Assembly (NCBI GenBank): GCA_026874595.1
Contig: CM049316.1
Span: 31,727,339 to 31,791,338, forward strand
DNA: 64,000 nt
Direction: 5' to 3'
From: Sipunculus nudus
Taxonomy: Eukaryota; Annelida; Sipuncula; Golfingiida; Sipunculidae
This document shows, in pieces, positions 1 through 64,000 of the stretch. The position numbers and the translations under genes were made by a program. The notes under the pieces were generated by a model. It was given only the letters and a program-made list of their open reading frames with translations. It was not told the DNA's origin and did no database searches. Each line of letters starts with the position of its first letter. The stretch's first letter is position 1.

Positions 1-324
1 ATGCTTTGCTTATTCTTTGCTTACGGCAAAATCACAACGGAAATGGAGCATTTTCCTAAAAATAAACACTGATATGACCCATAAGGAGACAGACGGGTTC
101 CCTGGCTACACAGCAGTCCCGGTTAGTGAACATTAATAAAAAAAAAAAGGGCAATATCGTTCAATCAAAACCGCAAATGTATATTTCAGCTATTTTTATA
201 AAAGTCATTTATTGCTTTCTTTGACCCATTTTCCAATTTTAACACAATTTACCTACAGTGTTTTACTATTTCTGACATTATTAGACCACCGCTAAGTCTA
301 AAAATACATTATTGTCTTCAGAAA
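1..324 (+). repeat. Partial monomer, type i (left edge of window)
   Basis: The window opens inside the TTTGCTTA tract, about 53 bases into a monomer whose start lies outside. The middle part reads CCATAAGGAGACAGACGGG, the signature of type i seen again in the monomers at 3498, 7428 and 14153. An 11-base A run at 138-148 replaces the usual ATATAAAAAATAAGGG spacing and is private to this copy. The run could be a real change or a consensus error. Confidence 0.9.
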
Positions 325-513
325 ATGGTGTCAAAAAGCAATTATGAAGGCATAATCCCTTTGCTTACACTTTGCTTATGCTTTGCTTATTCTTTGCTTA
401 CGGCAAAATCACAACGGAAATGGAGCATTTTCCTAAAAATAAACACTGATATGACCCATAGGGAGATAGACGGGTCCTCTGGCTGCAGAGCGTTCCCGGT
501 TAGTGAACATTAA
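325..513 (+). other. Recurrent 62-codon open frame, probably not a gene (representative)
   Basis: From the ATG box to the TAA in GAACATTAA the frame stays open for 62 codons. It encodes a short polar start, a hydrophobic stretch (IIPLLTLCLCFAYSLL) translated from the 11-bp subrepeats, and a polar tail ending PVSEH. The same frame is open in most monomers but closed in many. All type f copies have TAA at codon 8 (2370, 5921, 9850, 13025 and others). Type x copies have TGA after CAGAAA (6674, 17328, 22760). The monomer at 22385 has TAA within TGCTAATG, and that at 36490 has TAA in AAATAACAAC. Single-base indels break 3498, 27066 and 58971. Because 376-377 is not divisible by 3, neighbouring frames do not join. 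No ribosome-binding or promoter logic accompanies it, and I read it as by-product ORFs of a young repeat. Confidence 0.75.
360..403 (+). repeat. Internal 11-bp tandem subrepeat (4 copies), representative
   Basis: Four consecutive 11-mers are visible: TTTGCTTACAC, TTTGCTTATGC, TTTGCTTATTC and TTTGCTTACGG. The first eight bases are invariant and the last three vary. The tract is present in essentially every monomer about 35 bases after the ATG box. Recurrent variants are TTTGCTTACCC or TTTGCTTAGAC in the first unit and TTTGCTTATGG in the fourth. Some monomers carry an altered unit, such as GTTTTCTTACC in the monomers at 22010, 36867 and 41924. The 11-bp period is close to one helical turn. Confidence 0.93.
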
Positions 514-570
514 TATCAAAAGTAAGGGCAATATCGTTCAATCAAAACCAGAAATGTATATTTCAGCTAT

Positions 571-580
571 TTTTATAAAA
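571..580. other. TTTTATAAAA palindrome in the linker, representative
   Basis: A perfect 10-bp self-complementary sequence lies in the AT-rich linker of every type-1 linker (the TATATTTCAGC form). It is absent from type-2 linkers (the TATAATTCTGC form), for example those ahead of the monomers at 2370, 2746 and 3498. It resembles a TATA box, but nothing else here indicates a promoter. It may simply be AT-rich linker sequence. Some right-domain copies carry TTTTATGAAA (for example near 33944, 39000 and 45186), which destroys the symmetry. Confidence 0.6.
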
Positions 581-701
581 GTCATTTATTGATTTCTTGG
601 ACCCATTTTTCAATTTTAACACAATTTACCTACAGTGTTTTACTATTTCTGACATTATTAGACCCCCGCGAAGTCTAAAAATACATTATTGTCTTCAGAA
701 A

Positions 702-3700
702 ATGGTGCCAAAAAGCAATTATGAAGGCATTATCCCTTTGCTTACACTTTGCTTATGCTTTGCTTATTCTTTGCTTACGGCAAAATCACAGCAGAAATGC
801 AGCATATTCCTAAAAGTACACACTGATATGACCCATAGGGAGACAGACGGGTTCCCTGGCTACACAGCTGTCCCGGTTAGTGAACATTAATATCAAAAAT
901 AAGGGCAATATCGTTCAATCAAAACCGCAAATGTATATTTCAGCTATTTTTATAAAAGTCATTTATTGGTTTCTTGGACCCATTTTCCAATTTTAACACA
1001 ATTTACCTACAGTGTTTTACCATTTCTGACATTATTAGACCCCCGTAAAGTCCAAAAATACATTATTTCTTCAGAAAATGGTGCCAAAAAGCAATTATGA
1101 AGGCATAATCCCTTTGCTTACCCTTTGCTTATGCTTTGCTTATTCTTTGCTTATGGCAAAATCACAACAGAAATGCAGCATTTTCCTAAAAATAAACACT
1201 GATATGACCCATAGGAAGATAGACGGGTACTCTAACTGCACAGCAGTCCCGGTTAGTGAACATTAATATCAATCCCTTTGCTTACCATTTGCTTATGCTG
1301 TGCTTATTCTTTGCTTATGGCAAAATCACAACAGAAATGCAGCATTTTCCTAAAAATACACACTAATATGACCCATAGGGAGACAGACGGGTCCCCTGCC
1401 TACACAGCAGTCCCGGTTAGGGAACAATAATATCAAAAATAAGGGCAATATCGTTCAATCAAAACCGCAAATGTATATTTCAGCTATTTTTATAAAAGTC
1501 ATTTATTGATTTCTTGGACCCATTTTTCAATTTTAACACAATTTACCTACAGTGTTTTACTATTTCTGACATTATTAGACCCCCGCAAAGTCTAAAAATA
1601 CACTATTGTCTTTAGAAAATGGTGCCAAAAAGCAATTATGAAGGCATAATCCCTTTGCTTAGACTTTGCTTATGTTTTGCTTATTCTTTGCTTATGGCAA
1701 AATCACAACAGAAATGCAGCATTTTCCTAAAAATACACACTGATATGACCCATAGGGAGACAGACGGGTTCCCTGGCTACACAGCAGTCCCGGTTAGTGA
1801 ACATTAATATCAAAAATAAGGGCAATATCGTTCAATCAAAACCGCAAATGTATATTTCAGCTATTTTTATAAAAGTCATTTATTGGTTTCTTGGACCCAT
1901 TTTCCAATTTTAACACAATTTCCCTACAGTGTTTTACTATTTCTGACATTATTAAACCCCTGTAAAGTCCAAAAATACATTATTTCTTCAGAAAATGGTG
2001 TCAAAAAGCAATTATGAAGGCATAATCCCTTTGCTTACACTTTGCTTATGCTCTGCTTATTCTTTGCTTACGGCAAAATCACAACAGAAATGCAGCATTT
2101 TCCTAAAAATAAACACTGATATGACAGATAGGGAGACAGACGGGTTCCCTGGCTACACAGCAGTCCCGGTAAGTGAACATTAATATCAAAAGTAAGGGCA
2201 ATATCCTTCAATCAAAACCACAAATGTTTAATTCTGCTTCTTTAAAAAAGTCATTAATTGATTACTGGGACCCATTTTCTAATTTTAACAGAATTTAAAT
2301 ACAGTGTTTCACCATTTCTGACATTATTAGACCCCCGCGAAGTCTAAAAATACATTATTTCTTTATAAAATGGTGCCAAAAAGCAATTATTAAGGCATAT
2401 TCCCTTTGCTTACCCTTTGCTTATGCTTTGCTTATTCTTTGATTACGGCAAAATCACAACGGAAATGGAGCATTTTCCTAAAAATAAACACTGATATGAC
2501 CCATAGGGAGATAGACGGGGACTCTGACTGCACAGCATTCCCGGTTAGTGAACATTAATATCAAAAGTAAGGGCAATACCGTTCAATCAAACCAGAAATG
2601 TATAATTCTGCTTCTTGAAAAAAAATCATTTATTTATTCCTGGGACCCATTTTCTAATTTTCACAGAATTTACCTACAGTGTTTCACCATTTCTGACGTT
2701 ATTAGAGCCCCGCAATGTCTAAAAATACATTATTGTCTTCAGAAAATGGTGCCAAAAAGCAATTATGAAGGCATAATCCCTTTGCTTAGACTTTGCTTAT
2801 GCTTTGCTTATTCTTTGCTTACGGCAAAATCACAACGGAAATGGAGCATTTTCCTAAAAATAAACACTGATATGACCCATAGGGAGATTGACGGGTCCTC
2901 TGGCTGCACAGCGTTCTCGGTTAGTGAACATTTATATCAAAAGTAAGGGCAATATCGTTCAATCAAAACCAGAAATGTATATTTCAGCTATTTTTATAAA
3001 AGTCATTTATTGATTCCTGGGACCTATTTTCTAATTTTAAAAGAATTTACTTACAGTGTTTCACCATTTCTGACGTTATTAGAGCCCCGCAAAGTCTAAA
3101 AATACATTATTGTCTTCAGAAAATGGTGCCAAAAAGCAATTATGAAGGCATAATCCCTTTGCTTACACTTTGCTTATGCTTTGCTTATTCTTTGCTTACG
3201 GCAAAATCACAGCGGAAATGGAGCATTTTCCTAAAAACAAACACTGATATGACAGATAGGGAGACAGACGGGTTCCCTGGCTACACAGCAGTCCCGGTTA
3301 GTGAACATTAATGTCAAAAGTAAGGGCAATATCCTTTAATCAAAACCACAGATGTATAATTCTGCTTCTTTAAGACAGTCATTAATTGATTCCTGGGACC
3401 CATTTTCTAATTTTAACAGAATTTAAATACAGTGTTTCACCATTTCTGACATTATTAGACCCCCGCGAAGTCTAAAAATACATTATTTCTTCATAAAATG
3501 GTGCCAAAAAGCAATTATGAAGGCATATTCCCTTTGCTTACCCTTTGCTTATGCTTTGCTTATTCTTTGCTTACGGCAAAATCACAACGGAAATGGAGCA
3601 TTTTCCTAAAAAATAAACACTGATATGACCCATAAGGAGACAGACGGGTTCCCTGGCTACACAGCAGTCCCGGTTAGTGAACATTAATATAAAAAATAAG

Positions 3701-4252
3701 GGCAATATCGTTCAATCAAAACCGCAAATGTATATTTCAGCTATTTTTATAAAAGTCATTTATTGCTTTCTTTGACCCATTTTCCAATTTTAACACAATT
3801 TACCTACAGTGTTTTACTATTTCTGACATTATTAGACCACCGCTAAGTCTAAAAATACATTATTGTCTTCAGAAAATGGTGTCAAAAAGCAATTATGAAG
3901 GCATAATCCCTTTGCTTACACTTTGCTTATGCTTTGCTTATTCTTTGCTTACGGCAAAATCACAACGGAAATGGAGCATTTTCCTAAAAATAAACACTGA
4001 TATGACCCATAGGGAGATAGACGGGTCCTCTGGCTGCAGAGCGTTCCCGGTTAGTGAACATTAATATCAAAAGTAAGGGCAATATCGTTCAATCAAAACC
4101 AGAAATGTATATTTCAGCTATTTTTATAAAAGTCATTTATTGATTTCTTGGACCCATTTTTCAATTTTAACACAATTTACCTACAGTGTTTTACTATTTC
4201 TGACATTATTAGACCCCCGCGAAGTCTAAAAATACATTATTGTCTTCAGAAA
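702..4252 (+). repeat. HOR unit, 9 monomers plus c' remnant (3551 bp)
   Basis: Monomer starts are b 702, c 1078 (fused with c' to 1618), d 1619, e 1995, f 2370, g 2746, h 3123, i 3498 and a 3876. Type h carries GACAGATAGGG and AAAACAAACACTG. Type g ends in CATTTATATC, which removes the usual stop and extends its open frame to about 2946. Type i at 3498 has one extra A in CCTAAAAAATAAAC. Private changes include GCAATGTCT near 2713 and TTTAAGACAG near 3370. Confidence 0.92.
1078..1618 (+). repeat. Fused c/c' unit with ~211-bp internal deletion (HOR anchor)
   Basis: Type c runs normally to the TAA at 1264-1266 and then joins the middle of the next monomer: ATATCAA continues straight into TCCCTTTGC at about 1271-1273. 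The linker of c and the ATG box of the next monomer are missing, so 541 bp replace about 752. An AA shared by both sides of the junction is compatible with a microhomology deletion. The remnant c' has GCTGTGCTTATTC in its subrepeats and ends GTTAGGGAACAATAATATC. All 14 copies have the same junction, so the deletion happened once and spread with the HOR. Its period defines the HOR boundaries. Confidence 0.95.
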
Positions 4253-7200
4253 ATGGTGCCAAAAAGCAATTATGAAGGCATTATCCCTTTGCTTACACTT
4301 TGCTTATGCTTTGCTTATTCTTTGCTTACGGCAAAATCACAGCAGAAATGCAGCATATTCCTAAAAGTACACACTGATATGACCCATAGGGAGACAGACG
4401 GGTTCCCTGGCTACACAGCTGTCCCGGTTAGTGAACATTAATATCAAAAATAAGGGCAATATCGTTCAATCAAAACCGCAAATGTATATTTCAGCTATTT
4501 TTATAAAAGTCATTTATTGGTTTCTTGGACCCATTTTCCAATTTTAACACAATTTACCTACAGTGTTTTACCATTTCTGACATTATTAGACCCCCGTAAA
4601 GTCCAAAAATACATTATTTCTTCAGAAAATGGTGCCAAAAAGCAATTATGAAGGCATAATCCCTTTGCTTACCCTTTGCTTATGCTTTGCTTATTCTTTG
4701 CTTATGGCAAAATCACAACAGAAATGCAGCATTTTCCTAAAAATAAACACTGATATGACCCATAGGAAGATAGACGGGTACTCTAACTGCACAGCAGTCC
4801 CGGTTAGTGAACATTAATATCAATCCCTTTGCTTACCATTTGCTTATGCTGTGCTTATTCTTTTCTTATGGCAAAATCACAACAGAAATGCAGCATTTTC
4901 CTAAAAATACACACTAATATGACCCATAGGGAGACAGACGGGTCCCCTGCCTACACAGCAGTCCCGGTTAGGGAACAATAATATCAAAAATAAGGGCAAT
5001 ATCGTTCAATCAAAACCGCAAATGTATATTTCAGCTATTTTTATAAAAGTCATTTATTGATTTCTTGGACCCATTTTTCAATTTTAACACAATTTACCTA
5101 CAGTGTTTTACTATTTCTGACATTATTAGACCCCCGCGAAGTCTAAAAATACATTATTGTCTTTAGAAAATGGTGCCAAAAAGCAATTATGAAGGCATAA
5201 TCCCTTTGCTTAGACTTTTCTTATGTTTTGCTTATTCTTTGCTTATGGCAAAATCACAACAGAAATGCAGCATTTTCCTAAAAATACACACTGATATGAC
5301 CCATAGGGAGACAGACGGGTTCCCTGGCTACACAGCAGTCCCGGTTAGTGAACATTAATATAAAAAATAAGGGCAATATCGTTCAATCAAAACCGCAAAT
5401 GTATATTTCAGCTATTTTTATAAAAGTCATTTATTGGTTTCTTGGACCCATTTTCCAATTTTAACACAATTTCCCTACAGTGTTTTACTATTTCTGACAT
5501 TATTAAACCCCTGTAAAGTCCAAAAATACATTATTTCTTCAGAAAATGGTGTCAAAAAGCAATTATGAAGGCATAATCCCTTTGCTTACACTTTGCTTAT
5601 GCTCTGCTTATTCTTTGCTTACGGCAAAATCACAACAGAAATGCAGCATTTTCCTAAAAATAAACACTGATATGACAGATAGGGAGACAGACGGGTTCCC
5701 TGGCTACACAGCAGTCCCGGTAAGTGAACATTAATATCAAAAGTAAGGGCAATATCCTTCAATCAAAACCACAAATGTTTAATTCTGCTTCTTTAAAAAA
5801 GTCATTAATTGATTACTGGGACCCATTTTCTAATTTTAACAGAATTTAAATACAGTGTTTCACCATTTCTGACATTATTAGACCCCCGCGAAGTCTAAAA
5901 ATACATTATTTCTTTATAAAATGGTGCCAAAAAGCAATTATTAAGGCATATTCCCTTTGCTTACCCTTTGCTTATGCTTTGCTTATTCTTTGATTACGGC
6001 AAAATCACAACGGAAATGGAGCATTTTCCTAAAAATAAACACTGATATGACCCATAGGGAGATAGACGGGGACTCTGACTGCACAGCATTCCCGGTTAGT
6101 GAACATTAATATCAAAAGTAAGGGCAATACCGTTCAATCAAACCAGAAATGTATAATTCTGCTTCTTGAAAAAAAATCATTTATTTATTCCTGGGACCCA
6201 TTTTCTAATTTTCACAGAATTTACCTACAGTGTTTCACCATTTCTGACGTTATTAGAGCCCCGCAAAGTCTAAAAATACATTATTGTCTTCAGAAAATGG
6301 TGCCAAAAAGCAATTATGAAGGCATAATCCCTTTGCTTAGACTTTGCTTATGCTTTGCTTATTCTTTGCTTACGGCAAAATCACAACGGAAATGGAGCAT
6401 TTTCCTAAAAATAAACACTGATATGACCCATAGGGAGATTGACGGGTCCTCTGGCTGCACAGCGTTCTCGGTTAGTGAACATTTATATCAAAAGTAAGGG
6501 CAATATCGTTCAATCAAAACCAGAAATGTATATTTCAGCTATTTTTATAAAAGTCATTTATTGATTCCTGGGACCTATTTTCTAATTTTAAAAGAATTTA
6601 CTTACAGTGTTTCACCATTTCTGACGTTATTAGAGCCCCGCAAAGTCTAAAAATACATTATTGTCTTCAGAAAATGGTGCCAAAAAGCAATTATGAAGGC
6701 ATAATCCCTTTGCTTACACTTTGCTTATGCTTTGCTTATTCTTTGCTTACGGCAAAATCACAACAGAAATGAAGCATTTTCCCTAAAAATACACACTAAT
6801 ATGACCCATAGGGAGACAGACGGCTCCCCTGGCTAGACAGCAGTCCCGGATAGTGAACATTAATATCAAAAATAAGGGCAATATCGTTCAATCAAAACCG
6901 CAAATGTATATTTCAGCTATTTTTTATAAAAGTCATTTATTGATTTCTTGGACCCATTTTTCAATTTTAACACAATTTACCTACAGTGTTTTACTATTTC
7001 TGACATTATTAGACCCCCGCGAAGTCTAAAAATACATTATTGTCTTCAGAAAATTGTGCCAAAAAGCAATTATGAAGGCATAATCCCTTTGCTTACACTT
7101 TGCTTATCCTTTGCTTATTCTTTGCTTACGGCAAAATCACAGCGGAAATGGAGCATTTTCCTAAAAACAAACACTGATATGACAGATAGGGAGACAGACG

Positions 7201-8181
7201 GGTTCCCTGGCTACACAGCAGTCCCGGTTAGTGAACATTAATGTCAAAAGTAAGGGCAATATCCTTTAATCAAAACCACAGATGTATAATTCTGCTTCTT
7301 TAAAACAGTCATTAATTGATTCCTGGGACCAATTTTCTAATTTTAACAGAATTTAAATACAGTGTTTCACCATTTCTGACATTATTAGACCCCCGCGAAG
7401 TCTAAAAATACATTATTTCTTCATAAAATGGTGCCAAAAAGCAATTATGAAGGCATATTCCCTTTGCTTACCCTTTGCTTATGCTTTGCTTATTCTTTGC
7501 TTACGGCAAAATCACAACGGAAATGGAGCATTTTCCTAAAAATAAACACTGATATGACCCATAAGGAGACAGACGGGTTCCCTGGCTACACAGCAGTCCC
7601 GGTTAGTGAACATTAATATAAAAAATAAGGGCAATATCGTTCAATCAAAACCGCAAATGTATATTTCAGCTATTTTTATAAAAGTCATTTATTGCTTTCT
7701 TTGACCCATTTTCCAATTTTAACACAATTTACCTACAGTGTTTTACTATTTCTGACATTATTAGACCACCGCTAAGTCTAAAAATACATTATTGTCTTCA
7801 GAAAATGGTGTCAAAAAGCAATTATGAAGGCATAATCCCTTTGCTTACACTTTGCTTATGCTTTGCTTATTCTTTGCTTACGGCAAAATCACAACGGAAA
7901 TGGAGCATTTTCCTAAAAATAAACACTGATATGACCCATAGGGAGATAGACGGGTCCTCTGGCTGCAGAGCGTTCCCGGTTAGTGAACATTAATATCAAA
8001 AGTAAGGGCAATATCGTTCAATCAAAACCAGAAATGTATATTTCAGCTATTTTTATAAAAGTCATTTATTGATTTCTTGGACCCATTTTTCAATTTTAAC
8101 ACAATTTACCTACAGTGTTTTACTATTTCTGACATTATTAGACCCCCGCGAAGTCTAAAAATACATTATTGTCTTCAGAAA
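4253..8181 (+). repeat. HOR unit, 10 monomers plus c' remnant (3929 bp)
   Basis: Starts are b 4253, c 4629 (with c' to 5169), d 5170, e 5546, f 5921, g 6297, x 6674, h 7053, i 7428 and a 7805. It equals the preceding unit plus one inserted monomer, x. Type x has AAATGAAGC (a stop in the ATG frame), CTGGCTAGACAGC, and CCGGATAGTG in place of CCGGTTAGTG. The h copy after x has AAAATTGTGCC, so its box lacks ATG, and it reads TTATCCTTTGC in the subrepeat tract. Both traits recur after x in the unit at 14907 and at 23138. Confidence 0.92.
4629..5169 (+). repeat. c/c' fused unit, copy 2
   Basis: Same junction as in copy 1. The remnant reads TTTTCTTATGG in its last 11-bp unit, a variant shared only with copy 5 at 15283. 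Confidence 0.93.
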
Positions 8182-11100
8182 ATGGTGCCAAAAAGCAATT
8201 ATGAAGGCATTATCCCTTTGCTTACACTTTGCTTATGCTTTGCTTATTCTTTGCTTACGGCAAAATCACAGCAGAAATGCAGCATATTCCTAAAAGTACA
8301 CACTGATATGACCCATAGGGAGACAGACGGGTTCCCTGGCTACACAGCTGTCCCGGTTAGTGAACATTAATATCAAAAATAAGGGCAATATCGTTCAATC
8401 AAAACCGCAAATGTATATTTCAGCTATTTTTATAAAAGTCATTTATTGGTTTCTTGGACCCATTTTCCAATTTTAACACAATTTACCTACAGTGTTTTAC
8501 CATTTCTGACATTATTAGACCCCCGTAAAGTCCAAAAATACATTATTTCTTCAGAAAATGGTGCCAAAAAGCAATTATGAAGGCATAATCCCTTTGCTTA
8601 CCCTTTGCTTATGCTTTGCTTATTCTTTGCTTATGGCAAAATCACAACAGAAATGCAGCATTTTCCTAAAAATAAACACTGATATGACCCATAGGAAGAT
8701 AGACGGGTACTCTAACTGCACAGCAGTCCCGGTTAGTGAACATTAATATCAATCCCTTTGCTTACCATTTGCTTATGCTGTGCTTATTCTTTGCTTATGG
8801 CAAAATCACAACAGAAATGCAGCATTTTCCTAAAAATACACACTAATATGACCCATAGGGAGACAGACGGGTCCCCTGCCTACACAGCAGTCCCGGTTAG
8901 GGAACAATAATATCAAAAATAAGGGCAATATCGTTCAATCAAAACCGCAAATGTATATTTCAGCTATTTTTATAAAAGTCATTTATTGATTTCTTGGACC
9001 CATTTTTCAATTTTAACACAATTTACCTACAGTGTTTTACTATTTCTGACATTATTAGACCACCGCGAAGTCTAAAAATACATTATTGTCTTTAGAAAAT
9101 GGTGCCAAAAAGCAATTATGAAGGCATAATCCCTTTGCTTAGACTTTGCTTATGTTTTGCTTATTCTTTGCTTATGGCAAAATCACAACAGAAATGCAGC
9201 ATTTTCCTAAAAATACACACTGATATGACCCATAGGGAGACAGACGGGTTCCCTGGCTACACAGCAGTCCCGGTTAGTGAACATTAATATCAAAAATAAG
9301 GGCAATATCGTTCAATCAAAACCGCAAATGTATATTTCAGCTATTTTTATAAAAGTCATTTATTGGTTTCTTGGACCCATTTTCCAATTTTAACACAATT
9401 TCCCTACAGTGTTTTACTATTTCTGACATTATTAAACCCCTGTAAAGTCCAAAAATACATTATTTCTTCAGAAAATGGTGTCAAAAAGCAATTATGAAGG
9501 CATAATCCCTTTGCTTACACTTTGCTTATGCTCTGCTTATTCTTTGCTTACGGCAAAATCACAACAGAAATGCAGCATTTTCCTAAAAATAAACACTGAT
9601 ATGACAGATAGGGAGACAGACGGGTTCCCTGGCTACACAGCAGTCCCGGTAAGTGAACATTAATATCAAAAGTAAGGGCAATATCCTTCAATCAAAACCA
9701 CAAATGTTTAATTCTGCTTCTTTAAAAAAGTCATTAATTGATTACTGGGACCCATTTTCTAATTTTAACAGAATTTAAATACAGTGTTTCACCATTTCTG
9801 ACATTATTAGACCCCCGCGAAGTCTAAAAATACATTATTTCTTTATAAAATGGTGCCAAAAAGCAATTATTAAGGCATATTCCCTTTGCTTACCCTTTGC
9901 TTATGCTTTGCTTATTCTTTGATTACGGCAAAATCACAACGGAAATGGAGCATTTTCCTAAAAATAAACACTGATATGACCCATAGGGAGATAGACGGGG
10001 ACTCTGACTGCACAGCATTCCCGGTTAGTGAACATTAATATCAAAAGTAAGGGCAATACCGTTCAATCAAACCAGAAATGTATAATTCTGCTTCTTGAAA
10101 AAAAATCATTTATTTATTCCTGGGACCCATTTTCTAATTTTCACAGAATTTACCTACAGTGTTTCACCATTTCTGACGTTATTAGAGCCCCGCAAAGTCT
10201 AAAAATACATTATTGTCTTCAGAAAATGGTGCCAAAAAGCAATTATGAAGGCATAATCCCTTTGCTTAGACTTTGCTTATGCTTTGCTTATTCTTTGCTT
10301 ACGGCAAAATCACAACGGAAATGGAGCATTTTCCTAAAAATAAACACTGATATGACCCATAGGGAGATTGACGGGTCCTCTGGCTGCACAGCGTTCTCGG
10401 TTAGTGAACATTTATATCAAAAGTAAGGGCAATATCGTTCAATCAAAACCAGAAATGTATATTTCAGCTATTTTTATAAAAGTCATTTATTGATTCCTGG
10501 GACCTATTTTCTAATTTTAAAAGAATTTACTTACAGTGTTTCACCATTTCTGACGTTATTAGAGCCCCGCAAAGTCTAAAAATACATTATTGTCTTCAGA
10601 AAATGGTGCCAAAAAGCAATTATGAAGGCATAATCCCTTTGCTTACACTTTGCTTATGCTTTGCTTATTCTTTGCTTACGGCAAAATCACAACGGAAATG
10701 GAGCATTTTCCTAAAAATAAACACTGATATGACCCATAGGGAGACAGACGGGTTCCCTGGCTACACAGCAGTCCCGGTTAGTGAACATTAATATCAAAAA
10801 TAAGGGCAATATCGTTCAATCAAAACCAGAAATGTATATTTCAGCTATTTTTATAAAAGTCATTTATTGATTCCTGGGACCTATTTTCTAATTTTAAAAG
10901 AATTTACCTACAGTGTTTCACCATTTCTGACGTTATTAGAGCCCCGTAAAGTCTAAAAATACATTATTGTCTTCAGAAAATGGTGCCAAAAAGCAATTAT
11001 GAAGGCATAATCCCTTTGCTTACCCTTTGCTTATGCTTTGCTTATTCCTTGCTTATGGCAAAATCACAACAGAAATGCAGCAATTCCCTAAAAATACACA

Positions 11101-11356
11101 CTAATATGACCCATAGGGAGACATACGGGTCCCCTGGCTACACAGCAGTCCCGGTTAGTGAACATTAATATCAAAAGTAAGGGCAATATCGTTCAATCAA
11201 AACCAGAAATGTATATTTCAGCTATTTTTATAAAAGTCATTTATTGATTTCTTGGACCCATTTTTCAATTTTAACACAATTTACCTACAGTGTTTTACTA
11301 TTTCTGACATTTTTAGACCCCCGCGAAGTCTAAAAATACATTATTGTCTTCAGAAA
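8182..11356 (+). repeat. HOR unit, 8 monomers plus c' remnant (3175 bp)
   Basis: Starts are b 8182, c 8558 (with c' to 9098), d 9099, e 9475, f 9850, g 10226, h' 10603 and j 10980. The h-i-a trio of the longer units is replaced by h' and j. Type h' lacks the GACAGATAGGG signature of h and reads GACCCATAGGGAGACAG. Type j has ATTCCTTGCTTATGG, CAGCAATTCCC and GGAGACATACGGG. After j the array returns directly to type b at 11357, without an intervening type a. Confidence 0.92.
8558..9098 (+). repeat. c/c' fused unit, copy 3
   Basis: Same junction. The remnant has CCCCTGCCTACAC, the left-domain form. The spacer before the next monomer reads ACCACCGCGAAG, which marks the 8-monomer HOR. Confidence 0.93.
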
Positions 11357-14300
11357 ATGGTGCCAAAAAGCAATTATGAAGGCATTATCCCTTTGCTTAC
11401 ACTTTGCTTATGCTTTGCTTATTCTTTGCTTACGGCAAAATCACAGCAGAAATGCAGCATATTCCTAAAAGTACACACTGATATGACCCATAGGGAGACA
11501 GACGGGTTCCCTGGCTACACAGCTGTCCCGGTTAGTGAACATTAATATCAAAAATAAGGGCAATATCGTTCAATCAAAACCGCAAATGTATATTTCAGCT
11601 ATTTTTATAAAAGTCATTTATTGGTTTCTTGGACCCATTTTCCAATTTTAACACAATTTACCTACAGTGTTTTACCATTTCTGACATTATTAGACCCCCG
11701 TAAAGTCCAAAAATACATTATTTCTTCAGAAAATGGTGCCAAAAAGCAATTATGAAGGCATAATCCCTTTGCTTACCCTTTGCTTATGCTTTGCTTATTC
11801 TTTGCTTATGGCAAAATCACAACAGAAATGCAGCATTTTCCTAAAAATAAACACTGATATGACCCATAGGAAGATAGACGGGTACTCTAACTGCACAGCA
11901 GTCCCGGTTAGTGAACATTAATATCAATCCCTTTGCTTACCATTTGCTTATGCTGTGCTTATTCTTTGCTTATGGCAAAATCACAACAGAAATGCAGCAT
12001 TTTCCTAAAAATACACACTAATATGACCCATAGGGAGACAGACGGGTCCCCTGCCTACACAGCAGTCCCGGTTAGGGAACAATAATATCAAAAATAAGGG
12101 CAATATCGTTCAATCAAAACCGCAAATGTATATTTCAGCTATTTTTATAAAAGTCATTTATTGATTTCTTGGACCCATTTTTCAATTTTAACACAATTTA
12201 CCTACAGTGTTTTACTATTTCTGACATTATTAGACCCCCGCAAAGTCTAAAAATACATTATTGTCTTTAGAAAATGGTGCCAAAAAGCAATTATGAAGGC
12301 ATAATCCCTTTGCTTAGACTTTGCTTATGTTTTGCTTATTCTTTGCTTATGGCAAAATCACAACAGAAATGCAGCATTTTCCTAAAAATACACACTGATA
12401 TGACCCATAGGGAGACAGACGGGTTCCCTGGCTACACAGCAGTCCCGGTTAGTGAACATTAATATCAAAAATAAGGGCAATATCGTTCAATCAAAACCGC
12501 AAATGTATATTTCAGCTATTTTTATAAAAGTCATTTATTGGTTTCTTGGACCCATTTTCCAATTTTAACACAATTTCCCTACAGTGTTTTACTATTTCTG
12601 ACATTATTAAACCCCTGTAAAGTCCAAAAATACATTATTTCTTCAGAAAATGGTGTCAAAAAGCAATTATGAAGGCATAATCCCTTTGCTTACACTTTGC
12701 TTATGCTCTGCTTATTCTTTGCTTACGGCAAAATCACAACAGAAATGCAGCATTTTCCTAAAAATAAACACTGTTATGACAGATAGGGAGACAGACGGGT
12801 TCCCTGGCTACACAGCAGTCCCGGTAAGTGAACATTAATATCAAAAGTAAGGGCAATATCCTTCAATCAAAACCACAAATGTTTAATTCTGCTTCTTTAA
12901 AAAAGTCATTAATTGATTACTGGGACCCATTTTCTAATTTTAACAGAATTTAAATACAGTGTTTCACCATTTCTGACATTATTAGACCCCCGCGAAGTCT
13001 AAAAATACATTATTTCTTTATAAAATGGTGCCAAAAAGCAATTATTAAGGCATATTCCCTTTGCTTACCCTTTGCTTATGCTTTGCTTATTCTTTGATTA
13101 CGGCAAAATCACAACGGAAATGGAGCATTTTCCTAAAAATAAACACTGATATGACCCATAGGGAGATAGACGGGGACTCTGACTGCACAGCATTCCCGGT
13201 TAGTGAACATTAATATCAAAAGTAAGGGCAATACCGTTCAATCAAACCAGAAATGTATAATTCTGCTTCTTGAAAAAAAATCATTTATTTATTCCTGGGA
13301 CCCATTTTCTAATTTTCACAGAATTTACCTACAGTGTTTCACCATTTCTGACGTTATTAGAGCCCCGCAAAGTCTAAAAATACATTATTGTCTTCAGAAA
13401 ATGGTGCCAAAAAGCAATTATGAAGGCATAATCCCTTTGCTTAGACTTTGCTTATGCTTTGCTTATTCTTTGCTTACGGCAAAATCACAACGGAAATGGA
13501 GCATTTTCCTAAAAATAAACACTGATATGACCCATAGGGAGATTGACGGGTCCTCTGGCTGCACAGCGTTCTCGGTTAGTGAACATTTATATCAAAAGTA
13601 AGGGCAATATCGTTCAATCAAAACCAGAAATGTATATTTCAGCTATTTTTATAAAAGTCATTTATTGATTCCTGGGACCTATTTTCTAATTTTAAAAGAA
13701 TTTACTTACAGTGTTTCACCATTTCTGACGTTATTAGAGCCCCGCAAAGTCTAAAAATACATTATTGTCTTCAGAAAATGGTGCCAAAAAGCAATTATGA
13801 AGGCATAATCCCTTTGCTTACACTTTGCTTATGCTTTGCTTATTCTTTGCTTACGGCAAAATCACAGCGGAAATGGAGCATTTTCCTAAAAACAAACACT
13901 GATATGACAGATAGGGAGACAGACGGGTTCCCTGGCTACACAGCAGTCCCGGTTAGTGAACATTAATGTCAAAAGTAAGGGCAATATCCTTTAATCAAAA
14001 CCACAGATGTATAATTCTGCTTCTTTAAAACAGTCATTAATTGATTCCTGGGACCCATTTTCTAATTTTAACAGAATTTAAATACAGTGTTTCACCATTT
14101 CTGACATTATTAGACCCCCGCGAAGTCTAAAAATACATTATTTCTTCATAAAATGGTGCCAAAAAGCAATTATGAAGGCATATTCCCTTTGCTTACCCTT
14201 TGCTTATGCTTTGCTTATTCTTTGCTTACGGCAAAATCACAACGGAAATGGAGCATTTTCCTAAAAATAAACACTGATATGACCCATAAGGAGACAGACG

Positions 14301-14906
14301 GGTTCCCTGGCTACACAGCAGTCCCGGTTAGTGAACATTAATATAAAAAATAAGGGCAATATCGTTCAATCAAAACCGCAAATGTATATTTCAGCTATTT
14401 TTATAAAAGTCATTTATTGCTTTCTTTGACCCATTTTCCAATTTTAACACAATTTACCTACAGTGTTTTACTATTTCTGACATTATTAGACCACCGCTAA
14501 GTCTAAAAATACATTATTGTCTTCAGAAAATGGTGTCAAAAAGCAATTATGAAGGCATAATCCCTTTGCTTACACTTTGCTTATGCTTTGCTTATTCTTT
14601 GCTTACGGCAAAATCACAACGGAAATGGAGCATTTTCCTAAAAATAAACACTGATATGACCCATAGGGAGATAGACGGGTCCTCTGGCTGCAGAGCGTTC
14701 CCGGTTAGTGAACATTAATATCAAAAGTAAGGGCAATATCGTTCAATCAAAACCAGAAATGTATATTTCAGCTATTTTTATAAAAGTCATTTATTGATTT
14801 CTTGGACCCATTTTTCAATTTTAACACAATTTACCTACAGTGTTTTACTATTTCTGACATTATTAGACCCCCGCGAAGTCTAAAAATACATTATTGTCTT
14901 CAGAAA
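11357..14906 (+). repeat. HOR unit, 9 monomers plus c' remnant (3550 bp)
   Basis: Starts are b 11357, c 11733 (with c' to 12273), d 12274, e 12650, f 13025, g 13401, h 13778, i 14153 and a 14530. It corresponds to 702-4252 and is one base shorter because type i lacks the extra A. Upstream of b the spacer reads GACATTTTTAGAC (near 11308) where other copies have GACATTATTAGAC. Confidence 0.92.
11733..12273 (+). repeat. c/c' fused unit, copy 4
   Basis: Same junction and left-domain CCCCTGCCTACAC. The spacer before d reads CCCCGCAAAG, as in copy 1, linking the two 9-monomer HORs. Confidence 0.93.
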
Positions 14907-17900
14907 ATGGTGCCAAAAAGCAATTATGAAGGCATTATCCCTTTGCTTACACTTTGCTTATGCTTTGCTTATTCTTTGCTTACGGCAAAATCACAGCAGA
15001 AATGCAGCATATTCCTAAAAGTACACACTGATATGACCCATAGGGAGACAGACGGGTTCCCTGGCTACACAGCTGTCCCGGTTAGTGAACATTAATATCA
15101 AAAATAAGGGCAATATCGTTCAATCAAAACCGCAAATGTATATTTCAGCTATTTTTATAAAAGTCATTTATTGGTTTCTTGGACCCATTTTCCAATTTTA
15201 ACACAATTTACCTACAGTGTTTTACCATTTCTGACATTATTAGACCCCCGTAAAGTCCAAAAATACATTATTTCTTCAGAAAATGGTGCCAAAAAGCAAT
15301 TATGAAGGCATAATCCCTTTGCTTACCCTTTGCTTATGCTTTGCTTATTCTTTGCTTATGGCAAAATCACAACAGAAATGCAGCATTTTCCTAAAAATAA
15401 ACACTGATATGACCCATAGGAAGATAGACGGGTACTCTAACTGCACAGCAGTCCCGGTTAGTGAACATTAATATCAATCCCTTTGCTTACCATTTGCTTA
15501 TGCTGTGCTTATTCTTTTCTTATGGCAAAATCACAACAGAAATGCAGCATTTTCCTAAAAATACACACTAATATGACCCATAGGGAGACAGACGGGTCCC
15601 CTGCCTACACAGCAGTCCCGGTTAGGGAACAATAATATCAAAAATAAGGGCAATATCGTTCAATCAAAACCGCAAATGTATATTTCAGCTATTTTTATAA
15701 AAGTCATTTATTGATTTCTTGGACCCATTTTTCAATTTTAACACAATTTACCTACAGTGTTTTACTATTTCTGACATTATTAGACCCCCGCGAAGTCTAA
15801 AAATACATTATTGTCTTTAGAAAATGGTGCCAAAAAGCAATTATGAAGGCATAATCCCTTTGCTTAGACTTTGCTTATGTTTTGCTTATTCTTTGCTTAT
15901 GGCAAAATCACAACAGAAATGCAGCATTTTCCTAAAAATACACACTGATATGACCCATAGGGAGACAGACGGGTTCCCTGGCTACACAGCAGTCCCGGTT
16001 AGTGAACATTAATATCAAAAATAAGGGCAATATCGTTCAATCAAAACCGCAAATGTATATTTCAGCTATTTTTATAAAAGTCATTTATTGGTTTCTTGGA
16101 CCCATTTTCCAATTTTAACACAATTTCCCTACAGTGTTTTACTATTTCTGACATTATTAAACCCCTGTAAAGTCCAAAAATACATTATTTCTTCAGAAAA
16201 TGGTGTCAAAAAGCAATTATGAAGGCATAATCCCTTTGCTTACACTTTGCTTATGCTCTGCTTATTCTTTGCTTACGGCAAAATCACAACAGAAATGCAG
16301 CATTTTCCTAAAAATAAACACTGATATGACAGATAGGGAGACAGACGGGTTCCCTGGCTACACAGCAGTCCCGGTAAGTGAACATTAATATCAAAAGTAA
16401 GGGCAATATCCTTCAATCAAAACCACAAATGTTTAATTCTGCTTCTTTAAAAAAGTCATTAATTGATTACTGGGACCCATTTTCTAATTTTAACAGAATT
16501 TAAATACAGTGTTTCACCATTTCTGACATTATTAGACCCCCGCGAAGTCTAAAAATACATTATTTCTTTATAAAATGGTGCCAAAAAGCAATTATTAAGG
16601 CATATTCCCTTTGCTTACCCTTTGCTTATGCTTTGCTTATTCTTTGATTACGGCAAAATCACAACGGAAATGGAGCATTTTCCTAAAAATAAACACTGAT
16701 ATGACCCATAGGGAGATAGACGGGGACTCTGACTGCACAGCATTCCCGGTTAGTGAACATTAATATCAAAAGTAAGGGCAATACCGTTCAATCAAACCAG
16801 AAATGTATAATTCTGCTTCTTGAAAAAAAATCATTTATTTATTCCTGGGACCCATTTTCTAATTTTCACAGAATTTACCTACAGTGTTTCACCATTTCTG
16901 ACGTTATTAGAGCCCCGCAAAGTCTAAAAATACATTATTGTCTTCAGAAAATGGTGCCAAAAAGCAATTATGAAGGCATAATCCCTTTGCTTAGACTTTG
17001 CTTATGCTTTGCTTATTCTTTGCTTACGGCAAAATCACAACGGAAATGGAGCATTTTCCTAAAAATAAACACTGATATGACCCATAGGGAGATTGACGGG
17101 TCCTCTGGCTGCACAGCGTTCTCGGTTAGTGAACATTTATATCAAAAGTAAGGGCAATATCGTTCAATCAAAACCAGAAATGTATATTTCAGCTATTTTT
17201 ATAAAAGTCATTTATTGATTCCTGGGACCTATTTTCTAATTTTAAAAGAATTTACTTACAGTGTTTCACCATTTCTGACGTTATTAGAGCCCCGCAAAGT
17301 CTAAAAATACATTATTGTCTTCAGAAAATGGTGCCAAAAAGCAATTATGAAGGCATAATCCCTTTGCTTACACTTTGCTTATGCTTTGCTTATTCTTTGC
17401 TTACGGCAAAATCACAACAGAAATGAAGCATTTTCCCTAAAAATACACACTAATATGACCCATAGGGAGACAGACGGCTCCCCTGGCTAGACAGCAGTCC
17501 CGGATAGTGAACATTAATATCAAAAATAAGGGCAATATCGTTCAATCAAAACCGCAAATGTATATTTCAGCTATTTTTATAAAAGTCATTTATTGATTTC
17601 TTGGACCCATTTTTCAATTTTAACACAATTTACCTACAGTGTTTTACTATTTCTGACATTATTAGACCCCCGCGAAGTCTAAAAATACATTATTGTCTTC
17701 AGAAAATTGTGCCAAAAAGCAATTATGAAGGCATAATCCCTTTGCTTACACTTTGCTTATCCTTTGCTTATTCTTTGCTTACGGCAAAATCACAGCGGAA
17801 ATGGAGCATTTTCCTAAAAACAAACACTGATATGACAGATAGGGAGACAGACGGGTTCCCTGGCTACACAGCAGTCCCGGTTAGTGAACATTAATGTCAA

Positions 17901-18834
17901 AAGTAAGGGCAATATCCTTTAATCAAAACCACAGATGTATAATTCTGCTTCTTTAAAACAGTCATTAATTGATTCCTGGGACCAATTTTCTAATTTTAAC
18001 AGAATTTAAATACAGTGTTTCACCATTTCTGACATTATTAGACCCCCGCGAAGTCTAAAAATACATTATTTCTTCATAAAATGGTGCCAAAAAGCAATTA
18101 TGAAGGCATATTCCCATTGCTTACCCTTTGCTTATGCTTTGCTTATTCTTTGCTTACGGCAAAATCACAACGGAAATGGAGCATTTTCCTAAAAATAAAC
18201 ACTGATATGACCCATAAGGAGACAGACGGGTTCCCTGGCTACACAGCAGTCCCGGTTAGTGAACATTAATATAAAAAATAAGGGCAATATCGTTCAATCA
18301 AAACCGCAAATGTATATTTCAGCTATTTTTATAAAAGTCATTTATTGCTTTCTTTGACCCATTTTCCAATTTTAACACAATTTACCTACAGTGTTTTACT
18401 ATTTCTGACATTATTAGACCACCGCTAAGTCTAAAAATACATTATTGTCTTCAGAAAATGGTGTCAAAAAGCAATTATGAAGGCATAATCCCTTTGCTTA
18501 CACTTTGCTTATGCTTTGCTTATTCTTTGCTTACGGCAAAATCACAACGGAAATGCAGCATTTTCCTAAAAATAAACACTGATATGACCCATAGGGAGAT
18601 AGACGGGTCCTCTGGCTGCAGAGCGTTCCCGGTTAGTGAACATTAATATCAAAAGTAAGGGCAATATCGTTCAATCAAAACCAGAAATGTATATTTCAGC
18701 TATTTTTATAAAAGTCATTTATTGATTTCTTGGACCCATTTTTCAATTTTAACACAATTTACCTACAGTGTTTTACTATTTCTGACATTATTAGACCCCC
18801 GCGAAGTCTAAAAATACATTATTGTCTTCAGAAA
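14907..18834 (+). repeat. HOR unit, 10 monomers plus c' remnant (3928 bp)
   Basis: Starts are b 14907, c 15283 (with c' to 15823), d 15824, e 16200, f 16575, g 16951, x 17328, h 17706, i 18081 and a 18458. It corresponds to 4253-8181. It is one base shorter because the T run ahead of TATAAAA after monomer x has one T fewer than at about 6918. Type a here has AAATGCAGC instead of AAATGGAGC (about 18552). Confidence 0.92.
15283..15823 (+). repeat. c/c' fused unit, copy 5
   Basis: Same junction. It shares the TTTTCTTATGG variant with copy 2, linking the two 10-monomer HORs. Confidence 0.93.
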
Positions 18835-21800
18835 ATGGTGCCAAAAAGCAATTATGAAGGCATTATCCCTTTGCTTACACTTTGCTTATGCTTTGCTTAT
18901 TCTTTGCTTACGGCAAAATCACAGCAGAAATGCAGCATATTCCTAAAAGTACACACTGATATGACCCATAGGGAGACAGACGGGTTCCCTGGCTACACAG
19001 CTGTCCCGGTTAGTGAACATTAATATCAAAAATAAGGGCAATATCGTTCAATCAAAACCGCAAATGTATATTTCAGCTATTTTTATAAAAGTCATTTATT
19101 GGTTTCTTGGACCCATTTTCCAATTTTAACACAATTTACCTACAGTGTTTTACCATTTCTGACATTATTAGACCCCCGTAAAGTCCAAAAATACATTATT
19201 TCTTCAGAAAATGGTGCCAAAAAGCAATTATGAAGGCATAATCCCTTTGCTTACCCTTTGCTTATGCTTTGCTTATTCTTTGCTTATGGCAAAATCACAA
19301 CAGAAATGCAGCATTTTCCTAAAAATAAACACTGATATGACCCATAGGAAGATAGACGGGTACTCTAACTGCACAGCAGTCCCGGTTAGTGAACATTAAT
19401 ATCAATCCCTTTGCTTACCATTTGCTTATGCTGTGCTTATTCTTTGCTTATGGCAAAATCACAACAGAAATGCAGCATTTTCCTAAAAATACACACTAAT
19501 ATGACCCATAGGGAGACAGACGGGTCCCCTGCCTACACAGCAGTCCCGGTTAGGGAACAATAATATCAAAAATAAGGGCAATATCGTTCAATCAAAACCG
19601 CAAATGTATATTTCAGCTATTTTTATAAAAGTCATTTATTGATTTCTTGGACCCATTTTTCAATTTTAACACAATTTACCTACAGTGTTTTACTATTTCT
19701 GACATTATTAGACCACCGCGAAGTCTAAAAATACATTATTGTCTTTAGAAAATGGTGCCAAAAAGCAATTATGAAGGCATAATCCCTTTGCTTAGACTTT
19801 GCTTATGTTTTGCTTATTCTTTGCTTATGGCAAAATCACAACAGAAATGCAGCATTTTCCTAAAAATACACACTGATATGACCCATAGGGAGACAGACGG
19901 GTTCCCTGGCTACACAGCAGTCCCGGTTAGTGAACATTAATATCAAAAATAAGGGCAATATCGTTCAATCAAAACCGCAAATGTATATTTCAGCTATTTT
20001 TATAAAAGTCATTTATTGGTTTCTTGGACCCATTTTCCAATTTTAACACAATTTCCCTACAGTGTTTTACTATTTCTGACATTATTAAACCCCTGTAAAG
20101 TCCAAAAATACATTATTTCTTCAGAAAATGGTGTCAAAAAGCAATTATGAAGGCATAATCCCTTTGCTTACACTTTGCTTATGCTCTGCTTATTCTTTGC
20201 TTACGGCAAAATCACAACAGAAATGCAGCATTTTCCTAAAAATAAACATTGATATGACAGATAGGGAGACAGACGGGTTCCCTGGCTACACAGCAGTCCC
20301 GGTAAGTGAACATTAATATCAAAAGTAAGGGCAATATCCTTCAATCAAAACCACAAATGTTTAATTCTGCTTCTTTAAAAAAGTCATTAATTGATTACTG
20401 GGACCCATTTTCTAATTTTAACAGAATTTAAATACAGTGTTTCACCATTTCTGACATTATTAGACCCCCGCGAAGTCTAAAAATACATTATTTCTTTATA
20501 AAATGGTGCCAAAAAGCAATTATTAAGGCATATTCCCTTTGCTTACCCTTTGCTTATGCTTTGCTTATTCTTTGATTACGGCAAAATCACAACGGAAATG
20601 GAGCATTTTCCTAAAAATAAACACTGATATGACCCATAGGGAGATAGACGGGGACTCTGACTGCACAGCATTCCCGGTTAGTGAACATTAATATCAAAAG
20701 TAAGGGCAATACCGTTCAATCAAACCAGAAATGTATAATTCTGCTTCTTGAAAAAAAATCATTTATTTATTCCTGGGACCCATTTTCTAATTTTCACAGA
20801 ATTTACCTACAGTGTTTCACCATTTCTGACGTTATTAGAGCCCCGCAAAGTCTAAAAATACATTATTGTCTTCAGAAAATGGTGCCAAAAAGCAATTATG
20901 AAGGCATAATCCCTTTGCTTAGACTTTGCTTATGCTTTGCTTATTCTTTGCTTACGGCAAAATCACAACGGAAATGGAGCATTTTCCTAAAAATAAACAC
21001 TGATATGACCCATAGGGAGATTGACGGGTCCTCTGGCTGCACAGCGTTCTCGGTTAGTGAACATTTATATCAAAAGTAAGGGCAATATCGTTCAATCAAA
21101 ACCAGAAATGTATATTTCAGCTATTTTTATAAAAGTCATTTATTGATTCCTGGGACCTATTTTCTAATTTTAAAAGAATTTACTTACAGTGTTTCACCAT
21201 TTCTGACGTTATTAGAGCCCCGCAAAGTCTAAAAATACATTATTGTCTTCAGAAAATGGTGCCAAAAAGCAATTATGAAGGCATAATCCCTTTGCTTACA
21301 CTTTGCTTATGCTTTGCTTATTCTTTGCTTACGGCAAAATCACAACGGAAATGGAGCATTTTCCTAAAAATAAACACTGATATGACCCATAGGGAGACAG
21401 ACGGGTTCCCTGGCTACACAGCAGTCCCGGTTAGTGAACATTAATATCAAAAATAAGGGCAATATCGTTCAATCAAAACCAGAAATGTATATTTCAGCTA
21501 TTTTTATAAAAGTCATTTATTGATTCCTGGGACCTATTTTCTAATTTTAAAAGAATTTACCTACAGTGTTTCACCATTTCTGACGTTATTAGAGCCCCGT
21601 AAAGTCTAAAAATACATTATTGTCTTCAGAAAATGGTGCCAAAAAGCAATTATGAAGGCATAATCCCTTTGCTTACCCTTTGCTTATGCTTTGCTTATTC
21701 CTTGCTTATGGCAAAATCACAACAGAAATGCAGCAATTCCCTAAAAATACACACTAATATGACCCATAGGGAGACATACGGGTCCCCTGGCTACACAGCA

Positions 21801-22009
21801 GTCCCGGTTAGTGAACATTAATATCAAAAGTAAGGGCAATATCGTTCAATCAAAACCAGAAATGTATATTTCAGCTATTTTTATAAAAGTCATTTATTGA
21901 TTTCTTGGACCCATTTTTCAATTTTAACACAATTTACCTACAGTGTTTTACTATTTCTGACATTATTAGACCCCCGCGAAGTCTAAAAATACATTATTGT
22001 CTTTAGAAA
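18835..22009 (+). repeat. HOR unit, 8 monomers plus c' remnant (3175 bp)
   Basis: Starts are b 18835, c 19211 (with c' to 19751), d 19752, e 20128, f 20503, g 20879, h' 21256 and j 21633. It corresponds to 8182-11356 and has the same length. It is the last regular unit of the left domain. Confidence 0.92.
19211..19751 (+). repeat. c/c' fused unit, copy 6
   Basis: Same junction. This is the last copy with the left-domain CCCCTGCCTACAC form (about 19526). Its spacer ACCACCGCGAAG matches copy 3. Confidence 0.93.
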
Positions 22010-25000
22010 ATGGTGCCAAAAAGCAATTATGAAGGCATAATCCGTTTTCTTACCCTTTGCTTATGCTTTGCTTATTCTTTGCTTACGGCAAAATCACAAC
22101 GGAAATGGAGCATTTTCCTAAAAATAAACACTGATATGACCCATAGGGAGATAGACGGGGACTCTGACTGCACAGCAGTCCCGGTTAGTGAACATTAATA
22201 TCAAAAGTAAGGGCAATATCGTTCAATCAAAACCAGAAATGTATAATTCTGCTACTTTAAAAAAGTCATTCATTGATTCCTGGGACCTATTTTCTAAATT
22301 TAAAAGAATTTACCTACAGTGTTTCACCATTTCTGACGTTATTAGAGCCCCGCAAATCTAAAAATACATTATTGTCTTCAAAAAATGGTGCCAAAAAGCA
22401 ATTATGAAGGCATAATCCCTTTGCTTACACTTTGCTAATGCTTTGCTTATTCTTTGCTTACGGCAAAATCACAACAGAAATGCAGCATTTTCCTAAAAAT
22501 ACATACTTATATTACCCATATCGAGACAAACGGGCTCCCTGGCTACACAGCAGTCACGGTCAGTGAAGATTAATATCAAAAGTAAGGGCAATATCGTTCA
22601 ATAAAAACCGCAGATGTATAATTCTGCTACTTTAAAAAAGTCATTTATTGATTCCTGGGACCCATTTTCTAATTTTAACAGAATTTAAATACAGTGTTTC
22701 ACCATTTCTGACATTATTAGACCCCCGCAAAGCCCAAATATACATTATTTCTTCAGAAAATGGTGCCAAAAAGCAATTATGAAGGCATAATCCCTTTGCT
22801 TACACTTTGCTCATGCTTTGCTTATTCTTTGCTTACGGCAAAATCACAACAGAAATGAAGCATTTTCCCTAAAAATACACACTAATATGACCCATAGGGA
22901 GACAGACGGCTCCCCTGGCTAGACAGCAGTCCCGGATAGTGAACATTAATATCAAAAATAAGGGCAATATCGTTCAATCAAAACCGCAAATGTATATTTC
23001 AGCTATTTTTATAAAAGTCATTTATTGATTTCTTGGACCCATTTTTCAATTTTAACACAATTTACCTACAGTGTTTTACTATTTCTGACATTATTAGACC
23101 CCCGCGAAGTCTAAAAATACATTATTGTCTTCAGAAAATTGTGCCAAAAAGCAATTATGAAGGCATAATCCCTTTGCTTACACTTTGCTTATCCTTTGCT
23201 TATTCTTTGCTTACGGCAAAATCACAGCGGAAATGGAGCATTTTCCTAAAAACAAACACTGATATGACAGATAGGGAGACAGACGGGTTCCCTGGCTACA
23301 CAGCAGTCCCGGTTAGTGAACATTAATGTCAAAAGTAAGGGCAATATCCTTTAATCAAAACCACAGATGTATAATTCTGCTTCTTTAAAACAGTCATTAA
23401 TTGATTCCTGGGACCCATTTTCTAATTTTAACAGAATTTAAATACAGTGTTTCACCATTTCTGACATTATTAGACCCCCGCGAAGTCTAAAAATACATTA
23501 TTTCTTCATAAAATGGTGCCAAAAAGCAATTATGAAGGCATATTCCCTTTGCTTACCCTTTGCTTATGCTTTGCTTATTCTTTGCTTACGGCAAAATCAC
23601 AACGGAAATGGAGCATTTTCCTAAAAATAAACACTGATATGACCCATAAGGAGACAGACGGGTTCCCTGGCTACACAGCAGTCCCGGTTAGTGAACATTA
23701 ATATCAAAAATAAGGGCAATATCGTTCAATCAAAACCGCAAATGTATATTTCAGCTATTTTTATAAAAGTCATTTATTGCTTTCTTTGACCCATTTTCCA
23801 ATTTTAACACAATTTACCTACAGTGTTTTACCATTTCTGACATTATTAGACCCCCGTAAAGTCCAAAAATACATTATTTCTTCAGAAAATGGTGCCAAAA
23901 AGCAATTATGAAGGCATAATCCCTTTGCTTACCCTTTGCTTATGCTTTGCTAATTCTTTGCTTACGGCAAAATCACAGCGGAAATGGAGCATTTTCCTAA
24001 AAATAAACACTGATATGACAGATAGGGAGACAGACGGGTTCCCTGGCTACACAGCAGTCCCGGTTAGTGAACATTAATGTCAAAAGTAAGGGCAATATCC
24101 TTTAATCAAAACCACAAATGTATAATTCTGCTTCTTTAAAAAAGTCATTAATTGATTCCTGGGACCCATTTTCTAATTTTAACAGAATTTAAATACAGTG
24201 TTTCACCATTTCTGACATTATTAGACCCCCGCGAAGTCTAAAAATACATTATTTCTTCATAAAATGGTGCCAAAAAGCAATTATGAAGGCATATTCCCTT
24301 TGCTTACCCTTTGCTTATGCTTTGCTTATTCTTTGCTTACGGCAAAATCACAACGGAAATGGAGCATTTTCCTAAAAATAAACACTGATATGACCCATAG
24401 GGAGATAGACGGGGACTCTGACTGCACAGCATTCCCGGTTAGTGAACATTAATATCAAAAGTAAGGGCAATATCGTTCAATCAAAACCAGAAATGTATAA
24501 TTCTGCTTCTTGAAAAAAAATCATTTATTTATTCCTGGGACCCATTTTCTAATTTTCACAGAATTTACCTACAGTGTTTCACCATTTCTGACGTTATTAG
24601 AGCCCCGCAAAGTCTAAAAATACATTATTGTCTTCAGAAAATGGTGCCAAAAAGCAATAATGAATGCATAATCCCTTTGCTTACACTTTGCTTATGCTTT
24701 GCTTATTCTTTGCTTACGGCAAAATCACAACGGAAATGGAGCATTTTCCTAAAAATAAACACTGATATGACCCATAGGGAGATTGACGGGTCCTCTGGCT
24801 GCACAGCGTTCTCGGTTAGTGAACATTAATATCAAAAGTAAGGGCAATATCGTTCAATCAAAACCAGAAATGTATATTTCAGCTATTTTTATAAAAGTCA
24901 TTTATTGATTCCTGGGACCTATTTTCTAATTTTAAAAGAATTTACCTACAATGTTTCACCATTTCTGACGTTATTAGAGCCCCGCAAAGTCTAAAAATAC

Positions 25001-28000
25001 ATTATTGTCTTCAGAAAATGGTGCCAAAAAGCAATTATGAAGGCATAATCCCTTTGCTTAGACTTTGCTTATGCTTTGCTTATTCTTTGCTTACGGCAAA
25101 ATCACAACAGAAATGCAGCATTTTTCTAAAAATACACACTGATATGACCCATAGGGAGACAGACGGGTTCCCTGGCTACACAGCAGTCCCGGTTAGTGAA
25201 CATTAATATCAGAAATAAAGGCAATATCGTTTAATCAAAACCGCAAATGTATATTTCAGCTATTTTTATAAAAGTCATTTATTGGTTTCTTGGACCCATT
25301 TTCCAATTTTAACACAATTTACCTACAGTGTTTTACCATTTCTGACATTATTAGACCCCCGTAAAGTCCAAAAATACATTATTTCTTCAGAAAATGGTGC
25401 CAAAAAGCAATTATGAAGGCATAATCCCTTTGCTTACCATTTGCTTATGCTTTGCTTATTCTTTTCTTATGGCAAAATCACAACAGAAATGCAGCAATTC
25501 CCTAAAAATACACACTAATATGACCCATAGGAAGACAGACGGGTCCCCTGGCTACACAGCAGTCCCGGTTAGTGAACATTAATATCAAAAATAAGGGCAA
25601 TATCGTTCAATCAAAACCGCAAATGTATATTTCAGCTATTTTTATAAAAGTCATTTATTGATTTCTTGGACCCATTTTTCAATTTTAACACAATTTACCT
25701 ACAGTGTTTTACTATTTCTGACATTATTAGACCACCGCTAAGTCTAAAAATACATTATTGTCTTCAGAAAATGGTGTCAAAAAGCAATTATGAAGGCATA
25801 ATCCCTTTGCTTACACTTTGCTTATGCTTTGCTTATTCTTTGCTTAAGGCAAAATCACAACAGAAATGGAGCATTTTCCTAAAAAATAAACACTGATATG
25901 ACCCATAGGAAGATAGACGGGTACTCTAACTGCACAGCAGTCCCGGTTAGTGAACATTAATATCAATCCCTTTGCTTACCATTTGCTTATGCTGTGCTTA
26001 TTCTTTGCTTATGGCAAAATCACAACAGAAATGCAGCATTTTCCTAAAAATACACACTAATATGACCCATAGGGAGACAGACGGGTCCCCTGGCTACACA
26101 GCAGTCCCGGTTAGGGAACATTAATATCAAAAATAAGGGCAATATCGTTCAATCAAAACCGCAAATGTATATTTCAGCTATTTTTATAAAAGTCATTTAT
26201 TGATTTCTTGGACCCATTTTTCAATTTTAACACAATTTACCTAAAGTGTTTTACTATTTCTGACATTATTAGACGCCCGCGAAGTCTAAAAATACATTAT
26301 TGTCTTTAGAAAATGGTGCCAAAAAGCAATTATGAAGGCATAATCCCTTTGCTTACACTTTGCTTATGTTTTGCTTATTCTTTGCTTACGGCAAAATCAC
26401 AACAGAAATGCAGCATTTTCCTAAAAATACACACTGATATGACCCATAGGGAGACAGACGGGTTTCCTGGCTACACAGCAGTCCCGGTAAGTGAACATTA
26501 ATATCAAAAATAAGGGCAATATCGTTCAATCAAAACCGCAAATGTATATTTCAGCTATTTTTATAAAAGTCATTTATTGGTTTCTTGGACCCATTTTCCA
26601 ATTTTAACACAATTTCCATACAGTGTTTTACTATTTCTGACATTATTAAACCCCTGTAAAGTCCAAAAATACATTATTTCTTCAGAAAATGCTGTCAAAA
26701 AGCAATTATGAAGGCATAATCCCTTTGCTTACACTTTGCTTATGCTTTGCTTATTCTCTGCTTACGGCAAAATCACAACGGAAATGGAGCATTTTCCTAA
26801 AAATAAACACTGATATGACCCATAGGGAGATTGACGGGTCCTCTGGCTGCACAGCGTTCTCGGTTAGTGAACATTAATATCAAAAGTAAGGGCAATATCG
26901 TTCAATCAAAACCAGAAATGTATATTTCAGCTATTTTTATAAAAGTCATTTATTGATTCCTGGGACCTATTTTCTAATTTTAAAAGAATTTACCTACAAT
27001 GTTTCACCATTTCTGACGTTATTAGAGCCCCGCAAAGTCTAAAAATACATTATTGTCTTCAGAAAATGGTGCCAAAAAGCAATTATGAAGGCATAATCCC
27101 TTTGCTTAGACTTTGCTTATGCTTTGCTTATTCTTTGCTTACGGCAAAATCACAACAGAAATGCAGCATTTTTCTAAAATACACACTGATATGACCCATA
27201 GGGAGACAGACGGGTTCCCTGGCTACACAGCAGTCCCGGTTAGTGAACATTAATATCAAAAATAAGGGCAATATCGTTTAATCAAAACCGCAAATGTATA
27301 TTTCAGCTATTTTTATAAAAGTCATTTATTGGTTTCTTGGACCCATTTTCCAATTTTAACACAATTTACCTACAGTGTTTTACCATTTCTGACATTATTA
27401 GACCCCCGTAAAGTCCAAAAATACATTATTTCTTCAGAAAATGGTGCCAAAAAGCAATTATGAAGGCATAATCCCTTTGCTTACCATTTGCTTATGCTTT
27501 GCTTATTCTTTGCTTATGGCAAAATCACAACAGAAATGCAGCAATTCCCTAAAAATACACACTAATATGACCCATAGGAAGACAGACGGGTCCCCTGGCT
27601 ACACAGCAGTCCCGGTTAGTGAACATTAATATCAAAAATAAGGGCAATATCGTTCAATCAAAACCGCAAATGTATATTTCAGCTATTTTTATAAAAGTCA
27701 TTTATTGATTTCTTGGACCCATTTTTCAATTTTAACACAATTTACCTACAGTGTTTTACTATTTCTGACATTATTAGACCACCGCTAAGTCTAAAAATAC
27801 ATTATTGTCTTCAGAAAATGGTGTCAAAAAGCAATTATGAAGGCATAATCCCTTTGCTTACACTTTGCTTATGCTTTGCTTATTCTTTGCTTACGGCAAA
27901 ATCACAACGGAAATGGAGCATTTTCCTAAAAATAAACACTGATATGACCCATAGGGAGATAGACGGGTCCTCTGGCTGCAGAGCGTTCCCGGTTAGTGAA

Positions 28001-28572
28001 CATTAATATCAAAAGTATGGGCAATATCGTTCAATCAAAACCAGAAATGTATATTTCAGCTATTTTTATAAAAGTCATTTATTGATTTCTTGGACCCATT
28101 TTTCAATTTTAACACAATTTACCTACAGTGTTTTACTATTTCTGACATTATTAGACCCCCGCGAAGTCTAAAAATACATTATTGTCTTCAGAAAATGGTG
28201 CCAAAAAGCAATTATGAAGGCATAATCCCTTTGCTTACACTTTGCTTATGCTTTGCTTATTCTTTGCTTACGGCAAAATCACAACAGAAATGCAGCATTT
28301 TCCTAAAAGTACACACTGATATGACCCATAGGGAGACAGACGGGTTCCCTGGCTACACAGCTGTCCCGGTTAGTGAACATTAATATCAAAAATAAGGGCA
28401 ATATCGTTCAATCAAAACCGCAAATGTATATTTCAGCTATTTTTATAAAAGTCATTTATTGGTTTCTTGGACCCATTTTCCAATTTTAACACAATTTACC
28501 TACAGTGTTTTACCATTTTTCTGACATTATTAGACCCCCGTAAAGTCCAAAAATACATTATTTCTTCAGAAA
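22010..28572 (+). repeat. Irregular transition zone between the two HOR domains
   Basis: Starts are 22010, 22385, 22760, 23138, 23513, 23889, 24264, 24641, 25018, 25394, 25771 (fused with c' to 26312), 26313, 26689, 27066, 27441, 27818 and 28195. The order follows neither domain. The run 22760-23888 is left-domain x-h-i: AAATGAAGC, then AAAATTGTGCC, then CCATAAGGAG. The monomers at 23889, 24264 and 24641 resemble the y-z-aa run of the right domain (43054-43805). The series 24641-25771 and 26689-27818 are two versions of aa-s-t-u. Monomer 22385 is the most diverged seen here, with ATACTTATATTACCCATATCGAGACAAACGGG-type changes spread over its middle. Several frames are broken, at 22385, 22760 and 27066. 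Confidence 0.85.
25771..26312 (+). repeat. u/c hybrid fused to c' remnant, copy 7
   Basis: The unit begins as type u (ATGGTGTC, preceded by ACCACCGCTAAG) and continues as type c (CATAGGAAGATAGACGGG, then GGTACTCTAACTGC), followed by the c' junction at about 25964. It also has one extra A in CCTAAAAAATAAAC and TTAAGGC instead of TTACGGC. The remnant has CCCCTGGCTACAC and GGGAACATTAATATC. The first is the right-domain form, while the second lacks the ACAATAAT seen in other copies. The type v monomer that normally separates u from c is missing, as expected after unequal crossover. Confidence 0.85.
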
Positions 28573-29092
28573 ATGGTGCCAAAAAGCAATTATGAAGGCA
28601 TAATCCCTTTGCTTACCCTTTGCTTATGCTTTGCTTATTCTTTGCTTATGGCAAAATCACAACAGAAATGCAGCATTTTCCTAAAAATAAACACTGATAT
28701 GACCCATAGGAAGATAGACGGGTACTCTAACTGCACAGCAGTCCCGGTTAGTGAACATTAATATCAATCCCTTTGCTTACCATTTGCTTATGCTGTACTT
28801 ATTCTTTGCTTATGGCAAAATCACAACAGAAATGCAGCATTTTCCTAAAAAATACACACTAATATGACCCATAGGGAGACAGACGGGTCCCCTGGCTACA
28901 CAGCAGTCCCGGTTAGGGAACAATAATATCAAAAATAAGGGCAATATCGTTCAATCAAAACCGCAAATGTATATTTCAGCTATTTTTATAAAAGTCATTT
29001 ATTGGTTTCTTGGACCCCTTGGACGTTATTAGAGCCCCTTGGACGTTATTAGAGCCCCGCAAAGTCTAAAAATACATTATTGTCTTCAGAAA
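28573..29092 (+). repeat. c/c' fused unit, copy 8, with truncated 3' end
   Basis: The c/c' junction near 28770 is the standard one, but the remnant has TGTACTT and one extra A in CCTAAAAAATACAC. The linker then breaks off at about 29018 in a complex junction, so the normal type d spacer is missing. Upstream of the unit the spacer has two extra T in ACCATTTTTCTGAC (about 28512). Confidence 0.88.
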
Positions 29093-29234
29093 ATGGTGCC
29101 AAAAAGCAATTATGAAGGCATAATCCCTTTGCTTAGACTTTGCTTATGTTTAAAAATACATTATTGTCTTCAGAAAATGGTGCCAAAAAGCAATTATGAA
29201 GGCATAATCCCTTTGCTTAGACTTTGCTTATGCT
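29010..29234 (+). repeat. Complex rearrangement: 20-bp duplication plus 84-bp partial duplication
   Basis: After TTTCTTGGACCCC the normal continuation (ATTTTCCAATTTT) is missing. A 20-bp segment starting TTGGACGTTATTAGAG appears twice in tandem (29019-29038 and 29039-29058) and then runs into a normal GCAAAGTC spacer. A second event follows: the sequence from TAAAAATACATT to CTTATG is present twice, 84 bp apart (29067-29150 and 29151-29234). The first copy ends CTTATGTTT, as in type d, and the second continues CTTATGCTTTGC, as in type s, so it is better read as a d-to-s fusion at a T/A-rich site than as slippage. The tandem boxes create a 108-codon open frame (29039-29365), which has no sign of function. 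An assembly error cannot be excluded. Confidence 0.85.
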
Positions 29235-31433
29235 TTGCTTATTCTTTGCTTACGGCAAAATCACAACAGAAATGCAGCATTTTTCTAAAAATACACACTG
29301 ATATGACCCATAGGGAGACAGACGGGTTCCCTGGCTACACAGCAGTCCCGGTTAGTGAACATTAATATCAAAAATAAGGGCAATATCGTTTAATCAAAAC
29401 CGCAAATGTATATTTCAGCTATTTTTGTAAACGTCATTTATTGGTTTCTTGGACCCATTTTCCAATTTTAACACAATTTACCTACAGTGTTTTACCATTT
29501 CTGACATTATTAGACCCCCATAAAGTCCAAAAATACATTATTTCTTCAGAAAATGGTGCCAAAAAGCAATTATGAAGGCATAATCCCTTTGCTTACCATT
29601 TGCTTATGCTTTGCTTATTCTTTGCTTATGGCAAAATCACAACAGAAATGCAGCAATTCCCTAAAAATACACACTAATATGACCCATAGGAAGACAGACG
29701 GGTCCCCTGGCTACACAGCAGTCCCGGTTAGTGAACATTAATATCAAAAATAAGGGCAATATCGTTCAATCAAAACCAGAAATGTATAATTCTGCTTCTT
29801 GAAAAAAGATAATTTATTTATTCCTGGGACCCATTTTCTAATTTTCACAGAATTTACCTACAGTGTTTCACCATTTCTGACGTTATTAGAGCCCCGCAAA
29901 GTCTAAAAATACATTATTGTCTTCAGAAAATGGTGCCAAAAAGCAATAATGAAGGCATAATCCCTTTGCTTACACTTTGCTTATGCTTTGCTTATTCTTT
30001 GCTTACGGCAAAATCACAACGGAAATGGAGCATTTTCCTAAAAATAAACACTGATATGACCCATAGGGAGATTGACGGGTCCTCTGGCTGCACAGCGTTC
30101 TCGGTTAGTGAACATTAATATCAAAAGTAAGGGCAATATCGTTCAATCAAAACCAGAAATGTATATTTCAGCTATTTTTATAAAAGTCATTTATTGATTT
30201 CTTGGACCCATTTTTCAATTTTAACACAATTTACCTACAGTGTTTTACTATTTCTGACATTATTAGACCCCCGCGAAGTCTAAAAATACATTATTGTCTT
30301 CAGAAAATGGTGCCAAAAAGCAATTATGAAGGCATAATCCCTTTGCTTACACTTTGCTTATGCTTTGCTTATTCTTTGCTTACGGCAAAATCACAGCAGA
30401 AATGAAGCATATTCCTAAAAGTACACACTGATATGACCCATAGGGAGACAGACGGGTTCCCTGGCTACACAGCTGTCCCGGTTAGTGAACATTAATATCA
30501 AAAATAAGGGCAATATCGTTCAATCAAAACCGCAAATGTATATTTCAGCTATTTTTATAAAAGTCATTTATTGGTTTCTTGGACCCATTTTCCAATTTTA
30601 ACACAATTTCCCTACAGTGTTTTACTATTTCTGACATTATTAAACCCCTGTAAAGTCCAAAAATACATTATTTCTTCAGAAAATGGTGTCAAAAAGCAAT
30701 TATGAAGGCATAATCCCTTTGCTTACACTTTGCTTATGCTCTGCTTATTCTTTGCTTACGGCAAAATCACAACAGAAATGCAGCATTTTCCTAAAAATAA
30801 ACACTGATATGACAGATAGGGAGACAGACGGGTTCCCTGGCTACACAGCAGTCCCGGTAAGTGAACATTAATATCAAAAGTAAGGGCAATATCCTTCAAT
30901 CAAAACCACAAATGTTTAATTCTGCTTCTTTAAAAAAGTCATTAATTGATTACTGGGACCCATTTTCTAATTTTAACAGAATTTAAATACAGTGTTTCAC
31001 CATTTCTGACATTATTAGACCCCCGCGAAGTCTAAAAATACATTATTTCTTTATAAAATGGTGCCAAAAAGCAATTATTAAGGCATATTCCCTTTGCTTA
31101 CCCTTTGCTTATGCTTTGCTTATTCTTTGCTTACGGCAAAATCACAACGGAAATGGAGCATTTTCCTAAAAATAAACACTGATATGACCCATAGGGAGAT
31201 AGACGGGGACTCTGACTGCACAGCATTCCCGGTTAGTGAACATTAATATCAAAAGTAAGGGCAATATCGTTCAATCAAACCAGAAATGTATAATTCTGCT
31301 TCTTGAAAAAAAATCATTTATTTATTCCTGGGACCCATTTTCTAATTTTCACAGAATTTACCTACAGTGTTTCACCATTTCTGTCGTTATTAGAGCCCCG
31401 CAAAGTCTAAAAATACATTATTGTCTTCAGAAA

Positions 31434-31809
31434 ATGGTGCCAATAAGCAATTATGAAGGCATAATCCCTTTGCTTAGACTTTGCTTATGCTTTGCTTATT
31501 CTTTGCTTACGGCAAAATCACAACGGAAATGGAGCATTTTCCTAAAAATAAACACTGATATGACCCATAGGGAGACAGACGGGTTCCCTGGCTACACAGC
31601 AGTCCCGGTTAGTGAACATTAATATCAAAAATAAGGGCAATATCGTTTAATCAAAACCGCAAATGTATATTTCAGCTATTTTTGTAAAAGTCATTTATTG
31701 GTTTCTTGGACCCATTTTCCAATTTTAACACAATTTACCTACAGTGTTTTACCATTTCTGACATTATTAGACCCCCGTAAAGTCCAAAAATACATTATTT
31801 CTTCAGAAA
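31434..31809 (+). repeat. Hybrid monomer g/s
   Basis: The first part is type g (CTTAGACTTTGC, CAACGGAAATGGAGC, AAAATAAACACTG). From GGGAGACAGACGGGTTCCC onward it is type s, including the ATCGTTTAATC spacer that normally leads into type t. The switch lies between about 31550 and 31575. Box variant: GCCAATAAGC instead of GCCAAAAAGC. Confidence 0.8.
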
Positions 31810-33692
31810 ATGGTGCCAAAAAGCAATTATGAAGGCATAATCCCTTTGCTTAGACTTTGCTTATGCTTTGCTTATTCTTTGCTTATGGCAAAATCACAAC
31901 AGGAATGCAGCAATTCCCTAAAAATACACACTAATATGACCCATAGGAAGACAGACGGGTCCCCTGGCTACACAGCAGTCCCGGTTAGTGAACATTAATA
32001 TCAAAAATAAGGGCAATATCGTTCAATCAAAACCGCAAATGTATATTTCAGCTATTTTTATAAAAGTCATTTATTGATTTCTTGGACCCATTTTTCAATT
32101 TTAACACAATTTACCTACAGTGTTTTACTATTTCTGATATTATTAGACCACCGCTAAGTCTAAAAATACATTATTGTCTTCAGAAAATATTGTCAAAAAG
32201 CAATTATGAAGGCATAATCCCTTTGCTTACACTTTGCTTATGCTTTGCTTATTCTTTGCTTACGGCAAAATCACAACGGAAATGGAGCATTTTCCTAAAA
32301 ATAAACACTGATATCACCCATAGGGAGATAGACGGGGACTCTGACTGCACAGCATTCCCGGTTAGTGAACATTAATATCAAAAGTAAGGGCAATATCGTT
32401 CAATCAAAACCAGAAATGTATAATTCTGCTTCTTGAAAAAAATCATTGATTTATTCCTGGGACCCATTTTCTAATTTTCACAGAATTTACCTACAGTGTT
32501 TCACCATTTCTGACGTTATTAGAGCCCCGCAAAGTCTAAAAATACATTATTGTCTTCAGAAAATGGTGCCAAAAAGCAATAATGAAGGCATAATCCCTTT
32601 GCTTACACTTTGCTTATGCTTTGCTTATTCTTTGCTTACGGCAAAATCACAACGGAAATGGAGCATTTTCCTAAAAATAAACACTGATATGACCCATAGG
32701 GAGATTGACGGGTCCTCTGGCTGCACAGCGTTCTCGGTTAGTGAACATTAATATCAAAAAGGAGGGCAATATCGTTCAATCAAAACCAGAAATGTATATT
32801 TCAGCTATTTTTATAAAAGTCATTTATTGATTCCTGGGACCTATTTTCTAATTTTAAAAGAATTTACCTACAATGTTTCACCATTTCTGACGTTATTAGA
32901 GCCCCGCAAAGTCTAAAAATACATTATTGTCTTCAGAAAATGGTGCCAAAAAGCAATTATGAAGGCATAATCCCTTTGCTTAGACTTTGCTTATGCTTTG
33001 CTTATTCTTTGCTTACGGCAAAATCACAACAGAAATGCAGCATTTTTCTAAAAATACACACTGATATGACCCATAGGGGGACAGACGGGTTCCCTGGCTA
33101 CACAGCAGTCCCGGTTAGTGAACATTAATATCAAAAATAAGGGCAATATCGTTTAATCAAAACCGCAAATGTATATTTCAGCTATTTTTATAAAAGTCAT
33201 TTATTGGTTTCTTGGACCCATTTTCCAATTTTAACACAATTTACCTACAGTGTTTTACCATTTCTGACATTATTAGACCCCCGTAAAGTCCAAAAATACA
33301 TTATTTCTTCAGAAAATGGTGCCAAAAAGCAATTATGAAGGCATAATCCCTTTGCTTACCATTTGCTTATGCTTTGCTTATTCTTTGCTTATGGCAAAAT
33401 CACAACAGAAATGCAGCAATTCCCTAAAAATACACACTAATATGACCCATAGGAAGACAGACGGGTCCCCTGGCTACACAGCAGTCCCGGTTAGTGAACA
33501 TTAATATCAAAAATAAGGGCAATATCGTTCAATCAAAACCGCAAATGTATATTTCAGCTATTTTTATAAAAGTCATTTATTGATTTCTTGGACCCATTTT
33601 TCAATTTTAACACAATTTACCTACAGTGTTTTACTATTTCTGACATTATTAGACCACCGCTAAGTCTAAAAATACATTATTGTCTTCAGAAA

Positions 33693-34068
33693 ATGGTGTC
33701 AAAAAGCAATTATGAAGGCATAATCCCTTTGCTTACACTTTGCTTATGCTTTGCTTATTCTTTGCTTACGGCAAAATCACAACGGAAATGGAGCATTTTC
33801 CTAAAAATAAACACTGATATGACCCATAGGGAGATAGACGGGTCCTCTGGCTGCAGAGCGTTCCCGGTTAGTGAACATTAATATCAAAAGTATGGGCAAT
33901 ATCGTTCAATCAAAACCAGAAATGTATATTTCAGCTATTTTTATGAAAGTCATTTATTGGTTTCTTGGACCCATTTTCCAATTTTAACACAATTTACCTA
34001 CAGTGTTTTACCATTTCTGACATTATCAGACCCCCGTAAAGTCCAAAAATACATTATTTCTTCAGAAA
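33693..34068 (+). repeat. Type u monomer with a v-derived linker (one monomer lost)
   Basis: The monomer is type u down to AAAAGTATGGGC and CAAAACCAGAAATG, which elsewhere leads into type v. It then has TTTTTATGAAAGTC and TTATTGGTTTC, the linker that elsewhere follows v and leads into c. The switch falls in the shared TATTTCAGCTATTTTTAT, about 33926-33943. The block therefore has 13 rather than 14 monomers before c at 34069. Confidence 0.82.
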
Positions 34069-34609
34069 ATGGTGCCAAAAAGCAATTATGAAGGCATAAT
34101 CCCTTTGCTTACCCTTTGCTTATGCTTTGCTTATTCTTTGCTTATGGCAAAATCACAACAGAAATGCAGCATTTTCCTAAAAATAAACACTGATATGACC
34201 CATAGGAAGATAGACGGGTACTCTAACTGCACAGCAGTCCCGGTTAGTGAACATTAATATCAATCCCTTTGCTTACCATTTGCTTATGCTGTGCTTATTC
34301 TTAGCTTATGGCAAAATCACAACAGAAATGCAGCATTTTCCTAAAAATACACACTAATATGACCCATAGGGAGACAGACGGGTCCCCTGGCTACACAGCA
34401 GTCCCGGTTAGGGAACAATAATATCAAAAATAAGGGCAATATCGTTCAATCAAAACCGCAAATGTATATTTCAGCTATTTTTATAAAAGTCATTTATTGA
34501 TTTCTTGGACCCATTTTTCAATTTTAAAAGAATTTACCTACAGTGTTTTACTATTTCTGACATTATTAGACCCCCGCGAAGTCTAAAAATACATTATTGT
34601 CTTTAGAAA
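34069..34609 (+). repeat. c/c' fused unit, copy 9
   Basis: Standard junction near 34262. The remnant has ATTCTTAGCTTATGG (about 34299), a change shared with copies 11 to 14 but not with copy 10. The following spacer has AATTTTAAAAGAATT instead of AATTTTAACACAATT. Confidence 0.93.
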
Positions 34610-37600
34610 ATGGTGCCAAAAAGCAATTATGAAGGCATAATCCCTTTGCTTAGACTTTGCTTATGTTTTGCTTATTCTTTGCTTACGGCAAAATCACAAC
34701 AGAAATGCAGCATTTTCCTAAAAATACACACTGATATGACCCATAGGGAGACAGACGGGTTCCCTGGCTACACAGCAGTCCCGGTTAGTGAACATTAATA
34801 TCAAAAATAAGGGAATATCGTTCAATCAAAACCGCAAATGTATATTTCAGCTATTTTTATAAAAGTCATTTATTGGTTTCTTGGACCCATTTTCCAATTT
34901 TAACACAATTTCCCTACAGTGTTTTACTATTTCTGACATTATTAAACCCCTGTAAAGTCCAAAAATACATTATTTCTTCAGAAAATGGTGTCAAAAAGCA
35001 ATTATGAAGGCATAATCCCTTTGCTTACACTTTGCTTATGCTCTGCTTATTCTTTGCTTACGGCAAAATCACAACAGAAATGCAGCATTTTCCTAAAAAT
35101 AAACACTGATATGACAGATAGGGAGACAGACGGGTTCCCTGGCTACACAGCAGTCCCGGTAAGTGAACATTAATATCAAAAGTAAGGGCAATATCCTTCA
35201 ATCAAAACCACAAATGTTTAATTCTGCTTCTTTAAAAAAGTCATTAATTGATTACTGGGACCCATTTTCTAATTTTAACAGAATTTAAATACAGTGTTTC
35301 ACCATTTCTGGCATTATTAGACCCCCGCGAAGTCTAAAAATACATTATTTCTTTATAAAATGCTGCCAAAAAGCAATTATTAAGGCATATTCCCTTTGCT
35401 TACCCTTCGCTTATGCTTTGCTTATTCTTTGCTTACGGCAAAATCACAACGGAAATGGAGCATTTTCCTAAAAATAAACACTGATATGACCCATAGGGAG
35501 ATAGACGGGGACTCTGACTGCACAGCATTCCCGGTTAGTGAACATTAATATCAAAAGTAAGGGCAATATCGTTCAATCAAAACCAGAAATGTATAATTCT
35601 GCTTCTTGAAAAAAAATCATTTATTTATTCCTGGGACCCATTTTCTAATTTTCACAGAATTTACCTACAGTGTTTCACCATTTCTGACGTTATTAGAGCC
35701 CCGCAAAGTCTAAAAATACATTATTGTCTTCAGAAAATGGTGCCAAAAAGCAATTATGAAGGCATAATCCCTTTGCTTAGACTTTGCTTATGCTTTTCTT
35801 ATTCTTTGCTTACGGCAAAATCACAACGGAAATGGAGCATTTTCCTAAAAATAAACACTGATATGACCCATAGGGAGATTGACGGGTCCTCTGGCTGCAC
35901 AGCGTTCTCGGTTAGTGAACATTTATATCAAAAGTAAGGGCAATATCGTTCAATCAAAACCAGAAATGTATATTTCAGCTATTTTTATAAAAGTCATTTA
36001 TTGATTCCTGGGACCTATTTTCTAATTTTAAAAGAATTTACTTACAGTGTTTCACCATTTCTGACGTTATTAGAGCCCCGCAAGGTCTAAAAATACATTA
36101 TTGTCTTCAGAAAATGGTGCCAAAAAGCAATTATGAAGGCATAATCCCTTTGCTTAGACTTTTCTTATGCCTTGCTTATTCTTTGCTTACGGCAAAATCA
36201 CAACAGAAATGCAGCATTTTCCTAAAAATACACACTGATATGACCCATAGGGAGACAGACGGGTTCCCTGGCTACACAGCAGTCCCGGTTAGTGAACATT
36301 AATATCAAAAATAAGGGCAATATCGTTCAATCAAAACCGCAAATGTATAGTTCAGCTATTTTTATAAAAGTCATTTATTGGTTTCTTGGACCCATTTTCC
36401 AATTTTAACACAATTTACCTACAGTGTTTTAACATTTCTGACATTATTAGACCCCCGTAAAGTCCAAAAATACATTATTTCTTCAGAAAATGGTGCCAAA
36501 AAGCAATTATGAAGGCATAATCCCTTTGCTTACCCTTTGCTTATGCTTTGCTTATTCTTTGCTTATGGCAAAATAACAACAGAAATGCAGCAATTCCCTA
36601 AAAATACACACTAATATGACCCATAGGGAGACAGACGGGTCCCCTGGCTACACAGCAGTCCCGGTTAGTGAACATTAATATCAAAAATAAGGGCAATATC
36701 GTTCAATCAAAACCGCAAATGTATATTTCAGCTATTTTTATAAAAGTCATTTATTGATTTCTTGGACCCATTTTTCAATTTTAACACAATTTACCTACAG
36801 TGTTTTACTATTTCTGACATTATTAGACCCCCGCGAAGTCTAAAAATACATTATTGTCTTTAGAAAATGGTGCCAAAAAGCAATTATGAATGCATAATCC
36901 GTTTTCTTACCCTTTGCTTATGCTTTGCTTATTCTTTGCTTACGGCAAAATCACAACGGAAATGGAGCATTTTCCTAAAAATACACACTAATATGACACA
37001 TAAGGAGACAGACGGGTCCCGTGGCTACACAGCAGTCCCGGTTAGTGAACATTAATATAAAAAATGAGGGCAATATCGTTCAATCAAAACCGCAAATGTA
37101 TATTTCAGCTATTTTTATAAAAGTCATTTATTGATTCCTGGGACCTATTATCTAATTTTAAAAGAATTTACCTACAGTGTTTCACCATTTCTGACGTTAT
37201 TAGAGCCCCGCAAAGTCTAAAAATACATTATTGTCTTCAGAAAATGGTGCCAAAAGGCAATTATGAAGGCATAATCCCTTTGCTTACACTTTGCTTATGC
37301 TTTGCCTATTCTTTGCTTACGGCAAAATCACAACGGAAATGGAGCATTTTCCTAAAAATAAACACTGATATGACCCATAGGGAGATTGACGGGTCCTCTG
37401 GCTGCACAGCGTTCTCGGTTAGTGAACATTAATATCAAAAAGGAGGGCAATATCGTTCAATCAAAACCAGAAATGTATATTTCAGCTATTTTTATAAAAG
37501 TCATTTATTGATTCCTGGGACCTATTTTCTAATTTTAAAAGAATTTACCTACAATGTTTCACCATTTCTGACGTTATTAGAGCCCCGCAAAGTCTAAAAA

Positions 37601-39126
37601 TACATTATTGTCTTCAGAAAATGGTGCCAAAAAGCAATTATGAAGGCATAATCCCTTTGCTTAGACTTTGCTTATGCTTTGCTTATTCTTTGCTTACGGC
37701 AAAATCACAACAGAAATGCAGCATTTTTCTAAAAATACACACTGATATGACCCATAGGGAGACAGACGGGTTCCCTGGCTACACAGCAGTCCCGGTTAGT
37801 GAACATTAATATCAAAAATAAGGGCAATATCGTTTAATCAAAACCGCAAATGTATATTTCAGCTATTTTTATAAAAGTCATTTATTGGTTTCTTGGACCC
37901 ATTTTCCAATTTTAACACAATTTACCTACAGTGTTTTACCATTTCTGACATTATTAGACCCCCGTAAAGTCCAAAAATACATTATTTCTTCAGAAAATGG
38001 TGCCAAAAAGCAATTATGAAGGCATAATCCCTTTGCTTACCATTTGCTTATGCTTTGCTTATTCTTTGCTTATGGCAAAATCACAACAGAAATGCAGCAA
38101 TTCCCTAAAAATACACACTAATATGACCCATAGGAAGACAGACGGGTCCCCTGGCTACACAGCAGTCCCGGTTAGTGAACATTAATATCAAAAATAAGGG
38201 CAATATCGTTCAATCAAAACCGCAAATGTATATTTCAGCTATTTTTATAAAAGTCATTTATTGATTTCTTGGACCCATTTTTCAATTTTAACACAATTTA
38301 CCTACAGTGTTTTACTATTTCTGACATTATTAGACCACCGCTAAGTCTAAAAATACATTATTGTCTTCAGAAAATGGTGTCAAAAAGCAATTATGAAGGC
38401 ATAATCCCTTTGCTTACACTTTGCTTATGCTTTGCTTATTCTTTGCTTACGGCAAAATCACAACGGAAATGGAGCATTTTCCTAAAAATAAACACTGATA
38501 TGACCCATAGGGAGATAGACGGGTCCTCTGGCTGCAGAGCGTTCCCGGTTAGTGAACATTAATATCAAAAGTATGGGCAATATCGTTCAATCAAAACCAG
38601 AAATGTATATTTCAGCTATTTTTATAAAAGTCATTTATTGATTTCTTGGACCCATTTTTCAATTTTAACACAATTTACCTACAGTGTTTTACTATTTCTG
38701 ACATTATTAGACCCCCGCGAAGTCTAAAAATACATTATTGTCTTCAGAAAATGGTGCCAAAAAGCAATTATGAAGGCATAATCCCTTTGCTTACACTTTG
38801 CTTATGCTTTGCTTATTCTTTGCTTACGGCAAAATCACAGCAGAAATGCAGCATTTTCCTAAAAGTACACACTGATATGACCCATAGGGAGACAGACGGG
38901 TTCCCTGGCTACACAGCAGTCCCGGTTAGTGAACATTAATATCAAAAATCAGGGCAATATCGTTCAATCAAAACCGCAAATGTATATTTCAGCTATTTTT
39001 ATGAAAGTCATTTATTGGTTTCTTGGACCCATTTTCCAATTTTAACACAATTTACCTACAGTGTTTTACCATTTCTGACATTATTAGACCCCCGTAAAGT
39101 CCAAAAATACATTATTTCTTCAGAAA
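34069..39126 (+). repeat. Right-domain HOR, 13 monomers plus c' remnant (5058 bp)
   Basis: Starts are c 34069 (with c' to 34609), d 34610, e 34985, f 35360, g 35737, o 36114, p 36490, q 36867, r 37244, s 37621, t 37997, u 38374 and v 38751. The core c-d-e-f-g is shared with the left domain, but h-i-a-b is replaced by o-p-q-r-s-t-u-v. Right-domain markers are the one-base-shorter GGGAATATCG before e (about 34813), CTTAGCTTATGG in c' and CCCCTGGCTACAC. Monomer p has a stop in AAATAACAAC. Monomer q has TATGAATGCATAATCCG, and r is followed by AAAAAGGAGGGC. These last two recur only at 63273 and 63650. Confidence 0.92.
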
Positions 39127-39667
39127 ATGGTACCAAAAAGCAATTATGAAGGCATAATCCCTTTGCTTACCCTTTGCTTATGCTTTGCTTATTCTTTGCT
39201 TATGGCAAAATCACAACAGAAATGCAGCATTTTCCTAAAAATAAACACTGATATGACCCATAGGAAGATAGACGGGTACTCTAACTGCACGGCAGTCCCG
39301 GTTAGTGAACATTAATATCAATCCCTTTGCTTACCATTTGCTTATGCTGTGCTTATTCTTTGCTTATGGCAAAATCACAACAGAAATGCAGCATTTTCCT
39401 AAAAATACACACTAATATAACCCATAGGGAGACAGACGGGTCCCCTGGCTACACAGCAGTCCCGGTTAGGGAACAATAATATCAAAAATAAGGGCAATAT
39501 CGTTCAATCAAAACCGCAAATGTATATTTCAGCTATTTTTATAAAAGTCATTTATTGATTTCTTGGACCCATTTTTCAATTTTAACACAATTTACCTACA
39601 GTGTTTTACTATTTCTGACATTATTAGACCCCCGCGAAGTCTAAAAATACATTATTGTCTTTAGAAA
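39127..39667 (+). repeat. c/c' fused unit, copy 10
   Basis: Standard junction near 39320. This copy keeps ATTCTTTGCTTATGG and AATTTTAACACAATT, unlike the other right-domain copies, and has a box variant ATGGTACC. Confidence 0.93.
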
Positions 39668-42600
39668 ATGGTGCCAAAAAGCAATTATGAAGGCATAATC
39701 CCTTTGCTTAGACTTTGCTTATGTTTTGCTTATTCTTTGCTTACGGCAAAATCACAACAGAAATGCAGCATTTTCCTAAAAATACACACTGATATGACCC
39801 ATAGGGAGACAGACGGGTTCCCTGGCTACACAGCAGTCCCGGTTAGTGAACATTAATATCAAAAATAAGGGAATATCGTTCAATCAAAACCGCAAATGTA
39901 TATTTCAGCTATTTTTATAAAAGTCATTTATTGGTTTCTTGGACCCATTTTCCAATTTTAACACAATTTCCCTACAGTGTTTTACTATTTCTGACATTAT
40001 TAAACCCCTGTAAAGTCCAAAAATACATTATTTCTTCAGAAAATGGTGTCAAAAAGCAATTATGAAGGCATAATCCCTTTGCTTACACTTTGCTTATGCT
40101 CTGCTTATTCTTTGCTTACGGCAAAATCACAACAGAAATGCAGCATTTTCCTAAAAATAAACACTGATATGACAGATAGGGAGACAGACGGGTTCCCTGG
40201 CTACACAGCAGTCCCGGTAAGTGAACATTAATATCAAAAGTAAGGGCAATATCCTTCAATCAAAACCACAAATGTGTAATTCTGCTTCTTTAAAAAAGTC
40301 ATTAATTGATTACTGGGACCCATTTTCTAATTTTAACAGAATTTAAATACAGTGTTTCACCATTTCTGGCATTATTAGACCCCCGCGAAGTCTAAAAATA
40401 CAATATTTCTTTATAAAATGGTGCCAAAAAGCAATTATTAAGGCATATTCCCTTTGCTTACCCTTTGCTTATGCTTTGCTTATTCTTTGCTTACGGCAAA
40501 ATCACAACGGAAATGGAGCATTTTCCTAAAAATAAAACCTGATATGACCCATAGGGAGATAGACGGGGACTCTGACTGCACAGCATTCCCGGTTAGTGAA
40601 CATTAATATCAAAAGTAAGGGCAATATCGTTCAATCAAAACCAGAAATGTATAATTCTGCTTCTTGAAAAAAAATCATTTATTTATTCCTGGGACCCATT
40701 TTCTAATTTTCACAGAATTTACCTACAGTGTTTCACCATTTCTGACGTTATTAGAGCCCCGCAAAGTCTAAAAATACATTATTGTCTTCAGAAAATGGTG
40801 CCAAAAAGCAATTATGAAGGCATAATCCCTTTGCTTAGACTTTGCTTATGCTTTGCTTATTCTTTGCTTACGGCAAAATCACAACGGAAATGGAGCATTT
40901 TCCTAAAAATAAACACTGATATGACCCATAGGGAGATTGACGGGTCCTCTGGCTGCACAGCGTTCTCGGTTAGTGAACATTTATATCAAAAGTAAGGGCA
41001 ATATCGTTCAATCAAAACCAGAAATGTATATTTCAGCTATTTTTATAAAAGTCATTTATTGATTCCTGGGACCTATTTTCTAATTTTAAAAGAATTTACT
41101 TACAGTGTTTCACCATTTCTGACGTTATTAGAGCCTGCAAGGTCTAAAAATACATTATTGTCTTCAGAAAATGGTGCCAAAAAGCAATTATGAAGGCATA
41201 ATCCCTTTGCTTAGACTTTTCTTATGCCTTGCTTATTCTTTGCTTACGGCAAAATCACAACAGAAATGCAGCATTTTCCTAAAAATACACACTGATATGA
41301 CCCATAGGGAGACAGACGGGTTCCCTGGCTACACAGCAGTCCCGGTTAGTGAACATTAATATCAAAAATAAGGGCAATATCGTTCAATCAAAACCGCAAA
41401 TGTATAGTTCAGCTATTTTTATAAAAGTCATTTATTGGTTTCTTGGACCCATTTTCCAATTTTAACACAATTTACCTACAGTGTTTTAACATTTCTGACA
41501 TTATTAGACCCCCGTAAAGTCCAAAAATACATTATTTCTTCAGAAAATGGTGCCAAAAAGCAATTATGAAGGCATAATCCCTTTGCTTACCCTTTGCTTA
41601 TGCTTTGCTTATTCTTTGCTTATGGCAAAATCACAACAGAAATGTAGCAATTCCCTAAAAATACACACTAATATGACCCATAGGGAGACAGACGGGTCCC
41701 CTGGCTACACAGCAGTCCCGGTTAGTGAACATTAATATCAAAAATAAGGGCAATATCGTTCAATCAAAACCGCAAATGTATATTTCAGCTATTTTTATAA
41801 AAGTCATTTATTGATTTCTTGGACCCATTTTTCAATTTTAACACAATTTACCTACAGTGTTTTACTATTTCTGACATTATTAGACCCCCGAGAAGTCTAA
41901 AAATACATTATTGTCTTTAGAAAATGGTGCCAAAAAGCAATTATGAAGGCATAATCCGTTTTCTTACCCTTTGCTTATGCTTTGCTTATTCTTTGCTTAC
42001 GGCAAAATCACAACGGAAATGGAGCATTTTCCTAAAAATACACACTAATATGACACATAAGGAGACAGACGGGTCCCCTGGCTACACAGCAGTCCCGGTT
42101 AGTGAACATTAATATCAAAAATGAGGGCAATATCGTTCAATCAAAACCGCAAATGTATATTTCAGCTATTTTTTAAAAGTCATTTATTGATTCCTGGGAC
42201 CTATTATCTAATTTTAAAAGAATTTACCTACAGTGTTTCACCATTTCTGACGTTATTAGAGCCCCGCAAAGTCTAAAAATACATTATTGTCTTCAGAAAA
42301 TGGTGCCAAAAGGCAATTATGAAGGCATAATCCCTTTGCTTACACTTTGCTTATGCTTTGCCTATTCTTTGCTTACGGCAAAATCACAACGGAAATGGAG
42401 CATTTTCCTAAAAATAAACACTGATATGACCCATAGGGAGATAGACGGGTCCTCTGGCTGCACAGCGTTCCCGGTTAGTGAACATTAATATCAAAAGTAA
42501 GGGCAATATCGTTCAATCAAAACCAGAAATGTATATTTCAGCTATTTTTATAAAAGTCATTTATTGATTTCTTGGACCCATTTTTCAATTTTAACACAAT

Positions 42601-45310
42601 TTACCTACAGTTTTTTTACCATTTCTGACATTATTAGACCCCTGCGAAGTCTAAAAATACATGATTTCTTCAGAAAATGGTGCCAAAAAGCAATTATGAA
42701 GGCATAATCCCTTTGCTTACCCTTTGCTTATGCTTTGCTTATTCTTTGCTTACGGCAAAATCACAACGGAATTGGAGCATTTTCCTAGAAATAAACACTG
42801 ATATGACCCATAGGGAGATAGACGGAGACTCTGACTGCACAGCAGTCCCGGTTAGTGAACGTTAATATCAAAAATAAGGGCAATATCGTTCAATCAAAAC
42901 CGCAAATGTATATTTCAGCTATTTTTATAAAAGTCATTTATTGGTTTCTTGGACCCATTTTCCAATTTTAACACAATTTCCCTACAGTGTTTAACCATTT
43001 CTGACATTATTAGACCCCCTGTAAAGTCCAAAAATACATTATTTCTTCAGAAAATGGTGCCAAAAAGCAATTATGAAGGCATAATCCCTTTGCTTACCCT
43101 TTGCTTATGCTTTGCTTATTCTTTGCTTACGGCAAAATCACAGCGGAAATGGAGCATTTTCCTAAAAATAAACACTGATATGACAGATAGGGAGACAGAG
43201 GGTTCCCTGGCTACACAGCAGTCCCGGTTAGTGAACATTAATGTCAAAAGTAAGGGCAATATCCTTCAATCAAAACCACAAATGTATAATTCTGCTTCTT
43301 TAAAAAAGTCATAAATTGATTACTGGGACCCATTTTCTAATTTTAACAGAATTTAAATACAGTGTTTCACCATTTCTGACATTATTAGACCCCCGCGAAG
43401 TCTAAAAATACATTATTTCTTCAGAAAATGGTGCCAAAAAGCAATTATGAAGGCATATTCCCTTTGCTTACCCTTTGCTTATGCTTTGCTTATTCTTTGC
43501 TTACGGCAAAATCACAACGGAAATGGAGCATTTTCCTAAAAATAAACACTGATATGACCCATAGGGAGATAGACGGGGACTCTAACTGCACAGCATTCCC
43601 GGTTAGTGAACATTAATATCAAAAGTAAGGGCAATATCGTTCAATCAAAACCAGAAATGTATAATTCTGCTTCTTGAAAAAAAATCATTTATTTATTCCT
43701 GGGACCCATTTTCTAATTTTCACAGAATTTACCTACAGCGTTTCAAAATTTCTGACGTTATTAGAGCCCCGCAAAGTCTAAAAATACATTATTGTCTTCA
43801 GAAAATGGTGCCAAAAAGCAATTATGAAGGCATAATCCCTTTGCTTACACTTTGCTTATGCTTTGCTTATTCTTTGCTTACGGCAAAATCACAACGGAAA
43901 TGGAGCATTTTCCTAAAAATAAACACTGATATGACCCATAGGGAGATTGATGGGTCCTCTGGCTGCACAGCGTTCTCGGTTAGTGAACATTAATATCAAA
44001 AGTAAGGGCAATATCGTTCAATCAAAACCAGAAATGTATATTTCAGCTATTTTTATAAAAGTCATTTATTGGTTTCTTGGACCCATTTTCCAATTTTAAC
44101 ACAATTTACCAACAGTGTTTTACCATTTCTGACATTATTAGACCCCCGTAAAGTCCAAAAATACATTATTTCTTCAGAAAATGGTGCCAAAAAGCAATTA
44201 TGAAGGCATAATCCCTTTGCTTACCATTTGCTTATGCTTTGCTTATTCTTTGCTTATGGCAAAATCACAACAGAAATGCAGCAATTCCCTAAAAATACAC
44301 ACTAATATGACCCACAGGAAGACAGACGGGTCCCCTGGCTACACAGCAGTCCCGGTTAGTGAACATTAATATCAAAAATAAGGGCAATATCGTTCAATCA
44401 AAACCGCAAATGTATATTTCAGCTATTTTTATAAAAGGCATTTATTGATTTCTTGGACCCATTTTTCAATTTTAACACAATTTACCTACAGTGTTTTACT
44501 ATTTCTGACATTATTAGACCACCGCTAAGTCTAAAAATACATTATTGTCTTCAGAAAATGGTGTCAAAAAGCAATTATGAAGGCATAATCCCTTTGCTTA
44601 CACTTTGCTTATGCTTTGCTTATTCTTTGCTTACGGCAAAATCACAACGGAAATGGAGCATTTTCCTAAAAATAAACACTGATATGACCCATAGGGAGAT
44701 AGACGGGTCCTCTGGCTGCAGAGCGTTCCCGGTTAGTGAACATTAATATCAAAAGTATGGGCAATATCGTTCAATCAAAACCAGAAATGTATATTTCAGC
44801 TATTTTTATAAAAGTCATTTATTGATTTCTTGGACCCATTTTTCAATTTTAACACAATTTACCTACAGTGTTTTACTATTTCTGACATTATTAGACCCCC
44901 GCGAAGTCTAAAAATACATTATTGTCTTCAGAAAATGGTGCCAAAAAGCAATTATGAAGGCATAATCCCTTTGCTTACACTTTGCTTATGCTTTGCTTAT
45001 TCTTTGCTTACGGCAAAATCACAGCAGAAATGCAGCATTTTCCTAAAAGTACACACTGATATGACCCATAGGGAGACAGACGGGTTCCCTGGCTACACAG
45101 CTGTCCCGGTTAGTGAACATTAATATCAAAAATAAGGGCAATATCGTTCAATCAAAACCGCAAATGTATATTTCAGCTATTTTTATGAAAGTCATTTATT
45201 GGTTTCTTGGACCCATTTTCCAATTTTAACACAATTTACCTACAGTGTTTTACCATTTCTGACATTATCAGACCCCCGTAAAGTCCAAAAATACATTATT
45301 TCTTCAGAAA
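39127..45310 (+). repeat. Right-domain HOR, 16 monomers plus c' remnant (6184 bp)
   Basis: Starts are c 39127 (with c' to 39667), d 39668, e 40043, f 40418, g 40795, o 41171, p 41547, q 41924, r 42300, w 42677, y 43054, z 43428, aa 43805, t 44181, u 44558 and v 44935. Relative to the 13-monomer unit, w-y-z-aa replaces s. Type w has CGGAATTGGAGC and CCTAGAAATAAAC. Type y has a one-base deletion (ACAGAGGGTTCCC) that shifts its frame and gives a 121-codon open frame at 42949-43314. It also carries TACAATATTT before f, AAAACCTGATATG in f and GAGCCTGCAAGG before o, all shared with the next HORs. The c' remnant keeps CTTTGCTTATGG and has ATATAACCC, a private change. Confidence 0.92.
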
Positions 45311-45851
45311 ATGGTGCCAAAAAGCAATTATGAAGGCATAATCCCTTTGCTTACCCTTTGCTTATGCTTTGCTTATTCTTTGCTTATGGCAAAATCACAA
45401 CAGAAATGCAGCATTTTCCTAAAAATAAACACTGATATGACCCATAGGAAGATAGACGGGTACTCTAACTGCACAGCAGTCCCGGTTAGTGAACATTAAT
45501 ATCAATCCCTTTGCTTACCATTTGCTTATGCTGTGCTTATTCTTAGCTTATGGCAAAATCACAACAGAAATGCAGCATTTTCCTAAAAATACACACTAAT
45601 ATGACCCATAGGGAGACAGACGGGTCCCCTGGCTACACAGCAGTCCCGGTTAGGGAACAATAATATCAAAAATAAGGGCAATATCGTTCAATCAAAACCG
45701 CAAATGTATATTTCAGCTATTTTTATAAAAGTCATTTATTGATTTCTTGGACCCATTTTTCAATTTTAAAAGAATTTACCTACAGTGTTTTACTATTTCT
45801 GACATTATTAGACCCCCGCGAAGTCTAAAAATACATTATTGTCTTTAGAAA
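45311..45851 (+). repeat. c/c' fused unit, copy 11
   Basis: Standard junction near 45504, with the ATTCTTAGCTTATGG and AATTTTAAAAGAATT forms. Confidence 0.93.
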
Positions 45852-48800
45852 ATGGTGCCAAAAAGCAATTATGAAGGCATAATCCCTTTGCTTAGACTTT
45901 GCTTATGTTTTGCTTATTCTTTGCTTACGGCAAAATCACAACAGAAATGCAGCATTTTCCTAAAAATACACACTGATATGACCCATAGGGAGACAGACGG
46001 GTTCCCTGGCTACACAGCAGTCCCGGTTAGTGAACATTAATATCAAAAATAAGGGAATATCGTTCAATCAAAACCGCAAATGTATATTTCAGCTATTTTT
46101 ATAAAAGTCATTTATTGGTTTCTTGGACCCATTTTCCAATTTTAACACAATTTCCCTACAGTGTTTTACTATTTCTGACATTATTAAACCCCTGTAAAGT
46201 CCAAAAATACATTATTTCTTCAGAAAATGGTGTCAAAAAGCAATTATGAAGGCATAATCCCTTTGCTTACACTTTGCTTATGCTCTGCTTATTCTTTGCT
46301 TACGGCAAAATCACAACAGAAATGCAGCATTTTCCTAAAAATAAACACTGATATGACAGATAGGGAGACAGACGGGTTCCCTGGCTACACAGCAGTCCCG
46401 GTAAGTGAACATTAATATCAAAAGTAAGGGCAATATCCTTCAATCAAAACCACAAATGTTTAATTCTGCTTCTTTAAAAAAGTCATTAATTGATTACTGG
46501 GACCCATTTTCTAATTTTAACAGAATTTAAATACAGTGTTTCACCATTTCTGGCATTATTAGACCCCCGCGAAGTCTAAAAATACAATATTTCTTTATAA
46601 AATGGTGCCAAAAAGCAATTATTAAGGCATATTCCCTTTGCTTACCCTTTGCTTATGCTTTGCTTATTCTTTGCTTACGGCAAAATCACAACGGAAATGG
46701 AGCATTTTCCTAAAAATAAAACCTGATATGACCCACAGGGAGATAGACGGGGACTCTGACTGCACAGCATTCCCGGTTAGTGAACATTAATATCAAAAGT
46801 AAGGGCAATATCGTTCAATCAAAACCAGAAATGTATAATTCTGCTTCTTGAAAAAAAATCATTTATTTATTCCTGGGACCCATTTTCTAATTTTCACAGA
46901 ATTTACCTACAGTGTTTCACCATTTCTGACGTTATTAGAGCCCCGCAAAGTCTAAAAATACATTATTGTCTTCAGAAAATGGTGCCAAAAAGCAATTATG
47001 AAGGCATAATCCCTTTGCTTAGACTTTGCTTATGCTTTGCTTATTCTTTGCTTAAGGCAAAATCACAACGAAAATGGAGCATTTTCCTAAAAATAAACAC
47101 TGATATGACCCATAGGGAGATTGACGGGTCCTCTGGCTGCACAGCGTTCTCGGTTAGTGAACATTTATATCAAAAGTAAGGGCAATATCGTTCAATCAAA
47201 ACCAGAAATGTATATTTCAGCTATTTTTATAAAAGTCATTTATTGATTCCTGGGACCTATTTTCTAATTTTAAAAGAATTTACTTACAGTGTTTCACCAT
47301 TTCTGACGTTATTAGAGCCTGCAAGGTCTAAAAATACATTATTGTCTTCAGAAAATGGTGCCAAAAAGCAATTATGAAGGCATAATCCCTTTGCTTAGAC
47401 TTTTCTTATGCCTTGCTTATTCTTTGCTTACGGCAAAATCACAACAGAAATGCAGCATTTTCCTAAAAATACACACTGATATGACCCATAGGGAGACAGA
47501 CGGGTTCCCTGGCTACACAGCAGTCCCGGTTAGTGAACATTAATATCAAAAATAAGGGCAATATCGTTCAATCAAAACCGCAAATGTATAGTTCAGCTAT
47601 TTTTATAAAAGTCATTTATTGGTTTCTTGGACCCATTTTCCAATTTTAACACAATTTACCTACAGTGTTTTAACATTTCTGACATTATTAGACCCCCGTA
47701 AAGTCCAAAAATACATTATTTCTTCAGAAAATGGTGCCAAAAAGCAATTATGAAGGCATAATCCCTTTGCTTACCCTTTGCTTATGCTTTGCTTATTCTT
47801 TGCTTATGGCAAAATCACAACAGAAATGCAGCAATTCCCTAAAAATACACACTAATATGACCCATAGGGAGACAGACGGGTCCCCTGGCTACACAGCAGT
47901 CCCGGTTAGTGAACATTAATATCAAAAATAAGGGCAATATCGTTCAATCAAAACCGCAAATGTATATTTCAGCTATTTTTATAAAAGTCATTTATTGATT
48001 TCTTGGACCCATTTTTCAATTTTAACACAATTTACCTACAGTGTTTTACTATTTCTGACATTATTAGACCCCCGCGAAGTCTAAAAATACATTATTGTCT
48101 TTAGAAAATGGTGCCAAAAAGCAATTATGAAGGCATAATCCGTTTTCTTACCCTTTGCTTATGCTTTGCTTATTCTTTGCTTACGGCAAAATCACAACGG
48201 AAATGGAGCATTTTCCTAAAAATACACACTAATATGACACATAAGGAGACAGACGGGTCCCCTGGCTACACAGCAGTCCCGGTTAGTGAACATTAATATC
48301 AAAAATGAGGGCAATATCGTTCAATCAAAACCGCAAATGTATATTTCAGCTATTTTTATAAAAGTCATTTATTGATTCCTGGGACCTATTATCTAATTTT
48401 AAAAGAATTTACCTACAGTGTTTCACCATTTCTGACGTTATTAGAGCCCCGCAAAGTCTAAAAATACATTATTGTCTTCAGAAAATGGTGCCAAAAGGCA
48501 ATTATGAAGGCATAATCCCTTTGCTTACACTTTGCTTATGCTTTGCCTATTCTTTGCTTACGGCAAAATCACAACGGAAATGGAGCATTTTCCTAAAAAT
48601 AAACACTGATATGACCCATAGGGAGATAGACGGGTCCTCTGGCTGCACAGCGTTCCCGGTTAGTGAACATTAATATCAAAAGTAAGGGCAATATCGTTCA
48701 ATCAAAACCAGAAATGTATATTTCAGCTATTTTTATAAAAGTCATTTATTGATTTCTTGGACCCATTTTTCAATTTTAACACAATTTACCTACAGTTTTT

Positions 48801-50742
48801 TTACCATTTCTGACATTATTAGACCCCTGCGAAGTCTAAAAATACATGATTTCTTCAGAAAATGGTGCCAAAAAGCAATTATGAAGGCATAATCCCTTTG
48901 CTTACCCTTTGCTTATGCTTTGCTTATTCTTTGCTTACGGCAAAATCACAACGGAATTGGAGCATTTTCCTAGAAATAAACACTGATATGACCCATAGGG
49001 AGATAGACGGAGACTCTGACTGCACAGCAGTCCCGGTTAGTGAACGATAATATCAAAAATAAGGGCAATATCGTTCAATCAAAACCGCAAATGTATATTT
49101 CAGCTATTTTTATAAAAGTCATTTATTGGTTTCTTGGACCCATTTTCCAATTTTAACACAATTTCCCTACAGTGTTTAACCATTTCTGACATTATTAGAC
49201 CCCCTGTAAAGTCCAAAAATACATTATTTCTTCAGAAAATGGTGCCAAAAAGCAATTATGAAGGCATAATCCCTTTGCTTACCCTTTGCTTATGCTTTGC
49301 TTATTCTTTGCTTACGGCAAAATCACAGCGGAAATGGAGCATTTTCCTAAAAATAAACACTGATATGACAGATAGGGAGACAGAGGGTTCCCTGGCTACA
49401 CAGCAGTCCCGGTTAGTGAACATTAATGTCAAAAGTAAGGGCAATATCCTTCAATCAAAACCACAAATGTATAATTCTGCTTCTTTAAAAAAGTCATAAA
49501 TTGATTACTGGGACCCATTTTCTAATTTTAACAGAATTTAAATACAGTGTTTCACCATTTCTGACATTATTAGACCCCCGCGAAGTCTAAAAATACATTA
49601 TTTCTTCAGAAAATGGTGCCAAAAAGCAATTATGAAGGCATATTCCCTTTGCTTACCCTTTGCTTATGCTTTGCTTATTCTTTGCTTACGGCAAAATCAC
49701 AACGGAAATGGAGCATTTTCCTAAAAATAAACACTGATATGACCCATAGGGAGATAGACGGGGACTCTAACTGCACAGCATTCCCGGTTAGTGAACATTA
49801 ATATCAAAAGTAAGGGCAATATCGTTCAATCAAAACCAGAAATGTATAATTCTGCTTCTTGAAAAAAAATCATTTATTTATTCCTGGGACCCATTTTCTA
49901 ATTTTCACAGAATTTACCTACAGCGTTTCAAAATTTCTGACGTTATTAGAGCCCCGCAAAGTCTAAAAATACATTATTGTCTTCAGAAAATGGTGCCAAA
50001 AAGCAATTATGAAGGCATAATCCCTTTGCTTACACTTTGCTTATGCTTTGCTTATTCTTTGCTTACGGCAAAATCACAACGGAAATGGAGCATTTTCCTA
50101 AAAATAAACACTGATATGACCCATAGGGAGATTGATGGGTCCTCTGGCTGCACAGCGTTCTCGGTTAGTGAACATTAATATCAAAAGTAAGGGCAATATC
50201 GTTCAATCAAAACCAGAAATGTATATTTCAGCTATTTTTATAAAAGTCATTTATTGGTTTCTTGGACCCATTTTCCAATTTTAACACAATTTACCAACAG
50301 TGTTTTACCATTTCTGACATTATTAGACCCCCGTAAAGTCCAAAAATACATTATTTCTTCAGCAAATGGTGCCAAAAAGCAATTATGAAGGCATAATCCC
50401 TTTGCTTACCATTTGCTTATGCTTTGCTTATTCTTTGCTTATGGCAAAATCACAACAGAAATGCAGCAATTCCCTAAAAATACACACTAATATGACCCAT
50501 AGGAAGACAGACGGGTCCCCTGGCTACACAGCAGTCCCGGTTAGTGAACATTAATATCAAAAATAAGGGCAATATCGTTCAATCAAAACCGCAAATGTAT
50601 ATTTCAGCTATTTTTATAAAAGTCATTTATTGATTTCTTGGACCCATTTTTCAATTTTAACACAATTTACCTACAGTGTTTTACTATTTCTGACATTATT
50701 AGACCACCGCTAAGTCTAAAAATACATTATTGTCTTCAGAAA

Positions 50743-51118
50743 ATGGTGTCAAAAAGCAATTATGAAGGCATAATCCCTTTGCTTACACTTTGCTTATGCT
50801 TTGCTTATTCTTTGCTTACGGCAAAATCACAGCAGAAATGCAGCATTTTCCTAAAAGTACACACTGATATGACCCATAGGGAGACAGACGGGTTCCCTGG
50901 CTACACAGCTGTCCCGGTTAGTGAACATTAATATCAAAAATAAGGGCAATATCGTTCAATCAAAACCGCAAATGTATATTTCAGCTATTTTTATGAAAGT
51001 CATTTATTGGTTTCTTGGACCCATTTTCCAATTTTAACACAATTTACCTACAGTGTTTTACCATTTCTGACATTATCAGACCCCCGTAAAGTCCAAAAAT
51101 ACATTATTTCTTCAGAAA
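50743..51118 (+). repeat. Hybrid monomer u/v
   Basis: The 5' side is type u (ACCACCGCTAAG upstream, ATGGTGTC). The 3' side is type v (ACAGCAGAAATGCAGC, AAAAGTACACACTG, ACAGCTGTCCC). The parents are identical between 50748 and about 50831, so the crossover lies in that 84-bp interval, which contains the whole TTTGCTTA tract. The product explains the loss of one monomer relative to 39127-45310. The same hybrid recurs at 56175. Confidence 0.88.
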
Positions 51119-51659
51119 ATGGTGCCAAAAAGCAATTATGAAGGAATAATCCCTTTGCTTACCCTTTGCTTATGCTTTGCTTATTCTTTGCTTATGGCAA
51201 AATCACAACAGAAATGCAGCATTTTCCTAAAAATAAACACTGATATGACCCATAGGAAGATAGACGGGTACTCTAACTGCACAGCAGTCCCGGTTAGTGA
51301 ACATTAATATCAATCCCTTTGCTTACCATTTGCTTATGCTGTGCTTATTCTTAGCTTATGGCAAAATCACAACAGAAATGCAGCATTTTCCTAAAAATAC
51401 ACACTAATATGACCCATAGGGAGACAGACGGGTCCCCTGGCTACACAGCAGTCCCGGTTAGGGAACAATAATATCAAAAATAAGGGCAATATCGTTCAAT
51501 CAAAACCGCAAATGTATATTTCAGCTATTTTTATAAAAGTCATTTATTGATTTCTTGGACCCATTTTTCAATTTTAAAAGAATTTACCTACAGTGTTTTA
51601 CTATTTCTGACATTATTAGACCCCCGCGAAGTCTAAAAATACATTATTGTCTTTAGAAA
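51119..51659 (+). repeat. c/c' fused unit, copy 12
   Basis: Standard junction near 51312, with the ATTCTTAGCTTATGG form. Private change GAAGGAATAATCC just after the box. Confidence 0.93.
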
Positions 51660-52786
51660 ATGGTGCCAAAAAGCAATTATGAAGGCATAATCCCTTTGCT
51701 TAGACTTTGCTTATGTTTTGCTTATTCTTTGCTTACGGCAAAATCACAACAGAAATGCAGCATTTTCCTAAAAATACACACTGATATGACCCATAGGGAG
51801 ACAGACGGGTTCCCTGGCTACACAGCAGTCCCGGTTAGTGAACATTAATATCAAAAATAAGGGAATATCGTTCAATCAAAACCGCAAATGTATATTTCAG
51901 CTATTTTTATAAAAGTCATTTATTGGTTTCTTGGACCCATTTTCCAATTTTAACACAATTTCCCTACAGTGTTTTACTATTTCTGACATTATTAAACCCC
52001 TGTAAAGTCCAAAAATACATTATTTCTTCAGAAAATGGTGTCAAAAAGCAATTATGAAGGCATAATCCCTTTGCTTACACTTTGCTTATGCTCTGCTTAT
52101 TCTTTGCTTACGGCAAAATCACAACAGAAATGCAGCATTTTCCTAAAAATAAACACTGATATGACAGATAGGGAGACAGACGGGTTCCCTGGCTACACAG
52201 CAGTCCCGGTAAGTGAACATTAATATCAAAAGTAAGGGCAATATCCTTCAATCAAAACCACAAATGTTTAATTCTGCTTCTTTAAAAAAGTCATTAATTG
52301 ATTACTGGGACCCATTTTCTAATTTTAACAGAATTTAAATACAGTGTTTCACCATTTCTGGCATTATTAGACCCCCGCGAAGTCTAAAAATACAATATTT
52401 CTTTATAAAATGGTGCCAAAAAGCAATTATTAAGGCATATTCCCTTTGCTTACCCTTTGCTTATGCTTTGCTTATTCTTTGCTTACGGCAAAATCACAAC
52501 GGAAATGGAGCATTTTCCTAAAAATAAAACCTGATATGACCCATAGGGAGATAGACGGGGACTCTGACTGCACAGCATTCCCGGTTAGTGAACATTAATA
52601 TCAAAAGTAAGGGCAATATCGTTCAATCAAAACCAGAAATGTATAATTCTGCTTCTTGAAAAAAAATCATTTATTTATTCCTGGGACCCATTTTCTAATT
52701 TTCACAGAATTTACCTACAGTGTTTCACCATTTCTGACGTTATTAGAGCCCCGCAAAGTCTAAAAATACATTATTGTCTTCAGAAA

Positions 52787-53163
52787 ATGGTGCCAAAAAG
52801 CAATTATGAAGGCATAATCCCTTTGCTTAGACTTTGCTTATGCTTTGCTTATTCTTTGCTTACGGCAAAATCACAACGGAAATGGAGCATTTTCCTAAAA
52901 ATACACACTAATATGACACATAAGGAGACAGACGGGTCCCCTGGCTACACAGCAGTCCCGGTTAGTGAACATTAATATCAAAAATGAGGGCAATATCGTT
53001 CAATCAAAACCGCAAATGTATATTTCAGCTATTTTTATAAAAGTCATTTATTGATTCCTGGGACCTATTATCTAATTTTAAAAGAATTTACCTACAGTGT
53101 TTCACCATTTCTGACGTTATTAGAGCCCCGCAAAGTCTAAAAATACATTATTGTCTTCAGAAA
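52787..53163 (+). repeat. Hybrid monomer g/q
   Basis: It starts as type g (CTTAGACTTTGC) and ends as type q (AAAATACACACTAATATG, GACACATAAGGAG, then AAAAATGAGGGC). The parents are indistinguishable from about 52834 to 52903, so the crossover lies in that 70-bp interval, which contains the last three 11-bp subrepeats. The event removed the intervening o and p monomers. Confidence 0.88.
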
Positions 53164-55045
53164 ATGGTGCCAAAAGGCAATTATGAAGGCATAATCCCTT
53201 TGCTTACACTTTGCTTATGCTTTGCCTATTCTTTGCTTACGGCAAAATCACAACGGAAATGGAGCATTTTCCTAAAAATAAACACTGATATGACCCATAG
53301 GGAGATAGACGGGTCCTCTGGCTGCACAGCGTTCCCGGTTAGTGAACATTAATATCAAAAGTAAGGGCAATATCGTTCAATCAAAACCAGAAATGTATAT
53401 TTCAGCTATTTTTATAAAAGTCATTTATTGATTTCTTGGACCCATTTTTCAATTTTAACACAATTTACCTACAGTTTTTTTACCATTTCTGACATTATTA
53501 GACCCCTGCGAAGTCTAAAAATACATGATTTCTTCAGAAAATGGTGCCAAAAAGCAATTATGAAGGCATAATCCCTTTGCTTACCCTTTGCTTATGCTTT
53601 GCTTATTCTTTGCTTACGGCAAAATCACAACGGAATTGGAGCATTTTCCTAGAAATAAACACTGATATGACCCATAGGGAGATAGACGGAGACTCTGACT
53701 GCACAGCAGTCCCGGTTAGTGAACGTTAATATCAAAAATAAGGGCAATATCGTTCAATCAAAACCGCAAATGTATATTTCAGCTATTTTTATAAAAGTCA
53801 TTTATTGGTTTCTTGGACCCATTTTCCAATTTTAACACAATTTCCCTACAGTGTTTAACCATTTCTGACATTATTAGACCCCCTGTAAAGTCCAAAAATA
53901 CATTATTTCTTCAGAAAATGGTGCCAAAAAGCAATTATGAAGGCATAATCCCTTTGCTTACCCTTTGCTTATGCTTTGCTTATTCTTTGCTTACGGCAAA
54001 ATCACAGCGGAAATGGAGCATTTTCCTAAAAATAAACACTGATATGACAGATAGGGAGACAGAGGGTTCCCTGGCTACACAGCAGTCCCGGTTAGTGAAC
54101 ATTAATGTCAAAAGTAAGGGCAATATCCTTCAATCAAAACCACAAATGTATAATTCTGCTTCTTTAAAAAAGTCATAAATTGATTACTGGGACCCATTTT
54201 CTAATTTTAACAGAATTTAAATACAGTGTTTCACCATTTCTGACATTATTAGACCCCCGCGAAGTCTAAAAATACATTATTTCTTCAGAAAATGGTGCCA
54301 AAAAGCAATTATGAAGGCATATTCCCTTTGCTTACCCTTTGCTTATGCTTTGCTTATTCTTTGCTTACGGCAAAATCACAACGGAAATGGAGCATTTTCC
54401 TAAAAATAAACACTGATATGACCCATAGGGAGATAGACGGGGACTCTAACTGCACAGCATTCCCGGTTAGTGAACATTAATATCAAAAGTAAGGGCAATA
54501 TCGTTCAATCAAAACCAGAAATGTATAATTCTGCTTCTTGAAAAAAAATCATTTATTTATTCCTGGGACCCATTTTCTAATTTTCACAGAATTTACCTAC
54601 AGCGTTTCAAAATTTCTGACGTTATTAGAGCCCCGCAAAGTCTAAAAATACATTATTGTCTTCAGAAAATGGTGCCAAAAAGCAATTATGAAGGCATAAT
54701 CCCTTTGCTTACACTTTGCTTATGCTTTGCTTATTCTTTGCTTACGGCAAAATCACAACGGAAATGGAGCATTTTCCTAAAAATAAACACTGATATGACC
54801 CATAGGGAGATTGATGGGTCCTCTGGCTGCACAGCGTTCTCGGTTAGTGAACATTAATATCAAAAGTAAGGGCAATATCGTTCAATCAAAACCAGAAATG
54901 TATATTTCAGCTATTTTTATAAAAGTCATTTATTGATTCCTGGGACCTATTTTCTAATTTTAAAAGAATTTACCTACAGTGTTTCACCATTTCTGACGTT
55001 ATTAGAGCCCCGCAAAGTCTAAAAATACATTATTGTCTTCAGAAA

Positions 55046-55421
55046 ATGGTGCCAAAAAGCAATTATGAAGGCATAATCCCTTTGCTTACCCTTTGCTTAT
55101 GCTTTGCTTATTCCTTGCTTATGGCAAAATCACAACAGAAATGCAGCAATTCCCTAAAAATACACACTAATATGACCCATAGGGAGACAAACGGGTCCCC
55201 TGGCTACACAGCAGTCCCGGTTAGTGAACATTAATATCAAAAGTAAGGGCAATATCGTTCAATCAAAACCAGAAATGTATATTTCAGCTATTTTTATAAA
55301 AGTCATTTATTGATTTCTTGGACCCATTTTTCAATTTTAACACAATTTACCTACAGTTTTTTACCATTTCTGACATTATTAGACCCTTGCGAAGTCTAAA
55401 AATACATTATTTCTTCAGAAA
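55046..55421 (+). repeat. Left-domain-like type j monomer inside the right domain
   Basis: It shares ATTCCTTGCTTATGG and CAGCAATTCCC with the j monomers at 10980 and 21633. It also has the same preceding GGGACCTATTTTC spacer and the following AAAAGTAAGGGC spacer. It differs in GGAGACAAACGGG against GGAGACATACGGG. Confidence 0.85.
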
Positions 55422-56174
55422 ATGGTGCCAAAAAGCAATTATGAAGGCATAATCCCTTTGCTTACCCTTTGCTTATGCTTTGCTTATTCTTTGCTTACGG
55501 CAAAATCACAACGGAAATGGAGCATTTTCCTAAAAATAAACACTGATATGACCCATAGGGAGATAGACGGGTCCTTTGGCTGCAGAGCGTTCCCGGTTAG
55601 TGAACATTAATATCAAAAGTAAGGGCAATATCGTTCAATCAAAACCAGAAATGTATATTTCAGCTATTTTTATAAAAGTCATTTATTGGTTTCTTGGACC
55701 CATTTTCCAATTTTAACACAATTTACCAACAGTGTTTTACCATTTCTGACATTATTAGACCCCCGTAAAGTCCAAAAATACATTATTTCTTCAGCAAATG
55801 GTGCCAAAAAGCAATTATGAAGGCATAATCCCTTTGCTTACCATTTGCTTATGCTTTGCTTATTCTTTGCTTATGGCAAAATCACAACAGAAATGCAGCA
55901 ATTCCCTAAAAATACACACTAATATGACCCATAGGAAGACAGACGGGTCCCCTGGCTACACAGCAGTCCCGGTTAGTGAACATTAATATCAAAAATAAGG
56001 GCAATATCGTTCAATCAAAACCGCAAATGTATATTTCAGCTATTTTTATAAAAGTCATTTATTGATTTCTTGGACCCATTTTTCAATTTTAACACAATTT
56101 ACCTACAGTGTTTTACTATTTCTGACATTATTAGACCACCGCTAAGTCTAAAAATACATTATTGTCTTCAGAAA

Positions 56175-56550
56175 ATGGTGTCAAAAAGCAATTATGAAGG
56201 CATAATCCCTTTGCTTACACTTTGCTTATGCTTTGCTTATTCTTTGCTTACGGCAAAATCACAGCAGAAATGCAGCATTTTCCTAAAAGTACACACTGAT
56301 ATGACCCATAGGGAGACAGACGGGTTCCCTGGCTACACAGCTGTCCCGGTTAGTGAACATTAATATCAAAAATAAGGGCAATATCGTTCAATCAAAACCG
56401 CAAATGTATATTTCAGCTATTTTTATGAAAGTCATTTATTGGTTTCTTGGACCCATTTTCCAATTTTAACACAATTTACCTACAGTGTTTTACCATTTCT
56501 GACATTATCAGACCCCCGTAAAGTCCAAAAATACATTATTTCTTCAGAAA
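56175..56550 (+). repeat. Hybrid monomer u/v, second copy
   Basis: It has the same composition as 50743-51118 and is likewise followed by a TTTTTATGAAAG linker and type c. Its presence at both places shows that the fused monomer was copied as part of a larger unit. Confidence 0.88.
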
Positions 56551-57091
56551 ATGGTGCCAAAAAGCAATTATGAAGGCATAATCCCTTTGCTTACCCTTTG
56601 CTTATGCTTTGCTTATTCTTTGCTTATGGCAAAATCACAACAGAAATGCAGCATTTTCCTAAAAATAAACACTGATATGACCCATAGGAAGATAGACGGG
56701 TACTCTAACTGCACAGCAGTCCCGGTTAGTGAACATTAATATCAATCCCTTTGCTTACCATTTGCTTATGCTGTGCTTATTCTTAGCTTATGGCAAAATC
56801 ACAACAGAAATGCAGCATTTTCCTAAAAATACACACTAATATGACCCATAGGGAGACAGACGGGTCCCCTGGCTACACAGCAGTCCCGGTTAGGGAACAA
56901 TAATATCAAAAATAAGGGCAATATCGTTCAATCAAAACCGCAAATGTATATTTCAGCTATTTTTATAAAAGTCATTTATTGATTTCTTGGACCCATTTTT
57001 CAATTTTAAAAGAATTTACCTACAGTGTTTTACTATTTCTGACATTATTAGACCCCCGCGAAGTCTAAAAATACATTATTGTCTTTAGAAA
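56551..57091 (+). repeat. c/c' fused unit, copy 13
   Basis: Standard junction near 56744, with the ATTCTTAGCTTATGG form. Confidence 0.93.
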
Positions 57092-60000
57092 ATGGTGCCA
57101 AAAAGCAATTATGAAGGCATAATCCCTTTGCTTAGACTTTGCTTATGTTTTGCTTATTCTTTGCTTACGGCAAAATCACAACAGAAATGCAGCATTTTCC
57201 TAAAAATACACACTGATATGACCCATAGGGAGACAGACGGGTTCCCTGGCTACACAGCAGTCCCGGTTAGTGAACATTAATATCAAAAATAAGGGAATAT
57301 CGTTCAATCAAAACCGCAAATGTATATTTCAGCTATTTTTATAAAAGTCATTTATTGGTTTCTTGGACCCATTTTCCAATTTTAACACAATTTCCCTACA
57401 GTGTTTTACTATTTCTGACATTATTAAACCCCTGTAAAGTCCAAAAATACATTATTTCTTCAGAAAATGGTGTCAAAAAGCAATTATGAAGGCATAATCC
57501 CTTTGCTTACACTTTGCTTATGCTCTGCTTATTCTTTGCTTACGGCAAAATCACAACAGAAATGCAGCATTTTCCTAAAAATAAACACTGATATGACAGA
57601 TAGGGAGACAGACGGGTTCCCTGGCTACACAGCAGTCCCGGTAAGTGAACATTAATATCAAAAGTAAGGGCAATATCCTTCAATCAAAACCACAAATGTT
57701 TAATTCTGCTTCTTTAAAAAAGTCATTAATTGATTACTGGGACCCATTTTCTAATTTTAACAGAATTTAAATACAGTGTTTCACCATTTCTGGCATTATT
57801 AGACCCCCGCGAAGTCTAAAAATACAATATTTCTTTATAAAATGGTGCCAAAAAGCAATTATTAAGGCATATTCCCTTTGCTTACCCTTTGCTTATGCTT
57901 TGCTTATTCTTTGCTTACGGCAAAATCACAACGGAAATGGAGCATTTTCCTAAAAATAAAACCTGATATGACCCATAGGGAGATAGACGGGGACTCTGAC
58001 TGCACAGCATTCCCGGTTAGTGAACATTAATATCAAAAGTAAGGGCAATATCGTTCAATCAAAACCAGAAATGTATAATTCTGCTTCTTGAAAAAAAATC
58101 ATTTATTTATTCCTGGGACCCATTTTCTAATTTTCACAGAATTTACCTACAGTGTTTCACCATTTCTGACGTTATTAGAGCCCCGCAAAGTCTAAAAATA
58201 CATTATTGTCTTCAGAAAATGGTGCCAAAAAGCAATTATGAAGGCATAATCCCTTTGCTTAGACTTTGCTTATGCTTTGCTTATTCTTTGCTTACGGCAA
58301 AATCACAACGGAAATGGAGCATTTTCCTAAAAATAAACACTGATATGACCCATAGGGAGATTGACGGGTCCTCTGGCTGCACAGCGTTCTCGGTTAGTGA
58401 ACATTTATATCAAAAGTAAGGGCAATATCGTTCAATCAAAACCAGAAATGTATATTTCAGCTATTTTTATAAAAGTCATTTATTGATTCCTGGGACCTAT
58501 TTTCTAATTTTAAAAGAATTTACTTACAGTGTTTCACCATTTCTGACGTTATTAGAGCCTGCAAGGTCTAAAAATACATTATTGTCTTCAGAAAATGGTG
58601 CCAAAAAGCAATTATGAAGGCATAATCCCTTTGCTTAGACTTTTCTTATGCCTTGCTTATTCTTTGCTTACGGCAAAATCACAACAGAAATGCAGCATTT
58701 TCCTAAAAATACACACTGATATGACCCATAGGGAGACAGACGGGTTCCCTGGCTACACAGCAGTCCCGGTTAGTGAACATTAATATCAAAAATAAGGGCA
58801 ATATCGTTCAATCAAAACCGCAAATGTATAGTTCAGCTATTTTTATAAAAGTCATTTATTGGTTTCTTGGACCCATTTTCCAATTTTAACACAATTTACC
58901 TACAGTGTTTTAACATTTCTGACATTATTAGACCCCCGTAAAGTCCAAAAATACATTATTTCTTCAGAAAATGGTGCCAAAAAGCAATTATGAAGGCATA
59001 ACCCTTTGCTTACCCTTTGCTTATGCTTTGCTTATTCTTTGCTTATGGCAAAATCACAACAGAAATGCAGCAATTCCCTAAAAATACACACTAATATGAC
59101 CCATAGGGAGACAGACGGGTCCCCTGGCTACACAGCAGTCCCGGTTAGTGAACATTAATATCAAAATAAGGGCAATATCGTTCAATCAAAACCGCAAATG
59201 TATATTTCAGCTATTTTTATAAAAGTCATTTATTGATTTCTTGGACCCATTTTTCAATTTTAACACAATTTACCTACAGTGTTTTACTATTTCTGACATT
59301 ATTAGACCCCCGCGAAGTCTAAAAATACATTATTGTCTTTAGAAAATGGTGCCAAAAAGCAATTATGAAGGCATAATCCGTTTTCTTACCCTTTGCTTAT
59401 GCTTTGCTTATTCTTTGCTTACGGCAAAATCACAACGGAAATGGAGCATTTTCCTAAAAATACACACTAATATGACACATAAGGAGACAGACGGGTCCCC
59501 TGGCTACACAGCAGTCCCGGTTAGTGAACATTAATATCAAAAATGAGGGCAATATCGTTCAATCAAAACCGCAAATGTATATTTCAGCTATTTTTATAAA
59601 AGTCATTTATTGATTCCTGGGACCTATTATCTAATTTTAAAAGAATTTACCTACAGTGTTTCACCATTTCTGACGTTATTAGAGCCCCGCAAAGTCTAAA
59701 AATACATTATTGTCTTCAGAAAATGGTGCCAAAAGGCAATTATGAAGGCATAATCCCTTTGCTTACACTTTGCTTATGCTTTGCCTATTCTTTGCTTACG
59801 GCAAAATCACAACGGAAATGGAGCATTTTCCTAAAAATAAACACTGATATGACCCATAGGGAGATAGACGGGTCCTCTGGCTGCACAGCGTTCCCGGTTA
59901 GTGAACATTAATATCAAAAGTAAGGGCAATATCGTTCAATCAAAACCAGAAATGTATATTTCAGCTATTTTTATAAAAGTCATTTATTGATTTCTTGGAC

Positions 60001-60100
60001 CCATTTTTCAATTTTAACACAATTTACCTACAGTTTTTTTACCATTTCTGACATTATTAGACCCCTGCGAAGTCTAAAAATACATTATTGTCTTCAGAAA

Positions 60101-60476
60101 ATGGTGCCAAAAGGCAATTATGAAGGCATAATCCCTTTGCTTACACTTTGCTTATGCTTTGCCTATTCTTTGCTTACGGCAAAATCACAACGGAAATGGA
60201 GCATTTTCCTAAAAATAAACACTGATATGACCCATAGGGAGATAGACGGGTCCTCTGGCTGCACAGCGTTCCCGGTTAGTGAACATTAATATCAAAAGTA
60301 AGGGCAATATCGTTCAATCAAAACCAGAAATGTATATTTCAGCTATTTTTATAAAAGTCATTTATTGGTTTCTTGGACCCATTTTTCAATTTTAACACAA
60401 TTTACCTACAGTGTTTTACCATTTCTGACATTATCAGACCCCCGTAAAGTCCAAAAATACATTATTTCTTCAGAAA
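60101..60476 (+). repeat. Hybrid monomer w/r and deletion junction to c
   Basis: The upstream spacer is that of w (TACAGTTTTTTTACC, ACCCCTGCGAAG), but from TACATTATTGTCTTCAG on it is type r (GCCAAAAGGCAATTATG). The switch is in AAGTCTAAAAATACAT, about 60069-60085. After this monomer the linker is mixed: TTTTTATAAAAGTCATTTATTGG-type sequence is followed by CCCATTTTTCAA and then ATTATCAGACCCC, which belongs to the v-to-c spacer. A second junction therefore joins it directly to type c. Confidence 0.8.
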
Positions 60477-61017
60477 ATGGTGCCAAAAAGCAATTATGAA
60501 GGCATAATCCCTTTGCTTACCCTTTGCTTATGCTTTGCTTATTCTTTGCTTATGGCAAAATCACAACAGAAATGCAGCATTTTCCTAAAAATAAACACTG
60601 ATATGACCCATAGGAAGATAGACGGGTACTCTAACTGCACAGCAGTCCCGGTTAGTGAACATTAATATCAATCCCTTTGCTTACCATTTGCTTATGCTGT
60701 GCTTATTCTTAGCTTATGGCAAAATCACAACAGAAATGCAGCATTTTCCTAAAAATACACACTAATATGACCCATAGGGAGACAGACGGGTCCCCTGGCT
60801 ACACAGCAGTCCCGGTTAGGGAACAATAATATCAAAAATAAGGGCAATATCGTTCAATCAAAACCGCAAATGTATATTTCAGCTATTTTTATAAAAGTCA
60901 TTTATTGATTTCTTGGACCCATTTTTCAATTTTAAAAGAATTTACCTACAGTGTTTTACTATTTCTGACATTATTAGACCCCCGCGAAGTCTAAAAATAC
61001 ATTATTGTCTTTAGAAA
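60477..61017 (+). repeat. c/c' fused unit, copy 14
   Basis: Standard junction near 60670, with the ATTCTTAGCTTATGG form. It is followed by a type d monomer whose box is changed to ATGGTGAC. Confidence 0.93.
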
Positions 61018-64000
61018 ATGGTGACAAAAAGCAATTATGAAGGCATAATCCCTTTGCTTAGACTTTGCTTATGTTTTGCTTATTCTTTGCTTACGGCAAA
61101 ATCACAACAGAAATGCAGCATTTTCCTAAAAATACACACTGATATGACCCATAGGGAGACAGACGGGTTCCCTGGCTACACAGCAGTCCCGGTTAGTGAA
61201 CATTAATATCAAAAATAAGGGAATATCGTTCAATCAAAACCGCAAATGTATATTTCAGCTATTTTTATAAAAGTCATTTATTGGTTTCTTGGACCCATTT
61301 TCCAATTTTAACACAATTTCCCTACAGTGTTTTACTATTTCTGACATTATTAAACCCCTGTAAAGTCCAAAAATACATTATTTCTTCAGAAAATGGTGTC
61401 AAAAAGCAATTATGAAGGCATAATCCCTTTGCTTACACTTTGCTTATGCTCTGCTTATTCTTTGCTTACGGCAAAATCACAACAGAAATGCAGCATTTTC
61501 CTAAAAATAAACACTGATATGACAGATAGGGAGACAGACGGGTTCCCTGGCTACACAGCAGTCCCGGTAAGTGAACATTAATATCAAAAGTAAGGGCAAT
61601 ATCCTTCAATCAAAACCACAAATGTTTAATTCTGCTTCTTTAAAAAAGTCATTAATTGATTACTGGGACCCATTTTCTAATTTTAACAGAATTTAAATAC
61701 AGTGTTTCACCATTTCTGGCATTATTAGACCCCCGCGAAGTCTAAAAATACATTATTTCTTTATAAAATGGTGCCAAAAAGCAATTATTAAGGCATATTC
61801 CCTTTGCTTACCCTTTGCTTATGCTTTGCTTATTCTTTGCTTACGGCAAAATCACAACGGAAATGGAGCATTTTCCTAAAAATAAACACTGATATGACCC
61901 ATAGGGAGATAGACGGGGACTCTGACTGCACAGCATTCCCGGTTAGTGAACATTAATATCAAAAGTAAGGGCAATATCGTTCAATCAAAACCAGAAATGT
62001 ATAATTCTGCTTCTTGAAAAAAAATCATTTATTTATTCCTGGGACCCATTTTCTAATTTTCACAGAATTTACCTACAGTGTTTCACCATTTCTGACGTTA
62101 TTAGAGCCCCGCAAAGTCTAAAAATACATTATTGTTTTCAGAAAATGGTGCCAAAAAGCAATTATGAAGGCATAATCCCTTTGCTTAGACTTTGCTTATG
62201 CTTTGCTTATTCTTTGCTTACGGCAAAATCACAACGGAAATGGAGCATTTTCCTAAAAATAAACACTGATATGACCCATAGGGAGATTGACGGGTCCTCT
62301 GGCTGCACAGCGTTCTCGGTTAGTGAACATTTATATCAAAAGTAAGGGCAATATCGTTCAATCAAAACCAGAAATGTATATTTCAGCTATTTTTATAAAA
62401 GTCATTTATTGATTCCTGGGACCTATTTTCTAATTTTAAAAGAATTTACTTAGTGTTTCACCATTTCTGACGTTATTAGAGCCCCGCAAGGTCTAAAAAT
62501 ACATTATTGTCTTCAGAAAATGGTGCCAAAAAGCAATTATGAAGGCATAATCCCTTTGCTTAGACTTTTCTTATGCCTTGCTTATTCTTTGCTTACGGCA
62601 AAATCACAACAGAAATGCAGCATTTTCCTAAAAATACACACTGATATGACCCATAGGGAGACAGACGGGTTCCCTGGCTACACAGCAGTCCCGGTTAGTG
62701 AACATTAATATCAAAAATAAGGGCAATATCGTTCAATCAAAACCGCAAATGTATAGTTCAGCTATTTTTATAAAAGTCATTTATTGGTTTCTTGGACCCA
62801 TTTTCCAATTTTAACACAATTTACCTACAGTGTTTTAACATTTCTGACATTATTAGACCCCCGTAAAGTCCAAAAATACATTATTTCTTCAGAAAATGGT
62901 GCCAAAAAGCAATTATGAAGGCATAATCCCTTTGCTTACCCTTTGCTTATGCTTTGCTTATTCTTTGCTTATGGCAAAATCACAACAGAAATGCAGCAAT
63001 TCCCTAAAAATACACACTAATATGACCCATAGGGAGACAGACGGGTCCCCTGGCTACACAGCAGTCCCGGTTAGTGAACATTAATATCAAAAATAAGGGC
63101 AATATCGTTCAATCAAAACCGCAAATGTATATTTCAGCTATTTTTATAAAAGTCATTTATTGATTTCTTGGACCCATTTTTCAATTTTAACACAATTTAC
63201 CTACAGTGTTTTACTATTTCTGACATTATTAGACCCCCGCGAAGTCTAAAAATACATTATTGTCTTTAGAAAATGGTGCCAAAAAGCAATTATGAATGCA
63301 TAATCCGTTTTCTTACCCTTTGCTTATGCTTTGCTTATTCTTTGCTTACGGCAAAATCACAACGGAAATGGAGCATTTTCCTAAAAATACACAATAATAT
63401 GACACATAAGGAGACAGACGGGTCCCCTGGCTACACAGCAGTCCCGGTTAGTGAACATTAATATCAAAAATGAGGGCAATATCGTTCAATCAAAACCGCA
63501 AATGTATATTTCAGCTATTTTTATAAAAGTCATTTATTGATTCCTGGGACCTATTATCTAATTTTAAAAGAATTTACCTACAGTGTTTCACCATTTCTGA
63601 CGTTATTAGAGCCCCGCAAAGTCTAAAAATACATTATTGTCTTCAGAAAATGGTGCCAAAAGGCAATTATGAAGGCATAATCCCTTTGCTTACACTTTGC
63701 TTATGCTTTGCCTATTCTTTGCTTACGGCAAAATCACAACGGAAATGGAGCATTTTCCTAAAAATAAACACTGATATGACCCATAGGGAGATTGACGGGT
63801 CCTCTGGCTGCAGAGCGTTCTCGGTTAGTGAACATTAATATCAAAAAGGAGGGCAATATCGTTCAATCAAAACCAGAAATGTATATTTCAGCTATTTTTA
63901 TAAAAGTCATTTATTGATTCCTGGGACCTATTTTCTAATTTTAAAAGAATTTACCTACAATGTTTCACCATTTCTGACGTTATTAGAGCCCCGCAAAGTC
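60477..64000 (+). repeat. Right-domain HOR, incomplete at window end
   Basis: Starts are c 60477 (with c' to 61017), d 61018, e 61393, f 61768, g 62145, o 62520, p 62896, q 63273 and r 63650 (cut by the window end). It matches the 34069 unit rather than its immediate neighbours at five sites. These are TACATTATTT before f, AAACACTG in f, GAGCCCCGCAAGG before o, TATGAATGCATAATCCG in q, and GATTGACGGG plus AAAAAGGAGGGC in and after r. Private changes are ATGGTGACAAAAAGC at 61018 and a three-base loss in TTACTTAGTGTTTC near 62450. Confidence 0.9.

Follow-up and report, generated by a model that had tools for sequence, protein, structure and literature searches.

The whole 64,000-nt stretch of DNA analysed here (the window) is a tandem satellite whose monomer measures about 377 bp. 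A boundary motif of 14 bases has 166 matches on the + strand when up to three substitutions are allowed, and a stricter scan of the whole window (at most two substitutions) found none on the minus strand. Automatic cutting yielded 179 segments, grouped into 27 clusters at a distance of 8; 74 of the 179 are 377 bp long, 46 are 376 bp and 30 are 375 bp, so the monomer length of 376 bp given in the initial annotation is better replaced by 377 bp. The automatic boundaries were wrong at 25853, 29122 and 47061, where fragment labels were unreliable before hand correction; the corrected monomer set has 177 rows. Distinct monomer types mostly differ at 10-49 of about 377 positions, and a few pairs at 6-9. 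A comparison of shared tracts covered 26 types, restricted to monomers of 341-399 bp, with the truncated monomer D and the stretch at 28602 excluded. Many of these types are mosaic, sharing long tracts with change points that recur near monomer positions 140, 199 and 238, a pattern that suggests frequent short exchanges between monomers of the array. Neither tRNA genes nor any Rfam family at the gathering threshold was found in the 64-kb window. Positions 1-2000 had no match among plasmids, a 23-bp pattern had none in a set of genome contigs, and a 23-bp pattern matched viral contigs once, in AT-rich DNA whose 1,411 bases look unrelated on inspection. The CENP-B box is common in centromeric satellites but not required there; the motif, with at most one mismatch, has a single match in the window against 3.68 expected by chance.

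Read along the + strand, the first part of the window begins with monomers A B C. These are followed by a 9-mer HOR (D E F G H I J A B C, 1107-4657), a 10-mer (D E F G H I K J A B C, 4658-8586) and an 8-mer (D E F G H I L M C, 8587-11761). The 9-mer and the 10-mer then recur at 11762-15311 and 15312-19239, and a third unit, D E F G H I L M without its closing C, occupies 19240-22038 and is followed by N O K J P Q H I R S. The 164-bp monomer D opens every HOR as cut here and is carried by each, although it is absent from the count of nine, ten or eight. Its joint with E occurs 14 times in the window with at most one substitution, in both HOR domains, which suggests that the truncated D arose by a single founding deletion; D itself, at 1107-1270 and 13 further places, is a likely founder marker of the array.

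With a cut at 702, the HOR lengths proposed in the initial annotation (3551, 3929 and 3175 bp, then 3550, 3928 and 3175 bp) tile exactly, with boundaries at 702, 4253, 8182, 11357, 14907, 18835 and 22010. Copy 1 of the block (702-11356, 10,655 bp) aligned to copy 2 (11357-22009, 10,653 bp) with 10,642 matches, 11 mismatches and two 1-bp gaps, or 99.90% identity. Control shifts of the block by 3551, 7480 and 3175 bp left 770-774 gap bases and, among the bases that aligned, identities of 97.0%, 95.9% and 95.8%. The interval 702-11356 is one of several equivalent cuts; at its widest the likeness joins 494-11385 to 11149-22038, about 10,654 bp to the right. Since this matching stretch exceeds one period, the ends of the block are ambiguous by about 237 bp, and the two copies overlap in a 237-bp seam tract. 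Over the widest extent there are 14 differing positions, two of which are the same mutation (11312) counted twice. Partner HORs are thus 99.9% identical, compared with monomer types that mostly differ at 10-49 of about 377 positions, and the order D E F G H I ... recurs, which places the sequence among HOR satellite arrays. These data support the copying of a 10.65-kb, three-HOR segment as one contiguous long block. The proposal that long blocks rather than single monomers are copied is supported: three HOR variants appear contiguously twice over 10.65 kb, and the 13 differences are private to single copies. Of the three nesting levels proposed with it (11 bp and 376 bp, 3-4 kb, 10.65 kb), the 11-bp level is, among the repeat matches listed, about four short repeats within the monomer and not a nested monomer array, and the 10.65-kb level does not show the periodicity of a level within the window, as set out below.

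To describe how the HORs pair, we number them H1 to H6 in the order 9-, 10-, 8-, 9-, 10-, 8-mer. Partners 10.65 kb apart differ by four (H1/H4), four (H2/H5) and three (H3/H6) mismatches. Adjacent HORs differ by 8 (H1/H2), 36 (H2/H3), 40 (H3/H4), 6 (H4/H5) and 36 (H5/H6), and two other non-partner pairs by 6 (H2/H4) and 8 (H1/H5). Partners are thus closer than neighbours (3-4 mismatches against 6-40), as the initial annotation had predicted; between 9-mers and 10-mers, at 4 against 6-8 mismatches over the length common to both, raw identity is weak evidence of pairing. In ungapped 1-kb windows over positions 1-22,000, the 10.65-kb partner was listed first in 11 of 22 and tied first in four more; in the remaining windows another HOR was ahead by about a base or an indel disrupted the diagonal.

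Shared-derived sites make a stronger case than raw identity. When the six HORs were aligned monomer by monomer, 18 sites varied, five shared-derived and 13 private, and none was conflicting. All five shared-derived sites pair HORs at 10.65 kb and not neighbours, as had been claimed for the diagnostic bases: E43 and J250 join the 10-mers, E317 and J27 the 9-mers, and E312 the 8-mers. J sites were scored in four HORs; K and M sites were scored in only two and so are unable to conflict. In this alignment HORs that lack J, A, B, K, L or M contribute no data for those monomers, H6 contributes none for C, and L is without an outgroup. The private sites divide into eight in copy 1 and five in copy 2, and at all 13 the outgroup monomers (one to three per type) carry the other state. 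Monomer content agrees in form, K occurring among the six HORs only in H2 and H5 and L-M only in H3 and H6. The four diagnostic strings also pair the HORs as claimed, though two of them occur elsewhere in the window. The string GGACCAATTTTC is found only at 7326 and 17979, and ACCACCGCGAAG only at 9059 and 19712. The string TTTTCTTATG pairs the 10-mers at 4861 and 15515 and has nine places in all, including one at 5216 that is private to H2; CCCCGCAAAG has 40 places, with 1581 and 12236 as the informative pair. Columns of a whole-HOR MAFFT alignment were also considered as pairing evidence (59 variable ungapped columns, 45 of which separate H3 and H6). This count was dropped because 44 of the 45, all but column 880, align L-M to J-A, which are different monomers; the column at window position 3212 is an alignment artefact.

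Piecewise conversion of the three HORs from a template 10.65 kb away could also make partners alike, and the long tracts shared in mosaic fashion across many monomer types indicate that short exchanges seem to occur in this array. Conversion of that kind is nevertheless very improbable as the source of the block, given that HOR lengths and all five shared-derived sites agree block-wide, that the 18 sites hold no patch of other ancestry, and that the likeness shifts sharply at 494 and 11385.

The 9-mer and the 10-mer differ by monomer K, the extra monomer x of the initial annotation, which lies at 6703-7081, 17357-17734 and 22789-23166. K is followed by J in all three occurrences, the last of which is outside the block. 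The J of the 9-mer (3152-3526; partner 13807-14181) resembles a K/J hybrid. It has K's base at position 27 and is J-like from 61, and in H1 it is identical to K over positions 1-60. From these features the 9-mer looks like a 10-mer that has lost one monomer, leaving a K/J hybrid with one diagnostic base as the putative scar. The monomer does pair the 10-mers, as proposed; it is better read as lost from the 9-mer than as gained by the 10-mer. Its insertion into the 10-mer was set aside as less simple, because K-J also stands outside the block at 22789-23541 and the 9-mer J carries the K-like base at position 27.

The edges of the block were then compared with their counterparts. Counted in steps of 100 bp along the 10.65-kb diagonal, starting at position 1, mismatches number 1, 5, 15, 3 and 14, then 0 or 1, a profile as would be expected of different monomers of one family giving way to a true copy. 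There is one mismatch in the 208 bp preceding 702 and 16 in the next 140 bp to the left. The left flank within the window is only 493 bp long and is not uniformly unlike its counterpart; it consists of A and a 5′ portion of B, an arrangement like that near the end of a 9-mer or 10-mer. At the right edge the diagonal ends as soon as the next monomer begins: beyond 11385 there are 10 mismatches per 100 bp in the first two windows, after which the phase is lost. On the copy 2 side the 10.65-kb likeness ends at 22038, and the right flank (22039-25799) reads N O K J P Q H I R S.

In copy 1, the M monomer at the seam (11009-11385) adjoins C, whose usual preceding monomer is B. M is a mosaic, its 5′ part like types S/X and its 3′ part like B, and positions 141-377 match B except for one private base per M copy, at 304 in copy 1 and at 343 in copy 2. 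Compared with the B at the left edge (354-730), the M of copy 2 has 17 differences, 16 of them within positions 1-140 and the other at 343. The excess of about 237 bp over one period is this tract common to M and B. The copies are thus arranged head to tail, with their seam inside the 237-bp M/B tract and in the same monomer phase, as unequal exchange would leave them, and the B at 354-730 is the likely exchange partner of M. Among 325 type pairs, the longest B-M tract with at most one difference (238 bp, by type consensus) is tied 7th-9th. The B-like bases are present in both M copies and in part in the M at 55075, which implies that the M/B likeness either predates the duplication or was copied later.

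Based on these results, the block is probably one tandem duplication, about 10,654 bp long, in a 377-bp satellite array, produced by exchange between M and B. In the ancestral array, A B C would have stood ahead of a 9-mer and then a 10-mer, with D E F G H I L M N O K J P Q after them. The 9-mer would have arisen from the 10-mer earlier, through loss of one monomer by K-J recombination, and before the duplication each of the three units (9-mer, 10-mer and third unit) would have acquired single mutations of its own. An out-of-register exchange within the 237 bp common to M and B would then have joined M to C and duplicated everything between, so that the closed 8-mer would be the junction product; afterwards copy 1 would have gained eight private changes and copy 2 five. 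The 18 sites give no hint of later exchange between the copies. The same product would result from unequal sister-chromatid exchange, meiotic unequal crossover, break-induced replication or re-insertion of an excised circle, and these routes are not distinguished here. Changes per HOR number about one to two before the duplication (five over three HORs) and about two after it (13 over six), placing the HOR variants and the duplication at similar ages on the array's clock.

The initial annotation had described the block as a second-order HOR, and two occurrences of the 9-10-8 series are indeed present; a periodic third level is not shown, as the window holds only two copies and the flanks in it do not continue the series. 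By the count of two given for superHORs in PMC8336445, applied here by string count, the formal threshold is reached, the second occurrence lacking its closing C. Periodic continuation is not seen in the window, where the diagonal ends at 494 and 11385. The 8-mer is closed only at the seam, and its copy 2 counterpart continues into N-O-K-J-P-Q. It is unlikely that the window shows the last two periods of a longer 9-10-8 superHOR array that was later ended at the M/N boundary. Although M is an S/X-B mosaic in both copies, so that the M-to-C junction could be older than the duplication, and although the CentromereArchitect default count for a superHOR is, as described in PMC8336445, only two, such an array would have needed at least one further event, the M/N break. 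Moreover, the left flank of 493 bp holds A and a 5′ portion of B in place of L and M, so no 8-mer directly precedes the block, and copy 2 after L-M reads N-O-K-J-P, in which K-J plus an A-like monomer is the order of a 10-mer (P and A differ at eight positions).

An assembly artefact, with two haplotypes or one segment entered twice and set head to tail, would also yield two near-identical copies. A divergence of 0.1% is possible between two alleles as well, and in two of the 13 differences a short homopolymer differs in length by 1 bp. We nonetheless judge this improbable: the window contains no N bases, the seam is in phase within a 237-bp tract that seems short for a false long-read overlap, and copies of blocks are present elsewhere in the window (such as the 1,898 bp at 42174 that recur unchanged at 53038). 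A more far-reaching reading, which we consider doubtful, treats the edge of the satellite domain as the seed of a new superHOR, exchange between an edge and an internal monomer having captured L-M, closed a new HOR and doubled the block. If this were true, monomers drawn in from the border would enlarge the array, and other haplotypes or chromosomes of the species would carry at least three 10.65-kb periods.

The remainder of the window comprises a transition zone (22039-34097) of irregular monomer order and a second HOR domain (34098-64000). In the transition zone, monomer O (22414-22788) has at least 30 differences from each other full type, and an aberrant stretch at 28602-29232 contains two perfect local tandem duplications, of a 20-bp unit (2.2 copies, 29015-29058) and of an 84-bp unit (two copies, 29067-29232). 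Units of the second domain measure 5058, 6184, 5808, 5432 and 3926 bp, sharing a D-E-F-G-H core and differing by whole monomers; full-length HOR comparisons there were partly mis-gapped and were left out. The D-E-F-G-H cores of the six block HORs have 1-6 differences mutually and 13-17 against the six cores in 34-64 kb, which have 0-11 among themselves; a stretch at 25800 with the order D-E-F-I has 96-99 differences from the cores. Positions 42174-44071 are identical to 53038-54935 (1,898 bp, offset 10,864), and the second half also holds a 2,742-bp block copy with one mismatch at an offset of 5,432. With long copies in the second half too, block copying appears frequent in this window, and we regard the 10.65-kb block as its clearest case. 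In our judgement the mechanism of the duplication is ordinary and the event unusually readable.

Satellite arrays reportedly evolve by unequal crossing over in Smith's model. As in unequal crossing over generally, the single duplication proposed here has an out-of-register exchange duplicating a block at matched monomer phase; nothing differs in principle, and in this case the likely partners and the seam can be named. Unequal crossing over is also named among the causes of centromere variation in a passage of PMC11062924. Word searches of open full text, which are unable to exclude a description, did not find the 377-bp satellite in print. The account of Tcast1b of Tribolium castaneum in PMC3411249 gives a 377-bp monomer, a match in length alone that is uninformative, and where PMC11121367 and PMC8495327 print '377 bp' the number refers to something else.

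The nearest parallels are among known nested repeats. In human centromeres, as the CentromereArchitect description (PMC8336445) has it, an HOR string that recurs at least twice is a superHOR, and hybrid monomers are probable deletion scars, such as the K+F hybrid of cenX. The Sipunculus block is similar in having a string of several HORs as its unit and a hybrid monomer as a probable scar; it differs in being a 377-bp satellite, and its two tandem copies do not go on as an array within the window. Cascading HORs and superHORs are described for great apes in PMC12428378, for example the orangutan Y 58mer, for which the abstract gives 67 copies and the body and Table 3 give 310. That unit is likewise long and repeats monomer types internally, whereas it recurs many times and the block here only twice. 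The quartic HOR of hornerin, as presented in PMC9584774, also has several nested tandem levels, in that case of 39-bp units grouped by 9, 2 and 2 inside a gene; in the Sipunculus block HOR lengths vary and the top level is a single duplication. The 10.65-kb duplication leaves the known picture of satellite evolution unchanged. It provides a specific instance in which a block of several HORs was copied, in a satellite of 377 bp rather than the 171-bp alpha satellite of primates. The event can be followed almost to the single base, from the likely partners and the seam tract to the order of events and the later private mutations, a readability that we consider uncommon in homogenised satellite.
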